Below, in pieces: positions 1 through 64,000 of a DNA stretch of 64,000 nt (position 1 is the stretch's first letter; every line of letters starts with the position of its first letter). The DNA is taken from assembly GCA_009659925.1 (NCBI GenBank), contig PUXW01000015.1, forward strand, positions 1 to 64,000, read 5' to 3'. This DNA is from Nitratiruptor sp. (GTDB lineage Bacteria > Campylobacterota > Campylobacteria > Campylobacterales > Nitratiruptoraceae). Made by a program: the position numbers and the translations under genes. Below the pieces are notes generated by a model. It was not told the origin of the DNA. It searched no databases and worked only from the letters and a program-made list of their open reading frames with translations.

Positions 1-521
1 TCCTGGCAGGCGTGGATCGCCGCCTTGATCTGCAAGGGGTCCTGGCAGGTCTCCAGCAAAAAGAGATCGGCTCCCCCCTCCAGGGCCCCCCGGGCACTCT
101 CGCAATAGCCGGCATACATCGTGTCGTAGTCGATGTGATTTAAACTTGGCAGTTTGGTCCCAGGCCCGAGAGAACAGGCGACGAAGCGAGGTTTCTCAGG
201 GGTGGAGAACTCCTGGCAGACCTCTTTTACCAGTTGACACCCCAACAGAGTGAGCTCCCTGGCCCGATCGGCCAGATCGTACTCCTCCAGGACCCAGGGC
301 ATCGCCCCAAAGGTGTTGGTCTTGATGATGTCGGCTCCGGCCAGGGCATAGGCCCTGTGGATTGCCCGGATCACCTGGGGAGCCGTGGCGTTGAGGAGCT
401 CGTTACACCCTTCTCGCCCCTGCCAGGCCTCGGGGGGGATCTCCTTGGAGCGGGCCTGGAGCTGGGTCCCCATGGCTCCGTCGATAATGAGGATCCGTTC
501 TTGGAGGAGTTGTTCGATCAC
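1..521 (-). CDS. metH: Methionine synthase, N-terminal part (runs off the window)
   Basis: This is the 5' end of cobalamin-dependent methionine synthase, which transfers the methyl group of methyltetrahydrofolate to homocysteine. Reading the minus strand from a GTG at 521 gives VIEQLLQERILIIDGAMGT, then ADIIKTNTFGAM and LLETCQDPLQIKAA, the homocysteine-binding barrel of MetH. About 173 codons are visible and the frame is open at base 1, so the Zn-binding cysteines and the B12 domains lie outside. AGGAAGGAGA lies 5-6 nt upstream of the GTG. The gene starts 39 nt after the sua5-like gene and probably belongs to the carB transcription unit. The ORF track misses it because it is truncated by the window edge. 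Confidence 0.93.
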   Translation of the reverse strand, partial: MIEQLLQERILIIDGAMGTQLQARSKEIPPEAWQGREGCNELLNATAPQVIRAIHRAYALAGADIIKTNTFGAMPWVLEEYDLADRARELTLLGCQLVKEVCQEFSTPEKPRFVACSLGPGTKLPSLNHIDYDTMYAGYCESARGALEGGADLFLLETCQDPLQIKAAIHACQ

Positions 522-560
522 GACGGTCTCCTTCCTACCTTGATGGGACTGGTCACGTTG

Positions 561-1001
561 CTAGCGAATTCGCTTGATCCTTCGCCGGCCAAGATGGAGG
601 ATCTGGCTCGCATCTCCTGCAAAAATACCCCGCCAATCCTCGACGACGACATCGGCGTTGCGCCTGGCAAACTCTGGATCGAAAGGCTTCCCACTGGGAT
701 TGGCGCTGGTGCTATACATCCAGCCAAAGCGCTCTAGGAAGCGGAGATGGTCCGGATCGTGGACGAGGCGGATCGCCTCTTGTTGGGGGTAGAGGAAGGT
801 AGTACGACGGCTACGGCGTACCCGTTTGCGGTGGGCTTTGGGAACACGAAGGTGGCGCTGGAGTTCCCGGCAGCTGGCAACCTCCTTGAGGAAGGGTTTG
901 CCTGGAGGGCGCCCCTTGATGGCGGCAAGGCGAGAGGCCTTTTGGCTGAGGAAGCCTGCTGTGGTATCGGTCTGGGTGAGGTAGACCCAATCAGGATTCA
1001 T
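561..1001 (-). CDS. Short Sua5/YciO/YrdC-family protein
   Basis: The 146-aa product belongs to the Sua5/YrdC fold, whose full members make threonylcarbamoyl-AMP for tRNA t6A. It shows the KGRPPGKPF nucleotide-binding region near residue 40 and the late [12 protein letters not shown] motif typical of the family. It is shorter than canonical TsaC/Sua5 (about 190-200 aa or more). Campylobacter has a comparable short gene directly downstream of carB, so the locus is conserved. I chose the ATG at 1001 ([10 protein letters not shown]), which overlaps the carB stop by 11 nt; the longer track ORF to 1217 only adds out-of-frame carB sequence. Whether this short form is the working t6A enzyme or a paralogue cannot be told from this window. 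Confidence 0.85.
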
Positions 1002-4000
1002 GGAGGTAGTCTTGCAGGGCTTTGGGTTCAAGCTCTTTGCTCTTGAGGACCCGGATGGCTTCGGCGGCAACCCGGGCGGCGCTGATGGTGGTGAAGTATG
1101 GGATCTGGTGGCGGAGGACCTCCTGGCGGATCCGTTTGGCATCATCCCGACTCGACTTGTTGTCGCTGGTGTTGATGGCCATGGCGATCTGGCCATTTTT
1201 GATGAGATCCTCCACATTGGGACGCCCTTCGCTGATTTTGAGGACTAGTTTGCTCTCCACGCCGGCTGCCTTGAGGATCTCATGGGTTCCCCGGGTCGCG
1301 ACGATGTCAAATCCTAACTCGATGTATTGTCTAGCGATCTCGGGGGCAAAGGGTTTGTCGTAGTCGGTGAGGGAGAGGAAGAGGGTCCCCTCGGTGGCCA
1401 ATTCGTTCTTGGCGGCAAATTGGGCCTTGGCGAAGCTCTCCCCAAAGCTTTGGCTAATCCCCATGACCTCTCCCGTCGACTTCATCTCGGGGCCTAGGAG
1501 TAAATCGGCTCCGGGAAGCTTGTTGAAGGGGAAGACCGCCTCTTTCACACTGATGTGGCCCTTGAGCTTGGGTTTGAGGATGGGTTGGGAGAAGTCGACC
1601 AACCCATAGCGATCGTAAAAGCGCAGGGCCTCTTCCAGGTCTCCTTGAAGCATGACCCGGGTGGCGACCTTGGCCATTGGAATCCCAGTCGCTTTGCTCA
1701 CGAAGGGAACGGTTCGGCTGGCTCTGGGATTGACCTCGATGAGGTAGACGAGATCTTTGTAGATGGCAAACTGGATGTTCAAGAGCCCCTTGACCCCAAG
1801 TCCAAGGGCGATACGCTGGGTCTGCTCCTCCACTTGGGCCAGGAGGGAAGCATCGATGGAGACGGCGGGCAGGGAGCAGGCGCTATCCCCCGAGTGGATC
1901 CCCGCCTCTTCGATGTGCTGCATGATCCCTCCAATATAGACCCGCTTCCCGTCGCTGATGGCATCTACATCCAGTTCGATGGCATGGTCGAGAAACTTAT
2001 CGATGAGGACCGGCGACTCGTCGGAGACACGCACCGCCTCGTCCATGTACTCCTTGAGCTCGGCTTCGTTGTAAACAATCCGCATCGCCCGACCGCCCAG
2101 GACATAGCTTGGGCGCACCAGGACTGGATAGCCGATCTCATCGGCGATCTTGAGGGCCTCCTCTTTGGTGGTAGCGGTGCCGTTTGGGGGTTGGAGGAGG
2201 CCATTTTTGGCTACAAATTCGCTAAATTTCTCCCGATCTTCGGCAAGATCGATGACCTTGGCACTGGTGCCGACGATCTTGGCGCCGATGGCGGTCAGGG
2301 GCTTGGCCAGCTTGAGGGGGGTTTGGCCCCCAAAGTGGACGATGACCCCATCGGGACGCTCCCGCTCGATGACGCTGCGTACCCGTTCCAGGTCGATGGG
2401 CTCGAAGTAGAGGATATCGCTGGTATCGTAATCGGTGGAGACGGTCTCGGGGTTGCAGTTGTACATGATGGAGGTGATGCCCATCTCCTCCAAGGCGAAA
2501 GCCGCGTGGACACAGCAATAGTCGAACTCGATCCCCTGGCCGATCCTGTTGGGGCCACCGCCGATGATAAGGACCTTGCGCTCTTGGGAGTTGGAGGTAG
2601 CGGCTGGAGGGAGGGGGGTGATGTTGGTGGTGCTGTAGAGGTAGGGGGTTTTGGCTGGAAATTCGGCGGCACAAGTGTCTACCTCGTTGTACTCCAATTC
2701 GATTCCAAGCTGCTTCCTGGCGTTGTAGACATCGTTTTCGGTGAGCTGGGTGTTCTCCTTCTCGTTGATGAGCTTGGCAATCATCTTGTCGCTAAAGCCG
2801 TAGCTCTTGGCCAGGCGCAAGAGCTTGGGGTCTTGGAGGATGTCTAGATCGATCTGCTTCTCGAACTCCACAAGTTCTTGGATCTGGTATAAAAACCATG
2901 GATCGATGCTGGAGAGTTCATGGATCTCCTCGACGCTTAGCCCCGCTCGAAAGCCCTGGGCGATGTAGAGGAGGCGCTTCTCGTTGGGGCGGCGGATCTC
3001 CCGTTTGATGGTCTCCATGTCGGCTTCGATCTTCTCAAAACCTGCCAATCCCGTCTCCAGGGAGCAGAGCCCCTTTTGGATGGACTCCTTGAAGGTACGG
3101 CCGATGGCCATGGCTTCGCCGACACTCTTCATCGAAGTGGTGAGGGTGTCGTCGGCGTGGGGGAACTTCTCGAAGGCGAAACGGGGGAGTTTGGTGACGA
3201 TGTAGTCGATGGTGGGCTCAAAGCTGGCGGCGGTGCCGGTAATGTCATTCTGGATCTCGTCGAGGGTGTAGCCTACGGCCAGTAGTGTGGCCACTTTGGC
3301 GATGGGGTATCCAGTCGCTTTGGAGGCAAGAGCCGAGCTCCGGGAGACCCTGGGGTTCATCTCGATGACGATCATCCGGCCATTCTTGGGATTGACGGCG
3401 AATTGGACGTTGCTACCTCCCGTATCGACCCCGATTTCGCGCAAAATCGCGAAGGAGGCGTCCCGCATCCGCTGGTACTCTTTGTCCGTGAGGGTCAGAG
3501 CCGGTGCCACGGTGATGGAGTCGCCCGTATGGACCCCCATGGGATCGAGGTTTTCGATGGAGCACACTATGATGCAGTTGTCCTCCTTGTCCCGGATCAC
3601 CTCCATCTCATACTCTTTCCACCCCAAGAGGCTCTCTTCGATGAGGATCTCGCTAATGGGGGAGGCCTCCAGCCCCTTTTGGGCCAGCTCCTTGAACTCG
3701 TCGATATTGTAGGCAACACCGCTCCCGCCACCTGCCAGGGTGTAGGAGGCTCGGATGATGAGGGGAAAGCCAATTTCTCGCGCCGCTTCCATCGCCTCGT
3801 CCAGACTGTATGCGTAGCGGCTCTTTGGCAGATCCATGCCAATTTTCAACATCGCCTCCTTGAAGGCCTGGCGATCCTCCCCCTTTTTGATGGCCTCCGG
3901 TTTGGCTCCGAGAAACTCGATGCCATCGAGCATCCCCTTCTCGTACATGCTCATGGCCACGTTGAGGGCGGTTTGGCCCCCCATAGTGGGCAAGATCGCA

Positions 4001-4251
4001 TCCACCCCCTCTTTTTGGATGATCTTGTAGACCATCTCTTCGGTGATGGGTTCGATATAGGTTCGATCGGCGAACTCTGGATCGGTCATGATGGTGGCCG
4101 GGTTGGAGTTGACCAGGACCACCCGATAGCCCAAGGATTTGAGGGTTTTGACGGCTTGGGTCCCCGAATAGTCGAACTCGCAAGCCTGACCGATGACGAT
4201 CGGCCCCGATCCGATGAGCAAGATGGTGTGGATATCCTCTCTTCGTGGCAT
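991..4251 (-). CDS. carB: Carbamoyl-phosphate synthase large subunit
   Basis: CarB makes carbamoyl phosphate from bicarbonate, ammonia (from CarA) and two ATP, feeding arginine and pyrimidine synthesis. The 1086-aa length is standard. Two homologous ATP-grasp halves are visible: the first begins [24 protein letters not shown], and the second begins near residue 560 with [20 protein letters not shown]. The C-terminal MGS-like regulatory domain contains [12 protein letters not shown] and ends DYLHES. carA is not in the window. A -10 element TACAAT at 4288-4283 lies 32 nt before the ATG, so carB has its own promoter after the mre genes. The last 11 nt overlap the sua5-like gene. Confidence 0.98.
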
Positions 4252-4282
4252 CGACCTAACCTTACGGGATTTTTAGTTTTGG

Positions 4283-4288
4283 ATTGTA
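4283..4288 (-). promoter_or_regulatory. -10 element of the carB promoter
   Basis: On the minus strand the mreC-carB gap reads TTTTGGCTACAATCC; TACAAT is a good sigma-70 -10 element 32 nt before the carB ATG. No clear -35 is seen, but AT-rich sequence lies upstream, as is usual in Campylobacterota. Confidence 0.65.
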
Positions 4289-4295
4289 GCCAAAA

Positions 4296-5069
4296 TTACT
4301 TTATAGCTCCATTAGAGGTGGAGATGGTCATCCAGAAATACAAGGGATCCTCCAAGCTCTCTTTGGTAGCGACCCGAGCTACCTTGTAGCTTCCCTCCAG
4401 CCAGACATCCACCACCTTGCCCACGTCGATCCCATAGGGGAAGATGTTGTCGTAGCCATTGGTGTAGACGGGATCCCCTTTGGCAATCTTTTCGTAGCTG
4501 GGGATATACTTGACGATGAGGTAGCGATTATCGCCACTGCCTGTGGCAATGCCCTTGGCTCCACTTCCAATGCTCACCGTATAGGAGCACCGTTTGTTCC
4601 CGTTGAAGAGGGCCAGCCCGCCGCCATCTCCCTGAATTGCGATTCCAGCCACCCCCCGCTGGGTTACAAGGCCAAAGATCCGTTTTGGGGGGATGGGCAA
4701 ATCGATCCAGGCCGCTGTGAAGTCCCCCAAGGTGCGGTAGGCGACCATGCGCACCAGGCGGAGATCGAAGCCCCGGGGCTCGATCCTCGCGTCACAAATT
4801 TGCTGGAGTTTGCGCAGACGGGTTTGCAAATCCCAGTAGAGGATCTTGTAGCGCTCCAGCTCCTTTCGTTGGTGGCGCAGGGTTTCGATCTGGTCGGCCT
4901 GGTCGAAGAAGGTCGTTACCCTCGCAACGAGGCCGTCGCGCCATTGGATGAAGTGGCGTTTGATGGTGAGGGTCAAAGCGAGGATCTCCCGCTTGAGGAG
5001 GGAGTCGGTTTGGAAGAGGAGGGCCAGTAGGGCCAGGGCGGCAAGGAGGAGCCCGAACCGCTTAATCAT
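4296..5069 (-). CDS. mreC: Rod shape-determining protein MreC
   Basis: MreC is a periplasmic scaffold of the elongasome that links MreB filaments to the peptidoglycan synthases. The 257-aa protein has one N-terminal membrane anchor (FGLLLAALALLALLFQ, about residues 5-20), then a coiled-coil stretch (about 55-90, QIETLRHQRKELERYK) and the beta-rich MreC domain with GVAGIAIQGDGG and GDPVYTNGYDNIFPYGIDVGKV. Its ATG overlaps the mreB stop by 8 nt, showing translational coupling. mreD and the PBP2/rodA genes are absent here, as in Campylobacter, where mreBC stand without mreD. It is the last gene of the run that starts at the cyclophilin gene. Confidence 0.95.
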   Translation of the reverse strand: MIKRFGLLLAALALLALLFQTDSLLKREILALTLTIKRHFIQWRDGLVARVTTFFDQADQIETLRHQRKELERYKILYWDLQTRLRKLQQICDARIEPRGFDLRLVRMVAYRTLGDFTAAWIDLPIPPKRIFGLVTQRGVAGIAIQGDGGGLALFNGNKRCSYTVSIGSGAKGIATGSGDNRYLIVKYIPSYEKIAKGDPVYTNGYDNIFPYGIDVGKVVDVWLEGSYKVARVATKESLEDPLYFWMTISTSNGAIK

Positions 5070-6096
5070 CGGCCAGCTGTTGGAGGATTTCGATCTCGTC
5101 TAGTACCTTTCCTGTCCCCTTAGCCACGGCTAGGAGGGGTTCTTCGGCGATGAAGACCGGGATTTTGACGGCATCGGAGAGATAGCGGTCGAGGTTGCGG
5201 ATGAGGGCGCCTCCGCCGGTTAGGACGATGCCATTCTCGATGATATCTCCTGCCAGTTCTGGAGGGGTCTGTTCGAGAACATCCTTGAGGGCCTCGGTAA
5301 TGGCTTTGATGGGCTCTTTCATAGCTTCGTAGGCATCCTCGCTGGTGACGGTGATGGTATTGAGGAGCCCTCCCACTTGGTCTCGTCCGGTGACCGTCAT
5401 CTTGCGGGGCTCTTTGAGGGGGAGAGCGGTGCCAATTTGGATCTTGATCTCCTCGGCTACCCGATCACCGATGATGAGGTTGTACTTCTTCTTCACATAG
5501 TCCATGATGGCCGCATCTATCTTGTCACCAGCTACCCGGATCGACTTGCTCACAACCAAACCACCCAAGGAGATGACCCCGATCTCAGTGGTGCCCCCGC
5601 CAATATCGACCACGAGGCTCCCCTGGGGCTCTTTGACAGGCAGACCGGCCCCAATGGCGGCGGCCATGGGCTCTTCGATGAGGTAGACCTCCCTTGCTCC
5701 AGCGCTTAGGGCCGACTCCTTGACCGCCTTGCGCTCCACCTGGGTGAGGCCGTAGGGGACGCAGATGATGATCCGGGGGCGGATGAAGGCCCGCCGTTTG
5801 TGGGCCTTTTCGATGAAGTAGCGGATCATCTTCTCGGTAGTGTCGAAGTCGGCGATCACTCCATCCTTCATGGGGCGAATCGCTTGGATGTCTCCTGGGG
5901 TCTTCCCCACCATCTCCTTGGCCTCTCGGCCAACGGCGAGGATGCGCTGGCGCCCATGTTTGTCCTTCTTGATGGCGACAACACTTGGCTCGTTGATGAT
6001 GATCCCCTCCCCTCGAGAGAGAACGAGGGTGTTGGCCGTCCCAAGGTCGATCCCCATATCGTTGGAGAAGACTCCGATCACTTTGTCAAAAACCAT
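5062..6096 (-). CDS. mreB: Rod shape-determining protein MreB (actin homologue)
   Basis: MreB forms membrane-bound actin-like filaments that direct lateral cell-wall synthesis. The 344-aa protein has the usual family length. It starts MVFDKVIGVFSNDMGIDLGTANTLV, where GIDLGTANT is the phosphate-1 loop; VVDIGGGTTEIGV (phosphate 2) and GIVLTGGGALIRNLDRYL (adenosine loop) follow. An AAAGGTAGAGA ribosome site precedes the ATG. It lies 11 nt after clpX and overlaps mreC by 8 nt. The order clpX-mreB-mreC is shared with Campylobacter. Confidence 0.98.
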   Translation of the reverse strand: MVFDKVIGVFSNDMGIDLGTANTLVLSRGEGIIINEPSVVAIKKDKHGRQRILAVGREAKEMVGKTPGDIQAIRPMKDGVIADFDTTEKMIRYFIEKAHKRRAFIRPRIIICVPYGLTQVERKAVKESALSAGAREVYLIEEPMAAAIGAGLPVKEPQGSLVVDIGGGTTEIGVISLGGLVVSKSIRVAGDKIDAAIMDYVKKKYNLIIGDRVAEEIKIQIGTALPLKEPRKMTVTGRDQVGGLLNTITVTSEDAYEAMKEPIKAITEALKDVLEQTPPELAGDIIENGIVLTGGGALIRNLDRYLSDAVKIPVFIAEEPLLAVAKGTGKVLDEIEILQQLADD

Positions 6097-6107
6097 TGTC
6101 TCTACCT

Positions 6108-7343
6108 TTACGCACTCTTTTTCTCGCTCCGTTTAATCAGGATTGGCCGCTCCTTCTTCTCGACCACCTCTTTCGTGATGACAACTTCATAGCCCCGCAG
6201 TTCGGGGAGATCGAACATGATATCGATCATGATCTCCTCCATGATGGAGCGCAATCCCCTGGCGCCGGTTTTGCGCTTGAGAGCCAGCTCGGCGATGGCC
6301 TCAAGAGCCTCCTTTTGAAAGGTCAGCTCCACCCCGTCGAGGGCGAAGAGCTTCTTGTACTGCTTCACCAGGGCATTCTTGGGCTCGGTGAGGATCCGGA
6401 TCATATCCTCCTTCGAGAGCTCGTTGAGGGTGGCCACCATGTGGAGCCGTCCTACCAGCTCGGGAATGAGGCCGAAGTGGACCAGATCCTCTGCTTCCAC
6501 ATAGTTGAGAAGATCATTATCGTCCTTTTTGCTCCGTTTTTCCTGGCCAAATCCCAAAACATTCCCACCAAGGCGCCGCTTGATAATGTCGGTGAGCCCC
6601 TCGAAGGCCCCTCCACAGATGAAGAGGATGTTGGAGGTGTCGATCTGGATGTACTCCTCATTCGGGTGTTTGCGTCCCCCTTTGGGGCTGATGTTGACCA
6701 CCGAACCTTCGATGATCTTCAAGAGGGCCTGTTGGACCCCCTCCCCGCTTACGTCCCGGGTGATACTCCTATTTTCTCCCAAGCGGGCGATCTTGTCGAT
6801 CTCGTCGATAAAGACAATGCCCTTTTGGGCTTTCTTTACATCCCCATCAGCAGCATGGTAGAGTCGGGTGAGGATATTCTCCACATCCTCGCCCACATAC
6901 CCGGCCTCGGTGAGGGATGTGGCATCGGCGATGGCCAGGGGGACATCGAGGACCCGGGCCATGGTTTGGGCCATGAGGGTTTTCCCACTTCCGGTGGGGC
7001 CGATAAAGAGGACATTGGACTTGGCCAGTTCCGTCTCATCGTCGATCTCATCCTGCTTGAAGAGCCGTTTGTAGTGGTTGTAGACGGCAACGCTAAAGAC
7101 CTTTTTAGCCCGCTCTTGGCCGATGACATATTCGTCCAAGATCGCCTTGAGCTCCCGGGGAGTCGGGAGGTGGTCCAGTTTGAGCTCCTCTTCCTCCTCC
7201 TGCTTGCCGCTCTCATCTCCAAAGAGGATCTTGTAGGCCGAGACGACGCAGTTTTTACAGATGAAGACCTTGCTATCTGGTCCAGCAAGGAGCGGGTTAT
7301 TGGCACTCTCGAAACTGCCGCAAAAGCTACACTGTTTGATCAT
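6108..7343 (-). CDS. clpX: ATP-dependent Clp protease ATP-binding subunit ClpX
   Basis: ClpX is the hexameric AAA+ unfoldase that feeds substrates to ClpP. The N-terminal zinc-binding domain CSFCG...CKNC is present, followed by Walker [13 protein letters not shown], Walker [13 protein letters not shown], the pore motif [10 protein letters not shown] and a sensor-2 region near [13 protein letters not shown]. The track starts at a GTG (7349) that overlaps the lpxA stop as GTGA. I prefer the ATG at 7343 (MIKQCSFCG) because GGAG lies 5 nt before it, while the GTG has nothing usable upstream; the two differ by two residues. Length is about 411 aa, as expected. clpP is not in the window. Confidence 0.97.
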
Positions 7344-7345
7344 TG

Positions 7346-8125
7346 TCACTCCATTGGTTTTGGTAGGGGGATTCCCCGTTTGGTCTCAAGGACGAAGCGG
7401 GCCAGTTTGCGCACATAGGGATCGGAACTCTCCTCCAGGAGGTTTTGGGCCGCCTCCTGGAGGGGGGTGGTGCTCAAAAAGAGCCGCTTATAGGCCCGCT
7501 TGAGCTGGTTGATGACAGGACTACCCAATCGTCTGCGTAAGCCAGTGAGGTTGAGTCCCCGGAGCCTGGCCCGGTTCCCCTCGGCGAGGCAATAGGGGGG
7601 GATATCCTGGCTGACGGCACTGGCTCCAGCGATCATGGCGTGTTCTCCAATCTTGACGAACTGGTGGATAGGGGTCATTCCTCCGATGACCACGAAATCG
7701 CCAAGCTCCACATGCCCGGCGAGGGTCGCGGCGTTGGCTAGGATACAGCCGTTGCCAATCCGGCAGTCGTGGGCCACATGGACATAGCCCATGAGGAGGT
7801 TTCCATCCCCGATAATCGTCTTACCCCCTCCTCCAGCGGTCCCTGGATTGATGAAGGTGAATTCCCTGATGGTGTTGTTCTTTCCGATGATGAGCTCCAC
7901 CTCCTCTCCCTGGTATTTGAGGTCCTGGGGGATAGAGCCTATCACGGCGTGGTGGAAGATACGAGAGCCCTCACCAATGGTGGTCTTGCCTTCGATAACG
8001 GCGTGGCTCATGACCTCGCATCGGTCTCCAAGGACCACATCCTTGCCGATGTAAGCGTAGGGGCCAATGCGTACCCCTTCTCCCAGCTGGGCCCCCTCTT
8101 CGATGATGGCTGTTGGGTGGATCAT
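7346..8125 (-). CDS. lpxA: UDP-N-acetylglucosamine acyltransferase LpxA
   Basis: LpxA performs the first step of lipid A synthesis, adding a 3-hydroxyacyl chain from ACP to UDP-GlcNAc. The 259-aa protein starts [22 protein letters not shown] and has the hexapeptide-repeat left-handed helix through about residue 185, with the active-site region [14 protein letters not shown] and the hallmark [17 protein letters not shown], then a helical C-terminus. The true start is the ATG at 8125, in a TGATG overlap with fabZ; the 53 extra residues of the track ORF are fabZ in another frame. The last three bases of lpxA overlap the alternative clpX start. Confidence 0.97.
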
Positions 8126-8571
8126 CACTTGTCCACGATCATCGCTTTGAGTTCGGCCTGGGCGACCAGGGTTCCATCCACATAGGCCTTCCCATCGAGG
8201 ACCCAGACATTGCCCCGGTGCTTGAGAACCTCCAAGTGGTATTCGAGGCGATCCCCAGGACGGACTGGATGGCGGAACTTGCACCGGTCGATGCTCATGA
8301 AGTAGACCACCTTCTCCTTGGCCGCCTCCTGCTCCTGCTTGGAGGCACTCTTGAAGGCGAGAACACCGCCGGCTTGAGCCATTCCTTCGATGATCATCAC
8401 TCCAGGATAGATCGGATGGCCTGGGAAGTGGCCTTGGAAGACGGGCTCGGAAATGGAGACATTCTTGTAGGCTTCGATCCGTTTGCCCTCTTCGAGTTTG
8501 ATAACCCGGTCGACCAATAGGAAGGGGTAGCGGTGGGGGAGGATCTCTTGGATAGCGACAACATCAAGCAT
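8125..8571 (-). CDS. fabZ: 3-hydroxyacyl-[ACP] dehydratase FabZ
   Basis: FabZ dehydrates beta-hydroxyacyl-ACP in fatty-acid elongation and competes with LpxA for the same substrate, which explains the conserved fabZ-lpxA pair. The 148-aa hot-dog protein shows the start [13 protein letters not shown] and the active-site helix [19 protein letters not shown], with the catalytic His and Glu in place. I start at the ATG 8571 ([10 protein letters not shown]), preceded by AAGGAAA at about 6 nt; the track start adds 11 residues that are queH sequence. It overlaps the end of queH by 8 nt. Confidence 0.97.
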
Positions 8572-9655
8572 CTGATTTCCTTGTGAGCAGTTTTTCCCGT
8601 ACATCGGTATAGGTGATGGCGTCGAGATAGATCTCCAGCTTCGTTGGAATTTTATCCAAAACTATCAAAGGTGACAAATCGTAACACCCGAGGCCGAGTT
8701 CCTGGCGGATCCGAGTCTCCTCTTGGGGTAGGAGCCCCTTGAAATAGAGCTCCTTGGTGGAGGAGAAGTTGGAGCGGGCTAGGAAATTGAGGAGGTTGAG
8801 GTCGATGACGCGTACCTCATCCCTGTTTCCAATCCCTACACCATCGACGATCTCCTCGATGCGTACCTTGGCCCTCTTGTGGCGTAACAGGGAGTAGGTG
8901 AAGATATAGCTGGGGACCACCTCCCCTTGGACCCGGACCCACCCTTGAAGGAGGCGGTAGTTGAGGAGGCGTTGGCGAAGGATGGTGTATTCGATCCCCT
9001 CTTCTTCCAAGTCGAGGCGTCGTTGGTAGAGTTGGAGGCGCTCCTCGATGGAGTTGGGGAGGACCTGGTGGGTGATGGGTTCGATCATCTCATCCATGAA
9101 GCGCTCTTGCTGGGCTCGCTGGATGGCGAGTCCAAAGAAGCAGCCACAATAGTTCTGGCGGTAGAGGCGCTCTTGCTTGCTGACCCGGGCCTGTTCTTGG
9201 GTTCCGCCGCCGCTGCGATAATCGACGAAGACGAATTGGGTCCCCAAAGCCCGATCTATCTTCCGGGCGCTAGCTTGGAGCTGTTGCTGGGATTTGAGGG
9301 GGCTGACCAGGAGGGTCGTGGTATAGCGCCGCTCCCCAAGGGCCTTGGCTTGGCGGGCTGCCTCTTGGAGGCGGTGGTCGAAGCAGACCTGGCACCGCTT
9401 CCCCTTTTCCGGCTCGTGTTCGAGACCCCGCACGGCTTGGAGCCAGCTCTCGTAATCGTATTCCCCTTCGATGAGGGGGATGCCGAGCCGTTTGCAGCTG
9501 CGCTGTACATCGAGGAGGCGGAGGCGGTATTCGCTGTAGGGGTGGATGTTGGGATCGTAGAAGAAGGCAATAAGTCGCTCTTCGGGAAACTCCCGTCGGA
9601 GCCGCTGGAGGAAGAAGTGGCTATCGACGCTACAGCAGATGTGGACAAGCATCAC
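8564..9655 (-). CDS. queH: Epoxyqueuosine reductase QueH
   Basis: QueH (DUF208) reduces epoxyqueuosine to queuosine in tRNA, replacing QueG in many bacteria. The N-terminal catalytic part has all expected metal and cluster cysteines: CCSVDS near residue 8, [13 protein letters not shown] near 90 and [11 protein letters not shown] near 180. The following ~180 residues are a C-terminal domain without a motif I can name; family members of about 360 aa with this layout occur in Campylobacterota. The frame opens with adjacent GTG (9655) and ATG (9652); GAGGAG lies 5 nt before the GTG and 8 nt before the ATG, so either is possible. It overlaps the nadE stop. Confidence 0.9.
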
Positions 9656-11517
9656 TCAAGCTCCTCGATCCAGAGTCGTACCAGGGCGTCACTTGGCATC
9701 CGCCAGTCCCCCCGGGGGGAAAGAGCGATGGTGCCAACCTTGACCCCATCGGGCATGGCATCCCGTTTGAACTGATTGGCAAAGAAGCGGCGCAGGAAGA
9801 GGATGAGCCACTGCTTGATGGTAGCCTGGTCGTAGCGTCCCGCAAAGGCTCTGGTAGCCATGAAGAGGATCTTTTTGGGTGTGGCCCCGTACTTGAGGAA
9901 GTGGTAGAGGAAGAAGTCGTGGAGTTCGTAGGGGCCAATGATCTCCTCGCTCTTTTGCTCGATTCGATCCCCATCGGTTGGAAGGAGCTCAGGGGAGATG
10001 GGGCGTTGGATGATGGAGGTGAGGATCGGGGCTAGGTGGGGCTCTCGGTCTGCGACCCACTCGATGAGGTAGCGAACCAGGGTCTTAGGAATACCGGCGT
10101 TGACATGGTACATAGCCATCTGATCGCCGTTGTAGGTTGTAAAGCCAAGGGCGAGCTCACTCAAATCGGCGGTACCTACGACGACTCCTCCCTCCATGTT
10201 GGCTATATCCATGAGGATTTGGGTTCGCTCCCTGGCTTGGGCATTTTCCAGGGTGATGTCGGGGGAGCCATCGTGGCCGATAGCTTCCAGGTGGGCCTTG
10301 GCCGCCTGGGAGATGGGGATTTCGCGAAAAGTCGCCCCCAGGGTCTGGGCCAGGGCGGCCCCATCCCGCCTGGTCTGAGAGCTCGTGCCAAGTCCTGGCA
10401 TAGTCACTGCGATGATGTGCTCCGTTGGCTTCTTGAGGATCTGACAACTTCGAGCACTTACCAACAGGGCCAGGGTACTATCGAGACCGCCGCTGACTCC
10501 AATGACGAGTTTTGTCTCCTTGCCGATGTGGGCGATGCGCCGGGCCAAGGCGCTCGATTGGATGGCAAAGATCTCCTGGCACCGCTGGTGGCGTTGCGAC
10601 CTCCCCTTGGGGATAAAGGGATGGGGATCGAAGGTGCGATGGACCTGGGTTGGAGGGAGCGGGGGGAGGTTGACCGTGCGGAAGGGTTTTGTCGGGGTAT
10701 CGTGGAAAGCGCTTTCCACCTGGCGGATTCGCTTGAGCTTGTCGATGTCGATATCGGCCCGAATGACCACATCTTCCAGGCAAAATCGCTCCCCCTCGGC
10801 CAAGAGAAGGCCATTTTCGGCGATAAGGGTAGCCCCCGAGTAGCACAAATCGGCGCTGCTCTCCCAGATCCCGCTACTTGCGTAGACATAGCCACAAATC
10901 CCCCGGGCACTCTGGGTGCGAACCAGCTCCTGGCGGTAGGCGTGTTTGCCCACCAATTCGTTACTGGCTGAGAGATTGAAGATGATTTGAGCTCCCGCCG
11001 TGACCATGAAGAGGGAGGGAGGGATGGGGCTCCAGAGATCCTCGCAAATCTCAATACCGAAGAGGAGGGGACCGGCGCGAAAGAGGAGATCGCTCCCGAA
11101 GGGGATCCCCTCCAGCTCCCCACTTATTCCAAGACCGCTGTGAAACCACCGCTTCTCGTAGAACTCCCGGTAGTTGGCGAGATAGCTCTTGGGGACGAAG
11201 CCTTGGATCTGGCCATCGGCAAGGACAATGGCACAATTGTACAAACGCCCCTCGTACCAGATGGGAGCCCCGACGATGGCGATCCGCTCCCGTAGAAAGG
11301 TAGCCAACTCATGGAGGCCGTGCCAGATCGCCTCTTCCAGGGTTTGACTTGGCAGCAGATCCCCCAGAGTGTACCCGCAAAGGGAGAGTTCGGGAAAGAG
11401 GAGGATCGCCGCCTCCTCCTCTTCTTCGATGAGGGTCGCGATATGCTCCACATTGGCCTGGACATCTCCCAAGAAGAGGCGGGGGCTAACCGCCGCGACC
11501 TTGACGAAATCCTCCAC
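9652..11517 (-). CDS. nadE: Glutamine-dependent NAD+ synthetase
   Basis: NadE amidates nicotinic-acid adenine dinucleotide to NAD+. The 621-aa two-domain form is present. The N-terminal nitrilase-type glutaminase has the triad seen as LLFPELSLCGY (Glu), FVPKSYLANY (Lys) and FGIEICEDLWSP (Cys). The C-terminal synthetase has the P-loop LVIGVSGGLDSTLALL near residue 340 and VVGTADLSELALG. The start is a GTG at 11517, 1 nt after the cyclophilin stop, with GAGAGG about 7 nt upstream. It is a housekeeping member of the eight-gene run. Confidence 0.96.
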   Translation of the reverse strand: MEDFVKVAAVSPRLFLGDVQANVEHIATLIEEEEEAAILLFPELSLCGYTLGDLLPSQTLEEAIWHGLHELATFLRERIAIVGAPIWYEGRLYNCAIVLADGQIQGFVPKSYLANYREFYEKRWFHSGLGISGELEGIPFGSDLLFRAGPLLFGIEICEDLWSPIPPSLFMVTAGAQIIFNLSASNELVGKHAYRQELVRTQSARGICGYVYASSGIWESSADLCYSGATLIAENGLLLAEGERFCLEDVVIRADIDIDKLKRIRQVESAFHDTPTKPFRTVNLPPLPPTQVHRTFDPHPFIPKGRSQRHQRCQEIFAIQSSALARRIAHIGKETKLVIGVSGGLDSTLALLVSARSCQILKKPTEHIIAVTMPGLGTSSQTRRDGAALAQTLGATFREIPISQAAKAHLEAIGHDGSPDITLENAQARERTQILMDIANMEGGVVVGTADLSELALGFTTYNGDQMAMYHVNAGIPKTLVRYLIEWVADREPHLAPILTSIIQRPISPELLPTDGDRIEQKSEEIIGPYELHDFFLYHFLKYGATPKKILFMATRAFAGRYDQATIKQWLILFLRRFFANQFKRDAMPDGVKVGTIALSPRGDWRMPSDALVRLWIEELE

Positions 11518-11518
11518 C

Positions 11519-12028
11519 TCAAACCCTCTCTGGGAGGACCCGGATCATTTCGATGAGATCCCCCTGGTCGATCATGTCAAGGGTCATGAAGGAGGCGCCA
11601 TCATCTGGAGGGATTGCACCGAAGATGGTGTGGAGCCCGTCTAGATGGGGGCATGGAGCAAAGCAGATGAAGAACTGGCTCCCTCCCGTATCTTTACCGG
11701 CGTGGGCCATGGAGATGGTGCCCCGTTGGTGGCGGTGGCGGTTTTTGTGGGCCTCACACCGAATTGCCCATCCGGGTCCTCCCCGTCCATCCCCTCTCGG
11801 ACAGCCTCCCTGGGCCATAAATCCCTTGATGACCCGATGGAAGCGTAATCCATCGTAAAAGCCACTATTGGCCAGATGGGCGAAGTTGGCCACCGTATTG
11901 GGAACCTCGTCGACGAAGAGCTCCAGCCAGATCCTCCCCTTACCGGCTATGTCGATCCGTGCCCAGCGAAACTCCTCGACGCCCTCTAAGTCATACTCTT
12001 TGAGCTCCTGGTTGAAGATGTTGAGCAT
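11519..12028 (-). CDS. Cyclophilin-type peptidyl-prolyl cis-trans isomerase
   Basis: A 169-aa cyclophilin that catalyses prolyl isomerisation. It has no signal peptide, so it is probably cytoplasmic. The core motifs are FHRVIKGFMAQGG (catalytic Arg in FHRV), GGSQFFICFAPCPHLDG and HTIFGAI. A basic patch CEAHKNRHRHQRGTISMAH sits in the loop before the core. The start is the ATG at 12028 (MLNIFNQEL) with AAGGGG 8 nt upstream; the track start at 12088 lies upstream of the -10 element and is unlikely. It is the promoter-proximal gene of the run to mreC. Confidence 0.93.
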   Translation of the reverse strand: MLNIFNQELKEYDLEGVEEFRWARIDIAGKGRIWLELFVDEVPNTVANFAHLANSGFYDGLRFHRVIKGFMAQGGCPRGDGRGGPGWAIRCEAHKNRHRHQRGTISMAHAGKDTGGSQFFICFAPCPHLDGLHTIFGAIPPDDGASFMTLDMIDQGDLIEMIRVLPERV

Positions 12029-12052
12029 AGCTACACCCCTTCTTCTCTCGCC

Positions 12053-12058
12053 ATTATC
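12053..12058 (-). promoter_or_regulatory. -10 element for the cyclophilin-nadE-...-mreC run
   Basis: The minus strand reads AGCGATAATGGCG; GATAAT is 25 nt before the chosen ATG at 12028, leaving room for a short leader. All genes from here to mreC are separated by at most 11 nt, so this is the likely main promoter. Confidence 0.6.
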
Positions 12059-12094
12059 GCTGGAAATTTTAAGATATTTTAGCTCCAACTTTGT

Positions 12095-12100
12095 TACAAT
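12095..12100 (+). promoter_or_regulatory. -10 element of the fadL-fadD promoter
   Basis: The plus strand reads CTTTGTTACAATCTCC 37 nt before the fadL ATG. TACAAT is a good -10; the divergent cyclophilin -10 lies about 40 nt away, so the two promoters share this 108-nt gap. Confidence 0.62.
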
Positions 12101-12136
12101 CTCCTAAAAGTAGTCCAAATTTTTAAGGATTGGCCC

Positions 12137-13402
12137 ATGCTACGCCCACTTTGGTCTGGACTCTTCCTGGCCTCCTTCCTCTTTGGGGCCGCTTACAAGA
12201 TCCCAGAGCAGTCGACCCGGAGTATCGCTTTGGCCGGGGCCTATGTGGCTGGAGCAATGGGTGCCGATGCCGCCTACTTCAACCCGGCCAACATGGCCTT
12301 CATGGAAGATGGCCACTTCCTGGAGGCGAGTTTGACCACCATCTATCTCCCCTCCATCAAGTTTACAGGCCAGCGCTATGATCCTTTTGGGGCTCGCTTC
12401 GTCCCGGCCGATGGGAAGAGTCGGGATGAGCTCTTCCTCGTCCCCCACCTCCATTGGGTTGGCCCTGAGTATCGGGGAGTTCGATTTGGGCTCAGTCTCG
12501 TAACCCCTGCCGGGCTCTCCAAACGCTGGACCACCTCTCCTCAAATCTGGAGTGCCCAAGAGTTCACCCTGAGGGTTCTCGAAGTCGCTCCCTCCATCGC
12601 CTACCGCCTGGGGGAGCGGCTGGCCCTGGCCGCTGGGATCCGGGCCATCTACAGCGATGGGAAGGTACGTCTCCATTACCCTAGCCTCTACCGGGAGGAT
12701 CTGGACGGGGCGAGCCGACTCCATTGGGGGTACAATCTGGCCCTCTCCTACCGCCCCGATCCCTCCCTCACCCTCTCGGCTACCTTCCGCTCCAAGGTGA
12801 AGCTCACCGAAAAAGGGGATGCCGCAGGCTATGTGAGCCAACTCTTCCTCACCAAAGATCCCCGGGATCGGGCCACCCTCATCCCCTTCAAGACCAAGGC
12901 GCGGGTAGCCATCCCCATCCCCGCCACTCTCGCCCTTGCCGTGGCGGTGCGGGTGAGCGAGGCAACCTTGGTGGAGGTGGAGTATGAGCGCACCTTCTGG
13001 AATAGCTATCGCTGGCTCGACTTTACCTTCGACCACCCCCTGGCTGAAGCCATCTTGGGTAAGCCGCGCTACAAGGGGTGGCGTGAGAGCGATACCTTTC
13101 GGGTCGGGATCACCCATCGCCACAATGCCCGTTTGACGACGATGTTCGGATTTGCTTACGACGAGACTCCCGTACCCGAGGGGCGTCTCGGCTTCGAGTT
13201 GCCAGATAGCGACGCCTTCATCTTCGGCATGGGGGCCATCTACTCCCTGAAAGAGGGACTCACCCTCGGTCTGGGCTATCTCTTCGATTATAAATTGCCC
13301 CGCAGTATTGGGATGGAGGATGCCAACGAGAATGGGATCGTTGGGCGGTTTCGTGGAGGGGGAGCCCATTTGTTTGATCTCTCCATTGGGTATAGGTTCT
13401 AG
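12137..13402 (+). CDS. FadL/OmpP1/TodX-family outer-membrane porin
   Basis: A 421-aa outer-membrane beta-barrel of the family that carries long-chain fatty acids or other hydrophobic compounds across the outer membrane. The signal peptide MLRPLWSGLFLASFLFGAAY is followed by the FadL hatch signature (SIALAGAYVAGAMGADAAYFNPANMAF), and the protein ends with a terminal aromatic residue (LSIGYRF), as barrels do. Residues in between alternate as strands. The next gene, 2 nt downstream, is an acyl-CoA ligase, so uptake and activation are encoded together as a FadL-FadD pair. The substrate could be exogenous fatty acid or an aromatic hydrocarbon; the sequence does not decide this. Confidence 0.92.
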   Translation: MLRPLWSGLFLASFLFGAAYKIPEQSTRSIALAGAYVAGAMGADAAYFNPANMAFMEDGHFLEASLTTIYLPSIKFTGQRYDPFGARFVPADGKSRDELFLVPHLHWVGPEYRGVRFGLSLVTPAGLSKRWTTSPQIWSAQEFTLRVLEVAPSIAYRLGERLALAAGIRAIYSDGKVRLHYPSLYREDLDGASRLHWGYNLALSYRPDPSLTLSATFRSKVKLTEKGDAAGYVSQLFLTKDPRDRATLIPFKTKARVAIPIPATLALAVAVRVSEATLVEVEYERTFWNSYRWLDFTFDHPLAEAILGKPRYKGWRESDTFRVGITHRHNARLTTMFGFAYDETPVPEGRLGFELPDSDAFIFGMGAIYSLKEGLTLGLGYLFDYKLPRSIGMEDANENGIVGRFRGGGAHLFDLSIGYRF

Positions 13403-13404
13403 CC

Positions 13405-14943
13405 ATGTTTGAATATCGTTACGATACCTTCTATCAGGTGCTCCGGGAACATGCCACCAAGCGGCCAAAGGGGATCGCCTACTTCATCGATAAGGAGCGG
13501 ATCACCTTCGCCCAGCTCCTCGATCAGGTGGATCGCTTCGCCCACTTCCTCGAAGCCAGTGGGATCAAACCCGGGGATCGGGTGGCTTTGCTCCTGGCTA
13601 ATAGCCTCGAATTCATCGTCGCCTTTCTGGGGGCCCAGCGGGTGGGGGCCATTCCCGTTCCTATCAACACCTTCCTCAAGGCCGACGAGATCCTCTACAT
13701 CCTCAACGACGCCCAAGCCAGGCTCCTTGCTGCTAGTAGCCAGTATGCCAAGGAACTCACCCGGGTTCTGGACGAGAGTGGAGTGGAACGGATCGTGTGG
13801 GAGGGGAAGAGTGAGGGGCTCGACGAAGCCAACTTCTCCTTCTCCCAAGTCCTCTCCCAATTCGAACCGACTACCACCTCGCCCCAAGGCCGCCTGGACG
13901 ATCTGGCAACGATCATCTATACTTCGGGGACCACTGGCAAGCCCAAGGGGGCGATGCTCTCCTTTCGCAACATCTTCTCCAATATTTTGGGGATCGAACA
14001 GCTCTTGCGCATCGGCCCCAAGGAGCGCTTCATCGTCTATTTGCCCATGTTCCACTCCTTCACCTTGACGGTGACCATCCTCTTGCCCTTGTACTTCGGG
14101 GCTGCGGTGGTGATCGTGCGTTCCATCCTCCCCTTTTCCAACATCATCAAGCAGGTCCTCCTGCGGGGGGTGACCTTCTTCGTCGGGGTGCCCGATGTCT
14201 ACAACGCCCTCACCCGGGCCAAGCTCCCCTGGTACTTCCACTGGTTCAACCGGGTCAAATACTATGTGAGTGGGGCGGCTCCACTCCCCGAAGAGACCCT
14301 CCACCGCTTCGATGCGAAGTTTCGCCGAGGGGTCCTTCTGGAAGGGTATGGACTCAGCGAGGCGAGTCCCGTAGTAGCGGTCAATCGTCCCGACCGGCAA
14401 AAGCCCCGCTCCGTCGGTCCACCGATTCCAGGGGTCGAGGTTGCCATCGTCGATGAGGAGATGAACTTTCTGCCCCGGGGAGAGGTTGGAGAGATCGTGG
14501 TCCGGGGGGACAATGTGATGCAAGGATATCTCAACCGACCGGAAGAGACGGCCCAAACCATCGTCGATGGATGGCTGCGCACCGGGGATCTGGGCTACCT
14601 GGATGAGGAGGGGTTCCTCTACATCGTCGATCGCAAGAAGGACCTCATCATCTCCAAGGGAATCAATATCTATCCCCGGGAGATCGAGGAGGTGCTCATG
14701 ACCTATCCAGGGGTCAAGGCGGCAGCCGTCGTCGGGCAAAAGGATGAACGCAGTGGGGAGGTACCAGTGGCCTACATCGAGCTGGAGGAGGGGGCTAGGG
14801 TCGATGAGGTAGAGCTCAAGGGATACCTTCGGGACCGCCTGGCCAACTTCAAGATCCCCCGCTCCATCCAGATCGTCGAGGCACTTCCCCGGAACGCCAC
14901 GGGGAAGGTGCTCAAACGGCTCCTCAAAGAGCAATCAACCTAA
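13405..14943 (+). CDS. Long-chain fatty-acid-CoA ligase (AMP-binding)
   Basis: A 512-aa ANL-superfamily enzyme that activates a carboxylic acid with ATP and transfers it to CoA. The motifs are complete: P-loop TIIYTSGTTGKPKGAM (about residue 170), LLEGYGLSEASPV (about 310), LRTGDLGYLDEEGFLYIVDRKKDLI and the catalytic lysine in NATGKVLKR near the C-terminus. FadD-type long-chain ligases are usually slightly longer (about 560 aa). It sits 2 nt behind the FadL-type porin, favouring a fatty-acid substrate taken up from outside. It could serve membrane lipid incorporation rather than beta-oxidation, since no beta-oxidation genes are seen here. Its 3' end overlaps the convergent EAL-HDOD gene by 9 nt. 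Confidence 0.9.
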   Translation: MFEYRYDTFYQVLREHATKRPKGIAYFIDKERITFAQLLDQVDRFAHFLEASGIKPGDRVALLLANSLEFIVAFLGAQRVGAIPVPINTFLKADEILYILNDAQARLLAASSQYAKELTRVLDESGVERIVWEGKSEGLDEANFSFSQVLSQFEPTTTSPQGRLDDLATIIYTSGTTGKPKGAMLSFRNIFSNILGIEQLLRIGPKERFIVYLPMFHSFTLTVTILLPLYFGAAVVIVRSILPFSNIIKQVLLRGVTFFVGVPDVYNALTRAKLPWYFHWFNRVKYYVSGAAPLPEETLHRFDAKFRRGVLLEGYGLSEASPVVAVNRPDRQKPRSVGPPIPGVEVAIVDEEMNFLPRGEVGEIVVRGDNVMQGYLNRPEETAQTIVDGWLRTGDLGYLDEEGFLYIVDRKKDLIISKGINIYPREIEEVLMTYPGVKAAAVVGQKDERSGEVPVAYIELEEGARVDEVELKGYLRDRLANFKIPRSIQIVEALPRNATGKVLKRLLKEQST

Positions 14944-16086
14944 GCTCTCCAGGACCAGGGCGTTGAGCTTTTCGGGGGAAATCCCCTCGATGAGTTGGGG
15001 CTTTCCCTCTTCGATGCTCCGGGCCACCTCCAAGAGCTTCCCATAGAGTCCCTCCCCGTGGAGGACGGCTCTTTCGATCTCGGGATCGACCTGGATCAGT
15101 TTGAAAACCTGTTGGGGGGCAATTTCGAGAACGACATCCAAAAGGGAGACGAGGCCGGTTAGGTAGGCCTTCTCGGGGTCGGCTCCAAGGGCCTTGGCCA
15201 GGCGCTCCATGAGCATTGCCCGGGAGCGTACCAGCTCGAAGAGGGCTCCCTCCTCCCCCCCATGGGCCCCGTAGAGTTGGAGGTAGAGCCAGATGCGCAG
15301 CCGTTTCATTCCCAAGAGGGCGATAGCCCGCTGGATCGAATCGATCCGGCTGCGAACTGAGAAAAAGGCGGAGTTGACATATTGGAGGAGGCGCAAGGCG
15401 ATGGGGGGCTCTCCCTTGATGGCGGCTACCACCCCCTCGATCCCCTCTCCTCCTTCCAGCTGGGCGAGGATGTGCAAGATGGCGCTTCGATAGGGGTCGA
15501 TGACCCGCTCCCGCTGGAGTGTCGGTTTGGCGAAGAAGTAGCCTTGGAAGAGGGAAAAGCCCAGCTCCTTGGTGCGTTGGGCCTCTTGTCTGGTCTCCAC
15601 CTTCTCGGCCAGAAGGGTGATACCCCGCTGGCGCAAAGGGGCGGCCGGAAAGTGGTCGAGGTTGGGGTAGCCCCGAAGATCGACCTTGAGGATGTCGAAG
15701 TGGGCCAGGAGATTGTGGTCGTATTCCTGGGCCACATCGTCTAAAGCGATGGTATAGCCCTGGGCCCGAAGGGCGTCGACGCGTTCCAGGAGCTTTGGGG
15801 TCAAGGGGACATCTTCGAGGAGTTCCAGGACGAAACGCTCCTTGGGGACGATCTCGATGGCGTCGTCGAAGAGAAAGCGCTCGTCTACATTGATGAAGTA
15901 GCGCTTCTCGCTCTCCTGGTCGGTGGTGGCCATGACCGCATTGATGAGGCTCATGGTCGCTGCGAAGTTGTCCTCGATCTGAGCCCCCATCGTTTGAGGG
16001 TTGCGGTAGAGCAGTTCATAGGCGACGATCTTGAAGTCCCGATCCAAGATTGGCTGCTTGGCAAAGAGTATGTGGGCTCGCTCCAA
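14935..16086 (-). CDS. EAL-HDOD two-domain signalling protein, degenerate EAL
   Basis: The 383-aa protein has an N-terminal EAL-fold domain and a C-terminal HDOD domain (about residues 185-340), the YuxH/CdgJ architecture. The EAL part begins ILFAKQPILDRDFKIVAYELLYRN. The catalytic ExLxR, DDFGTG and AEGVE motifs are replaced by YELLYR, DDVAQEY and AEKVET, so c-di-GMP hydrolysis is unlikely; this is usual for the class. I chose the TTG at 16086 because AAGGAGG lies 4 nt before it; the ATG at 16152 has no well-placed site and would add 22 residues with no domain. It sits next to, and divergent from, the Pel-like run, so a regulatory link is possible but unproven. Confidence 0.88.
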   Translation of the reverse strand: MERAHILFAKQPILDRDFKIVAYELLYRNPQTMGAQIEDNFAATMSLINAVMATTDQESEKRYFINVDERFLFDDAIEIVPKERFVLELLEDVPLTPKLLERVDALRAQGYTIALDDVAQEYDHNLLAHFDILKVDLRGYPNLDHFPAAPLRQRGITLLAEKVETRQEAQRTKELGFSLFQGYFFAKPTLQRERVIDPYRSAILHILAQLEGGEGIEGVVAAIKGEPPIALRLLQYVNSAFFSVRSRIDSIQRAIALLGMKRLRIWLYLQLYGAHGGEEGALFELVRSRAMLMERLAKALGADPEKAYLTGLVSLLDVVLEIAPQQVFKLIQVDPEIERAVLHGEGLYGKLLEVARSIEEGKPQLIEGISPEKLNALVLESLG

Positions 16087-16114
16087 CAGTCCTCCTTCTT
16101 TACTGCTTCGTCGG

Positions 16115-16129
16115 TGGAATGGTATTCCA
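16115..16129. promoter_or_regulatory. Inverted repeat TGGAAT-GGT-ATTCCA upstream of the EAL-HDOD gene
   Basis: A perfect 6-3-6 inverted repeat lies 28 nt upstream of the TTG start of the EAL-HDOD gene, in the 173-nt gap shared with the Pel-like run. It has the size and symmetry of a dimeric regulator site. It would be coding sequence if the ATG at 16152 were used, which adds doubt. Confidence 0.35.
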
Positions 16130-16225
16130 ACTTCATCGGTCAAATGGCCCATTTCTTTAAGTTTGAACCTCCCTTAGTCCTGGGGAATGGCGAGGAAATT
16201 TGGTAATTTTTCAGCCAGTTGTGAC

Positions 16226-16231
16226 GATAAT
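16226..16231 (+). promoter_or_regulatory. -10 element for the Pel-like run
   Basis: GTGACGATAATAGCC lies 28 nt before the ATG at 16260. GATAAT is a plausible -10, and a start site near 16239 fits the ATG at 16260 rather than the track start at 16200. The next genes overlap or follow within 10 nt up to 25471. Confidence 0.55.
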
Positions 16232-16259
16232 AGCCTCAAAGCTTGCAACTGGGGGGGTG

Positions 16260-17894
16260 ATGTTCCATCTGGTCTTGCTGGTTGCCCTTGCCATCGGAGG
16301 GGCGTGGGGAGGGGAGTGGTGTCTCTTCTACGCGACCCAGAGCAAAATCCACGGCGATGAAGATCGACTCTTCCTGAAACGCTTCCCCAAGGGACAAATC
16401 CTTCAAACTGGCAAGTTTTACCGCTTCCTCATCGGCCCCTTTCCAGCCAAGCAGGAGGCTCTGAAACTCCTTCCCAAGGCCCGCCGCTACGCCCCAGACG
16501 CTTATATTGGGCCTTGTCCCAAGGTCCAGCCCTCCAAGCCTTCGCCAGTTCAACGATCCGGAAAAGTGAAAGATGTCCAAGTGGCCAAGGTCTTCCAGAA
16601 GAAGTGGCACGAGCGGCGGGAATCCAACGCTACGAGGGAGCGCCCTCTGGCCAAGGATGGGAAGCCCCCCCTCAAACGCTACTACAACCTCACCTTTTAC
16701 GAATATATCGACCGCCTCTTGCACAAGAGCCCCTATGGAGGGGTTGAGGAGGCCAACTACGAGTTGCGTCGCCTGGAAGCTTTGCTTGAGAAGGCCCCCT
16801 ACAACTGGGATATCTTCGGCTTTGTCTCCACCAACTACTCCAAGTTCATCGACTACGATCTGGCTGTCAATAAGGAGATGGCCGTGCGGGGCGGAGTGGG
16901 GGTGCGGAAACGGCTCTTTGACCGGAGCTATTGGAGTTGGAAGCGCCTTGCCCAGCTGCGTCAGGAGTTGGCCCGGATGGAGTATATCGACGCCAAGGAC
17001 CGCCTCTATCTCCTGGGAACCCAGCTCTATTTGGGAGCTCTCTTGGAGCAGCGCCTCAAGGAGCTCTACGAGGCCCACTACTTCCAGCAAAAGCGCTTCT
17101 TCGAGCAGGTCCAGGAGCGCTACCGGGCTGGTGTGGCCTCACGCATCGACTTCCTCGATGCCAAAAACGATCTGCTGGCCATCAAAAAGCAGCTCCTCGA
17201 ACATATCTACGCCTACCTCTACGGGGACTATCTCTTGCGCAACAGCGCCGAGCTGGATACCAACGAGCCCCTGCGGCTGAGCTGGTTCGGGGTCAAATGG
17301 AAGGAGGCCACCCTCGCCGAGTACTACAAGCGGGCCCTCCTCTACTCCCCCCAAATCCTCAGCCAGCGGATCAAGGCGACTATTGCCGCCAAGGAGCTCC
17401 ACTCCTTGCGCTACTTCTACTGGCCCAAAGTCGATTTCAACCTCCTCCTCTTCGACGAGTACCGCCAGGATTTTACCCTGAAGAAGCGCACCACCGGGAT
17501 CAACTACCAACTGGGGTTTCGCGCCGAAATCCCCCTCTTTCGCCCTGAGGAGCAGAGCAAGATCCAACGGGCCAAGGCGAGGCTCCGACTTGAGCGGGAG
17601 CGGCTCAAGAGCAAGATCAAGGATGTGGCTAAGGATATCCACAAGAGCTACAACGAGATCGAGAAGCTCCAAAGGGAGCGCCAGATCGTCCAGGACCAAC
17701 TCCGTTTGAGCCAGGAGAAGATAGAAGTAAGCCAGAAACGCTACCTCGGGGGCGTTGGCGGATATCGGGACTATTCCGAGGCGATCCGGCAATCCTTGCG
17801 CTATCAAGAGGAGCTCTATCGGATCGATGCTCAAATACTCAGTAACAAGATCTTCATCAACTTACTGGAGGGAATCGAGCGGCTCTATGAGTAG
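16260..17894 (+). CDS. SPOR-like domain fused to a TolC-family outer-membrane channel
   Basis: A 544-aa exported protein. Residues 1-17 (MFHLVLLVALAIGGAWG) form a signal peptide, which supports the ATG at 16260. Residues 18-88 resemble a SPOR domain (WCLFYATQS, then FYRFLIGPFPAKQEALKLLPKA and DAYIGPC), with cysteines at 21 and 86 at its two ends. A basic linker follows, then a TolC-type outer-membrane efflux fold (about 140-544) with long coiled-coil helices (LEQRLKELYEAHYFQQKRFFEQV; LKSKIKDVAKDIHKSYNEIEK) and the TolC-like phrase RYRAGVASRIDFLDAKNDLL. It overlaps pelF by 8 nt. In Pel systems the outer-membrane exit is PelB (barrel plus TPR); here a TolC-type channel stands in its position. 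The SPOR assignment is by pattern only. Confidence 0.82.
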   Translation: MFHLVLLVALAIGGAWGGEWCLFYATQSKIHGDEDRLFLKRFPKGQILQTGKFYRFLIGPFPAKQEALKLLPKARRYAPDAYIGPCPKVQPSKPSPVQRSGKVKDVQVAKVFQKKWHERRESNATRERPLAKDGKPPLKRYYNLTFYEYIDRLLHKSPYGGVEEANYELRRLEALLEKAPYNWDIFGFVSTNYSKFIDYDLAVNKEMAVRGGVGVRKRLFDRSYWSWKRLAQLRQELARMEYIDAKDRLYLLGTQLYLGALLEQRLKELYEAHYFQQKRFFEQVQERYRAGVASRIDFLDAKNDLLAIKKQLLEHIYAYLYGDYLLRNSAELDTNEPLRLSWFGVKWKEATLAEYYKRALLYSPQILSQRIKATIAAKELHSLRYFYWPKVDFNLLLFDEYRQDFTLKKRTTGINYQLGFRAEIPLFRPEEQSKIQRAKARLRLERERLKSKIKDVAKDIHKSYNEIEKLQRERQIVQDQLRLSQEKIEVSQKRYLGGVGGYRDYSEAIRQSLRYQEELYRIDAQILSNKIFINLLEGIERLYE

Positions 17895-19365
17895 GATCAA
17901 GGTCGTATGGACAGGGGAAGGGACCTACCCGTATGCCACCGGGGGGGTGAGCACATGGGCCGACATTCTCATCCGGGAGCTGGGAAATATCGACTTCGTC
18001 CTCATCCCCATCATGATGCACCCCTATATGCAGGCCAAATACCCTCTGCCCCCCAATGTGGTGGAAGTGATCAACCTCCCCCTCTGGGGCACTGAGGAAC
18101 CGGTAGAGTATATCCGTAACATCAAGTTTTCCAAGATCTACCAGGCCAAGGTGCGAACCCGGGAGGCCAGGGATATCGAGACCTTCCGCCCCATCCTCAC
18201 TACTGTCCTCGATCACATCTACCGGCGCAACGAGGACTACGACCAGCTGGGGGATGCGATCTATGCTTTTTACGAGTACTTCCAGGAATACGACTACTAC
18301 GAGATGTTCCGAAGTCCCGAAGTTTGGGAGATCTATCGCGACTATATCCTCGCCACCTTCCACGACCACGAAGACCCCCCCAGCGTCTTCGATATGATCG
18401 AGGGACTGCGCTACCTCTTTCGTTTCTTCATCTCCCTCCTCCCCCAGCTTCCCGAGGCGCCGATCTATCACGCCTCGGCGGCGGCCTTTTGCGGACTCCC
18501 GTGTATCGTCGCCAAGAAGCGTTACGGGAGCAAGTTCCTCTTGAGCGAGCATGGGATCTATATCCGGGAGCAATACCTCTTTGCCTCCCGGAGCCAGTTG
18601 CCCCTCCGGACCAAGGAGTTTCTTCTCGGACTCATTACCATGGTCTCCCGCCTCAACTACCACTTCGCCGATGTGATCGCTCCGGTGTGCAACTACAACC
18701 GGCGCTGGGAGCTCCAATGGGGGGTCAAGGAGCATAAGATTGAGACCATCTACAACGGGATCGACGTGCTCCGTTTCAAGCGTTTCGATGTCCAACGGGA
18801 CTCCCGCCCCACGGTGGTTATGGTTGCCCGTATCGACCCCCTCAAGGATATCGAAACCTTCATCCAGACCGCCCAGCTGGTGGCCCAGCGCTTCCCCGAT
18901 GTCCTCTTCAAACTCTATGGTCCCATCGTAGACGAAGAGTACTACCAGCGGTGCATGGCCTTGGTCCAGGAGCTAGGAGTCGAGCACAACTTCGCCTACA
19001 AAGGGGCGACGAGCAATCCGGCCAGGGCCTACAACGAGGCCGATGTGGTGATGCTCACCAGCATCTCTGAGGCCTTTCCCTTCGCGGTAATTGAGGCGAT
19101 GGCCTGCGAGAAGGTGGTGGTCTCCAGCGATGTTGGGGGGACTCGGGAGGTGTTGGAGGGGTATGGGTTTACGATCAAGCCCAAGGATGCCCTCGCCTTT
19201 GCCAAGGCGGTCATCCACCTTCTCGAGCGTCCCGATGTGGCCCGGGATATGGGGCGCCGGGCCAGGGAGGTCATTTTACGCGGCTTCAAGACCGAAGACA
19301 TGGTCCTCAACTATGAACGGCTCTATCGGAGATTGGCCCATGCCTACGCAGATGAGCAAATCTGA
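17887..19365 (+). CDS. pelF: PelF-type glycosyltransferase (GT4)
   Basis: PelF is the cytosolic GT4 enzyme that polymerises the Pel polysaccharide from UDP-sugars. The 492-aa protein shows the PelF N-terminal signature TGEGTYPYATGGVSTWADIL, then SEHGIYIREQYLFAS, and the GT4 donor site VARIDPLKDIETFI and SEAFPFAVIEAMA (E-x7-E). Length matches known PelF (about 500 aa). I start at the ATG 17887 (MSRIKVVWTGEG), overlapping the TolC gene by 8 nt; the extra 44 residues of the track ORF are out-of-frame TolC sequence. pelG follows with a 26-nt overlap, as in all pel loci. Confidence 0.93.
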   Translation: MSRIKVVWTGEGTYPYATGGVSTWADILIRELGNIDFVLIPIMMHPYMQAKYPLPPNVVEVINLPLWGTEEPVEYIRNIKFSKIYQAKVRTREARDIETFRPILTTVLDHIYRRNEDYDQLGDAIYAFYEYFQEYDYYEMFRSPEVWEIYRDYILATFHDHEDPPSVFDMIEGLRYLFRFFISLLPQLPEAPIYHASAAAFCGLPCIVAKKRYGSKFLLSEHGIYIREQYLFASRSQLPLRTKEFLLGLITMVSRLNYHFADVIAPVCNYNRRWELQWGVKEHKIETIYNGIDVLRFKRFDVQRDSRPTVVMVARIDPLKDIETFIQTAQLVAQRFPDVLFKLYGPIVDEEYYQRCMALVQELGVEHNFAYKGATSNPARAYNEADVVMLTSISEAFPFAVIEAMACEKVVVSSDVGGTREVLEGYGFTIKPKDALAFAKAVIHLLERPDVARDMGRRAREVILRGFKTEDMVLNYERLYRRLAHAYADEQI

Positions 19366-20920
19366 GGTTGAGCGGCTCCGCCAGCTCTATTTCGAGATTA
19401 CCAAGGGACGGGGCAAACCCTTGGACTTCTGGGAGGTCGCCGCTTTGCTGGAAATTTACGGGATCCGTGATCTCGATGCGAAGCGGGAGTATGGCTTTTC
19501 CAATGTCTTCGAGCTGGCCCGCTTTCTCTTTGCCAATTTCAGGGAGAGTAAGGAGTATCCCAGCCGCTACCTCATGGAGCACCAAGAGGTCCCTCCACTG
19601 AAAACCAGGATCCTGCGGAACTTCCTCAAGGGGCTCTCCTTTGCCATGCCGATGTTTTTGCAGATCTTTTTTACCATCGTCTTCGGTTTCGCCCTCTGGT
19701 CCAATATCCACCTGGATGTGACCGAAGCGACGGTTATCGCCCTGGGGACCTTCCTTGCCCTCGTCGTCTCTGGGGGGATGGCCCAGATAATTGGGCGTAA
19801 GGGGCTCTACTACCTCAAGATGGGGGAGCAGATCCTTGCTGGTAAGATCATGGAGATCCTCTTGGTCCAAGGGGCCCTCAAAATCTTGATCCTCGCCCTC
19901 TTGATCACACTTTTCAACCAGATCTTCGGGATCTTCAGCGACTACCTCCTCTACCTCTTCCTGGCCACCTTCGCCCTCTTGGGGCTTCTTTTTACCATCA
20001 GCTCCATCTACTACGTCTTCGAAGAGTATGAAAAGATTTTGCTCTTCTATCTCCTTGGGATCGGGATGGTCTTCCTCCTCCACTACCTGCTGGATATCGA
20101 CTTTCCCGAAGCCCAGTTTCTCGGAATCGCTTTTTTAGACCTCCTCTTTGCTTTCTTTGCCTGGCGCAAGATCCGCCAACTCAAACGAAGCACCAAGAGT
20201 GAGGGGGAGATTTTGCCTCGAAGCTCGATGCTCATCTTCACCCTCCTCCCTTTTTACATCTACGGGGTCCTCTACTTCCTCTTCCTCATCATGGATCGCC
20301 TTGTGGCGTGGAATGCCAACTCCATCAACCGGGGTCTCTTCGTCTGGTTCGATGTGCGCTATGAGATCGGCTCCGATCTGGCCCTCTTGGTACTCATCCT
20401 CCTCATGGGGTTGGTGGAGGTGCTGGTCTACGAATTCCTCTACAAACTCAACACCGAGGTCTTCCGCTACGAGGCCAAGGAGTATCGCCGCTTCAACGAC
20501 TCCCTGATGGCCTTCTACAAACGGGCTGGAATCCTCTTCATCCTCTACGCCCTCGGGACGATAATGGTGGTATCGCTCTTTGTCTGGCTCTTGTACACCT
20601 TTGCCTGGGAGCAGCTGCCTCTAGATGGAACGAGCCTCCTGGTCTTTGGGGTGGCGGCCATTGCCTATAGCCTCTTGACCTTCGGGCTGTTCAACACGCT
20701 GATCCTCTTCTCCTTCTCCCGGCAAGGGGTTGTATTACAGGCCATCTTCCTGGGGCTTTTGGGGAACTTCCTGGTCGGGGTTGTCCTGGCCAACATGGGC
20801 TCCATCTACTGGGCGGTCTTTGGACTTCTAGTGGGAAGCGGGATCTTTTGCTGGGTGACGACCAGCTACATGCTCCAGCTCTTGAAGAAGCTGGACTACT
20901 TCTACTATTCGGCCTTTTAA
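19340..20920 (+). CDS. pelG: PelG-like polytopic membrane protein with N-terminal extension
   Basis: PelG is the inner-membrane, MATE/Wzx-like partner through which Pel is thought to cross the membrane. The 526-aa protein has about 12 hydrophobic segments. A PelG-like block is seen at about residues 300-370 (LFLIMDRLVAWNA, FVWFDVRYEIGSDLALLVLILLMGLVEVLVYEF). The first ~85 residues are soluble and charged (PLDFWEVAALLEIYGIRDLDAKREYGFS), absent from the typical ~456-aa PelG. The ATG at 19340 has GGAGA 7 nt upstream and is preferred over the ATG at 19352; the track start at 19091 lies deep in pelF. Adjacency to pelF and the conserved block support the call. Confidence 0.8.
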   Translation: MPTQMSKSEVERLRQLYFEITKGRGKPLDFWEVAALLEIYGIRDLDAKREYGFSNVFELARFLFANFRESKEYPSRYLMEHQEVPPLKTRILRNFLKGLSFAMPMFLQIFFTIVFGFALWSNIHLDVTEATVIALGTFLALVVSGGMAQIIGRKGLYYLKMGEQILAGKIMEILLVQGALKILILALLITLFNQIFGIFSDYLLYLFLATFALLGLLFTISSIYYVFEEYEKILLFYLLGIGMVFLLHYLLDIDFPEAQFLGIAFLDLLFAFFAWRKIRQLKRSTKSEGEILPRSSMLIFTLLPFYIYGVLYFLFLIMDRLVAWNANSINRGLFVWFDVRYEIGSDLALLVLILLMGLVEVLVYEFLYKLNTEVFRYEAKEYRRFNDSLMAFYKRAGILFILYALGTIMVVSLFVWLLYTFAWEQLPLDGTSLLVFGVAAIAYSLLTFGLFNTLILFSFSRQGVVLQAIFLGLLGNFLVGVVLANMGSIYWAVFGLLVGSGIFCWVTTSYMLQLLKKLDYFYYSAF

Positions 20921-20930
20921 GGGAGGGACT

Positions 20931-21824
20931 ATGCCCATACTCTGGCTCTTCGTCTTCTTGTTGCTGGCTGGATGCGCCCCCAAGGGGCTGGAGGAGAGTG
21001 TTCGCCAGGAGCCTGTGCGCATCTACACGATCCAGGTGGATCGCCTCTTCTTCCAAGAGGGCAAGGGGCGGGAGCGGCTCTTGCATTTTCCCTTCGTCTC
21101 CCTGGAGAAGGGGCCCCCTCCCAAGGGGAAATTTTCCGACGCTTTCTACGAAGGGATCGATCAGCACTACGAGGCGAAGGCCTTGGGTGAGGTAAACTTC
21201 TGGCAACTCGAAGAAGATCCCAAGGCTCTCGACATCATCTACGCCCTACCCATTTGGATCAACGACTACAAGGATGTCTCTTCCGATCTGCTCACCAACA
21301 TCTGCTACTCCCTCAATGTGGGGCCCGAGGAGCAGGGGATCTTGAAGGATTGGATCGCCCAGGGGGGGGTGCTCTGGCTCGAGAGCGGGCTCTATTCGAC
21401 CAAGTACGATCACTTCACCCGGAGCGGAGAGATCGCCACCAGCCTCATTCGACGTAAAGTCAAAGGGGGGCTTCAGGGCAAGAAACTCCTGGGTAAGCCG
21501 ATTCGAACCTATCTCTTCCAAGGGAAGAATCTCGACCTGGTCAACTACCTTCCCCGCCAGGTAACCTTCGAGGTCGTCCCCAAAGATCCCTTCTTCGAGG
21601 GGGTCAAACGGCTCCGCCTCGATGTACGCAACTATCTTCAAAACCACTTCGTCGTCCTGGGAAAGCCCCTTGTGAGCGATCGCAACGGGCAACCGCTGGT
21701 GACCATCCTCCAGCATGGGCGGGGATTTGTGGTTACCTTGCTCCCCTTTGAGTATCGGGATGTCTACTACGATGGGGAGCTTTTGCGCTGGAAGCTGTTG
21801 TACTACTTCTTGAAGCGGAGATAG
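20931..21824 (+). CDS. Unrecognised lipoprotein of the Pel-like run
   Basis: I do not recognise this 297-aa protein. Its lipobox LLLAGC (Cys15) marks it as a lipoprotein of the periplasmic side. After it come mixed alpha/beta segments: DIIYALPIWINDYKDVSSDLLTNICYSLNVGPEEQGILKDWIAQGGVLWLESGLY and, late, FVVTLLPFEYRDVYYDGELLRWKLLYYFL. The phrase about the last step being an uncovered loop with a small-residue turn (QGGVLWLESG) recalls class-I glutamine-amidotransferase-like or DUF4159-type folds, but no catalytic residues can be assigned. It lies 10 nt after pelG and 1 nt before the GT-C-like gene. In pel loci the periplasmic parts are PelA and the lipoprotein PelC; this protein resembles neither by eye. 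Confidence 0.75.
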   Translation: MPILWLFVFLLLAGCAPKGLEESVRQEPVRIYTIQVDRLFFQEGKGRERLLHFPFVSLEKGPPPKGKFSDAFYEGIDQHYEAKALGEVNFWQLEEDPKALDIIYALPIWINDYKDVSSDLLTNICYSLNVGPEEQGILKDWIAQGGVLWLESGLYSTKYDHFTRSGEIATSLIRRKVKGGLQGKKLLGKPIRTYLFQGKNLDLVNYLPRQVTFEVVPKDPFFEGVKRLRLDVRNYLQNHFVVLGKPLVSDRNGQPLVTILQHGRGFVVTLLPFEYRDVYYDGELLRWKLLYYFLKRR

Positions 21825-21825
21825 T

Positions 21826-24009
21826 TTGCGTACCGAGTTCCTCGACTTTTCCATCCTCAGCGAAGTCACCCGGATCAACCTGACCAATGCCGCCATCCTC
21901 ATGGTGGTGGCCTACCTCTTCTTCGTCCTTCTGCCCCGGTGGCTCTTTCCCCAACGCTTTGCTGGGGCCGGGTTGGAGAATACCATCTCCAACATCATCT
22001 ACATGTTGGTTTTCATCGAACTGAGCGTTCCCCTGTTGGTCTTTTTGAAGATCTTTAGCATCATCTCTTTCGCCGCCCTCATCATCGCCACCAAGCTCCT
22101 CTTCTTGCGCTTCTACTACAAGCGGCCGATCCTCAAGACCCTGGGATCCATCAAGGACCACTGGCTCATGGCCCTTTTCGACTTTTTGGACCATCCAGGG
22201 GCCAAACTCTGGGAGCTGCGCAAACGGGTGAAGCGCTGGCTCTACTTCAAGATCCAAACCCTCGACTACTTCGTCCTGGCCAAGCGGATCCTGGTAACCG
22301 CTGTCTTCTTTTTGCTCATCTATACCGTCGGATATCGCTGCTTCATAGCCATGGCCAACCCCCTCTCCGATACGAGTCAGTTCTTCGAGTGGGTTGCCAA
22401 CTTGAAGAACAATATCCTCTGGCCGGACCACAAGACGGGGGGCTCGGACTTCTATGGAATCAGCGTCTTCATCTTCGTCCTCCACACCCTGACCAACATC
22501 GATACCATCGTCCTTTTTAACATCTACCCCCTCCTCCTCATCACCTTCCTCTTCCTCGGGGTCTACTTCGTCCTCAAACGCTTCAGCCTCCAGCCCCTGG
22601 TGGCTATCGCCGTCTTGCTCCTTTATGGCGGCTGGCTCTTGAGCTCTCCCCTCAACTATCCCATCGCTACCCCCATCACCACCACCAGCGATCCAGAGAT
22701 CATCCGCATCCTGGGCCTGCGCTTTTACGATATTCCATCGAGCTACTTCCTAGAGCCCAAGCTCTACCTCGAATGGGTCAATATGAACTCCTATGTCCGC
22801 TACTTCAGCGGGATGGCCTACGAGTTCTCCTCTTCTATGTTCCTCCTCAATCTCTTCTACCTCATCAAATCCCTCGACAGTGGCCGGGCCCGCTACCTGC
22901 TCAACTACACCTTCACCCTCATGTTGGTCTTCATCTTCCACGGGGGAGGGGCCATCATCCTCATCGTCCCGAGCATCCTCATTGCCCTCCACGCCTTTGT
23001 GAGCTTCAAGGTGAGCTGGTACCTCCTCAAGCGGGGTATTGTAGCCATCCTCACGGCGGCGATCTTTGGCAACGGCTGGATCCTCTCAATGCTCAAATAT
23101 GGGATCCCTCAAGATTTTGGGGCTGCGGCCCCCTTCCTCGACCGCCTCTTTGGGACGAAGCAAGCGATGCAAGAGATTGCCACCATCGGGATCGAGGAGG
23201 TGATCATCTCCGACATCACTCCGGTCCAGGTCTTCCTGGCGCTGAGCGCCATTTTCTTCTTCATCGTGGCCAGGGTCTCCAAGAAGGGCTTCTACTTTGC
23301 CAGCTTCCTCCTCATCCCCCTCGGGGTTTTCCTGGTCTACTACAGCCAGAATCTGGGGCTTCCCAAACTGGTCCATCCCTCCCGAGGGGTCGAATACCTC
23401 TACCTTGGGGTGACGATCCTCTTCGTGTGCTATATCAAGCCGATCTATTGGCTCTTCAAACTCCTCTTGCGGCGCAAGGGGCAATACCTCTTCCTCGCTC
23501 TGGTCTACCTTGAACTCCTGATCATCGCCCTTTTTGTCCCCAAATTCTACGAGACCGAGCGGTTTAAGCGCTTCATCAACGGGGTCCAATACTCCGAGAT
23601 CCCCCTCTACCTCTACAAAATCATCGAGAAGAATCGCCCATTTACTTGGACCGTCGTCTCCTATGTCCAGGAGTACTCCAAAGTCCTGGGCAAAGGGTAT
23701 ATGATCAATGTGAACGAGTTCATCATCAACTACGATCCACGGGATCCCTACTTGCGCATTCCAACTCCGAAGGTCTACATCTTCGTCGAGGATATCCCCC
23801 ACATCTATTTGGGCAAGGGAGAGTGGTACTACCGCTGGCGGGATGAGATCGAAGGGAAACTCAAGGAGTGGATCGCCATCTACTCGGCCCTACACGATAA
23901 TATCACGGTCTTCGCCAAGACCAACCTCTTGACCATCTACGAGATCGACAATAGGGCCTACATGGAGTATCTCCACAAAGAGCAGGAGGGTGGATATGCC
24001 TATCGATAG
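21826..24009 (+). CDS. Large polytopic membrane protein, GT-C glycosyltransferase-like
   Basis: The 727-aa protein has roughly 12-14 membrane segments through about residue 585, and then a soluble C-terminal part (DPYLRIPTPKVYIFVEDIPHIYLGKG ... NITVFAKTNLLTIYEID). Many short segments with large periplasmic loops and a late soluble domain resemble GT-C enzymes that use polyprenyl-phosphate sugars, but I cannot point to a certain catalytic Asp/Glu; an acidic loop TTTSDPEIIRIL after segment 6-7 is one candidate. The start is a TTG at 21826 with GGAGA at 5 nt, 1 nt after the lipoprotein stop. It overlaps the HD-GYP gene by 14 nt. Alternatives are an O-antigen-ligase-like protein or a diverged scaffold in the position of PelE. 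Confidence 0.72.
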   Translation: MRTEFLDFSILSEVTRINLTNAAILMVVAYLFFVLLPRWLFPQRFAGAGLENTISNIIYMLVFIELSVPLLVFLKIFSIISFAALIIATKLLFLRFYYKRPILKTLGSIKDHWLMALFDFLDHPGAKLWELRKRVKRWLYFKIQTLDYFVLAKRILVTAVFFLLIYTVGYRCFIAMANPLSDTSQFFEWVANLKNNILWPDHKTGGSDFYGISVFIFVLHTLTNIDTIVLFNIYPLLLITFLFLGVYFVLKRFSLQPLVAIAVLLLYGGWLLSSPLNYPIATPITTTSDPEIIRILGLRFYDIPSSYFLEPKLYLEWVNMNSYVRYFSGMAYEFSSSMFLLNLFYLIKSLDSGRARYLLNYTFTLMLVFIFHGGGAIILIVPSILIALHAFVSFKVSWYLLKRGIVAILTAAIFGNGWILSMLKYGIPQDFGAAAPFLDRLFGTKQAMQEIATIGIEEVIISDITPVQVFLALSAIFFFIVARVSKKGFYFASFLLIPLGVFLVYYSQNLGLPKLVHPSRGVEYLYLGVTILFVCYIKPIYWLFKLLLRRKGQYLFLALVYLELLIIALFVPKFYETERFKRFINGVQYSEIPLYLYKIIEKNRPFTWTVVSYVQEYSKVLGKGYMINVNEFIINYDPRDPYLRIPTPKVYIFVEDIPHIYLGKGEWYYRWRDEIEGKLKEWIAIYSALHDNITVFAKTNLLTIYEIDNRAYMEYLHKEQEGGYAYR

Positions 24010-25471
24010 CCTGGCCATCGAAGAGCGGCTCAACGATGTCCTCTTCTTCATCGGTGTCAATTTCTGGTACCTCTTCCTCCTGGCCGCTCTCCTCTTCTTC
24101 CTCTTGACTATCAAGAGCTTCAAGGATAAGATCGCCAAGGAGCTCGAACTGGACAAGCTCAACAAGTGGCTCTCCTACCTAGCCAAGCTGGAGCGCCTCG
24201 GGGAGATTGAGGACCATCTGCTCAACTTCAAGAACTATGTCGAGGCCCAGGGGGCAGCCCTCTACCTACGTCGGGGGGAGACCTACATCCTCCAGGCCCA
24301 AAATCTCCCTGATGATGGAAATGTCACTGTGCGCTTGCACACGCGCCAGATCGAGGAGGGCCAGAAGCGGGTGGGTGCCTTCCACTACTTCTACCTCCCA
24401 TCGGCCAGCCGAGCCTCCCTCTACCTCCTGGTGGCCAAACGGCCAATCGAGATCGAATCGTACAAAGGATTTGTCGAGGTGGCCCTGGCTTACTACGAGA
24501 AGAGCCAGAGCGCAAGTGAGGAACATACCATCTCGACCGTTTCGAATGCCTCCAAAGAGGTCCTCTCCAAGATGATGAAGATCCACTACACCTCCGATAT
24601 GTTCCTCAAATTTATGGTCTCCCTCCTCCTCAAATCCCTCAACGCCCAGGGGATCATCCTCAAAAATAAGAATATGCCCAACAAGGCGATCTATTTCAAA
24701 CATCCAGAGCGCTCAGATCTGCAAAAGCGCTTCTTCATCCGCAACACTCCCTACATCCTGGAACTCTATCGGGACACCCCCTTGAGTCGGGAGGAGATGG
24801 TGGAAGTGGGCTCCTTCCTCGATCTGGCCGGCTCCTACTTCGAGAATAGCAGTGAAAATAGTCGGATGATCCAGAACTACTTGAAATTCCTCCGCTTCTC
24901 GGTGAAGGCCATTGAGCTCCAGAGCCCCTACTTCAAGGATCACTCCAAGAAGGTGGAGATTGTCGCCACCCAGGTGGCCAAGACCCTCTTTCTCAGCGAT
25001 CAGGAGATCAAACAGATCTCCATCGGGGCCTTCCTCCACGATATCGGAATGATCGGGAAGATCGAGCATTTCATCGATAGCCAGGAGATCGACCAGGAGG
25101 AGCTCCAGCTCATCCGTTACCATCCCATTGTGGGGGCTGTGTTGGTGGAGCCCATCTCCCACGTCTACCCCCTCCTCGCTCCCATCATCAAGTACCACCA
25201 CGAGCGTTACGATGGGGGTGGCTATCCCTTTGGCCTCAAGGGGAAGGATATCCCTCTCGAAGCTCAGATCGTTGCCTTGGCCGAATACTACATTGGTGCC
25301 ATCAGTCCCCGGGCCTATCGGGATCCTATGAGTCCAGAAGAGGCGCAAAAGCTCATTCTCTCCCAAAAGGATCAGCTGGTAGATGGGGGGATCATCGAGG
25401 CCTTCATGGAGAGCCTCGATGGAATTGGGAAGAAGTTACGCCTCCTGGAGGAGGGGGTGGCTCACGATTAG
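23996..25471 (+). CDS. Membrane-anchored GAF-like/HD-GYP protein
   Basis: The 491-aa protein has one membrane segment (about residues 16-38, VNFWYLFLLAALLFFLLTI), a short coiled region, two sensor-like regions (about 50-150 GAF-like; about 190-285) and a C-terminal HD-GYP domain with FLHDIGMIGK, IRYHPIVGA and YHHERYDGGGYPFGLKG. HD-GYP enzymes hydrolyse c-di-GMP. Two canonical residues differ: the lysine of HDxGK is Met, and the Asp of the ADxxDA helix appears as Glu (ALAEYY). So it may bind rather than cleave. It takes the place where pel loci have PelD, the membrane GAF/GGDEF c-di-GMP receptor. I use the ATG at 23996 (AGGAGG at 6 nt) rather than the GTG at 23990. Confidence 0.88.
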   Translation: MPIDSLAIEERLNDVLFFIGVNFWYLFLLAALLFFLLTIKSFKDKIAKELELDKLNKWLSYLAKLERLGEIEDHLLNFKNYVEAQGAALYLRRGETYILQAQNLPDDGNVTVRLHTRQIEEGQKRVGAFHYFYLPSASRASLYLLVAKRPIEIESYKGFVEVALAYYEKSQSASEEHTISTVSNASKEVLSKMMKIHYTSDMFLKFMVSLLLKSLNAQGIILKNKNMPNKAIYFKHPERSDLQKRFFIRNTPYILELYRDTPLSREEMVEVGSFLDLAGSYFENSSENSRMIQNYLKFLRFSVKAIELQSPYFKDHSKKVEIVATQVAKTLFLSDQEIKQISIGAFLHDIGMIGKIEHFIDSQEIDQEELQLIRYHPIVGAVLVEPISHVYPLLAPIIKYHHERYDGGGYPFGLKGKDIPLEAQIVALAEYYIGAISPRAYRDPMSPEEAQKLILSQKDQLVDGGIIEAFMESLDGIGKKLRLLEEGVAHD

Positions 25472-26457
25472 AAGTTCTTCGATTTGACTTCGTAGACCGT
25501 CTTGTTGGGGTTGTCGAGGAAGTTCTTGCGGATGAACTCTTGCTCCTCCTTGCTCAAGAAGACGGTTACGAGGGCTTTGGTTCCGGTTTGGAGGATGTAG
25601 TTCTTGTTGGGGATTTCGATCTCGGCGGTCATACGCCCAAAAGTTGGATCGACCACCAAGACCACCCGGCTAATGCGGGCCTTCACGCTGTAAGGGGGGG
25701 TCGTGATGAAGTCGACTTTCACCTCCTTACCCCGTTTGATGAAGGGAAGCAGACCAGGGGCGATACCGGCTCGAACAATAACGGTATCGATATTGGCGAT
25801 GGTCCCCAATTTGGCCCCCTTGCTCACGTAATCTCCCTTTTGAGTCTTCACCTCCGAAACGATTCCGTCGATGCCGCTGCGTACCTCGCTCAGGGCGAGG
25901 ATGTGGTTGAGCTTCTTCAACTCATTCTCGATGGTTGCAATCCGCTCGTCGAGCATTCGGATCCGTTCGATCTTGTTCTCGGCTTCGGCGTACTTGGAGT
26001 GGAGGGAGGAGGCGTAGGCCATCTTGGCGTTGGCAAACTCCTGTTCGCTCGTATAGCCTTGGCTCTTGAGTTTGGCTAAGCGTTCCAGATTCATCCGGGC
26101 GATATTGACCATCGCCGTAGTGGTGCGCTCCTTCTTGCTCCCCTTGAAGAACTCCTTGAGGCTTTGCAGGTATGCAAGCTCTTGTTGGGTCCGTTCCAGA
26201 TCGTAGCGGGTTACGGTGGTCTCAAAGCGCAAAAGCAACTCCCCCCGGCGCACCCGATCTCCCACGTCGATGTAGAGTTCCTTGACCGTCCCATCCACCG
26301 GGGCGATGATCTCCTCCACCTGAGAGGGGAAGACCTCCCCTTCCAGTCGGATGGTAATTCCCTCTTTGCTCTTCTTGATCTCTTTTTCCTCGGGACTCTT
26401 GGCACAACCTCCAAGCAGGACAAGGATCAAGACCAACAGCAGGAGCGCTCTATCCAT
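25468..26457 (-). CDS. Periplasmic adaptor (HlyD/MFP-type) lipoprotein
   Basis: A 329-aa membrane-fusion/adaptor protein anchored by a lipobox (LLLGGC, Cys18). The lipoyl half-motifs IIAPVDGTVKELYIDVGDRVRRGELL and SGIDGIVSEVKTQKGDYVSKGAKLG flank a coiled-coil hairpin (about residues 80-175), and a beta-barrel part follows (TTPPYSVKARISRV). Such proteins dock on TolC-type channels. No RND, ABC or MFS pump gene adjoins it, but a TolC-family gene lies in the convergent run, so the two may pair. Its 3' end overlaps the HD-GYP gene by 4 nt tail to tail, and its ATG overlaps the deacetylase gene by 8 nt. Confidence 0.88.
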   Translation of the reverse strand: MDRALLLLVLILVLLGGCAKSPEEKEIKKSKEGITIRLEGEVFPSQVEEIIAPVDGTVKELYIDVGDRVRRGELLLRFETTVTRYDLERTQQELAYLQSLKEFFKGSKKERTTTAMVNIARMNLERLAKLKSQGYTSEQEFANAKMAYASSLHSKYAEAENKIERIRMLDERIATIENELKKLNHILALSEVRSGIDGIVSEVKTQKGDYVSKGAKLGTIANIDTVIVRAGIAPGLLPFIKRGKEVKVDFITTPPYSVKARISRVVLVVDPTFGRMTAEIEIPNKNYILQTGTKALVTVFLSKEEQEFIRKNFLDNPNKTVYEVKSKNF

Positions 26458-27274
26458 TCTCTCCCTTTAACGATGCTACCAGCCTCTCCACCTTCCTCCA
26501 GCCGTCTCCCGTATTGGCGAAGGCGAGGAGATAGGCCCGGTCCAGTTCCACACGCCCGAAGAAACGGCGAAAAAGGTTTTCCAGGAGTTCGTAGGGGTGT
26601 GTGTATATTATCGGTTTGACCCCCATTCTCGTTACCTTGCGGGCCAGGAGGATGGCGAGGGGAGTGGGGAGGAGGCGGAGGTAGAAGCCTCCGCTGAAGG
26701 GAATGAGGTATTTGGGCACTGGGATTTCGGTAATGGGTCCTGAAGGGGTGGTGATGGTGAAGGGGCGCTTCTTGTCGATGGGATGGCCATACATGTAGGT
26801 CTTGAAGGGGAAGTAGGAGGAAGAGTAGCGCACGCCCAGCTCCACCAGCGCCTCATAGTAGAGCTTTTGAAAGGGAAGAGACCAGCTCGGGCTTCTATAG
26901 CCGACCACCTCTTGGCCGGTGAGATCTTCGAGGATGGCTTTGGCTATGCGTGTCTCCTCGATCCACTGGGTGAAGGGGATGGTGGAGACCAGCTGGTGGG
27001 AGAGGCCGTGGAGGGCGATTTCGATCTTGGCTTGGGCGAGGCGTCGGATTAGGTGGGGATAGGCCTTGGCAAAACTGCCAAGGACGAAGGCGCAGGAGCG
27101 CACCCCCAGGACCTCGTTGAGGTCGATCCACCTCTCGATAATTTCTCCATAGTCGATGGAGAGCTTCCCCTTGGGCTTGACGCCAAAGTTGGCATCTTCG
27201 AGGCGCTCCACATCGATGGTGAGCCAGAAATTGGGGTGAGTCTCGTAACTTTCAGGAAGGTAGATGGAGCTCAT
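26450..27274 (-). CDS. Polysaccharide deacetylase (NodB-type), cytosolic
   Basis: A 274-aa carbohydrate esterase family 4-like protein that would remove N-acetyl groups from amino sugars. Motifs are NFWLTIDVE (metal/catalytic Asp near residue 21), HGLSHQ (metal His pair) and GYRSPSWSLP. The late YTHPYEL is a typical last motif. The layout matches the deacetylases of exopolysaccharide loci linked to XrtA. There is no signal peptide, so it should act in the cytoplasm, unlike PelA. The start is the ATG at 27274 with AAAGGGA at 4 nt; the 50 residues upstream in the track are low-complexity frame-shifted sequence. It overlaps the flippase gene by 23 nt. Confidence 0.9.
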   Translation of the reverse strand: MSSIYLPESYETHPNFWLTIDVERLEDANFGVKPKGKLSIDYGEIIERWIDLNEVLGVRSCAFVLGSFAKAYPHLIRRLAQAKIEIALHGLSHQLVSTIPFTQWIEETRIAKAILEDLTGQEVVGYRSPSWSLPFQKLYYEALVELGVRYSSSYFPFKTYMYGHPIDKKRPFTITTPSGPITEIPVPKYLIPFSGGFYLRLLPTPLAILLARKVTRMGVKPIIYTHPYELLENLFRRFFGRVELDRAYLLAFANTGDGWRKVERLVASLKGENG

Positions 27275-28142
27275 GGGATCCCTTTCGTACCAAAAGATAG
27301 AGGGTAAAGAGGATGGCTGGGATGAGGTAGAGGAGCTGGAGGATGAGGGAGGCGGCGAGGGCCTCTTCCTTGGAGACTCCATATTGTCCCAAGACGAAGA
27401 CGAAAGCGGCCTGGAAAGTTCCAATTCCTCCCGGTGTCACAGGAATGGCCGAAACAACGAAGGCTAAGGTTGAGGCCAGGAAGATCTGGAAGGGGGTCAG
27501 GTTGAAAGGGGTGGCATAGGTGAAAAAGAGCCAGTTGTTCCAGTAGTAAAGCCCCCACAAAGCCAAGGTGATGAGGAGTCCCCCAAGGAGGGTGGATCGC
27601 TCCTGGAGCTTGTGAAAGAGGCCATCGATGAAGGGGCGTAGCTTGGAAGGGGCGAGGCTATGGAGGATCCTTTGGATCTGGGGGAAGAGTAGGAGCAGGG
27701 GGGCTATGGCGGCGATGAGTGGGAGGAGGGGGGTGGTGAGGAGGCGGGTAAAAGAGAGGCTTGCCAGGGCGATCCAACCGAGGACCAGCAGATCGAGGAG
27801 GCGTTCGAGGAGGAAGATGGCGGTAAGTTCGGGGATGGGGTGCTCTTCCTGCTTGTGTATGTGGTAGATCTTGACCAGATCTCCCAACTTGGCTGGAGCG
27901 AAGATGTTGAGGACGAAGGCGAGCATTGTCGCCTCAAGACTTGCCTGGAAGCTGTGGCGGAAGTGGCTGAGATAGTACCAACGGTAAGCGATAGCCAGAT
28001 CGCTGATTCCGACGCTAGCTAAAGTCAAAAGGAGTCCGTGGGGATTCAAGGAGGCGAGGGCTTGGACTACCTTGGACCACTGGATTCCCCATGAGAGCCA
28101 AAGCAGCAGGGCAGCAATGGCGAGAAGGCGCCAGAGCCTCAT
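27252..28142 (-). CDS. LPG-synthase-type flippase domain membrane protein (UPF0104)
   Basis: A 296-aa polytopic protein of the lysylphosphatidylglycerol synthase TM/UPF0104 family, with about 8 membrane segments. Family hallmarks are NIFAPAKLGDLVKIYHI near residue 80, LLERLLDLLVLG near 115 and the late AIPVTPGGIGTFQAAFVFVL. Members flip lipid-linked molecules and are common beside DPM-synthase-like GT2 genes. It lacks the C-terminal aminoacyl transferase domain of MprF. It overlaps the FemAB gene as ATGA. Its likely cargo here would be a polyprenyl-linked sugar made by the GT2 upstream (inference). Confidence 0.88.
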   Translation of the reverse strand: MRLWRLLAIAALLLWLSWGIQWSKVVQALASLNPHGLLLTLASVGISDLAIAYRWYYLSHFRHSFQASLEATMLAFVLNIFAPAKLGDLVKIYHIHKQEEHPIPELTAIFLLERLLDLLVLGWIALASLSFTRLLTTPLLPLIAAIAPLLLLFPQIQRILHSLAPSKLRPFIDGLFHKLQERSTLLGGLLITLALWGLYYWNNWLFFTYATPFNLTPFQIFLASTLAFVVSAIPVTPGGIGTFQAAFVFVLGQYGVSKEEALAASLILQLLYLIPAILFTLYLLVRKGSHELHLPS

Positions 28143-29038
28143 AGTTCCACCAAATAGGGGGCGATTCTGGGACCCAACCAGTTGGTCAAGGGGGCCGGGA
28201 GGTGGCTCCAGATGGTGGAGGCCAATTGGTAGGCTTTGTAGATGTTGGTCGGTTTGTGGGTGTGCAGGTCGATCTTGACCGGATAGGCTCCGAAACGACT
28301 TTTGAAGAAGTAGGTCCCAACCCCGTAGGGGGAGCGGCCAAAGTCGATGATGGAGGCCCGCTGCTCCTGGACAAGGTGTTCGATGACGGTGTGGTAGAAG
28401 AAGTACCCTGTGGAATTGGTGCGCCGATCGTAGATAGTTCCTCCATACTGGAGGGTGACGATCTCCCGGTCATAGAAGACCCAAAGCCCCCCGACGAGCC
28501 GCTCCTGCTCCCACAAAAGGGCGATCTTGGTCTCGGGGATGTAGCTTTGAAAGGCTTCGAAGAAGGATTTGGGGAGTATGGGAGTCCCGTGATAGCGGTA
28601 GATGGTCTGGAGGATCCAGTAGAAGTGATCCCTCATCTTCGGGGTATATCCGATTTCGACCCGATAGCGTTGGCACTCCCGTTCTTTGCGAATGCTCCGT
28701 TTGGCAAGGCGCCGATAGCCTCCCATCACCTCCTCAATACTCTTGCCTCCAATTTCCAGGCGCATCGTGACTGGATCGTACTCTTGAAAGGAGTCTGTTT
28801 GGAAATTGAGGGTGCGGATGAGGTAGGGATTGTCCTTGGCCAACTCCAGGAGATCGTCGATCTGATCGCTGGTGCGATCGGTGTAGTTGAGGAGGGGGAG
28901 GTAGGTGAGGGTGGGCCGCCCGCCTAGGCTTGGCTGGATCATGAGGTCCATATACTCTTGGAAGCCGAAGGTCTCTTGTAAGAGGGCACGCCATTGAGAG
29001 ATGAGCTTGGGGGAGTAGGTGGCTTTGGCTATCGACAC
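28139..29038 (-). CDS. FemAB/GNAT-fold acyltransferase-like protein
   Basis: A 299-aa protein with the FemAB/GNAT layout seen in exopolysaccharide loci (the XrtA-associated FemAB type). Visible parts are KSIRKERECQRYRVEIGY, the core IALLWEQERLVGGLWVFYDREIVTLQYGGTI and FFYHTVIEHLVQEQRASIIDFGRSPYGVGTYFFKSRFGAYPVKID. These proteins probably transfer an acyl or aminoacyl group to a sugar. The start is a GTG at 29038 with GGAGG at 7 nt, overlapping the DUF2304 gene by 10 nt. The acceptor is unknown; together with the deacetylase next door, acylation of an exposed amino group is a simple hypothesis. Confidence 0.82.
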   Translation of the reverse strand: MSIAKATYSPKLISQWRALLQETFGFQEYMDLMIQPSLGGRPTLTYLPLLNYTDRTSDQIDDLLELAKDNPYLIRTLNFQTDSFQEYDPVTMRLEIGGKSIEEVMGGYRRLAKRSIRKERECQRYRVEIGYTPKMRDHFYWILQTIYRYHGTPILPKSFFEAFQSYIPETKIALLWEQERLVGGLWVFYDREIVTLQYGGTIYDRRTNSTGYFFYHTVIEHLVQEQRASIIDFGRSPYGVGTYFFKSRFGAYPVKIDLHTHKPTNIYKAYQLASTIWSHLPAPLTNWLGPRIAPYLVEL

Positions 29039-29355
29039 CGCTTGGCCTCCATGATGGCGATCTGGCGCACGATTTTGGTGATGGCCCGTTCGTTGGCCTT
29101 GACCTTGGTATAGAGAATGGCGACGATGAGGGTGAGGATGGCGATGGAGAGGTAGATGATCAGATCGACTCCCCGTCCTACCCCGACGAAGTGGGCGATG
29201 GCGTCGGCTTGATCGGGGAAGATGATGAGGTAGGCGATGCCTAGATAGAAGAGGGCGATGGTGAGATACTGGTAGGGACGGAAACGGCTGCTTAGAGCAA
29301 GGAGGATGAGGGTGATGGTGAGGATGAGGATGAGCACCAGTTTGACGAAGATCAT
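29029..29355 (-). CDS. DUF2304-like small membrane protein
   Basis: A 108-aa protein with three hydrophobic segments (FVKLVLILILTITLILLAL; YLTIALFYLGIAYLIIF; DLIIYLSIAILTLIVAILY) and a basic tail (KVKANERAITKIVRQIAIMEAKR). This is the DUF2304 pattern; these proteins usually follow a DPM-synthase-like GT2, as here. The ATG at 29355 overlaps the GT2 stop as ATGA; the 33 residues before it in the track are GT2 in another frame. A role as partner of the GT2 in lipid-linked sugar synthesis or transfer is inferred from context. Confidence 0.82.
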   Translation of the reverse strand: MIFVKLVLILILTITLILLALSSRFRPYQYLTIALFYLGIAYLIIFPDQADAIAHFVGVGRGVDLIIYLSIAILTLIVAILYTKVKANERAITKIVRQIAIMEAKRCR

Positions 29356-30032
29356 CGCACCACCTTTGCGAGGAAGAGTTCTACCAGAATGGCGAGGCTG
29401 TCGATGGTCGATTGGCCTTTGGCCAGGGAGTAGTCGCTGTAGCGGATGGTGCATGGGAGCTCTTTGTAGCGCATGTTGAGGCTGCGGATTAGATCGAGGA
29501 TTTCCGAAGCGTGGCTCATCCGGTTGTGGGTGATGGCAAAGTCGGGAAACTTGGCAATGTTGATGGCTCGAAAGCCGTTATGGGCATCGGTTAGGGAGAC
29601 CCCTGTTAAGAGCCGCTCGAAGAGGGCTGCCGCCTTGAGGAGGTAGCGCCGGGTGAGGGGTATATTCTCGGCCTTTCCCAAGAAGCGGGAGCAGAGGATG
29701 ATGTCGGCCTCCCCTTGGCGCAGGGCCTGGACGAAGGGTTCGATATCTTCGGGGTCGTGTTGGCCGTCACTATCGAAGGTGACGACATAGGAGCACCCCA
29801 GTTTTCGGGCATACTCGATCCCCGTTTGCAAGGCGGCTCCCTGGCCGAGGTTGACGGCGTGGCGGAGTAGATGGACTTCTGGAATGCAGGCCCGCTCGTA
29901 GCTTCGATCGGTGGACCCATCGTCGACGACGATGATGGTGTCATAGGGCCTCTTATTCCGAAGGTTGACTAGGGTCTCTCGAATCACCTGCTCCTCGTTG
30001 TAGAGAGGAATGACGATGGCTACTTCGCTCAT
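29352..30032 (-). CDS. GT2 glycosyltransferase, dolichyl-phosphate-mannose-synthase-like
   Basis: A 226-aa GT2 enzyme with VAIVIPLYNEEQVI, IIVVDDGSTDRSY, NLGQGAALQTGIEYA and TFDSDGQHDPEDI (metal-binding DSD) in the usual order. It has no membrane segment, so it likely works with the DUF2304 partner. DPM-synthase-like enzymes transfer a sugar from a nucleotide sugar to polyprenyl phosphate. Its start at 30032 lies 80 nt inside the 3' end of tcdA, an unusually long overlap in this window. The donor sugar cannot be read from sequence. Confidence 0.9.
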   Translation of the reverse strand: MSEVAIVIPLYNEEQVIRETLVNLRNKRPYDTIIVVDDGSTDRSYERACIPEVHLLRHAVNLGQGAALQTGIEYARKLGCSYVVTFDSDGQHDPEDIEPFVQALRQGEADIILCSRFLGKAENIPLTRRYLLKAAALFERLLTGVSLTDAHNGFRAINIAKFPDFAITHNRMSHASEILDLIRSLNMRYKELPCTIRYSDYSLAKGQSTIDSLAILVELFLAKVVR

Positions 30033-30663
30033 TGATAATCTTTTCTATCGCTTTAGCACATAGGGCAAGCCCAAAGGCCCCAGTCACCCCGACGAAGCTC
30101 CCCTTTCCCTCCCCTTTGGGAGGTTCGAGGCTAAAGACTACGGGGAAGTCCCCGACAAAGCCGGCCTGGCGCAGCCGGTTGCGGAACTTCTTGGCGAAGG
30201 GGTCTTGGCTGGTCTCCCAGATTGAGGCGTATCGAATCTGGGTTGGATCGACCCTCCGCGCGCTCCCCATGGAGCTAATGAGTTTCGGGGCGACCCGTTG
30301 GGCTAGGGCCACCTTGGCTGGAATATCGTCGATCGCATCGAGTACGAGATGGTAGCGATCGAAATCGGTGGTTTCGACCCAGCTATTATCGACGCGGGCC
30401 ACCACTTTTTTAATCCCCGGATAGCGTTGGGCTAGGACCTCTACTTTTAGCTCCCCGAGGGCTTCACTGCCAATTTGGCGATTCTGGTTGCTCGCCTCGT
30501 AGCGGTCCCCATCGACGATGGTGATCTGGCTTACACCAGTGCGATAGAGGCAATCGAGGGCGAAACTCCCGACCCCTCCAACCCCGACAATGAGGATGTG
30601 AGACTCCTGGATGGCCTGGAACGCTTGGGGGCCAAAGAGCTCTTTGCACCGCTCAAAACGCAT
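29953..30663 (-). CDS. tcdA: tRNA threonylcarbamoyladenosine dehydratase (ThiF/E1-like)
   Basis: TcdA cyclises t6A37 to ct6A in tRNA using ATP. The 236-aa protein has HILIVGVGGVGSFALDCLYRTG (nucleotide fold), IVDGDRYEASNQNRQ and the dehydratase-type SSMGSARRVDPTQIRYASI. The start is the ATG at 30663 (MRFERCKELFG); the 21 upstream residues in the track are surE in another frame. The last ~26 residues (ERSSHRHSSLQRGAGDSRDP) look like read-through into the GT2 gene, because TcdA homologues usually stop near KAIEKIIN. It overlaps surE by 11 nt. MoeB/ThiF sulfur-transfer proteins are the alternative, but no C-x-x-C zinc pairs are present. Confidence 0.87.
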   Translation of the reverse strand: MRFERCKELFGPQAFQAIQESHILIVGVGGVGSFALDCLYRTGVSQITIVDGDRYEASNQNRQIGSEALGELKVEVLAQRYPGIKKVVARVDNSWVETTDFDRYHLVLDAIDDIPAKVALAQRVAPKLISSMGSARRVDPTQIRYASIWETSQDPFAKKFRNRLRQAGFVGDFPVVFSLEPPKGEGKGSFVGVTGAFGLALCAKAIEKIINERSSHRHSSLQRGAGDSRDPSQPSE

Positions 30664-31444
30664 CTTTGAGCTCCTGGATGGCGGCGAGGTTGGTGGGATT
30701 GGCCTGGACCGGGGTAATGGAGACATAGCCCTGGGCGATGGCGTCGAAATCGCTCATCACCGTTCCCGACTCGGGGCGCCAGCGCAGGGGGTGCAGACCG
30801 ATCCACCAATACTCCTCCCCCCGGGGATTTCGGTGGACCTGGGCGTCGTTGCCGTAGTAGCGATAGCCGGCTTTGGTGATCTGGATCCCTTTACACTTGT
30901 CGGGGGGGAGGGGAGGGATGTTGACGTTGAGGTAGGTGCGATGGGGGAGGGAGAGTTCTCGATTCAAGAGCTTTTGAGCCAGGGAGCGGGCCGTCTTTTT
31001 AGCTAGGTCGTAGCCTACTTCCAGTTCCACCTTGGTGCAGTTGTGGTTGCATACTTGGGAGATGGCAAAGGCCGGGATTCCGTGGAGGGCCGCTTCTAAA
31101 GCGGCATTGGCCGTTCCAGAGTAGGTGATATCCTCCCCCATGTTGGCTCCTCGATTGATTCCGCTAACGACGAGATCTGGCTTGACACCTTCGGCATAGA
31201 GGGCGTGGAGGGCAAGATAGACACAATCGGTGGGGGTCCCATCTTCGAGCTTGTAAAAGTCGTCGTCGATCTCGACGAAGCGCAAGGGTCTGGTGAGGGT
31301 GAGGCTGTGGCCCGAGGCACTCTTTTCCAGGGCCGGGGCGACCACGAGGATCTCCCCCAGGCCCTCAAGGGCCTCCCTGAGGGCCTGGAGTCCAGAGGAC
31401 TGGAAGCCATCATCGTTGGTGAGGAGGATCTTCGGAGTGGACAA
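30653..31444 (-). CDS. surE: 5'/3'-nucleotidase SurE
   Basis: SurE is a metal-dependent survival-protein nucleotidase. The 263-aa protein starts with ILLTNDDGFQSSGLQALREAL (NDD metal site) and has VVAPALEKSASGHSLTLTRPL, the SGIN site in LVVSGINRGANMGEDITYSGT and ALEAALHGIPAFAIS. The start is a TTG at 31444 with AAGGAG 8 nt upstream; no better ATG exists. It overlaps tcdA by 11 nt and follows the AEC transporter gene by 24 nt, inside the lpxB-headed run. Confidence 0.95.
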   Translation of the reverse strand: MSTPKILLTNDDGFQSSGLQALREALEGLGEILVVAPALEKSASGHSLTLTRPLRFVEIDDDFYKLEDGTPTDCVYLALHALYAEGVKPDLVVSGINRGANMGEDITYSGTANAALEAALHGIPAFAISQVCNHNCTKVELEVGYDLAKKTARSLAQKLLNRELSLPHRTYLNVNIPPLPPDKCKGIQITKAGYRYYGNDAQVHRNPRGEEYWWIGLHPLRWRPESGTVMSDFDAIAQGYVSITPVQANPTNLAAIQELKDAF

Positions 31445-31468
31445 GGGATGCTCCTTTTTTGGGCGCCA

Positions 31469-32374
31469 TTATAGCATCTGGAGGAGGACCATGTACCATG
31501 GGAGCAGAAGGGGAAAGAGGAGGGAGGTTGTAAAGACGAGGGCCGTGACTGAGAGCTCCTTGCACTGGTAGAGGGCGGCAAGGTTGATATTGGCGACGGC
31601 TAGGGGCATGGCCAGCTCCATGAAGAGGATCTTTTTGGCTAGAGGATCGAGGGAGAGGGGAGCGAGGAGGGCTAGGGCGAGGAGGGGGATGAAGAGAAAT
31701 TTGACCATGAGAACCCAAAAGAGGAGCTTCCAGTCCAGGTGATCGATGGAGATTTTGGCCAGGTAGAGGCCGAAGATAATAAGCTGCAAGACGATGGCGC
31801 TGTAGGCTCCCATCTGGAGGAAACGATCCAGCTGGGGGGAGGGCTGGAAGCCGAGGAGGCTGAGGAGAATGGCCAAAAGGGCAAACCAGAGGATGGGGAG
31901 CTTGATGGTGTTGGCGATGGAGGTGGCCACATCGAAACGGCCCCGGGAGTAGAAGTAGGCGCCAAAGGTGTAGACCAGGAAGACGTTGGCCAGGTTGATG
32001 ATAGTGGTGTAGGGAAGGGAGGCCTCCCCAAAGAGGGTGAGCCCCAAGGGAACCCCGAGGTTGCCGGTGTTGCCGATGACGGCGGAGACGGTGAAGATGG
32101 AGCGATCCCTCGGATCGTGGAAGAGTCTTCGGGCTAGGAGGAAGTTGATGGCAATGGTCACAATGGAGATGGCCAGAAAGAGGAGGGGAGCAATGGCGAG
32201 ATCCAGGTCGATGGGGCGCTGGAGGAGGCCCCAGAAGGTAAGGAAGGGTTGGAAAATATAGACCGAGAGGAGGACGAGCCCTTGCTCGTCGATACGCTCC
32301 TGAAAGATCCGTTTGGCCAGGTAACCGATGAGGATGTAGCAGTAGACGAAGAAGACCGCTTCAAGGGTGGCCAC
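31469..32374 (-). CDS. AEC-family (auxin efflux carrier type) transporter
   Basis: A 301-aa membrane protein with about 10 hydrophobic segments in two repeats. The AEC half-repeat signature TVSAVIGNTGNLGVPLGLTLFG lies near residue 110, and AMPLAVANINLAALYQC near 260. Family members export small organic anions. I use the GTG at 32374 (VATLEAVFFVYCYI) with AAGGA 6 nt upstream, overlapping lpxB by 14 nt; the 29 residues before it in the track are lpxB sequence in another frame. Nothing nearby reveals the substrate. Confidence 0.87.
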   Translation of the reverse strand: MATLEAVFFVYCYILIGYLAKRIFQERIDEQGLVLLSVYIFQPFLTFWGLLQRPIDLDLAIAPLLFLAISIVTIAINFLLARRLFHDPRDRSIFTVSAVIGNTGNLGVPLGLTLFGEASLPYTTIINLANVFLVYTFGAYFYSRGRFDVATSIANTIKLPILWFALLAILLSLLGFQPSPQLDRFLQMGAYSAIVLQLIIFGLYLAKISIDHLDWKLLFWVLMVKFLFIPLLALALLAPLSLDPLAKKILFMELAMPLAVANINLAALYQCKELSVTALVFTTSLLFPLLLPWYMVLLQML

Positions 32375-33386
32375 GCACGATCCTTGCAACTTGGGCTGCG
32401 CTCCCGGATTTGAGGAGGCTCCGGAGGGCCTTGGCCCGTTGGAGGGCCTTTTCGGGGTCACGCCGGTGGTAGGCTTGAAGGAGGTTGGCTGGATTCACCT
32501 CGCCTTGGAGCAGTTCGGGGTGGACATCTCCAAGGAGGATGTTGGCCAAACCGACTTGCCGGATCTGGACTAGATGTTTGGCGATGAGGTAGTCCAGGCT
32601 CCGGGCAATGTAGACGAGGACTTGGGGGGTGCCAATCAGGGCCGCTTCCAAGGTTGCGGTTCCACTACACACGAAGGCGAAACTGGCCTTGCCCATCGCT
32701 TCGTAGGGGTCGCTGGTGACATGGAAGGCCGAAAGGTCGCCATAGAGGCGCTGGCGTATGGCGGGGGAGAAGTGGGGGGGGATGACGAGGAGGGCCTCTC
32801 GATCGAAGAGGGGACGGATGGCGCGAAAGACCGGCATGAGCCGCTGGATCTCCCCTGGACGGCTTCCTGGCATGAAGAGGATGGGGCCATCATCCCTGGG
32901 CTCCTCCTTGAATTGGGTGATGGTATCCAGCAGGGGGTGGCCTACATAGTGGATCGGATAGTCTGGTGGGTAGTAGGCGGCCTCGAAGGGGAGGATGGAG
33001 CAGGCTTGATCCACATACTGGACTATCTTCTTGATACGCCCCTTGCGCCACGCCCAGGCTTGGGGGAGGATGTAGTAGATAATCTCCTTGTGGGGGTGGC
33101 GCTTCTTGATGGCTTGGGCCAGGGGGAGGTTGAAGCCGCTCCCGTCGATGAGGAGGACCTTATCGGCCTCTTCAGCCAGTTGGACCATCTGGCGCTGGAG
33201 GGAGAGGAAGTAGGGGAGCTGACGGAGGGCGTCGACGAACCCCATGACGGAGCGCTCTCGCAAATCGGCGATGGGATTACCCAGGGAGGCTTCAAAGATA
33301 CCTATCGGAGTAGCCTTGAGGTGGGTGAGCAGGTGGCGAAGGTGGAGGTTGGCTGAAGGCTCGAGGGCCGAGACGAGGAGTTTCAT
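32361..33386 (-). CDS. lpxB: Lipid-A-disaccharide synthase
   Basis: LpxB condenses UDP-2,3-diacylglucosamine with lipid X to make the lipid A disaccharide. The 341-aa protein begins MKLLVSALEPSANLHLRHLL, the Campylobacterota form of the usual GEASGD start. Family motifs follow: LIDGSGFNLPLAQ, YYILPQAWAWRKGRIKKI, YVGHPLLD, FMPGSRPGEIQRLMPVF and CSGTATLEAALIGTP. It heads a minus-strand run of ten genes down to the adaptor lipoprotein. Its promoter is the palindromic -10 shared with greA, giving a leader of about 60 nt. Confidence 0.96.
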   Translation of the reverse strand: MKLLVSALEPSANLHLRHLLTHLKATPIGIFEASLGNPIADLRERSVMGFVDALRQLPYFLSLQRQMVQLAEEADKVLLIDGSGFNLPLAQAIKKRHPHKEIIYYILPQAWAWRKGRIKKIVQYVDQACSILPFEAAYYPPDYPIHYVGHPLLDTITQFKEEPRDDGPILFMPGSRPGEIQRLMPVFRAIRPLFDREALLVIPPHFSPAIRQRLYGDLSAFHVTSDPYEAMGKASFAFVCSGTATLEAALIGTPQVLVYIARSLDYLIAKHLVQIRQVGLANILLGDVHPELLQGEVNPANLLQAYHRRDPEKALQRAKALRSLLKSGSAAQVARIVRGHP

Positions 33387-33448
33387 AGGGGAAAATCCCG
33401 GAGCGTGTCGGAAGCCACAGCCACCCTTTATCTGCTGGATCTGAAAGT

Positions 33449-33462
33449 GGTATAATTATACC
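33449..33462. promoter_or_regulatory. Perfectly palindromic divergent -10 (GGTATAATTATACC), lpxB/greA
   Basis: The 14-bp sequence is its own reverse complement and contains TATAAT on both strands (33451-33456 plus; 33460-33455 minus). On the plus strand it lies 22 nt before the greA ATG, leaving a short leader with AAAGGAG. On the minus strand it lies about 68 nt before the lpxB ATG. The two -10 elements overlap by two bases, so the two directions must compete for polymerase. Confidence 0.75.
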
Positions 33463-33478
33463 AAAAAGGAGTGGGGGC

Positions 33479-33970
33479 ATGGAGCGCAAAGAGCCGATGA
33501 CCGCCTACGGTTATCAGAAGATCGAGCGGGAATTTGCCGCATTGCAGGAGGAGCGTCCCAAGGTTGTGGAGGAGATTGAACGGGCCAAGGAGCACGGGGA
33601 TCTACGGGAAAATGCCGAGTACCACGCCGCCAAGGAGCGTCTCGCCTTCATTGACGCCCGCTTGGCCGAGCTGGCCGATCTGCTCGCCAGAGCCCAGGTG
33701 ATCGATCCAAGCAAACTCCCCCACGATCGGGTGAGTTTCGGCTCAACGGTCTTGTTGTTGGATATCGAGGAGGATGAGGTCATCGAATATACCATCGTTG
33801 GCGCTACCGAGAGTGATCCCGAGCATGGCCTCATCTCCTACAATACCCCCCTGGCCAGGGCCCTGCTCGGCAAGGAGGAAGGGGACGAGATCCAAGTCAA
33901 ATTGCCCAAGGGGGAGATCGATTTCGAGATTCTCAAAGTCTACTACAAACCCATCGAGTTTCGCCAATGA
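33479..33970 (+). CDS. greA: Transcription elongation factor GreA
   Basis: GreA rescues backtracked RNA polymerase by stimulating transcript cleavage. The 163-aa length is standard. The N-terminal coiled coil carries the tip motif EHGDLRENAEYHAAKERLAFID (acidic Asp/Glu at the loop), and the C-terminal FKBP-like domain has LISYNTPLARALLGKEEGDEI. AAAGGAG precedes the ATG. The gene overlaps argC as ATGA. Confidence 0.97.
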   Translation: MERKEPMTAYGYQKIEREFAALQEERPKVVEEIERAKEHGDLRENAEYHAAKERLAFIDARLAELADLLARAQVIDPSKLPHDRVSFGSTVLLLDIEEDEVIEYTIVGATESDPEHGLISYNTPLARALLGKEEGDEIQVKLPKGEIDFEILKVYYKPIEFRQ

Positions 33971-34971
33971 AGTTGACAGCGGCAATTGTAGGAGCCTCGG
34001 GGTTTACAGGGGTGGAGCTGGTCAAGCTCTTGGTGAACCATCCCAAGATCGAAATTGGAGGTTTGTACGGGAGCGATGGGGGAGAGCGGATCGAGGAGCT
34101 CTATCCGGCCTTTCGGGGCCTCTTCGAGGCTTCGATCCACCCCTTCGATCCAGAAAGAGTAGAGGGAGACATCATCTTTTTGGCCCTGCCCCACAGCCGT
34201 TCGATGGAGGTGGCGGGAAAGCTCTTGGATCGCGGGTTGCGGGTGGTCGATCTCTCCGCCGACTATCGGCTGAGCTTGGAGCACTACGAGGCCTTCTATA
34301 CCCGCCACCTCGATCCTGGCCATCTCCAAGAAGCGGTCTATGGCTTACCGGAGCTGTGGCGGGAGAAGATCGAAGTGGCTCCCCTTGTGGCCAATCCCGG
34401 ATGCTACCCCACGGCGGCCATCCTCTCCCTCGCCCCCTTCCTTCCCTACATCGACCGCTCCATGCCCATCTTCATCGATGCCAAGAGTGGAGTCAGTGGG
34501 GCTGGGAAGCGGTGTAGCGCCAAGACCCACTTTTGCACCATCGACGAGAATATCTTCCCCTACAATCCCTTGCGCCACCGCCACTCCATCGAGATCAAGG
34601 AGCAGTTGGAGATTTTGGGGAAAGAACCGATAGAGCTCCACTTCGTCCCCCACCTCATCCCGATCAATCGGGGTATGTTGGTGAACTCCTTCTTGAGCCT
34701 CACCCACCCCCTCGACCCCATCGAGGTGCTCCAGGAGTTCTACGCCCAAGAGCCCTTTGTACGCATTGCTCGAGAGCCTGTGGATGTGAAGAGTGTGGCT
34801 GGAACCCACTTTTGCGACATCTTCGCCATGGCGCAAGGGAAGCGCCTCTTTGTGAGTGCCGCCATCGACAATCTTTTACGGGGGGCTGCGAGCCAGGCGG
34901 TTGCCAATGCCAACTTGATGCTCTCCCTGGAGGAAGATCTTGGACTCCCAAAACTCGCCTATATCCCTTAA
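33967..34971 (+). CDS. argC: N-acetyl-gamma-glutamyl-phosphate reductase
   Basis: ArgC performs the third step of arginine synthesis, the NADPH-dependent reduction of N-acetylglutamyl phosphate. The 334-aa protein has the Rossmann start AAIVGASGFTGVELVKLL, the catalytic cysteine in VANPGCYPTAAILSL (about residue 140) and SGVSGAGKRCSAKTHFC. The ATG overlaps the greA stop by 4 nt. Its 3' end overlaps the lpxH-like gene by 32 nt. Confidence 0.96.
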   Translation: MKLTAAIVGASGFTGVELVKLLVNHPKIEIGGLYGSDGGERIEELYPAFRGLFEASIHPFDPERVEGDIIFLALPHSRSMEVAGKLLDRGLRVVDLSADYRLSLEHYEAFYTRHLDPGHLQEAVYGLPELWREKIEVAPLVANPGCYPTAAILSLAPFLPYIDRSMPIFIDAKSGVSGAGKRCSAKTHFCTIDENIFPYNPLRHRHSIEIKEQLEILGKEPIELHFVPHLIPINRGMLVNSFLSLTHPLDPIEVLQEFYAQEPFVRIAREPVDVKSVAGTHFCDIFAMAQGKRLFVSAAIDNLLRGAASQAVANANLMLSLEEDLGLPKLAYIP

Positions 34972-35698
34972 AGATGGGGCCATCTTCGTCGCCGATGTCC
35001 ACTACCAGCGGGGGATCCGCCAAGAGCTGGACCACTTACTCCAGTGGCTCCTCCACCAACCCCCTCCCCAGCTCCTGCTCATGGGGGATATCTTCGACCT
35101 ACTTGTGGGGACGGTTCCCTCCACCATCGAGCGCAATAGCAGACCGATCCAGCAACTTCGCCAACTTTCGGAACTAACCGAGTGCCACTACTTCGAAGGG
35201 AACCATGACTTCAATCTCGCCTCCCTCTTTCCTAAGATGCGGGTCTATCCCCGGGAGGTCCAACCGGTCATTTTCGAGGCGGCTGGACGCCGAATCGCCC
35301 TGGCCCACGGGGATTTGTGTGTGGGGAGCTGTTACGAGTACTATTGCACCTGGATCCGTAAGGAGAGCATCCTCCGCCTCCTGGATATCTTCAATGTGGG
35401 GGATTGGATCGTCGAGCGGGTCTTGCGCAGGAGCGCCCAGAAGAACTTGTGCCGCTCTATTCCCCGCTTCCACCAGATCATCGAACGCAAATTGGCCACC
35501 TATCCCCGGGTCGATCTCATCATCGAAGGCCACTTCCACCAGAACTACTTTACCCGCCGCTACATCAACCTCCCTGCCTTTGGCTGTACCCGCTCTGTCG
35601 TCCTCTACCAAAACCGCACCTTCAGGGAGGTTGCCATCATCGAATGGCGCCAGCGCCCTTCACGCCCCCTCCTTGCCGCTCCATCCCCTCGCCGGTGA
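34940..35698 (+). CDS. UDP-2,3-diacylglucosamine diphosphatase, LpxH-like metallophosphoesterase
   Basis: A 252-aa calcineurin-like phosphoesterase with the full metal motif set: FVADVHYQRG, LLMGDIFDLLVG, FEGNHDFNLASLF, ALAHGDLC and IIEGHFHQNY. In Campylobacterota this class fills the LpxH step, producing lipid X from UDP-diacylglucosamine. The start is a TTG at 34940 (GGAGGAA at 4-5 nt) inside the argC 3' end. Its product is a substrate of LpxB, whose gene is transcribed from the other arm of the palindromic promoter at 33449. Other nucleotidase or phosphodiesterase functions cannot be excluded. Confidence 0.85.
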   Translation: MDSQNSPISLKDGAIFVADVHYQRGIRQELDHLLQWLLHQPPPQLLLMGDIFDLLVGTVPSTIERNSRPIQQLRQLSELTECHYFEGNHDFNLASLFPKMRVYPREVQPVIFEAAGRRIALAHGDLCVGSCYEYYCTWIRKESILRLLDIFNVGDWIVERVLRRSAQKNLCRSIPRFHQIIERKLATYPRVDLIIEGHFHQNYFTRRYINLPAFGCTRSVVLYQNRTFREVAIIEWRQRPSRPLLAAPSPRR

Positions 35699-35701
35699 TG
35701 G

Positions 35702-35707
35702 TATAAT
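35702..35707 (+). promoter_or_regulatory. -10 element of the TonB-receptor promoter
   Basis: GATGGTATAATCCGG directly follows the lpxH-like stop and lies 30 nt before the receptor ATG, which is preceded by GAAGGAGGAACA. The leader is too short for a cobalamin riboswitch. Confidence 0.7.
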
Positions 35708-35737
35708 CCGGCCCACATCCAATTTGAAGGAGGAACA

Positions 35738-37585
35738 ATGGCAAAGGGGTTTCGTGGGAAGTACTTCTCCCTTGCGGCAATTACCGCCACTGTCTCGATG
35801 GTGCTCCTCCAGGCCCAAGGGGCTCAGGTGGAGGCGCTGGAAAAGGTTATCGTGAGCGCTAGTAAGATGGAGCGGCCTCCAGAGGGGTTGAGCGACGATT
35901 TTGAAGTGATCGATTCCGAGGAGATCGCCCAGCGTGGCTGGGAGCGGTTGGACGAGGCCCTCCGCTTTATTGGTGGTGGTGATCTCATCCAAGCTGGAGG
36001 TCCAGGCCAGCCGGTCTCCTTCTACCTCGAAGGGCTCCCATCGGACAAGACCCTCATCCTCATCGATGGAATCCGCTACAACGATCCCACCAACCTCAAC
36101 GGAGCGGCTCTTGAGCTTTTGGATCTCGATGGAATCGATCGGATCGAGATCATTCGGGGACCCCAAAGTGGGGTTTGGGGGGCCGACGCCATGGCCGGAG
36201 TGGTCAACATCATCACCCAAGATCCCAAGGAGGGCAAGGGGGGATGGAAGGTGAGTGGGGGGAAGTATGAGACCCGCTCCATCCACTTCGCCCTTTCCAA
36301 CAGCGGGGCCAAAGGCTACTTTGGAGTGAGTTTCGACCACCTTTCCAGTGGCGGTTGGAGCGCTTATGGGGCCAAGCCGGGGGAGCCTCTTTACGGGGTG
36401 AAAGCTTCCAGCTTGCCTCTGGAACCCGATCCCTTCACGAGCCGCCGCTTCATCGTTAAGGGGGGGCAGCCTCTTGGGGATGGCTGGTTCCAGGGAGAGT
36501 TCATTAAACTCCAGGGACGAATTCACTACGATAATTTCAACGGCGACGCCCCTGATAGCCCCTTCACCATCAACGAGGTTGACGATACCTTGTGGCAGCT
36601 CAAAGCTTCCCAAACCCTTGGGAATCATCGCCTCGTACTCCACTACAACCACTCCAACTTCCAGCGAAGCCAGTTTGGCGGGTATGAGGGGAGTGTGGAC
36701 GAGGTGGAATGGCGTGATAGGCTGGGAAGGAGTTGGGGAGGCCTCCAGTTTGGGGCTGGATGGCAGCGGTTCAGCCAGAAGATGGTAGCCGGAGCGGCCA
36801 AGCGGGATGAGTACCAGAACCACTACCTCTTTGCCACGAGTTTTGCCACCTTGGGGGATCTGATCCTGCAGGGAAGTCTACGCTTCGACAATTACGACCG
36901 GTTCGACGATCGGCTCACCTACAAGGTTGGCTTCAAATACCCCCTCACTTCCGAGCTCTTCATGGCAGCCAATGTCGCCACCGCCTACAAGGCCCCCTCT
37001 ATCTTCCAGCTGGGCTATAATGCCACCACCAATCTCGATCCCGAGAAGGGGTTTGGTTACAATGTGATCTTTGGTTATGGCCCCTTCCGAGGAGTCTACT
37101 TTAAAAACAGGGTCAAAGACCTCATCACTTGGACCGATCCAGATCAAGACTACACCACCCTCAACGACTACTACTACAACGCCCCGGGAACCTCCACCTT
37201 TCAGGGGTATACCCTCTCCTTCGCCCAGGATCTGTTGGATCAGTTCTACCTGAGTCTCGGTTACACCCATTTGAGCGCCAAGGATGCCCAGGGACGGCGG
37301 TTGCCCAGACGGGCCAGAGAGCGCATCACCTACTCCCTGCGCTGGTATGTAGGGGAGCGGGATAGTCTCGACCTTAGTGGCTTCTATGTGGGGCGGCGCT
37401 TCGATGTGGATGGGAGCAAGATTGGAAGCTACAATGTGACCGACTTGACCATCAACCACGGATTCGGTCGCGGGATCTGGGCCTTCGTGCGGGTATCCAA
37501 CCTCTTCGATCGCTTCTACCAGGAGGTTGCCGGGTATACCAGTGGGGATCGCCGTTTCTATCTAGGAGTGAGGGCGAGCTATTGA
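35738..37585 (+). CDS. TonB-dependent outer-membrane receptor, BtuB-like
   Basis: A 615-aa TonB-dependent receptor for a scarce nutrient. The signal peptide runs to about residue 29 (ITATVSMVLLQAQGA), then a TonB-box-like EKVIVSASKM. The plug domain shows VSFYLEGLPSDKTLILIDGIRYNDP and IEIIRGPQSGVWGADAMAGVVNIIT. The barrel ends RRFYLGVRASY with the expected aromatic residue. Size and plug resemble BtuB (about 600 aa), so cobalamin is a reasonable guess, but siderophores or metals are possible. No tonB or ABC transporter genes are adjacent. Confidence 0.9.
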   Translation: MAKGFRGKYFSLAAITATVSMVLLQAQGAQVEALEKVIVSASKMERPPEGLSDDFEVIDSEEIAQRGWERLDEALRFIGGGDLIQAGGPGQPVSFYLEGLPSDKTLILIDGIRYNDPTNLNGAALELLDLDGIDRIEIIRGPQSGVWGADAMAGVVNIITQDPKEGKGGWKVSGGKYETRSIHFALSNSGAKGYFGVSFDHLSSGGWSAYGAKPGEPLYGVKASSLPLEPDPFTSRRFIVKGGQPLGDGWFQGEFIKLQGRIHYDNFNGDAPDSPFTINEVDDTLWQLKASQTLGNHRLVLHYNHSNFQRSQFGGYEGSVDEVEWRDRLGRSWGGLQFGAGWQRFSQKMVAGAAKRDEYQNHYLFATSFATLGDLILQGSLRFDNYDRFDDRLTYKVGFKYPLTSELFMAANVATAYKAPSIFQLGYNATTNLDPEKGFGYNVIFGYGPFRGVYFKNRVKDLITWTDPDQDYTTLNDYYYNAPGTSTFQGYTLSFAQDLLDQFYLSLGYTHLSAKDAQGRRLPRRARERITYSLRWYVGERDSLDLSGFYVGRRFDVDGSKIGSYNVTDLTINHGFGRGIWAFVRVSNLFDRFYQEVAGYTSGDRRFYLGVRASY

Positions 37586-38124
37586 GGTTGCGTCCCTATT
37601 TTGGCTACAAGTTCCTCAACTCCCTCTTCACCGGATTGGCCCTCGGGAGTATCTTCGTCGTCTACCAGCCCCTCCAACCCTCCATCTACTCGGTTGGGGG
37701 GGTTGTATTGGCCCTTGGGACGATGGTCATCGCCCGCTTCTACCACAAACTCATGGGGCCCATCCCTTATTTTCGTATCGCTTTATTGGTGGAGCTGGTC
37801 ATTCTCCTTGTGATTCTCCTCTTCCTAGCCATCCCATACCACTACACCAGTGCCCTCCTCGTTTATAGTGGCTACCAACTCACTTTCATCTTTGGTTCCT
37901 ATCTGGTCCGGGCCGAAACGGTCCTCCTCAAACGCCCCCTCCTCTTGAGCCGTCTCGATATCATCAAGCAGGCCGGCTACCTGGCCGGACTCCTCCTGGG
38001 CTTTCTCTTCTACACCTTCCTTCCAGGATCCAAGGAGGAGCAGGTCTACTGGCTCCACTACCTGCTGGTGGCCGTGGAAGTTGGTATAATTTGGCTACTC
38101 GTACGATCCTTTAAAAGGCGTTGA
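37582..38124 (+). CDS. Conserved membrane protein of unknown function
   Basis: I do not recognise a family. The 180-aa protein has about five or six hydrophobic segments (FLNSLFTGLALGSIFVVYQ; SVGGVVLALGTMVIARFYH; RIALLVELVILLVILLFLAI; SALLVYSGYQLTFIFGSYLV; YLAGLLLGFLFYTFL; LLVAVEVGIIWLLV) and basic turns, like half of an MFS-type transporter. The start is a TTG at 37582 in a TTGA overlap with the TonB receptor stop, suggesting co-translation, so it may be a partner in uptake of the same ligand. The galU -10 lies within its last codons. Confidence 0.78.
   Translation: MRLRPYFGYKFLNSLFTGLALGSIFVVYQPLQPSIYSVGGVVLALGTMVIARFYHKLMGPIPYFRIALLVELVILLVILLFLAIPYHYTSALLVYSGYQLTFIFGSYLVRAETVLLKRPLLLSRLDIIKQAGYLAGLLLGFLFYTFLPGSKEEQVYWLHYLLVAVEVGIIWLLVRSFKRR
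38085..38090 (+). promoter_or_regulatory. -10 element of the galU promoter inside the preceding gene
   Basis: GTTGGTATAATTTGG is within the last dozen codons of the upstream membrane-protein gene, 35 nt before the galU ATG. Confidence 0.6.
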
Positions 38125-38125
38125 A

Positions 38126-38953
38126 ATGGTTGGTATACGCAAATGTCTCTTTCCAGCGGCCGGCTATGGGACCCGATTCCTTCCGGCCACCAAGGCGATT
38201 CCCAAGGAGATGCTCCCCATCCTCAACAAGCCCCTCATCCAGTATGGGGTGGAGGAGGCTATCGAGGCCGGGATGGATACGATGGCTATCATCACCGGAC
38301 GGGGTAAGCGGGCGATTGAAGATCACTTCGACATCAGTTACGAATTGGAGCATCAGATCCGGGGGACCTCGAAGGAATCCCTCCTACACGATATCCGTAA
38401 CCTCGTGGAGCACTACACCTTCACCTATACCCGTCAAAAGGAGATGAAGGGACTCGGTCACGCCGTCTTGGTAGGGGAGCGGCTCATTGGCAATGAGCCC
38501 TTCGGGGTCGTTTTGGCCGACGACTTGTGTGAAGGGGAGGGCAAGGGGGTTCTGGCCCAGATGGTGGAGCTCTTCGAGAAGTTCCGCTGCTCCATCGTGG
38601 CGGTGATGGAGGTAGAACCGGATGAGGTGAGCAAGTATGGGGTTGTGGCTGGGAAGGAGCTCGAAGATGGGATCTATGTGGTCTCAGACATGGTGGAAAA
38701 GCCTGACCCCGAGGAGGCGCCGACCAATCTGGCCGTTATCGGACGCTACATCCTCACCCCCGATATCTTCGAGATCTTGCGCCGGACCGAACCTGGAGTC
38801 GGGGGGGAGATCCAGCTGACCGACGCCCTCAAGACCCAGGCCCAGGAGGGGATGGTCCTCGCCTACAAATTCCGGGGCAAGCGTTTCGATTGTGGCAGTG
38901 TAGATGGATTTGTGGAGGCGACCAACTACTTCTACCACAAATTCAAAGATTAG
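38126..38953 (+). CDS. galU: UTP-glucose-1-phosphate uridylyltransferase
   Basis: GalU makes UDP-glucose for envelope polysaccharides. The 275-aa protein has the nucleotidyltransferase start CLFPAAGYGTRFLPATKAIPKEMLP, then VLADDLC, VEKPDPEEAPTNLAVIGRYIL and GKRFDCGSVDGFVEATNYF. Length is typical. It could supply precursor for the PelF-type polymerase encoded 20 kb away (inference). Confidence 0.97.
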   Translation: MVGIRKCLFPAAGYGTRFLPATKAIPKEMLPILNKPLIQYGVEEAIEAGMDTMAIITGRGKRAIEDHFDISYELEHQIRGTSKESLLHDIRNLVEHYTFTYTRQKEMKGLGHAVLVGERLIGNEPFGVVLADDLCEGEGKGVLAQMVELFEKFRCSIVAVMEVEPDEVSKYGVVAGKELEDGIYVVSDMVEKPDPEEAPTNLAVIGRYILTPDIFEILRRTEPGVGGEIQLTDALKTQAQEGMVLAYKFRGKRFDCGSVDGFVEATNYFYHKFKD

Positions 38954-38959
38954 ATGTGG

Positions 38960-38965
38960 TAGAAT
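38960..38965 (+). promoter_or_regulatory. -10 element before the host-attachment-like gene
   Basis: GATGTGGTAGAATGGG, with TAGAAT as -10, lies 21 nt before the ATG at 38987. Confidence 0.5.
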
Positions 38966-38986
38966 GGGTGGAAAAAAGGATTGTCC

Positions 38987-39484
38987 ATGCGTGTAGGGGA
39001 TCTGGTCATCGTTGCCGACTTGGGAGAGATGAAGCTCTATCGTGCCAATCCGCGGGATCTGGAGGCTGAAGCCGGTTTGAAACCCCACAATATCAAGCTC
39101 GATCTGGTCAACGCCATCGACTATGTGGAAGCCCATTGGAAGATCAAGGATATCGTCACCGATGAAGCTGGCCGCTTCCGTGGTCCAAATGGAAGCAGCG
39201 GGGGGATCACCGAGCGCCATGGAATCGAGGCCAAATTGGAAGAAGATGTAATCCGGGCCATCGCCCAGGATATCGCCCACTTCGTCCATGAGTACGATCC
39301 TCCTCGCTACTTTCTGGCTCTGCCCGAGCCCATCTTCAAACGGGTTTGGAGCCATGTGGAGTCCCTGGCTTCCAAATATCCCGAGGCGACCCGGAAGCTC
39401 TTTCGCTATGTCGAAGAGGATTTGACCAAGGTGGATCGCCAAAAACTTCCCGAGATCTTCAAGGAGCGGGGAAGGCACTTCTAG
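38987..39484 (+). CDS. Host-attachment-family protein (baeRF/eRF1-like fold)
   Basis: A 165-aa protein of the host attachment protein family, named after an Agrobacterium attachment gene; the fold is related to the eRF1 middle domain. Visible parts are LVIVADLGEMKLYRA at the start, GRFRGPNGSSGGITERHGIEAKLEEDVIRAIAQDI and YFLALPEPIFKRVW. The name is historical, and the function in a free-living bacterium is unknown. I use the ATG at 38987 (AAAGGA at 6 nt) rather than the TTG at 38981. The stop overlaps the next start as TAGTG. Confidence 0.82.
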   Translation: MRVGDLVIVADLGEMKLYRANPRDLEAEAGLKPHNIKLDLVNAIDYVEAHWKIKDIVTDEAGRFRGPNGSSGGITERHGIEAKLEEDVIRAIAQDIAHFVHEYDPPRYFLALPEPIFKRVWSHVESLASKYPEATRKLFRYVEEDLTKVDRQKLPEIFKERGRHF

Positions 39485-40746
39485 TGGATCCTATTGCCAT
39501 TTTCCAAGAGATCACCTCTATCCCTCGATGCTCCGGTCGTACCGCTGCGATGCGGGAGTTCATCGTCACCTTTGCTAAGGATCATGGCTGGCGGGTTCGC
39601 GTCGATGGGGCGGGGAATATCCTCTGCCATCGGAACCGGCGCGAGATCGCCCTCCAAGCCCACTACGACATGGTCTGCGTCGGAAGGGCTCCCCAGATCC
39701 AACTGGTCCGCCAGGGGCCCTTCCTCATGGCCCGGGAAGCCTCCTTGGGGGCAGACAATGGAGTTGGAGTGGCCATCATGCTCGCCCTCATGGCCAAAGG
39801 GTGTGAGGGAGAGTACCTCTTCACCAATGATGAAGAGATCGGCCTTGTCGGAGCGAAGCACCTGGGCTTTGAACTTGAGGCCAAGGGGATGGTCAATCTC
39901 GATAGCGAGGAGTTTGGGGCCATCTTCGTCGGGGCGGCTGGAGGGGTGGGGCTTCAAGGGCGTTTGCCCATCGAATATGAGGAGGGAGGTGGCCCCTTTT
40001 GGGAGGTGAGCTTCCAGGGGCAAGGGGGCCACTCGGGAGTCGATATCACCAAGCCCATTCCCAACGCCATCAAGGAGCTCCTCCACTATCTGGCCACCCA
40101 GGATCTGCGTATCGCCCGGATCGAGGGGGGAGAGCGGGATAATGCCATCCCTGCCAAGGCCCGGGCCATCGTCGCAGGGGAGCCCCAACCAGCCCCTGGC
40201 ATCGCCATTGCCCCAGCCCAACCGCTCCCCCTCATCCGCGAAGATGTGGAGGTGCTGGCCCTCCTCCTTGCCATCCCTCATGGGGTGCGGGAGTGGGATG
40301 AGTCCCTGGCGATTCCTGCCGCCAGCCAGAACCTGGCCTTGGTCAAGAGCGAAGCTGGAGAGCTCTTGGTAAATATCTCCCTCCGGGCCATGGATCGGGA
40401 GGGGCTGACTCGATTGGAACGGGAGAACAGCGCCCTCTTGTGGGGATTCGGAGCGGTTCTCAAGAGCCTGGATCGCTACCCGCCCTGGGAGCCGCGTATT
40501 GGGAAGTTCGCCCGAGAGATTCAGAAGCGCTACGAAGCGATGGTAGGGCATGAGGTCCCCTTCAAGGCGATTCATGCCGGCTTGGAGAGCGCCATCTTCG
40601 CCGCCCGATTCCCCGAGATGGAGATCCTCTCCATCGGTCCCCAGATCTCCAATCCCCACTCTACCAAGGAGCGGGTGCGCCTTGATACCATCCCACCCAT
40701 CTACCACCTCCTGGAAGGGCTCCTATGTGGCGACGAAGCTTCTTGA
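39484..40746 (+). CDS. M20 aminoacyl-histidine dipeptidase (PepD-like)
   Basis: A 420-aa M20C zinc dipeptidase of the PepD type. Metal and catalytic motifs are IALQAHYDMVC, SLGADNGVGVAI, LFTNDEEIGLVGA and the late AIHAGLESAIFAARFP with ISIGPQISNPHSTKE-like ending. The start is the GTG at 39484 (VDPIAIFQEITSIPRCSG), overlapping the previous stop by one base, with AAGG about 8 nt upstream; the 46 residues before it in the track are the upstream gene in another frame. PepD is usually about 485 aa, and this one is shorter, mainly in the lid domain. It overlaps the small lipoprotein gene by 22 nt. Confidence 0.88.
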   Translation: MDPIAIFQEITSIPRCSGRTAAMREFIVTFAKDHGWRVRVDGAGNILCHRNRREIALQAHYDMVCVGRAPQIQLVRQGPFLMAREASLGADNGVGVAIMLALMAKGCEGEYLFTNDEEIGLVGAKHLGFELEAKGMVNLDSEEFGAIFVGAAGGVGLQGRLPIEYEEGGGPFWEVSFQGQGGHSGVDITKPIPNAIKELLHYLATQDLRIARIEGGERDNAIPAKARAIVAGEPQPAPGIAIAPAQPLPLIREDVEVLALLLAIPHGVREWDESLAIPAASQNLALVKSEAGELLVNISLRAMDREGLTRLERENSALLWGFGAVLKSLDRYPPWEPRIGKFAREIQKRYEAMVGHEVPFKAIHAGLESAIFAARFPEMEILSIGPQISNPHSTKERVRLDTIPPIYHLLEGLLCGDEAS

Positions 40747-41135
40747 TCCTCCTCCTCTTGCTCCTGATAACGGGTTGTGGGGAGCGCCAGTTGGACGAGG
40801 AAGAGGTGGCCAAACTTGTGGCCGGTTACTTCACCCCCTACTCCTCCGTGGAGATCCTCGAACCCCTCTCCATCGATGTTCTCTCCATCAAGAGGCTCGA
40901 AGCCGATCGGGCCTTGGCCCGGGTCTGCTATACCTTCAAGTTTCGTGCAGATTATGGGGAGCTGGTGGCACGTATCAAGGAGCGGCCCAACTCCTTCCTA
41001 GCCCGATTCGACGCGGGGCTCATCGCCCTTTTGGCCAGGAAATTTGGCCCCTTTCGCAAAGGGGATATCAAGAGTCGCTGCGACGAGGTGGTTCTGGAGC
41101 GGCGCTATGGGAAGTGGGTGATTCGCCGGATTTAG
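40725..41135 (+). CDS. Small lipoprotein of unknown function
   Basis: A 136-aa protein with a clear lipobox (FLILLLLLLITGC, Cys near residue 18) followed by a soluble domain of about 115 residues (VAKLVAGYFTPYSSVEILEP ... [21 protein letters not shown]) that looks like a small alpha+beta fold. Cysteines are few. No family is recognised. It overlaps the dipeptidase gene by 22 nt and the convergent nth gene by 68 nt, one of the longest tail-to-tail overlaps in the window. Confidence 0.75.
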   Translation: MWRRSFLILLLLLLITGCGERQLDEEEVAKLVAGYFTPYSSVEILEPLSIDVLSIKRLEADRALARVCYTFKFRADYGELVARIKERPNSFLARFDAGLIALLARKFGPFRKGDIKSRCDEVVLERRYGKWVIRRI

Positions 41136-41763
41136 CCTGGTCCGGACACAAGTGGGCTAAAAAGCACTGGTGGCACTTGGGGTTTTTGGCTGTGCAGATG
41201 TAGCGGCCGAAGAGGACCATCCCCTGGTGGAGGGGGGCAAGATCGCGTCCTTGGAAGGCCTCCACTAGGTCGGCTTCGGTCTTTTCAGGGCTTTTGGCGT
41301 CGCTAAGTTTCAATCTATGAGCGACCCGGAAAACATGGGTATCGACGGCCATCAGGTTGTGACCGAAGTATTCGAGCATCACCACATTGGCCGTCTTGCG
41401 TCCTACCCCGGGGAGTTTGCGAAGCTCTTCTGGAGTAGTGGGGATCTTGCCCCCATAGTCGTGGAGGACCGTCTGGGCCATCTTGATCAAGTTCTTGGCC
41501 TTGTTGTTAAAGTAGGAGCAGCTCTTGATGAGCTCCTTGAGCTCCTCGGGATCGGCCTGGGCCAGGGAGGGGATATCCGGATACTTGGCAAAGAGGGCGG
41601 GGGTGATCTGGTTCACCCGCTTGTCGGTGCATTGGGCCGAGAGGATGACGGCGACAAGGAGTTGGTAGAGGTCGCGGTAGTGAAGCTCCGATTTTGCTCC
41701 CTTGTAGTGCTCCAACAGGGCCGATTTGATCCCTTCGATCTCCTCGCGGGTGCGTCGGACCAT
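41068..41763 (-). CDS. nth: Endonuclease III
   Basis: Nth excises oxidised pyrimidines and nicks abasic sites. The 231-aa protein has the helix-hairpin-helix [18 protein letters not shown], the catalytic lysine in [11 protein letters not shown] and Asp in [13 protein letters not shown]. The 4Fe-4S cluster motif [17 protein letters not shown] has the C-x6-C-x2-C-x5-C spacing. The ~20 residues after the cluster ([20 protein letters not shown]) are low in order and lie in the overlap with the lipoprotein gene. Confidence 0.96.
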
Positions 41764-41779
41764 GGACTCCCTTTTTTGC

Positions 41780-41789
41780 TATAATTCTA
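41780..41789. promoter_or_regulatory. Overlapping divergent -10 elements, nth/yebC
   Basis: GCTATAATTCTAGC carries TATAAT on the plus strand (41780-41785, for yebC) and TAGAAT on the minus strand (41789-41784, for nth). The 14-bp element is a near-palindrome with one mismatched pair, the same design as at lpxB/greA. Confidence 0.68.
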
Positions 41790-41813
41790 GCCAAATTTTG
41801 CCCAGGAGCGTCT

Positions 41814-42527
41814 ATGGCAGGTCACAATAAATGGTCCAAAGTCAAACATATCAAGGCCAAAGAGGATGCCAAGAAGGGGAAGATCTTCACCAAAGCGGTC
41901 CGGGATATCATGACCGCCGTCCGGGATGGAGGTCCCAATCCAGATACCAACCCTGCCTTGCGTCTAGCGATTGAGCGGGCCAAAGCGGTCTCCATGCCCC
42001 AGGAGAACATCAAGCGGGCCATTGACAAGGCGAGTGGGAACCTTCCGGGAGTGAAGTACGAAGAGGTGGTCTATGAGGGATATGGGCCCGGAGGGGTAGC
42101 CATCATGGTCGAGTGTCTTACCGACAACAAAAACAGAACGGTAGCTACAGTGCGTCACGCCTTTAGCAAACATGGGGGAAGTCTTGGTACCAGTGGGAGT
42201 GTGGCCTGGATGTTTGAGAAGAAGGGGGTTGTGACCATCGAACGGGGCCCGGGAGAAGAGGAGATTCTCGAAGCAGCTTTGGATGCGGGGGCAAGTGATA
42301 TTCTTGAATTCGATGAGGTCATCGTCATCGAGAGCGATCCCCAGGAGTTCTCCAAGGTCCTAGAAGCGGTGGAAAGGGCTGGGGGAAAGATTCTAGAGAG
42401 CAATGTGGGGTTGGTCGCATCCAACGAGATCGATGTGGATGACGAGACAGCCCAGAAGGTAGAGCGACTCATCGAGGTTCTGGAGGAGAATGACGACGTC
42501 CAGAATGTCTACCACAACATGAAGTGA
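41814..42527 (+). CDS. YebC/PmpR-family protein
   Basis: The 237-aa protein is a full-length YebC/PmpR (TACO1) family member, beginning [25 protein letters not shown], with [30 protein letters not shown] and [11 protein letters not shown]. The family was described as a DNA-binding transcriptional regulator and, more recently, as a ribosome-associated factor easing translation of proline-rich stretches. AGGAG lies about 8 nt before the ATG. The promoter is shared with nth. Confidence 0.95.
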
Positions 42528-42545
42528 ACTGTTACCTTTTTTGGC

Positions 42546-42554
42546 TATGATAAT
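42546..42554 (+). promoter_or_regulatory. -10 region before the PEB4-like gene
   Basis: TTGGCTATGATAATGTGG contains overlapping TATGAT and GATAAT, about 30 nt before the ATG at 42582. This position would exclude the track start at 42555. Confidence 0.45.
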
Positions 42555-42581
42555 GTGGCAAATCTTTTCAAAGGAAGGTGG

Positions 42582-43397
42582 ATGAAGGGTTACATTCTGG
42601 CAGGAGCCCTGATTGCTTTGGGCCTGAGTGGCGCCATTGCTGGGGAGGTCATTGCCGAAGTGAACGGAAAGAAGATTACCAGCGACGATGTGGCTCCCAT
42701 GTTGGCCCAAAGCGGGATGCGATTTGAACAGCTTCCACCCCAGATCAAGGAGAAGGTGGTCGAGCAGGCGATTGAGCGGGAACTCCTGAAAGAGCATGCC
42801 ATTAAGAGTGGGATCCAGCGGAGCAAGGAGTTTCAAGAGGCCCTCAAGCGGCTCAAAGAGGACCTGGCTCTAGAGACCTGGATGCGCAAACAATATGACT
42901 CCATCACCATCACCGATAGCGAGGCCAAAGCCTTCTACGAGAAGAATCGGGAGCGTTTCAAGCAACCGGAGATGGTCCACGCCCGCCACATTCTGGTCAA
43001 GAGCGAATCGGAGGCCAAGGCGATCATTCGAGAGTTGGAGGCCACTCCCAAACACAAGCGTAAAGAGAAGTTCATCCAACTTGCTAAGGAGCGTTCGGTT
43101 GGGCCCAGCGGGCAGCGGGGCGGTGATCTGGGATTTTTCAAACGGGAGCAGATGGTCAAGCCCTTTAGCGACGCAGCCTTTGCTCTAACTCCTGGAGAGT
43201 TTACCAAGGAGCCTGTCAAGACCCAGTTCGGTTACCATGTGATCTATGTGGAGGAGAAGCGACCCGCCTCGGTTGTTCCCTTTGAAAAGGTGAAGGAGCA
43301 GATCAAACGCCAGCTCCATATGGAGCGCTTCCAGGAGCGGGTCAAACAGGAGGTAGAGCGCCTCAAGAAGCGGGCACGAATCAAGAAGATGCTCTAA
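42582..43397 (+). CDS. PEB4/SurA-like periplasmic peptidyl-prolyl isomerase
   Basis: A 271-aa periplasmic chaperone/isomerase. It has a signal peptide (MKGYILAGALIALGLSGAIAGEV), a SurA-type N-terminal helical domain (IAEVNGKKITSDDVAPML) and a parvulin domain (about residues 125-225: VHARHILVKSESEAKAI, SVGPSGQRGGDLGFFKREQMVKPF, TQFGYHVIYVEEKR). In Campylobacter the homologue PEB4 (Cj0596) also precedes fba, as here. It assists outer-membrane protein assembly. The start is the ATG at 42582 with AAGGAAGG upstream. Confidence 0.92.
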   Translation: MKGYILAGALIALGLSGAIAGEVIAEVNGKKITSDDVAPMLAQSGMRFEQLPPQIKEKVVEQAIERELLKEHAIKSGIQRSKEFQEALKRLKEDLALETWMRKQYDSITITDSEAKAFYEKNRERFKQPEMVHARHILVKSESEAKAIIRELEATPKHKRKEKFIQLAKERSVGPSGQRGGDLGFFKREQMVKPFSDAAFALTPGEFTKEPVKTQFGYHVIYVEEKRPASVVPFEKVKEQIKRQLHMERFQERVKQEVERLKKRARIKKML

Positions 43398-43406
43398 GGG
43401 GGTTCC

Positions 43407-44483
43407 ATGGGAGTTGCTTCCTTTCTCAAACCCGGCGTCGTGTGGGGAGAGGATCTCCTGCGGCTTTACGAGTATGCCAAGGAACACAACTTCGCTCTCC
43501 CTGCCATCAATGTGGTTGGCACCAATTCGGCCAATGCCGTTTTGGAGGCGGCCAGAGAGGCCAACTCCCCCGTCATTATCCAGTTGAGCAACGGCGGAGC
43601 CCACTTCTGGGCTGGGAAGGGATTGGACAACGGCGATCAACGAGCGGCCATTTTGGGGGCCATCTCGGCTGCAAAGCATATCCATGTCCTCGCTGAAGCC
43701 TACGGGGTGAGTGTAGTGCTCCATACTGACCACGCCGCTAGGAAGCTCCTTCCCTGGGTCGATGGATTGTTGGCGGCTGGAGAGGAGTATTTCCGTATCC
43801 ATGGTCGCCCCCTCTTTAGTTCCCACATGCTCGACCTCTCGGAAGAGCCCTTGGAGGAGAATCTAGCAACCTGTGAAGCCTACCTCAAGCGTATGGCTCC
43901 CTTGGGGATGCACTTGGAGATTGAACTTGGGGTGACAGGAGGTGAAGAGGATGGTGTGGACAATACGGGAATCGACAACGCCAGACTCTACACCCAACCC
44001 GAGGAGGTGGCCCAGGCCTATCAGCGCTTGAGCAAAATCAGCCCCTATTTCACCATTGCCGCCAGCTTTGGTAACGTCCATGGAGTCTACAAGCCTGGAA
44101 GTGTCAAGCTAGAGCCGATCATCTTGAAAAACTCCCAGGAGTACATCCGCACCCATTTAGGCGTGGAGCGGGAAAAACCTGTGAGTTTCGTCTTCCATGG
44201 AGGTAGTGGGAGCGAACTGGAGAAGATCCACGAGGCCATCGACTATGGGGTGGTCAAGATGAATATTGATACCGACACCCAGTGGGCCTTCTGGAGTGGG
44301 GTCAAGGACTACATCGAGCGCTACCACGACTATCTCCAGAGTCAAATCGGCAACCCCGAAGGCCCCGACAAGCCCAACAAGAAGTACTACGATCCCCGCA
44401 AGTGGCTGCGTGAAGGGGAAAAGAGTATGAAAGCCCGGGTCCTCAAAGCCTATGAGGATCTGCGCAGCCTCAACGTCAACTAA
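43407..44483 (+). CDS. fba: Fructose-bisphosphate aldolase, class II
   Basis: Zn-dependent aldolase of glycolysis/gluconeogenesis; in an autotroph it would act mainly in the gluconeogenic direction. The 358-aa protein has zinc ligands in VVLHTDHAARK, FGNVHGVYK and FVFHGGSGSELEKI, plus MHLEIELGVTGGEEDGVDNTG and MNIDTDTQWAFW. It is the longer class IIA form. It follows the PEB4-like gene by 9 nt. Confidence 0.97.
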   Translation: MGVASFLKPGVVWGEDLLRLYEYAKEHNFALPAINVVGTNSANAVLEAAREANSPVIIQLSNGGAHFWAGKGLDNGDQRAAILGAISAAKHIHVLAEAYGVSVVLHTDHAARKLLPWVDGLLAAGEEYFRIHGRPLFSSHMLDLSEEPLEENLATCEAYLKRMAPLGMHLEIELGVTGGEEDGVDNTGIDNARLYTQPEEVAQAYQRLSKISPYFTIAASFGNVHGVYKPGSVKLEPIILKNSQEYIRTHLGVEREKPVSFVFHGGSGSELEKIHEAIDYGVVKMNIDTDTQWAFWSGVKDYIERYHDYLQSQIGNPEGPDKPNKKYYDPRKWLREGEKSMKARVLKAYEDLRSLNVN

Positions 44484-44499
44484 GATCTGTCCTTCCCTC

Positions 44500-44547
44500 C
44501 CCGATGGTAAAGAGGGATGGAGGCGGTGGGGTCCCTTCCCCATCGGG
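44500..44547 (+). terminator. Two-tier hairpin after fba
   Basis: CCCGATGG (44500-44507) pairs perfectly with CCATCGGG (44540-44547), and within the loop AGGGA pairs with TCCCT. The position, 17 nt after the fba stop, suits a terminator, but only CTTTCC follows rather than a U-run, so it may instead stabilise the mRNA end. The rest of the 182-nt fba-hisD gap shows only the hisD -10. Confidence 0.45.
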
Positions 44548-44631
44548 CTTTCCCCATGCTCCATGGCACCAGACCATCATGGACTCTCCCTTCCCCTTTC
44601 ATCTCTCACCTGAATGCAAGGCAAACTTTGG

Positions 44632-44637
44632 TAAAAT
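44632..44637 (+). promoter_or_regulatory. -10 element of the hisD promoter
   Basis: ACTTTGGTAAAATCGG lies 28 nt before the hisD ATG; TAAAAT is an acceptable -10. Confidence 0.55.
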
Positions 44638-44665
44638 CGGCTAAACTTCACTCAGGGACAAGGCA

Positions 44666-45964
44666 ATGAAGCTGATCACGACCCACGATCGATCCTTCCA
44701 GAAAGAGTTGCACAAGATCCTCACCCGTGCCAACCTCGACATGGCCTCGGTGACTCCAGTCGTCCAAGAGATCCTCCAGGAGGTTAAGGAGAGGGGGGAT
44801 GAGGCCCTCCTAGCCCATGTGGCCCGATTCGATGGATGGACTCCTCACAGTATCAGGGATTTGATGGTCGATCCCGATCTCATGGTGGAGGCTTACGCCA
44901 AATTGGACGAGGAGCTCAGGGATGCCCTCAACATAGCCTTCCAGCGTATCGAGGCCTACCACCGCAAACAGCTCCCCAAATCGTGGCTCGACTTCGAGGC
45001 CAATGGAACGGTCCTCGGACAAAAGGTAGGCCCAGTGGAGCGGGCTGGGCTCTACATTCCAGGGGGGAAAGCAGCCTATCCAAGCAGCCTCCTCATGAAC
45101 GCCATCCCGGCCATGGTCGCAGGGGTTGAGGAGATCATCGTGACGACCCCAACCCCCAACGGGCAGATCAACGATCTCCTCCTCGCCGCCTGCTATTTGT
45201 GCAATATCCGTCATGTCTATCGGATTGGTGGGGCCAGCGCCATTGGAGCCTTGGCCTTTGGAACCCAGACCATCCCCAAGGTCGATGTGATTGCTGGGCC
45301 TGGAAACATCTTTGTGGCTACCGCCAAGAAGCTGGTCTATGGGGAGGTCAACATCGACATGGTAGCAGGGCCCAGTGAGATCGGGATCCTTGCCGATGAG
45401 AGTGCCAATCCTGTCTATGTGGCCGCCGACTTGCTCAGCCAGGCCGAACACGACGAGATGGCCAGCTCCATCCTAGTGACTCCGAGCCGGAAGTTGGCGG
45501 ATCGGGTGGCTCAAGAGGTAGAGAGACTCCTCGAACAGCTGGAACGCAGGGAGATTGCTAGTACCTCGATCCGGGAGCGGGGAGCCATCATTGTCGTCGA
45601 CTCGATGGAGGAGGGGGTGGCCATCATGAACCAGATCGCTCCCGAACACCTCGAGATCCTCACCGCCAACCCCTTTGCCCTCTTGCCCCATATCCGCCAT
45701 GCTGGAGCGATCTTCCTGGGAAGCCAGACTCCAGAACCCATCGGAGACTATATCGCTGGGCCCAACCACACTCTTCCCACCGGTGGGACTGCCAGATTCT
45801 ATAGCCCCCTCTCGGTAGAGCACTTCTTGAAGAAGAGTTCCATCATCGCCTTTAGCTCCGAGGCCATGGAGGAGTTGGGGTGGGCTGCGGCTGCCTTGGC
45901 CCGGGCCGAAGGGCTCCAAGCCCACGCCCTCTCGGTTGAAGTTCGCCTCAAGGATCGTCCATGA
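44666..45964 (+). CDS. hisD: Histidinol dehydrogenase
   Basis: HisD oxidises L-histidinol to histidine in two NAD-dependent steps. The 432-aa protein contains GLYIPGGKAAYPSSLLMNAIPA, VDVIAGPGNIFVATAKK, MVAGPSEIGILAD and the zinc/catalytic LLSQAEHDEMASSIL with GPNHTLPTGGTARF. It stands apart from the other his genes in this window. Its stop overlaps the phosphate transporter start as ATGA. Confidence 0.97.
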   Translation: MKLITTHDRSFQKELHKILTRANLDMASVTPVVQEILQEVKERGDEALLAHVARFDGWTPHSIRDLMVDPDLMVEAYAKLDEELRDALNIAFQRIEAYHRKQLPKSWLDFEANGTVLGQKVGPVERAGLYIPGGKAAYPSSLLMNAIPAMVAGVEEIIVTTPTPNGQINDLLLAACYLCNIRHVYRIGGASAIGALAFGTQTIPKVDVIAGPGNIFVATAKKLVYGEVNIDMVAGPSEIGILADESANPVYVAADLLSQAEHDEMASSILVTPSRKLADRVAQEVERLLEQLERREIASTSIRERGAIIVVDSMEEGVAIMNQIAPEHLEILTANPFALLPHIRHAGAIFLGSQTPEPIGDYIAGPNHTLPTGGTARFYSPLSVEHFLKKSSIIAFSSEAMEELGWAAAALARAEGLQAHALSVEVRLKDRP

Positions 45965-47589
45965 ACCTCAAGCACATTCCCGAAGTCAAACGGGCGCGCA
46001 AGTTCGACCTTGGCGATGCCCTACGGATCGTCATCGCCCTCCTCTTCATCGTCGGGGTGATGTTTTACGCCTCCATCCACGCGGGGGGAATCGAACACAA
46101 ATATCTGCTGGTGATGGCTGCCATCTTTGGTGGCTATATGGCTATGAACATCGGGGCCAACGATGTCGCCAACAATGTGGGACCCGCCGTCGGTAGTGGG
46201 GCCTTGTCCCTAACGGGAGCCATCATCATCGCCGCCATCTTCGAAGCGGCCGGAGCCCTCATAGCCGGGGCCGATGTGGTGGGGACGATACGCAAGGGGA
46301 TCATCGATCCTACCATGATCGCCGATACCCAGACCTTCATCTGGATCATGATGGCCGCCCTCCTAGCTGGGGCCATCTGGCTCAACCTCGCCACCGCCAT
46401 GGGAGCTCCAGTTTCCACAACCCACTCCATCGTCGGTGGGGTCATGGGGGCTGGAATCGCCGCGGCGGGTTTTGAGATGGTCAACTGGCCCACGATGGGG
46501 AAGATCGCTGCCAGCTGGGTCATCTCTCCCGTACTTGGGGGACTCATCGCTGCTGGTTTCCTCTACATCATCAAGCGTAATGTCCTCTTCCAGGAGGATA
46601 AGATCACAGCGGCCAAGAGGTGGGTTCCCATCTACATCGCCATCATGAGTTGGGCCTTCGGGAGTTACCTCATCGTCAAGGGGCTCAAGCACCTGATCAA
46701 GGTCCCCCTTCCCCTGGCCATCCTTATCGGAGGGATCATCGCCTTTGGGATCTACCTCTTCGTCAAGCCCCGGATCGTACGGCGTGCCCAGGAGCTCCCG
46801 AACCAACGGGACTCCATCAACCAGCTCTTCACCATCCCCCTCATCTTCAGTGCTGCCCTTCTAAGTTTCGCCCACGGAGCCAACGATGTGGCCAACGCCG
46901 TTGGACCTCTGGCCGGGATCAACGATGCCATCATGAGTGGGGAGTTTGGCAAGAAGGCCTCCATCCCCTTTTGGGTCATGCTCGTCGGGGCTTTGGGAAT
47001 CTCTTTGGGATTGGCCCTCTATGGCCCCAAGCTCATTAAGAAGGTTGGAAAAGGGATTACCGAACTCGATCAGATCCGGGCCTTTTGTGTCGCTTTGGCG
47101 GCGGCCATTACCGTCATCATCGCTTCGGCTCTCGGACTTCCGGTGAGTTCGACCCACATCGCTGTGGGGGGTATCTTCGGGGTTGGCTTCTTGCGGGAGT
47201 ACCTCATGCGCCTGGAAGAGCGATCCCGCCAGAGCCAAGAATTCAGGGAGGAGGTCAAGGAGGCCCGTCTCGAAGAGGAGATGGAGAAGTTGGCCGAGTA
47301 TGAGCGGGCTTTGGAGGCTTTGGGGGATCCGAAGAAGGCCGATCCTTTCCTGGTCAAAGCCCTCATCGAAAAGATCAACAAGGAGAAGCAGGTTCTCGCC
47401 GAGCTTGTGGATGGAGAGATCAAGCTCACCAAGATCGAGAAGCGGGCCCTCAAGGCCTTGCGCAAATATGAGCTGGTCCAGCGGAGCGCCTTGAAGATGA
47501 TTGTCGCTGCCTGGCTCATTACCGTTCCCGCCGCGGCAGTTCTGGCCGCTATGTTCTACTTCATGATCCGGGGCATGCTACTGCCGTGA
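45961..47589 (+). CDS. PiT-family inorganic phosphate transporter
   Basis: A 542-aa low-affinity phosphate permease with the two PiT signatures: MNIGANDVANNVGPAVGSGALS (first half) and FAHGANDVANAVGPLAGINDAIM (second half), plus LGLPVSSTHIAVGGIFGVG. About 11-12 membrane segments are visible. A ~100-residue charged, helical cytosolic insert (about 415-510, RSRQSQEFREEVKEARLEEEMEKLAEYERALEAL ...) precedes the last membrane segment. Phosphate or a metal-phosphate complex is the likely substrate. Confidence 0.93.
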   Translation: MNLKHIPEVKRARKFDLGDALRIVIALLFIVGVMFYASIHAGGIEHKYLLVMAAIFGGYMAMNIGANDVANNVGPAVGSGALSLTGAIIIAAIFEAAGALIAGADVVGTIRKGIIDPTMIADTQTFIWIMMAALLAGAIWLNLATAMGAPVSTTHSIVGGVMGAGIAAAGFEMVNWPTMGKIAASWVISPVLGGLIAAGFLYIIKRNVLFQEDKITAAKRWVPIYIAIMSWAFGSYLIVKGLKHLIKVPLPLAILIGGIIAFGIYLFVKPRIVRRAQELPNQRDSINQLFTIPLIFSAALLSFAHGANDVANAVGPLAGINDAIMSGEFGKKASIPFWVMLVGALGISLGLALYGPKLIKKVGKGITELDQIRAFCVALAAAITVIIASALGLPVSSTHIAVGGIFGVGFLREYLMRLEERSRQSQEFREEVKEARLEEEMEKLAEYERALEALGDPKKADPFLVKALIEKINKEKQVLAELVDGEIKLTKIEKRALKALRKYELVQRSALKMIVAAWLITVPAAAVLAAMFYFMIRGMLLP

Positions 47590-48821
47590 AGGAGTATGAC
47601 TTTTCCCAGAAGGTGGCAGGGACCCTCTTTGACTCCTTGCCCCCCGCCACCCAGGAGTTCATCGCCCAGAAGGCCAAAACCTATCGCCTCTCCCACAGCC
47701 AGCTGCGCATCCTTTGTGAAATCGCCATCGATTTGAAGATGTGGGGCGAGGGGGGGATCGAAGCGATCTGGGAGGATCGTCCCAACAGCAAATTGACCCT
47801 CGCTCACCTCCAAAAACGCTATCAAGAGCTACGGACCAAGCCGAAGCGCTATGGGACCCCCCTGCCCAAGGAGCCGCCCCGGCGCATTAGCGTGGAGGAG
47901 GTCGACAAGGAGCTTGGCTTTGGATTGTGTCCCGTAGCAAGTCCCAAGACCCGCTGTTGCAACCTCTGGACATTGGATGTGGTGGAGTCGTGTGGCTTCG
48001 ATTGTAGTTACTGCTCCATCCAGAGCTTTTACAACCAGGATCGGGTGGTCTTCAACACCAACCTCAAGAGCAAGCTGTGTAGTCTCCCCATCGATCCCGA
48101 TCAGATCTACCACATCGGCACCGGTCAAAGCAGCGATTCGTTGATGTGGGGGAACCGGGGAGGCATTTTGGAGGCCCTCATCGAATTTGCCACAGAGCAT
48201 CCCAATGTCATTTTGGAGCTCAAAACCAAGAGTGCCAATGTCGCCTACCTCCTCCAGCACCCCTATCCCCCCAATATCATCGTCACCTGGAGCCTCAATC
48301 CCCAGGAGGTGGTGGAGGCCGAGGAGCGTTTGAGCGCCTCCCTCCATGAGCGTCTGCAGGCAGCCAAGGCGATCCACGATCGAGGGCGTCTGGTAGGATT
48401 CCATTTCCATCCGATGATCCACTATGAGGGGTGGCGTCAGGGCTACGGGGCAATCTTCCGAGAGCTTCTGGCCAATTTTCGCCCCGAATTGGTGGCGATG
48501 GTTAGTTTCGGAACCCTCACCTTTATCAAGCCGGTCATCAAACGGCTGCGCCAGCGGGCTATGGCGAGTAAGGTTTTGCAAATGCCCCTCGTTGAGGCGG
48601 CTGGGAAACTCTCCTATCCCATGGCTGTCAAACGGGAACTCTTCTCCTTTGGCTACCAGGAGCTGGCCCCCTGGCATGGAAAGGTCTTCTTCTACTTGTG
48701 CATGGAAGATCCTAGCCTCTGGCAGGAGATTTTCGGCTTCGACTATCCAACCAACGAGAGCTTTGAGCTAGCGATGAAGTATAGTTATTGGGCCAAGATC
48801 CAGGGGTTGAGGGGGGAGTAG
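47586..48821 (+). CDS. Spore photoproduct lyase-like radical SAM protein
   Basis: A 411-aa SplB-like radical SAM enzyme. The cluster motif is CGFDCSYCSIQSFYN (C-x3-C-x2-C), with the SPL-like region IYHIGTGQSSDSLMWGNRGG and ELKTKSANVAYLL, then VTWSLNPQEVVEAEERLSASLHERLQAAK and GFHFHPMIHYEGW. Canonical SPL repairs the spore photoproduct in Firmicutes, but this organism should not sporulate, so the substrate may differ. The start is a GTG in a GTGA overlap with the phosphate transporter gene. The eIF2B-like gene follows without a gap. Confidence 0.85.
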   Translation: MKEYDFSQKVAGTLFDSLPPATQEFIAQKAKTYRLSHSQLRILCEIAIDLKMWGEGGIEAIWEDRPNSKLTLAHLQKRYQELRTKPKRYGTPLPKEPPRRISVEEVDKELGFGLCPVASPKTRCCNLWTLDVVESCGFDCSYCSIQSFYNQDRVVFNTNLKSKLCSLPIDPDQIYHIGTGQSSDSLMWGNRGGILEALIEFATEHPNVILELKTKSANVAYLLQHPYPPNIIVTWSLNPQEVVEAEERLSASLHERLQAAKAIHDRGRLVGFHFHPMIHYEGWRQGYGAIFRELLANFRPELVAMVSFGTLTFIKPVIKRLRQRAMASKVLQMPLVEAAGKLSYPMAVKRELFSFGYQELAPWHGKVFFYLCMEDPSLWQEIFGFDYPTNESFELAMKYSYWAKIQGLRGE

Positions 48822-49568
48822 ATGGATTGGGTCGAGAAGTTGGAAGAGATCGCCCAAGATCGCATCCACGGAGCCACCTACCTGACGGAGCGCCTCGTGG
48901 AGGTGGCGATAGAGGCCAAGGGGCGCAGGGAGTTCTTGGAGTTGGCCCAAAACATCCAGCCCTACATGGCCTCCCTTTATAATTTCGTCCAGGATCTCTC
49001 CCAAGGGGTGAAGGAGGGTCAAGAGTGGATCCCTTTTTGCCGCCACTGGTGGGAGGAGTTTCGCAGGGCCCACAGGGAGGTGGTGGCCCAAGGAGCCAAG
49101 ATAATCGAAGGGAAGCGGATCCTCGTCCACTCTGCAAGCTCGGCGGTCTTGGAGACCATCCTCCAGGCCCAAAGGGTCCAGGTGATTGTGGGAGAGTCCC
49201 GCCCCCAGCGGGAAGGAGCCCTCGTAGCCCAGCGACTTTTAGAGGCGGGGATCGAGGTGGAGCTTGTCGTCGATGCCGCCGCTCCTTGGCTTGTGGAAGA
49301 AGTGGATCTAGTCCTCTTTGGCGCCGATGGGATCGGGGATTTTGGCCTGGTCCACAAGATTGGGAGCTATTCCATCGCCCTGGGGGCTCGGTGGCACTCC
49401 AAGGAGCTCGTCGTTTTGGCCCATCCAAAGAAGTTCTGGCCCCCAGGTTTTCGTCTCCCCCCACAATCCCTTCGCCCTCCCGAGGAGATCGACAGCGGTA
49501 GCTATCCCAAACGGAACATCTACTTCGACATTACCCCCTTGGAGCTTATAACCCGTATTCTCTCCTAA
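48822..49568 (+). CDS. eIF-2B alpha/beta/delta-like (IF-2BI) family protein
   Basis: A 248-aa member of the family that includes eIF2B regulatory subunits, methylthioribose-1-phosphate isomerase and ribose-1,5-bisphosphate isomerase. Visible parts are a helical N-terminus and then ILVHSASSAVLETILQAQ, VIVGESRPQREGALVAQRL, the family Asp in DLVLFGADGIGDFGLVHKIGSYSIAL and ELVVLAHPKKFWPP. It is shorter than MtnA (about 340 aa). A sugar-phosphate isomerase role is plausible but unproven. It directly follows the SPL-like gene. Confidence 0.8.
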   Translation: MDWVEKLEEIAQDRIHGATYLTERLVEVAIEAKGRREFLELAQNIQPYMASLYNFVQDLSQGVKEGQEWIPFCRHWWEEFRRAHREVVAQGAKIIEGKRILVHSASSAVLETILQAQRVQVIVGESRPQREGALVAQRLLEAGIEVELVVDAAAPWLVEEVDLVLFGADGIGDFGLVHKIGSYSIALGARWHSKELVVLAHPKKFWPPGFRLPPQSLRPPEEIDSGSYPKRNIYFDITPLELITRILS

Positions 49569-49637
49569 TCCTTCAGATTTTCCTACCTTTTCATTCAAAT
49601 TTTCCAAACGAAAAAGGACTTTTTATCAAAAAAAAAA

Positions 49638-49675
49638 CCCTCCCGTTCCTCTTTTGGTGGAAGGAGGGGATTTTT
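49638..49675. terminator. Bidirectional intrinsic terminator after the eIF2B-like gene
   Basis: CCCTCCcgTTCC ... GGAAGGAGGG forms a 10-pair stem with a two-base bulge, followed by GATTTTT on the plus strand and preceded by a run of A (49628-49637) that serves as the U-run for the minus strand. It separates the hisD run from the oxidoreductase operon. The rest of this AT-rich 223-nt gap holds a promoter and a leader hairpin. Confidence 0.85.
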
Positions 49676-49703
49676 AGTAAAGGTTAAGTTACAAATGATA
49701 GAC

Positions 49704-49709
49704 TATAAG
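49704..49709 (+). promoter_or_regulatory. Candidate -10 of the molybdopterin oxidoreductase operon
   Basis: GATAGACTATAAGAAG contains TATAAG. A start about 7 nt further on would put the hairpin at 49718-49740 at the very 5' end of a leader of about 75 nt. A second candidate is TATAGG at 49758. Confidence 0.4.
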
Positions 49710-49717
49710 AAGCTGCG

Positions 49718-49740
49718 AAATAGCGGGCTTTTTGCTATTT
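49718..49740 (+). promoter_or_regulatory. 5'-leader hairpin before the oxidoreductase operon
   Basis: AAATAGC-GGGCTTTTT-GCTATTT is a perfect 7-bp inverted repeat with a 9-nt loop, lying between the candidate -10 and the ATG at 49792. It could be an mRNA-stabilising stem or a regulator-binding site. Confidence 0.4.
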
Positions 49741-49791
49741 TGATGGCTTATGCTCTCTATAGGCAAAGCTTATCTTTCCAAAGGAGTTGTG

Positions 49792-50436
49792 ATGAAGCTG
49801 GGCTTCTTGGTCGACCTCAACCTCTGTATGGGGTGTAAAGGGTGTGAGGTAGCGTGTAAGGTAGAAAACCAAGTACCGCTTTACAGCTGGCGGCTCCGGG
49901 TCAAATATGTCGATGTAGGGGTCTACCCCGAGACGAAGAGGACCTATACCCCCTTGCGCTGCAACCACTGTGAAGATGCCCCTTGTGAGCGGATCTGTCC
50001 GGTGAGCGCCCTCCACTATCTCGAAAATGGGATCGTCAATATCGACAAAGAGCGCTGTATCGGCTGTGCCGGATGTATGATGGCTTGCCCCTATGGAGCC
50101 ATCTACATGGATCCCGTTACCAACACCGCCGACAAGTGTACCTACTGTGCCCATCGGGTGGCCAGTTCCATGATGCCTGCATGTGTGGTAGCCTGTCCGG
50201 TGGAGGCCAACATCTTTGGCGATCTGGACGATCCCACGAGCCACATCTCCCAATATATCATGCGCCACCAGAAGGATGGAGGGGTACGGGTCCGCAAGCC
50301 AGAGAAGAATACCCATCCCAAACACTTCTATGTCGGTGGGGGAGAGGTCCATCTCAACCCATTGGCAAGTAAACGGGAGGAGGGGTACAACCTCTTCAAC
50401 AAAATCACCCATCTCGACCACATAGGAGGCCACTGA
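49792..50436 (+). CDS. 4Fe-4S electron-transfer subunit of molybdopterin oxidoreductase
   Basis: A 214-aa PsrB/SoeB/TtrB-type ferredoxin subunit that relays electrons between the catalytic and membrane subunits. Four cluster sites are complete: CMGCKGCEVAC, CNHCEDAPCERIC, CIGCAGCMMAC and CTYCAHR...CVVAC. It lacks a signal peptide and should be co-exported with the Tat-bearing subunit. I use the ATG at 49792 (MKLGFLVDLNLC) with AAGGAG 5 nt upstream; the track start is upstream of any ribosome site. It overlaps the NrfD-like gene by one base. Confidence 0.93.
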   Translation: MKLGFLVDLNLCMGCKGCEVACKVENQVPLYSWRLRVKYVDVGVYPETKRTYTPLRCNHCEDAPCERICPVSALHYLENGIVNIDKERCIGCAGCMMACPYGAIYMDPVTNTADKCTYCAHRVASSMMPACVVACPVEANIFGDLDDPTSHISQYIMRHQKDGGVRVRKPEKNTHPKHFYVGGGEVHLNPLASKREEGYNLFNKITHLDHIGGH

Positions 50437-51398
50437 TGGTAGAGCATACAGTCGCGGCGACCAACGCCATCGTCACCCTCGACGTGCCTATTCCCCAAGT
50501 TATCTGGGGTTGGATGATCACCTTGAACATGTGGGCCAAGAGTATCGGTACCGGAGTGGTCCTAGTAGGAGCCTATCTACTGGCCCGCCATGGACGGGAG
50601 GTTGGTGAGAGCGTGAAGATTTGGATGCCCATCATCTCCTTCATCTTCCTCAACATCTTCCTCCTTTTTACCCTCCTCGACTTGCACCAGCCCCTGCGGA
50701 TGTGGCACATTTTCGTCTACCCCCATTGGAGTAGCGCCATTACCGTGGGAGCATGGATGGCAACCCTCTTTACCGCCATCATCTTCGTAATGATGCTCAT
50801 CGCTCTGCGGAAGTTCGTCCTGGCCCATGAGGATCGGGTCCCCCGATTCTGCCGGAAATTGGCCCAGATGGAGTTCCTCAACGATGAACTGTACGACAAG
50901 CTCCTCAAAGTGGCGGTCGTCCTGGCCCTCCCCGTGACGATGTATACTGCGACGATCATGGGGGAGGCCACGGCAAGGGAGCTCTGGCAAACCCCGACCG
51001 AGCTGGTGCAAATGCTCCTGGCCGCCATCTTGACTGGGAGTGCAGTCTATTTGATCATCGGACAGAAGTGGAGCTACGAGGTGAAGCGGGATCTAGCCAT
51101 CATGCTGGGGGTCAGTGCCTTCTTGAGTTTCGTCATCTACATGGGCGAATACTACTTTGGCCATATGAAGGCCGAAGAGGTAGCGGCCATCTTGAGCTAT
51201 GTGAAAGAGGGGCCCTATGCCGCTATGTTCTGGGCCGGTCAGTGGATCGCCTTCATCATTCCAATGGCACTGGTCTACTTTAGCCTTCGCTCCAGGAGCG
51301 CCTCGCTCCTCTTTCTTGCTGGCGTACTGGCCATTGTGGGACTTTACATCACCAAACATGTCTGGTTGATCATTCCCCAACTACTACCTCTGAGCTAA
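50436..51398 (+). CDS. NrfD/PsrC-like quinone-interacting membrane subunit
   Basis: A 320-aa integral membrane protein with about 8-9 segments, the NrfD/PsrC type of quinone-reactive anchor without haem. Features are the early VIWGWMITLNMWAKSIGTGVVLVGAYLL, FTLLDLHQPLRMWHIF (a family-typical acidic/His region between segments) and HVWLIIPQLLPLS at the end. The B-C-A gene order (FeS, membrane, catalytic) with a Tat-exported catalytic subunit matches SoeABC- or Psr-like complexes with the active site outside. Confidence 0.9.
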   Translation: MVEHTVAATNAIVTLDVPIPQVIWGWMITLNMWAKSIGTGVVLVGAYLLARHGREVGESVKIWMPIISFIFLNIFLLFTLLDLHQPLRMWHIFVYPHWSSAITVGAWMATLFTAIIFVMMLIALRKFVLAHEDRVPRFCRKLAQMEFLNDELYDKLLKVAVVLALPVTMYTATIMGEATARELWQTPTELVQMLLAAILTGSAVYLIIGQKWSYEVKRDLAIMLGVSAFLSFVIYMGEYYFGHMKAEEVAAILSYVKEGPYAAMFWAGQWIAFIIPMALVYFSLRSRSASLLFLAGVLAIVGLYITKHVWLIIPQLLPLS

Positions 51399-51409
51399 GG
51401 AGTGTGCAG

Positions 51410-54400
51410 ATGCGTTTTCTTGAAAGTCGACGAAACTTTTTGAAAGGGAGTGCAGCAGCCATCGCCACGGTGGCTGTGAGCAAAGGGGTCTTTAGCACCA
51501 TTGCTCAGGCAAGCTCCCATGAGGAAGGGGGCTTTAGCAACACTCCAAAGAGCCTCTCCTTCTATCCCCCCCTCGAAGAGTGGGACGATTTTAAAGAGCT
51601 GGATGGGAATGACTGGAAACGGGGTGGTATTGATCGCAAGGGTGTCCAGAGCGAAGAGAACCCAGATGGGATCTACGTCAACGAGTATGTGATCGTCCCA
51701 ACGGTGTGTAGCAACTGCGAGGCTGGATGTGGTCTGACCGCCTGGGTGGACAAGAAGAGCCTCGTAGTCAAGAAGTACATGGGGAACCCGCTCCATACTG
51801 GAAGCCGGGGCCGCAACTGCGCCAAGGGGTATGGGGCTTGGAGTCAGATGTACGATCCCGATCGCATCCCCTTCCCGCTCCGCCGAGCTCCTGGAAGCAA
51901 GCGGGGTGAGGGCAAGTGGGTCCGGGTCACTTGGGACGATGCGATGAAGGAGATTGGGGCCAAAATCCGCGAACTCCTGGAGCAGGGGGACGAGGAGGCG
52001 AAGAAGCAGTTCATCTACCATGTGGGACGGCCCAATGAGAACGGCTTTGGAGCCCGCCTCCCCCATACCCTAGGCTTCGACGGCTACGATTCTCACACCA
52101 ACATCTGTAGTGCTGGAGCCCGCCAAGGGTCGATCCAGTGGGCCAACGACGATAGGAACTCCCCCGACTGGGCCAACGCCAAGCTCATCTTCCTCCAATC
52201 TTCCCATGCCGCCGATGCGGGTCACTACTTCCAGCAAAGTGCCGGGCTCATTGCCGACGCCAGAAAGAAGGGGGCCAAGCTGGTGGTCATCGATCCCCGC
52301 CTCTCCAACTCTGCAGGTATGGCCGATTTGTGGCTTCCCTTGTGGCCTGGAACGGAAGCGGCCCTCTACCTCTGGTTGGCTAACCGCATCCTCCACGAGA
52401 AGGGTAGGAATGGGGAGGATCTGGTCGATCACGACTTCGTGCGCAACTGGGTCAACTGGAAGAAGTTGATGCGCAACAAGGAGTACCTCAACTTCATCAA
52501 AGAGCGCGGTTACATCCAGAACCTCCCTGAAGATGAGAGCTATGAGAGTTTCATCCAGCTCCTCAAAGAGCTCTACGCCCCCTATACCACCGAGTTTGTC
52601 GTAAAAGAGTGTAAGATCGAGGGGCAAGAGTACAAACTAGAGCAGCTTTGGGAGATGTTCATCGACGCGGGGGATCGGATTGCCACCTATCTCTGGCGGG
52701 CTGGAACCATCGGACACCGGGGAGGTTGGATGAATACCCGGGCCGGATTCTTGCCCTTGGCCCTTCGGGGAGCGTTGCGGGGAGATGTTGGTGGGGTAAG
52801 CTGGCACCACTGGCACAAGGCGAGTGTGAACGGCAAGTGGTTCAAAGCGACCCTCTCCAATGGGAAGAAACCTCCCAAAGTGACGGTCTGGAACGAATAT
52901 CCTTGGCCTCCTGAGTATCCCCTCTCCACCTATGAGATGAGTTTCCTGCTCCCCCATTTGCTCATGGATGAGGAGTGGAAGAGGAAGTGGCGAGCCAAAG
53001 GATTCAAGATCCCATCCCGCCTCAAGGTCTGGGTCCCCAGGATGTACAACCCAGTCTGGATCAACCCCGACGGGTTCCGCTGGATCGAGGCCCTCAAACG
53101 GGAGGATCTCATCGAACTGAGCTTCAACCTCTCCCCAACATGGAGCGAGACCAACTGGTATTGCGACTATGTCCTCCCTACGGGGCTGGCAGGAGAGCGC
53201 CACGACCAGCAGAGTGAACCGACGAAACCTGAGAAGTGGGTAGCCTTCCGTCAACCAGCCCTCCGGGTCGCTTTGGAGAAGATGGGTTGGAAACCCAAGG
53301 ATCCTACCCGAGCCACCTTGGAGGCCCACATGAAGGCGGGGCTTGGAGAGATCTGGGAGGAGATCGAGTTTTGGGCCAACCTCATGGTCCACTATGTCGA
53401 TCCGGATGGCAAACTTGGGGTCAAGCAGTACTGGGCCAGCAAGGAGGATCCCAGCAGGGCCATTACAATCCCCGAGTTCTATCAAGCGGCCTTTAGCCTC
53501 TTGCCCAACCTCAAAAAGGCGGCTGAGGCGGCCTATCCCAACAGCAAGTATCCATGCTATGAGTTCATGCGGGATCGGGGCGCCTTCACCGAAGAGACCA
53601 ACATCTACAAGCCCCAGGAGCGAGAGGTCGCCTTCGATGGAGAGCACTACATTGTCCACGGCCACAAATATCCCAAGGACGAGGTGATCATCGACGAAGA
53701 TGGGGTCCTCTGGGTTGAGCACCATGGCCGCCGCAAATCGATTGGGGTCAAAATTGGCGATAAGATCTACCAGGGCTTCCATACCCCCGACAAGCGGCTA
53801 GATTTCTTCGTCGATTGGTTGGTAGAGTACCGCTGGCCCGAGTACGCCATTCCCATCTACCCACGCAACGCCAAAGAGCGCCAGGAGATGGTCCATCTGG
53901 TCACCCAGGTCCACCACGACTACATGCAAGGGGCCAACGAGTTTGCCCTCAATACCATCTACCGCCTCCCCTACATGATCCACACCCGCAGCGTCAACTC
54001 CAAGCACCTGATGGAGATCAGCGTCAACCACAACCCCATCTGGATCCATACCAGTGACGCCAAGCGGCTCGGGATCAAGCGGGGAGACAAGATTCGGGTC
54101 AAGATCGTCGATACCCTCAGCGGTCTCGAGAGTGGCTATTTCGTCGCTATGGCGGTTCCAACCGAAGCTACAAGACCTGGCGTCTTGGCCTGTAGCCACC
54201 ATGCTGGACGCTGGAAGTTGAAAAATGCCGTCGAAATTCCCGGGTTCCAGCACCGCTTGGGAGTCTTGGGATTGGGTGCTCCCTTGTACAAGATGAGCAT
54301 GGATGGCAAGATCGGAAAGATGCGGGCCAAGGAGGGAATCGACAAGGGGCTTAAAAAGCGGCCTGAGACCTGGCAGTTCAAGGATATCAACAAGGATTTG

Positions 54401-54712
54401 GAGCATATCTGGTGGGATGGGCTCACTGGAACCTGGCAAAATGCCGTGGCCCCAGTCCATCCAGATCCAATCGCTGGCAACCATGCATGGCACCACAAGG
54501 TGATCATCGAGAAGGCTAAGCCCACCGACCGGTTTGGCGATGTCTATGTGAATTACGAAAACAACTTCAAGATCTACCAGGCTTGGCGGGATAAGTTGAC
54601 GAGACCTTTGACGGCCGATCTCAAATACCGCCGTCCAATGCATATGCCTCGCCCTGCCGTTCCTTTAAGCGAAGAGGCCTACCGCAACCCGATGTACAAA
54701 GGAGAGGCCTAG
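51410..54712 (+). CDS. Molybdopterin oxidoreductase catalytic subunit, Psr/Soe-like, Tat-exported
   Basis: A 1100-aa member of the DMSO-reductase superfamily (bis-MGD). The Tat signal is SRRNFLKGSAAAIATVAVSKG. The first cluster site is CSNCEAGC ... GRNCAKG, so an FeS cluster is present; the C-terminal MGD-binding barrel has YRLPYMIHTRSVNSKHLMEIS and PIWIHTSDAKRLGIKRGDKI. Its length is large for PsrA (about 760 aa) and close to the TtrA/SoeA/ArrA group (about 830-1020 aa) plus inserts. In a sulfur-metabolising Campylobacterota, sulfite oxidation or polysulfide/tetrathionate reduction are leading options; the substrate is not proven. I use the ATG at 51410 (AAGGAG at 7 nt), not the GTG at 51404. 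Confidence 0.9.
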   Translation: MRFLESRRNFLKGSAAAIATVAVSKGVFSTIAQASSHEEGGFSNTPKSLSFYPPLEEWDDFKELDGNDWKRGGIDRKGVQSEENPDGIYVNEYVIVPTVCSNCEAGCGLTAWVDKKSLVVKKYMGNPLHTGSRGRNCAKGYGAWSQMYDPDRIPFPLRRAPGSKRGEGKWVRVTWDDAMKEIGAKIRELLEQGDEEAKKQFIYHVGRPNENGFGARLPHTLGFDGYDSHTNICSAGARQGSIQWANDDRNSPDWANAKLIFLQSSHAADAGHYFQQSAGLIADARKKGAKLVVIDPRLSNSAGMADLWLPLWPGTEAALYLWLANRILHEKGRNGEDLVDHDFVRNWVNWKKLMRNKEYLNFIKERGYIQNLPEDESYESFIQLLKELYAPYTTEFVVKECKIEGQEYKLEQLWEMFIDAGDRIATYLWRAGTIGHRGGWMNTRAGFLPLALRGALRGDVGGVSWHHWHKASVNGKWFKATLSNGKKPPKVTVWNEYPWPPEYPLSTYEMSFLLPHLLMDEEWKRKWRAKGFKIPSRLKVWVPRMYNPVWINPDGFRWIEALKREDLIELSFNLSPTWSETNWYCDYVLPTGLAGERHDQQSEPTKPEKWVAFRQPALRVALEKMGWKPKDPTRATLEAHMKAGLGEIWEEIEFWANLMVHYVDPDGKLGVKQYWASKEDPSRAITIPEFYQAAFSLLPNLKKAAEAAYPNSKYPCYEFMRDRGAFTEETNIYKPQEREVAFDGEHYIVHGHKYPKDEVIIDEDGVLWVEHHGRRKSIGVKIGDKIYQGFHTPDKRLDFFVDWLVEYRWPEYAIPIYPRNAKERQEMVHLVTQVHHDYMQGANEFALNTIYRLPYMIHTRSVNSKHLMEISVNHNPIWIHTSDAKRLGIKRGDKIRVKIVDTLSGLESGYFVAMAVPTEATRPGVLACSHHAGRWKLKNAVEIPGFQHRLGVLGLGAPLYKMSMDGKIGKMRAKEGIDKGLKKRPETWQFKDINKDLEHIWWDGLTGTWQNAVAPVHPDPIAGNHAWHHKVIIEKAKPTDRFGDVYVNYENNFKIYQAWRDKLTRPLTADLKYRRPMHMPRPAVPLSEEAYRNPMYKGEA

Positions 54713-54731
54713 GTCCCGTGGGGGCCTAGGC
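54707..54731. terminator. Convergent hairpin between catalytic subunit and cytochrome c genes
   Basis: GCCTAGG (54707-54713) pairs with CCTAGGC (54725-54731) around an 11-nt loop. The TAG stop of the catalytic subunit (54710-54712) lies in one arm and the cytochrome stop begins at the edge of the other. There is no U-run, so termination strength is uncertain. Confidence 0.5.
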
Positions 54732-55087
54732 TACATGGGATCGGTGAGATCGTACTCTTCGTCGTAGCGCTCTATATTTTGCTCCTCGGCGGAGAGGTAG
54801 GCCGCGATCTGCTCGATCTCCTGGTCGCTGAGCTTTTTGGCAAAGGGGCGCATCATATCGGCCCTAGCCGAAGTTCGCTGGCCATCCCGATAGGCTTTGA
54901 GTTGGGCGATCAGGTAGTCTTTGGGTTTGCCGGCCAATTTGGGGAAGGTATTGGTCCCCACCCCGCCGATCCCGTGGCATCCATAGCAGCCAAGCCGATT
55001 GAAGAGTCGCTCCCCTTGGATAGCCTCCGCCTCCTTCCCAAAGAGGAGTGAGGCAAGGAGCAGGGTTCCCACAATGATCCTTCCCAT
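54731..55087 (-). CDS. Small periplasmic class I cytochrome c
   Basis: A 118-aa mono-haem cytochrome c with a signal peptide (IIVGTLLLASLLFGKEAEA), haem site CYGCHGIGG (CxxCH) and a distal Met candidate in ARADMMRPFAKKLSDQEIEQIAAYLS. This is the c-553/c5 type of small soluble electron carrier. It converges on the molybdopterin oxidoreductase operon and diverges from torD. It might carry electrons from sulfite or thiosulfate oxidation to the terminal oxidase (inference). Confidence 0.92.
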   Translation of the reverse strand: MGRIIVGTLLLASLLFGKEAEAIQGERLFNRLGCYGCHGIGGVGTNTFPKLAGKPKDYLIAQLKAYRDGQRTSARADMMRPFAKKLSDQEIEQIAAYLSAEEQNIERYDEEYDLTDPM

Positions 55088-55125
55088 CTTCTTCTCCTTT
55101 CAAGAAGAATTAAAGTGAGTTAGCC

Positions 55126-55132
55126 TATCATA
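55126..55132. promoter_or_regulatory. Overlapping divergent -10 elements, cytochrome c/torD
   Basis: GCCTATCATACAAC gives TATCAT on the plus strand (55126-55131, for the chaperone gene) and TATGAT on the minus strand (55132-55127, for the cytochrome gene). The ATGs lie 25 and 39 nt away respectively. Confidence 0.5.
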
Positions 55133-55156
55133 CAACATCATCGAAAAGGATCGCAA

Positions 55157-55762
55157 ATGGAGGAGCGTCGGGCCTATTACGGTCTCTTGTCCCGGATCTT
55201 CATCGCCGAGATGGATGGCCATACCCTGGCCAAGATCGAGAAGCTACCCAACTTCAAGGAGCTCTTCCCCACCTATTACAGCTGGGAGGAGCGCCAACGG
55301 CGCAGCCGCTACAAGTTGATCAACGAGCTTTTGAATGTGGACTACACCGATATCGCCATCATGCACCTCATTCCATATGAGAGCTTCTATCTCCGGGAGG
55401 ATGGGATGATTGAAAGTGGCGGGGCCAATCCGGTCATTCAAATCTACAACGACTTCGGCTTTCGTGTCGATCTGGACCGGGCTAGGGTAGTGAGTGGAGA
55501 CCATATCGGCGTGGAACTGGAGTTCATGGAGATGTTGGCCAGGGCAACCCTTGAAGCCCGAGAGGCTGGGGACGAGGAGGCTATTGGAGCCCTTTTGGAG
55601 CAGCAAAAGAGCTTCTTGCAAGAGCACCTCCTCCAATTTGCCCCCCTCTACCTCATCAATGTAGCCGAGCAGGCCCGCACCCCCTTTTACAAAGATAGCG
55701 CCAAATTGGCTCTAGAGTTCCTGCTGGAAGATTACGAGTATTTGTGTGAGATGGTCTCTTAG
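55157..55762 (+). CDS. TorD/DmsD-family Tat-proofreading chaperone
   Basis: A 201-aa all-helical cytoplasmic chaperone that binds the Tat signal of molybdoenzymes and aids cofactor insertion. It contains a YYGLLSRIF start and the family motif region DHIGVELEFMEMLARA near residue 115, then FAPLYLINVAEQARTPFYKDSAKLALEFL. The likely client is the Tat-bearing molybdopterin subunit encoded just upstream. AAAGGA lies about 6 nt before the ATG. The next gene follows after 9 nt. Confidence 0.88.
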   Translation: MEERRAYYGLLSRIFIAEMDGHTLAKIEKLPNFKELFPTYYSWEERQRRSRYKLINELLNVDYTDIAIMHLIPYESFYLREDGMIESGGANPVIQIYNDFGFRVDLDRARVVSGDHIGVELEFMEMLARATLEAREAGDEEAIGALLEQQKSFLQEHLLQFAPLYLINVAEQARTPFYKDSAKLALEFLLEDYEYLCEMVS

Positions 55763-55771
55763 GAGGGGCTG

Positions 55772-56815
55772 GTGATCGGGGTCGATGGAGGGCGTTGTGT
55801 TCGTTACCATGCCAAGGGAAGCTCGTGTGATCGGTGTGCCCAGTGGTGCCCTGTGGAGGCAATAGAGATTGGTCCAGGCCAGCTGCGCATCCTCCCAGAG
55901 TGTATCGATTGTGGGGTGTGTATGGGGGCGTGTCCCAGTGAAGCCCTCTTTCTTCCCGGCTTTTCGCCTCTTGAGTTCCTCTTGGACTTTTTGCAAAGTG
56001 GGCAGGATCTTATCTCGTGTAGAGTCAATTCCCTCTGTCTGGCTGGGCTCCACGTGGAGTACCTCATCGCCGCAGGATCGGTGCGAAGGGTTGTTCTCGA
56101 TATCGGCCATTGTCGAGAGTGCTCTATCGGGGCCAAGGCTTTGCCCCTGATCGAAGGCAACGTAGCCGAGGCCAACTACATCTTGGAGACGATCGAAGGG
56201 GAGCGGATCGAAATGGAAGAGCTCGCCCTTGAAGGTGGGCCGGAGCGACGCCGCTTCTTGGAGCTCTTCTCGGCAAAGGGGCTCGCCCGAGTTCGCCACA
56301 ATCTGGACCATGGCGATGGCCTGCATGTGGCCCTCGATTCTGAAGGGATTCAGAAGATCCGCCAGAAGGAGCCTCCTCCTAAGCGTAAGCTCCTACTTGC
56401 CATCTTGGAGCAAAAGGGGCCGCTCCAGGAGTACAAGTACCTCGAAAATGAACACCTCACCTTCATCAGCGACAAGGAGATCGACGAGAGCTGTGACAAC
56501 TGCTCCTTGTGCTATCGGATCTGTCCCACTGGAGCTTTGGCTACCGATAGGCGCCAGAGTCAAATCCTCTTTGAATCCCGCTTGTGTCTGCGCTGCCACC
56601 TGTGTCACGACGTGTGTCCCATCGATGCCATCCATTTGAGCCGCTACTTCGATACCCAGGATCTCTTTGAGCCCCGGGCCAAACCCTTGGCCACCTTCGA
56701 GGTTCTCCCTTGTGAGGATTGCGGGAGTCCCTTCACCTATCTCGGCGGCTCCAAATTGTGTCCCCGCTGTCAAGCCGAAGAGGATGGGGCCCGGGAACTG
56801 TGGGGGCTGGCATGA
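55772..56815 (+). CDS. Multi-cluster 4Fe-4S ferredoxin-like protein
   Basis: A 347-aa iron-sulfur protein without signal peptide or membrane segments. Cluster motifs occur in two halves: CDRCAQWCP and CIDCGVCMGACP near the N-terminus, and CDNCSLCYRICP and CLRCHLCHDVCP near residues 235-280. A late CEDCGSPF ... CPRCQ pair resembles a zinc ribbon, and a middle section CRVNSLCLAG ... CREC adds cysteines. The GTG start at 55772 has AGGAGG at 5 nt. Its place between torD and two unknown genes suggests a cytosolic maturation or electron-supply role for the molybdoenzyme rather than a catalytic one (inference). Confidence 0.85.
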   Translation: MIGVDGGRCVRYHAKGSSCDRCAQWCPVEAIEIGPGQLRILPECIDCGVCMGACPSEALFLPGFSPLEFLLDFLQSGQDLISCRVNSLCLAGLHVEYLIAAGSVRRVVLDIGHCRECSIGAKALPLIEGNVAEANYILETIEGERIEMEELALEGGPERRRFLELFSAKGLARVRHNLDHGDGLHVALDSEGIQKIRQKEPPPKRKLLLAILEQKGPLQEYKYLENEHLTFISDKEIDESCDNCSLCYRICPTGALATDRRQSQILFESRLCLRCHLCHDVCPIDAIHLSRYFDTQDLFEPRAKPLATFEVLPCEDCGSPFTYLGGSKLCPRCQAEEDGARELWGLA

Positions 56816-57162
56816 AGTTGCTCATTGCCGTAGCCGGAGAGGCGGTCTTTGGTAAGCCCCTCATCAGCGTGGTGAATCAAGAGCTCGACGAGGGAGCGAT
56901 GGCTATCGGCATCAACATCGCTCCCAGCGACTTCGAGCGTTTTATCTCGGGCTTACCCCACTCCAAGGTGGAGGCGACCATCTTCATGCCCGAGTACCAG
57001 GAGAGAGCGGCCCGCCATTTCGATCTGGCAGGGGCCCTTTTGGCCTTGATACGGCGGCCGGGAGGGGAGTTGGAGTTCATCCGCTTGCCAGAGCCGCTCC
57101 CCCTGGATGATCGGAGCCTTTTGCAGACTATCCAACAGGTAAGGGAGATCCATGGAGCTTAA
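56812..57162 (+). CDS. Unrecognised 116-aa protein of the molybdoenzyme accessory run
   Basis: I do not recognise a family. The protein (MKLLIAVAGEAVFGKPLISVV ...) looks like a small soluble alpha/beta protein without cysteines, membrane segments or signal peptide. It overlaps the ferredoxin stop as ATGA and the next gene by 11 nt, so it is translationally coupled to both. The track ORF start at 56719 is within the ferredoxin gene and is not used. Confidence 0.72.
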   Translation: MKLLIAVAGEAVFGKPLISVVNQELDEGAMAIGINIAPSDFERFISGLPHSKVEATIFMPEYQERAARHFDLAGALLALIRRPGGELEFIRLPEPLPLDDRSLLQTIQQVREIHGA

Positions 57163-57601
57163 TTTCGACAACCTCAAACAGGCCTTGAAACAGCCCCTTC
57201 AGCGGGAGGAGTCCCAGTGTGAACTGACCTGCAACGAGGGTAGCCAGGGAGAAGAGGGGAGTTTCATCGATGTAGTCCAAAAGTATATGCTCGCCCCTGC
57301 CCGCTGCGGCGTCTACTATAGCCGACTTGACATGAAAGTGATCGGACTGCGCTTCGGGGAGGATGTGCAGGTACGCCAGCGGGCCTGGATGTTGCGGGAT
57401 ATTCTGCGGGCCGTAACCTCCAAAGGGGAGCTTGAGGAGCTCTTTGCCATCATCAAGGAGGTTGGAGGGGAGAAGGTTGCCGTTTATGATGAGCTTGCCT
57501 CCCACTTCCCCCACGCCGCTCCGCTCTTCCAAAAGCACAAGGAGCGGTTTGAAGGCTTTTGCCAGGAGCTGGATCGGATCGTGGAGGAGATGGAGGAGTA
57601 G
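57152..57601 (+). CDS. Unrecognised 149-aa protein of the molybdoenzyme accessory run
   Basis: No family is recognised. The protein is soluble, helical towards the C-terminus (LFQKHKERFEGFCQELDRIVEEMEE) and has four cysteines (SQCELTC early, ARCGVYY, GFCQEL late). The phrase DVVQKYMLAPARCGVYYSRLDMKVIGLRFG in the middle is its most distinctive block. It ends the torD-ferredoxin run. A short GGCCA/TGGCC hairpin (57603-57623) follows, before the convergent pgpA gene. Confidence 0.72.
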   Translation: MELNFDNLKQALKQPLQREESQCELTCNEGSQGEEGSFIDVVQKYMLAPARCGVYYSRLDMKVIGLRFGEDVQVRQRAWMLRDILRAVTSKGELEELFAIIKEVGGEKVAVYDELASHFPHAAPLFQKHKERFEGFCQELDRIVEEMEE

Positions 57602-57621
57602 GGCCAGGGGGATTCTTGGCC

Positions 57622-58077
57622 TTAAAAGAGCTTGTGGGCAAGGAGATAGCAGAGTCCGGTAGAAAGGGCTGCCACCACCCCTGCCAATAGATCGTCTCCC
57701 ACCACCCCAATACCTCCAGGGAGCTGGTCTAAGCGCTTGATGAGGGAGGGTTTGGTGATGTCGAAGAGGCGAAAGAGGAGGAAGGCAACCCCAATCCAGG
57801 GCCAAGAGGTATCGGGCAGGAAGGAGATGGCCACCCAGATTCCGACGACCTCGTCGATTACGATGGAAGGATCATCGTGGAGGCCCCCTTCAGCCTCGAA
57901 GCGGTTGATCTCTTTGATGGCCACCAGACTAGTGAGCATAGCCAGGAGGAAGAGGGTACTTTGAGGTAGGAAGCGGGTGAGGAGATAACCACTGATGGCT
58001 CCCGCTAGGCTTCCCCAAGTTCCAGGGGCTTTGGGGAGTAGGCCTGTGAAACATCCAGTCAAGAAACAGCGTCTCAT
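57622..58077 (-). CDS. pgpA: Phosphatidylglycerophosphatase A
   Basis: PgpA dephosphorylates phosphatidylglycerophosphate to make phosphatidylglycerol. The 151-aa membrane protein has the family motifs GLLPKAPGTWGSLAGA near residue 15, DPSIVIDEVVGIWVA near 80 and the late GGIGVVGDDLLAGVVAAL, with about four membrane segments. It lies 9 nt after sat at the end of the ispDF run. Confidence 0.93.
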   Translation of the reverse strand: MRRCFLTGCFTGLLPKAPGTWGSLAGAISGYLLTRFLPQSTLFLLAMLTSLVAIKEINRFEAEGGLHDDPSIVIDEVVGIWVAISFLPDTSWPWIGVAFLLFRLFDITKPSLIKRLDQLPGGIGVVGDDLLAGVVAALSTGLCYLLAHKLF

Positions 58078-58086
58078 AGAAGCTCC

Positions 58087-59274
58087 TTAGGTGAGGGAGG
58101 TGGTCTGATAGAGTTTCATGAGCTCGATGTAAAAGTCCTCTTCGCTGTGCTGCTCCATGAGGCCCGAGTTGGGGATCAAATCGGCAAAGAGCTTTTCCAG
58201 ATTGTCGAACCGGTTGGGGAAGAGGTGGCTGAGGATGATGGCGCTGATCTCCTTGCGAACCAGCACCGCCGGAGGGAGGATCCCAAGTTCCAGGAGTTTG
58301 AGGATGGAGTCGGCGTGGTAGAAGATGTGGTGGTGGCTCCCGTGGGGGCAGGTATTGGTACTGACGAGGGTTTTGCACTCGTTGCAGTAGACGAACTCGC
58401 TGATCACATCGATTTCGATATTGATCCCCTTGAGGTTGTCGAAGATGCTCTTGAGGTTGTTGCGGTCGTAGTAGAGGTTGAGTCCGGCATGGTTCTGGCC
58501 GACTACCAGCTTGTTGCACCCGAAATTCTGGGCGACGATGGCATCAAGGATGAGTTCGTTGAAGCCGGCGAAGATATAGGTATTTTCCAAAGGAGCGATG
58601 ATGACCCGGTTTTTGGGGAGGTAGTTGCGCACAAAGTGATCTAGGATCTTATAGCGCAACTCATAGGTAAAGCGCTCCTTGGAGTAGGGTTTGAGGAGGA
58701 AGAGGACGACGAGATCGCTGTTTTCCAAGGAGAGGCGGATGAGACGCTCGTGGGCCCTATGCAGGGGCTTGGCGGCTAACATGATGGCCGAAACCCGTTT
58801 GGCTTTGAGCTCCCGCTTCTTCTTGAGGATGCACTCCTTGGTTCTGGCAACCTCCTCGAATTGGACCCAGTACTCCCCGCTTACGGCAAAGCGGCCCAAT
58901 CGCTTCAAAGTCGCTTGGACTCCAGGATGGGAAGTGTCGCTAGTGCCGTAGATGTTTTTAAGCCGCTCGGCCGGGTCGATGGGAAAGACCTCCTCCACCA
59001 CAATCTGCCCCACCCGTTTCCCCCCTTCCACGAGGTCGAGGCGGTCTCCGGGTTTGGCCTGCTGGAGGATCTCCTCGTTGCGTCGTCCGGCTGGTGCGAA
59101 GATGAAGGAGAAGGGGAAGGAGGAGCCCCGATACTCCTTGCGCTCATCCACTTCCCGAGCCTCTTTGGAGCCCATCAACTTCGTCACTGGAGCCAGGAGT
59201 CCCTCTTGGAGCAGAGCCAGGGTTGCCAGAGCTTCCCGGTCGATGAAGATGCTAGCGTTTCTTGAAGATTTCAT
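58087..59274 (-). CDS. sat: ATP sulfurylase (sulfate adenylyltransferase)
   Basis: Sat interconverts sulfate plus ATP with APS plus pyrophosphate. The 395-aa single-domain protein has PUA-like and catalytic parts: YGTSDTSHPGV, the nucleotide-binding KPLHRAHERLIRLSLEN (HxxH), GQNHAGLNLYYDRNNLKSIF and CNECKTLVSTNTCPHGSHHH, which probably binds zinc. No APS kinase or APS reductase genes are visible, so assimilation versus dissimilation (sulfite oxidation via APS) is not settled. Its ATG overlaps the response-regulator gene by 23 nt. Confidence 0.9.
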   Translation of the reverse strand: MKSSRNASIFIDREALATLALLQEGLLAPVTKLMGSKEAREVDERKEYRGSSFPFSFIFAPAGRRNEEILQQAKPGDRLDLVEGGKRVGQIVVEEVFPIDPAERLKNIYGTSDTSHPGVQATLKRLGRFAVSGEYWVQFEEVARTKECILKKKRELKAKRVSAIMLAAKPLHRAHERLIRLSLENSDLVVLFLLKPYSKERFTYELRYKILDHFVRNYLPKNRVIIAPLENTYIFAGFNELILDAIVAQNFGCNKLVVGQNHAGLNLYYDRNNLKSIFDNLKGINIEIDVISEFVYCNECKTLVSTNTCPHGSHHHIFYHADSILKLLELGILPPAVLVRKEISAIILSHLFPNRFDNLEKLFADLIPNSGLMEQHSEEDFYIELMKLYQTTSLT

Positions 59275-60142
59275 ACTTTTTCCTCTTCTCCCAAAGGCTC
59301 TTGCGGGAGATCCCGAGCTTCTTGGAGAGGACGGTATCGGGAAACTTGTTTTGGTAGTTGAGGATCACAAACTTGACATACTCATCGATGGTCAAGATCT
59401 CGTTGATGTCATAGATCCGATTGTCGGTGTGCAACTCGATCACCCGATATCCGATCTCCTCCTCGATGGGATCGGTCGTTGAGACGAGAGCCCGCTTATT
59501 GGCAATTATCTCCAAAAAGTGTTGCTTTTCGCTCCTTTTGAGGCTCTGATAGTCGGTAATGTAGAGGAGTTGGGAACTTTTTTCACTCTTTATCTTCCCC
59601 AAAGCCCCCTTCTGGTTGAGGGAGTAGAAGCGGAAACTCTCTCCAAGGCGGTCGGCGAAGGCGAAGGCATAAGCGTCCGCTTGCTTTTGGTAGTTGGTCT
59701 TTAAAAAGAGGGGCAGGGGCTCTTTGACGGCGACCTCTGGGACATCGAAGTCTTGGAGGGTGTAGTCGATGTAGCTGCGGTACGATTCATTCTGGCTCTT
59801 GAGTTGTTGGAACTGGACGAAGTGTTCGATCTTGCGGATGAGTTCTTCGATCATGAAGGGTTTGAGAATGTAGTCGTTCGCCCCTGCCCGGAGGGGATCG
59901 GAGACGGTATCTTGGGAGATGTAGGAGACCAGGAGGATGATGATGCTTTCGCGGTAGCGCTGGATGATGGGGTAGAAGTCCTGACCGTTGATATTGGTAG
60001 AGAGGAGGATGACGTCGAACTCCCCCTCCTGGAGGGCGTCGTGGATCGAAGCGGCGATCTCGCAACTATACCCCTTCTCCGAGAGTTTGCTTGCGATACT
60101 CTGGGCGAGGTAGATCTCATTCTCGACGATGAGCACTCTCAT
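59252..60142 (-). CDS. Atypical response regulator with Fis-type HTH, next to sat
   Basis: A 296-aa regulator. The N-terminal receiver-like domain (MRVLIVENEIYLAQSIASKL) has the conserved lysine (YILKPFMIEELI), but the phosphoacceptor site reads FDVILLSTNINGQD: where LLD is expected there is Ser, and the acidic pair near the start is ENE. It may therefore be a pseudo-receiver. A middle region of about 130 residues has no AAA+ motifs. The last ~40 residues (FPDTVLSKKLGISRKSLWEKRKKY) form a Fis/NtrC-type HTH. The start is the ATG at 60142, overlapping ispDF as ATGA; the track extension is ispDF in another frame. It overlaps sat by 23 nt. Confidence 0.85.
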   Translation of the reverse strand: MRVLIVENEIYLAQSIASKLSEKGYSCEIAASIHDALQEGEFDVILLSTNINGQDFYPIIQRYRESIIILLVSYISQDTVSDPLRAGANDYILKPFMIEELIRKIEHFVQFQQLKSQNESYRSYIDYTLQDFDVPEVAVKEPLPLFLKTNYQKQADAYAFAFADRLGESFRFYSLNQKGALGKIKSEKSSQLLYITDYQSLKRSEKQHFLEIIANKRALVSTTDPIEEEIGYRVIELHTDNRIYDINEILTIDEYVKFVILNYQNKFPDTVLSKKLGISRKSLWEKRKKYEIFKKR

Positions 60143-61257
60143 TGGCGGCTCCAATCGAAATATCCAAGGGTCGCCACAGCCATGGCTCCTATCCCCTCTT
60201 GGCGCCCGATGAAACCGAGTCCCTCGGTGGTGGTGGCTTTGAGATTGACCCGGTGGAGGGGGATTTGGAGGGTGGTAGCGAGATTGCGCTCCATTGCCTC
60301 CTTGAAGGGAGCCAGTTTGGGGGCCTGGGCCGCAATGGTCAAATCGACCTGCTCGATAGTGAATCCCGTTTCGTGGAGGAGTTGGACCACTTGGGCGAGG
60401 AGTTGCATCGAGTCGGCTCCTTTGTAGGTTGGATCGGTGTCGGGGAAGAGGGCTCCAATATCTCCAAATCCAGCGGCTCCCAGAAGAGCGTCGATGAGGG
60501 CGTGGATAGCGACATCGGCGTCGGAGTGGCCCGCTAGACCCTGGGCATGGGGAATGGAAAGGCCACACAAGATCAAGGGGCGTTGCTTTGTGAAGGGGTG
60601 GACATCGAGGCCAAAGCCATGGCGCATCTTGGCAGATGGGGGGGTGAGACAGGTGAGGAGAGGGAGATCCTCCTTGAAGGTTAGCTTGAGGGCCCGCCGA
60701 TCCCCTTCGATGTAGAGGACCCGTTCCCCCAGAGCCCGAATGGCGCTGCTTTCGTCGGTAAAATGCTCCTCTTGCTGGAGGGCTTTGGCGAGGATGGAGG
60801 TTTTGGAGAGTTGGGGGGTTTGGACGAGGCGAACCGCGGAGCGGTCGATTGTTTCGTTTCGATACACGATCGTATCGGGAGGGGTGATGGCCGGAGCGAC
60901 ACAAGAGGCCTCCCCTTTATGGAAGAGGATCCGCTCTACCAGCTCCTTGGGTACACAGATACGGGCGATGTCGCTGATGAGGACATAGGGGGTTTGGACC
61001 TGAGCTAGAGCGTGTTGGATCGATTCCTGGCGATTGCGCCCCCCTGGGACGATGGGGAAGTCGCAGTAGCGGCGGAATAGGGGAACTTGGTTGGGGGGAG
61101 CGGTGACGATGAGGTTGGAAAATCCCCAGGAGGCAAAGCGTTTGGCCCCAAAGAGCCAGAGGGGCTCGTCACCAATCCAAAGCCACTGCTTCTTCACCTG
61201 CAGACCGAAACGGCTGGAACTCCCAGCCCCAAGAAGGATCACCGTTATATCGGACAA
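60139..61257 (-). CDS. ispDF: Bifunctional IspD/IspF (isoprenoid MEP pathway)
   Basis: A 372-aa fusion of IspD (CDP-ME synthesis; VILLGAGSSSRFGLQVKKQWL and SDIARICVPKELVE) and IspF (2C-methyl-D-erythritol 2,4-cyclodiphosphate synthase; HGFGLDVHPF, GHSDADVAIHALIDALLGAAGFGDIG and LFPDTDPTYKGADS). The junction lies near residue 210. The fused form is common in Campylobacterota and alphaproteobacteria. It heads the run ispDF-regulator-sat-pgpA and starts 113 nt from the divergent thiC gene. Confidence 0.96.
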   Translation of the reverse strand: MSDITVILLGAGSSSRFGLQVKKQWLWIGDEPLWLFGAKRFASWGFSNLIVTAPPNQVPLFRRYCDFPIVPGGRNRQESIQHALAQVQTPYVLISDIARICVPKELVERILFHKGEASCVAPAITPPDTIVYRNETIDRSAVRLVQTPQLSKTSILAKALQQEEHFTDESSAIRALGERVLYIEGDRRALKLTFKEDLPLLTCLTPPSAKMRHGFGLDVHPFTKQRPLILCGLSIPHAQGLAGHSDADVAIHALIDALLGAAGFGDIGALFPDTDPTYKGADSMQLLAQVVQLLHETGFTIEQVDLTIAAQAPKLAPFKEAMERNLATTLQIPLHRVNLKATTTEGLGFIGRQEGIGAMAVATLGYFDWSRQ

Positions 61258-61335
61258 AATTTATCCTTTTTACTTAACTGTTACAAAATTATACACCATA
61301 AAAGCTTTTTTTTATCTTTTTTAAGTAACATTGGG

Positions 61336-61341
61336 TACAAT
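61336..61341 (+). promoter_or_regulatory. -10 element of the thiC promoter
   Basis: AACATTGGGTACAATGG has TACAAT 29 nt before the thiC ATG, with a T-rich stretch (61305-61321) upstream. The leader is too short for a TPP riboswitch. The 113-nt gap must also hold the ispDF promoter, which I cannot place with confidence. Confidence 0.62.
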
Positions 61342-61367
61342 GGATTCGAAGCTTCGTGAAAGGATGA

Positions 61368-62714
<1,347 letters not shown>

Positions 62715-62744
62715 TCCCTCTTGACCGAGATCAAGTGGTTTTAA

Positions 62745-62768
62745 GGACAATTAGGATAAAATTTGTCC
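62745..62768. promoter_or_regulatory. mrp promoter with -10 flanked by an inverted repeat
   Basis: GGACAA (62745-62750) and TTGTCC (62763-62768) form an inverted repeat around the -10 TAAAAT (62757-62762). The mrp ATG is 30 nt further on. The layout would suit a repressor covering the -10. Confidence 0.5.
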
Positions 62769-62792
62769 CAATTTATTTGGGAAGGAGCGGGT

Positions 62793-63956
62793 ATGTTGAG
62801 TGAACAGAGTGTGCGGGAGGTCCTCTCGACCGTTACCTATCCTGGATTCACCAAGGATATCGTCACCTTCGGATTCGTCAAGAAGATCGAGGTCAACGGG
62901 GATCGGGTCTATGTGGAGCTCGATATCACTTCTAGTGCTCCCGAGGTGGCCCAGCAGTTGCGAGATGAGATCACGAAGAAGCTAGAGCTCAAGGGGGCTA
63001 AGGAGGTGATCGTTACCATCCACCAGCCCAAGATGCCCCGGGAGACTTCGAGTAGAGGCAAGAACCTCGCCCCTCAAATCCAGAACTTCGTTATGATTAG
63101 CAGCGGGAAAGGGGGGGTTGGAAAATCGACGACGACGGTGAATCTGGCCATCGCCACGGCGATGCAGGGCAAGCGGGTCGGTATCCTCGACGCCGATGTC
63201 TATGGGCCCAACATTCCAAGGATGATGGGGATCCTCGGGGTCCAGCCCGAAGTGGTGGGGAACAAGGTCAAACCCATTGAGACCAAGTATGGGGTCGAGG
63301 TGATGAGTATGGGGGTTTTGCTCGAAGAGGGGCAAAGCCTCATCTGGCGGGGGGCGATGATCATGAAGGCGGTGGAGCAGTTCTTGCGGGATATTCTCTG
63401 GAGCGATTTGGATGTCCTCTTCATCGACATGCCCCCTGGGACTGGGGATGCCCAACTGACCCTGGCTCAGAGTGTTCCTGTCACCGCGGGGGTTACGGTA
63501 ACCACGCCCCAGCTGGTCAGCCTTGACGATAGCCGCCGCAGTCTCGACATGTTCAAAAAGCTCCATATCCCAATTGCTGGACTCATCGAGAATATGAGCG
63601 GCTTCATCTGTCCCAGTTGTGGAACAGAGAGCGATATCTTCGGCAAAGGAACGGCCCACGATGTGGCCCTCGAATATGGAACCAGCGTTCTGGGACAAAT
63701 TCCCATTGAACCGGCCATTCGTGAAGGGGGCGACGAAGGGAAACCCGTGGTCTACTACCATCCAGAAAGCGAGACTGCCAAGCGCTACCACCAGGCTGCC
63801 AACAAACTCTGGCACTTCATCGAGAAGGTTAATGAGGAGGGGGGAGCCTCCAACGAGATGATCCAGCCCACCACCCCTCCTGGAGTGAGTGCATGTTCGA
63901 CTGGGACTAGCTCCCACAACCACAACCATGGAGGTGGGTGCGGCTGTTCCCACTAG
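62793..63956 (+). CDS. Mrp/ApbC-type Fe-S carrier ATPase with metal-binding-like tail
   Basis: A 387-aa P-loop ATPase of the Mrp/Nbp35 family, which carries iron-sulfur clusters to target proteins. It has an N-terminal DUF59/MIP18 domain (about residues 1-85), the deviant Walker A SSGKGGVGKSTTTVNLA, LDADVYGPNIPRMMG, FIDMPPGTGDAQLTL and the cluster-binding CPSCG. The last ~20 residues (SSHNHNHGGGCGCSH) are rich in His and Cys and could bind metal or Fe-S; Mrp proteins often lack this tail. The start is the ATG at 62793 with GAAGGAG upstream; the track start lies within the promoter region. Confidence 0.95.
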   Translation: MLSEQSVREVLSTVTYPGFTKDIVTFGFVKKIEVNGDRVYVELDITSSAPEVAQQLRDEITKKLELKGAKEVIVTIHQPKMPRETSSRGKNLAPQIQNFVMISSGKGGVGKSTTTVNLAIATAMQGKRVGILDADVYGPNIPRMMGILGVQPEVVGNKVKPIETKYGVEVMSMGVLLEEGQSLIWRGAMIMKAVEQFLRDILWSDLDVLFIDMPPGTGDAQLTLAQSVPVTAGVTVTTPQLVSLDDSRRSLDMFKKLHIPIAGLIENMSGFICPSCGTESDIFGKGTAHDVALEYGTSVLGQIPIEPAIREGGDEGKPVVYYHPESETAKRYHQAANKLWHFIEKVNEEGGASNEMIQPTTPPGVSACSTGTSSHNHNHGGGCGCSH

Positions 63957-63979
63957 ATCGGGAGGCGATCGGGTTGTGC

Positions 63980-63985
63980 TATAAT
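63980..63985 (+). promoter_or_regulatory. Extended -10 promoter at the window edge
   Basis: GGTTGTGCTATAATTTCC has TATAAT with a TG extension, 24 nt after the mrp stop. It should serve a gene beyond the window on the plus strand. Confidence 0.6.
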
Positions 63986-64000
63986 TTCCCAAAAAGTGGG

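What the first reader, a model, noticed from the sequence alone, without database searches (positions are those of the whole stretch)
16260..30032. Hybrid Pel-like polysaccharide locus with PelF/PelG but TolC/adaptor export parts instead of PelA-E
Two convergent runs contain PelF and PelG together with a TolC-family channel, an adaptor lipoprotein, a cytosolic deacetylase, a FemAB-like transferase, a flippase, a DPM-synthase-like GT2 with DUF2304, a GT-C-like protein and an HD-GYP protein. Known pel loci (Pseudomonas pelABCDEFG; the Gram-positive pelDEADAFG type) depend on PelD as c-di-GMP receptor and, in Gram-negatives, PelB/PelC as exit. None of those is recognisable here. Inference: a Pel-like synthase has been joined to a different exit route, a different c-di-GMP-linked sensor and a lipid-linked-sugar decorating module.
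Basis: partly seen in the sequence, partly recalled or inferred. Interest (0 to 1): 0.85.

Follow-up and report, generated by a model that had tools for sequence, protein, structure and literature searches.

The report
Pel-like sugar-polymer locus with TolC exit
A deep-sea bacterium's gene cluster keeps the core sugar-polymerising gene of the Pel biofilm system but pairs it with a different exit channel and a different set of sugar-decorating enzymes, and the same combination recurs in several bacterial phyla, so it looks like a distinct, undescribed type of slime-making machine.

Summary
Searches of the whole genome (99.97% complete) for PelA, PelB, PelC, PelD and PelE find none. The gene set is no local accident. 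It occurs in 12 of 16 genomes of the genus, in other Campylobacterota, and in Nitrospirota, Desulfurellales and Acidobacteriota. There a core of TolC, PelF, a PelG-like flippase, an envelope lipoprotein and a 720-residue GT-C-like protein recurs with membrane GT2, deacetylase and FemAB partners. Its PelF forms one clade (99/98), separate from canonical PelF (100/99). Sister genera carry a complete canonical pel locus in the same chromosomal slot, beside tcdA-surE. "Hybrid" is therefore misleading: this is an old, separate Pel-like lineage. The HD-GYP protein is optional; its catalytic lysine is methionine in 16 of 17 orthologs. Best reading: PelF makes a polymer, the PelG-like protein flips it, a polyprenyl-phosphate-sugar/GT-C pair decorates it in the periplasm, and TolC, with an HlyD-type adaptor here, exports it. 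Polymer chemistry and the TolC exit are inferred, not shown. PelG membership is borderline (18.5 bits, cut-off 29). Novelty: new variant of a known kind.

The parts
16260..17894 (+). TolC-family outer-membrane channel with N-terminal extension (weak SPOR-like match)
   Evidence: PF02321 8e-32, SPOR 16.7 bits below cut-off; precedes pelF in the loci; N-terminal extensions of orthologs carry SH3_3 or AMIN domains
17887..19365 (+). PelF-type GT4 glycosyltransferase (putative polymerase)
   Evidence: NF038011 182 bits over its cut-off of 100; DUF3492 155 bits; E395-x7-E403 invariant; own clade 99/98
19352..20920 (+). PelG-like polytopic flippase with a conserved N-terminal cytosolic extension of about 85 residues
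   Evidence: PF16933 18.5 bits, orthologs up to 27.7, cut-off 29, collinear full length; 11 predicted TM segments
20931..21824 (+). envelope lipoprotein, GATase-like/beta-galactosidase-trimerisation-like alpha/beta fold
   Evidence: lipobox LLLAGC; AlphaFold pLDDT 73; Foldseek hits to GH42/GH164-type accessory domains; orthologs carry a C-terminal OmpA domain
21826..24009 (+). 12-TM GT-C-like glycosyltransferase (inferred polyprenyl-P-sugar-dependent transferase)
   Evidence: best three Foldseek hits are GT-C (STT3A, AftA, ArnT; E 1e-3 to 0.07, model pLDDT 55); D182 invariant in 24 sequences; 12 predicted TM segments
23990..25471 (+). membrane-anchored HD-GYP protein, metal ligands kept, catalytic Lys replaced by Met, Asp by Glu
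   Evidence: PF13487 3.7e-23; alignment to PmGH 4MCW; residues across 17 orthologs
25468..26457 (-). HlyD/RND-type periplasmic adaptor lipoprotein
   Evidence: PF16576 1.2e-22; RND_mfp 90.6 bits; lipobox LLGGC
26450..27274 (-). cytosolic CE4-type polysaccharide deacetylase with DUF3473
   Evidence: PF01522 and PF11959; TIGR03006 128.8 bits, cut-off 276; D-x-E, H-x3-H, R127 and H226 conserved
27252..28142 (-). LPG_synthase_TM-family membrane protein (candidate flippase)
   Evidence: PF03706 1.3e-38
28139..29038 (-). FemAB-like acyl/aminoacyl transferase
   Evidence: TIGR03019 90 bits, cut-off 260; PF13480
29029..29355 (-). DUF2304 membrane partner of the GT2
   Evidence: PF10066 6.3e-18; start set by ortholog lengths of 108-110 aa
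29352..30032 (-). PpgS-like GT2, polyprenyl-phosphate-sugar synthase type
   Evidence: NF058614 PpgS 200.9 bits, cut-off 370
29953..31444 (-). tcdA-surE, the conserved flank that marks the slot (not part of the system)
   Evidence: same flank beside the window-type cassette, canonical pel, or neither

Best explanation
A synthase-type exopolysaccharide locus of a separate PelF lineage. PelF (cytosolic GT4) polymerises a nucleotide-activated amino sugar and the PelG-like MOP-type protein carries the chain across the inner membrane. The GT2, anchored by DUF2304, makes a polyprenyl-phosphate sugar; the cytosolic deacetylase and the FemAB-like enzyme modify a sugar; an LPG_synthase-type membrane protein may flip the carrier; and the GT-C-like protein adds the sugar to the chain in the periplasm. 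The chain leaves through the peptidoglycan-associated TolC-family channel, bridged in this genus by the HlyD-type lipoprotein, while the envelope lipoprotein guides or binds it. The membrane HD-GYP protein gates synthesis by sensing c-di-GMP rather than mainly degrading it. Shown: gene content, absence of PelA-E, conserved co-localisation, separate PelF clade, shared slot. Inferred: polymer identity, flipping, decoration, TolC exit, gating.
For: PelF family membership over cut-off. No PelA-E in the genome. Gene order conserved in the genus. Core TolC-PelF-PelG-lipoprotein-GT-C recurs in Campylobacterota, Nitrospirota and Desulfurellales, and HlyD-TolC-PelF-PelG-GT-C in an acidobacterium. One PelF clade 99/98, apart from canonical PelF 100/99. 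Alternative occupation of the slot beside tcdA-surE by canonical pel. GT-C as the three best structural hits plus an invariant Asp in 24 sequences. Where DUF2304 is missing the GT2 carries its own C-terminal TM segments, the usual build of polyprenyl-P-sugar synthases. Peptidoglycan-binding domains recur on the TolC (SH3_3, AMIN) and on the lipoprotein (OmpA). A GH114-like hydrolase, weak match, sits next to the GT-C gene in Nitrospirota and Desulfurellales loci.
Against: PelG similarity stays below the family cut-off and a profile-profile test failed to find it. The GT-C model is poor (pLDDT 55) and no profile match supports it. An HlyD gene is not seen near most Sulfurimonas-type loci, and the TolC could serve another pump. 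No experiment touches polymer, exit or regulation. The HD-GYP protein is absent from some loci.
Confidence: 0.6

Rival explanations
1. Ordinary Pel locus whose PelA-E have diverged beyond recognition: the deacetylase and the GATase-like lipoprotein would be split PelA, the HD-GYP protein PelD, TolC the PelB/C exit.
For: PelA's second domain has ThuA/IFT52-like relatives (PMC12022489), the same broad fold class as the lipoprotein; PelD also has TM plus sensor domains; GH114-like hydrolases occur in some loci.
Against: Profile comparison finds no PelA-lipoprotein or PelD-HD-GYP link (the method also missed PelG, so this is weak). TolC and PelB are different folds. The deacetylase lacks a signal peptide. 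Canonical pel in sister genera is an intact separate cassette. PelF is a separate clade.
Confidence: 0.15
2. Not an exopolysaccharide exporter: PelF is one glycosyltransferase in a pathway for a cell-surface glycolipid, capsule-like or protein-linked glycan built on polyprenyl phosphate.
For: GT2/DUF2304, GT-C, LPG_synthase_TM and FemAB are typical of envelope glycan pathways; PpgS and its GT-C partner decorate mycobacterial arabinogalactan (PMC3485146).
Against: No ligase, Wzy polymerase or initiating transferase was recognised in the locus; a TolC channel precedes pelF in nearly every lineage; PelF is over the PelF equivalog cut-off.
Confidence: 0.2
3. TolC and HlyD belong to an unrelated efflux system that merely sits beside a PelFG pathway with an unknown exit.
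For: HlyD is on the opposite strand here and is not seen near most Sulfurimonas-type loci.
Against: tolC overlaps pelF by 8 bases in the window and precedes pelF in the window-type loci where that side is held; no inner-membrane pump gene accompanies the adaptor in the window.
Confidence: 0.05

Closest known systems
Gram-negative pelABCDEFG (Pseudomonas; complete in sister genera, locus L015)
   Same: PelF polymerase, PelG-like flippase, a deacetylase, presumed matrix role, same chromosomal slot
   Different: No PelA, B, C, D or E; TolC channel instead of the PelB barrel and PelC; added GT-C/GT2/DUF2304/FemAB module; PelF about 24% identical to the sister genera's and in another clade
Gram-positive pelDEADAFG (Bacillus cereus; PMC7112168)
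   Same: PelF, PelG, separate deacetylase
   Different: No PelD or PelE; Gram-negative envelope with TolC exit
Mycobacterial PpgS/Rv3632/Rv3779 galactosamine transfer (PMC3485146)
   Same: PpgS-like GT2 with small membrane partner and a GT-C-like transferase
   Different: Below the PpgS equivalog cut-off; coupled to a PelF-type synthase
XrtA/PEP-CTERM EPS loci
   Same: DUF3473 deacetylase and FemAB-like protein are nearest to TIGR03006 and TIGR03019
   Different: Both far below equivalog cut-offs; no exosortase seen in the locus
Pel operon of Seep-SRB1a/g sulfate reducers (PMC10553843)
   Same: Divergent pel operon with PelF/PelG and a membrane protein proposed to replace PelD
   Different: Reported with PelA and PelE; not compared by sequence here

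Membership tests
Pel system (Gram-negative) | PelF | tested here: met
   NF038011 182 bits, cut-off 100; hhalign to sister canonical PelF 100%
Pel system (Gram-negative) | PelG | tested here: inconclusive
   18.5 bits, orthologs to 27.7, cut-off 29; collinear; hhalign negative
Pel system (Gram-negative) | PelA hydrolase/deacetylase | tested here: not met
   no match in own genome
Pel system (Gram-negative) | PelB barrel and PelC | tested here: not met
Pel system (Gram-negative) | PelD c-di-GMP receptor and PelE | tested here: not met
Pel system (Gram-negative) | alpha-1,4 GalN/GalNAc polymer | not testable with these tools
   needs chemistry
Gram-positive pelDEADAFG | PelD | tested here: inconclusive
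   PF16963 absent in genome and no PelD link of the HD-GYP protein, but PMC7112168 notes that this Pfam model misses B. cereus PelD
PpgS-type decoration | PpgS equivalog GT2 | tested here: not met
   200.9 bits, cut-off 370
PpgS-type decoration | GT2 + small membrane partner + GT-C | tested here: inconclusive
   GT2 and DUF2304 met; the GT-C assignment rests and is weak
XrtA/PEP-CTERM EPS | TIGR03006 deacetylase and TIGR03019 FemAB | tested here: not met
   128.8 (cut-off 276) and 90.1 (cut-off 260) bits
XrtA/PEP-CTERM EPS | exosortase XrtA in the genome | not tested
   none recognised in the locus; genome not searched for it
Tripartite type I/RND efflux | inner-membrane ABC or RND pump in the locus | tested here: not met
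   no such gene at 16260-30032
HD-GYP phosphodiesterase | metal-binding His/Asp set | tested here: met
   H318, H350, D351, H378, H403, H404 in 17 of 17
HD-GYP phosphodiesterase | HDxGK lysine and terminal Asp | tested here: not met
   Lys is Met in 16 of 17 and Ser in one; Asp is Glu in 17 of 17

The most novel reading that the evidence does not exclude
A separate class of secreted-polysaccharide machine: a PelF-type synthase with a MOP flippase exports its chain through a peptidoglycan-tethered TolC channel with an HlyD-type adaptor and no ABC or RND pump, and the chain is decorated in transit by a polyprenyl-phosphate-dependent GT-C enzyme. It swaps with canonical pel at one chromosomal slot.
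Probability: 0.4. Interest if true: 0.8.

Novelty: new variant of a known kind. Interest (0 to 1): 0.62.

Why it matters
Surveys of Pel that rely on PelC or on the Pseudomonas gene set would miss or mislabel this type; the PelF equivalog model would call it Pel although none of PelA-E is there. If the reading is right, PelF/PelG-type synthases can work without PelD, PelE and PelB/C, which makes the minimal synthase directly testable, and TolC channels would serve polysaccharide export without a pump. It also gives a natural experiment: two alternative cassettes at one locus in one bacterial family.

Tried and rejected
Sequence-profile link of the lipoprotein to PelA domain 2 and of the HD-GYP N-terminus to PelD: nothing, but the same method missed PelG, so this is weak evidence. 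Split PelA as the main reading: rejected for lack of support. Pfam Arc_capsid match on the GT-C-like protein: a chance hit in 1 of 24 members. EAL-HDOD protein at 14935-16152 as part of the system: not found beside tolC in the relatives fetched. Mutual exclusion of the two types: none of 31 PelF-bearing genomes in a sample of 150 has both (24 canonical, 7 window-type), but about one overlap is expected by chance, so it proves nothing alone. Literature searches for PelF/PelG with TolC, HlyD or Sulfurimonas found no description.
Full report
What is there. The window lies in a 1.44 Mb, 99.97% complete genome. Twelve genes at 16260-30032 form two convergent runs with overlapping or abutting ends. 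The plus run is tolC, pelF, a pelG-like gene, a lipoprotein gene, a 12-TM protein gene and an HD-GYP gene; the minus run is GT2, DUF2304, femAB-like, LPG_synthase_TM, deacetylase and hlyD-like. PelF is secure (182 bits, cut-off 100). The PelG-like protein is borderline: 18.5 bits here, up to 27.7 in orthologs, cut-off 29, but aligned over nearly the whole profile.

Missing Pel parts. Searching the own genome with canonical PelA, PelC and PelE proteins of a sister genus, and with the Pfam models of PelB and PelD, gives no hit, while the same searches ring in the sister genomes G016 and G019. The sister PelA matches solved PelA 9CGY (1e-154) and the sister PelC matches solved PelC (3e-21), so those queries are good.

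Conservation. The PelF gene is in 12 of 16 genus genomes and the gene order, as far as contigs allow, is the same in them apart from extra GT-C copies. A genome-collection scan found 40 PelF relatives. Among these, Campylobacterota (Nitratiruptor, Sulfurimonas, Sulfuricurvum and Arcobacteraceae types), Nitrospirota and Desulfurellales carry TolC, PelF, PelG-like, lipoprotein and GT-C-like genes, with GT2, FemAB, deacetylase and LPG_synthase genes in most of the longer stretches, and the acidobacterium L078 carries HlyD, TolC (OEP), PelF, PelG-like and GT-C genes. The HD-GYP gene is absent from L067, L070, L071, L074 and L076. PelF homologues of Chloroflexota, Deinococcus, Thermus and Streptomyces show no GT-C, lipoprotein, TolC or HlyD by profile in the stretches held, but lie near polygalactosaminidase- or spherulin-4-type genes.

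Ancestry. In a maximum-likelihood tree of 44 PelF sequences the 20 window-type ones form one group (99/98) and the 17 canonical Campylobacterota ones another (100/99), parted by long branches. Long outgroup branches make the deeper order unsure. So this is not a canonical pel operon that recently exchanged parts.

One slot, several fillings. Beside tcdA-surE, window-type genomes carry this cassette, G016 and G019 carry complete canonical pel (PelC, D, E, F, G, A, TPR proteins, PelB barrel), and G001, G010, G017 and G018 carry neither at that place.

Proteins of unknown function. The lipoprotein model (pLDDT 73) matches the GATase-like accessory domain of GH42/GH164-type enzymes; Foldseek E-values are 5e-5 to 1e-3 and TM-scores are low, so only the fold class is claimed. 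Published PelA domain 2 has ThuA-like and IFT52 relatives (PMC12022489), the same broad class by general knowledge, but no sequence link was found. Sulfurimonas-type orthologs add a peptidoglycan-binding OmpA domain (2e-19). TolC orthologs carry SH3_3 or AMIN domains in their N-terminal extension and the window's copy has a sub-threshold SPOR match: envelope tethering recurs with different domains. The 727-residue protein has 12 predicted TM segments; its model is poor (pLDDT 55), yet of 350,542 chains the best three hits are the GT-C enzymes STT3A, AftA and ArnT, and an Asp in the putative first periplasmic loop (D182) is invariant in 24 sequences. I take it as GT-C, about 75% sure.

Decoration. 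The GT2 is nearest to PpgS, which makes polyprenyl-phospho-GalNAc in mycobacteria with a small membrane partner and a GT-C user (PMC3485146). Where DUF2304 is missing, the GT2 has two or more C-terminal TM segments in six of the seven copies examined, and one near the C-terminus in L059, which fits the same activity. The deacetylase keeps D-x-E, H-x3-H and the late His and lacks a signal peptide, so it would act on a cytosolic sugar or lipid-linked sugar rather than on the exported chain. This is inference.

Regulation. The HD-GYP protein keeps the metal ligands (17 of 17), but the HDxGK lysine is Met in 16 of 17 and Ser in one, the later Asp is Glu in all, and the Glu of trinuclear HD-GYPs is absent. 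A c-di-GMP receptor or altered enzyme is more likely than a canonical phosphodiesterase; it is not a universal part.

Literature. The pel surveys read here (PMC7112194, PMC7112168) describe canonical, rearranged and Gram-positive types and note loci with only pelF and pelG recognised; no TolC-type locus is described in the passages found, and text searches for PelF/PelG with TolC, HlyD or Sulfurimonas gave nothing relevant. The library lacks most subscription papers, so an earlier description cannot be excluded.

Verdict. The anatomy is confirmed and conserved; the 'hybrid' history is replaced by an old separate lineage; mechanism about 60% likely as stated. Membership: it is not a Pel system by the tested criteria (PelA-E not met), though it probably works like one.

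Noticed in passing
L017 (G015) 9926-14498; L018 (G003) 3002-10987; L049; G437:C171; L042 (G008) 7444-9576: The GT-C gene is often duplicated: tandem copies in G015, each split by a frameshift at the same place, three copies in G003, and a second copy elsewhere in G008.
   Followed up: partly
L015 2094-14900 and L016: Complete canonical pel locus with PelB split into TPR proteins and a separate barrel protein in sister genera.
   Followed up: yes
L138 5810-11885 (Sulfitobacter plasmid): PelF and PelG beside a polysaccharide biosynthesis/export (OPX-type) gene: another possible exit for PelF/PelG.
   Followed up: no
L076 19825-21156, L077 3763-5079: Next to the GT-C gene, a hydrolase-like protein: sub-threshold GH114/GHL15 match in the Nitrospirota locus L077, only a weak GH59 match in its Desulfurellales counterpart L076.
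   Followed up: partly
window 14935-16152: EAL-HDOD (YuxH-like) protein divergent from tolC; not found beside tolC in the relatives fetched.
   Followed up: partly
window 19352-19610: PelG-like proteins share a highly conserved N-terminal cytosolic extension of about 85 residues, outside the main PelG profile match; possible docking site.
   Followed up: no
L064 7755-10061: A 769-residue version of the lipoprotein in one Sulfurimonadaceae genome; the extra part was not examined.
   Followed up: no
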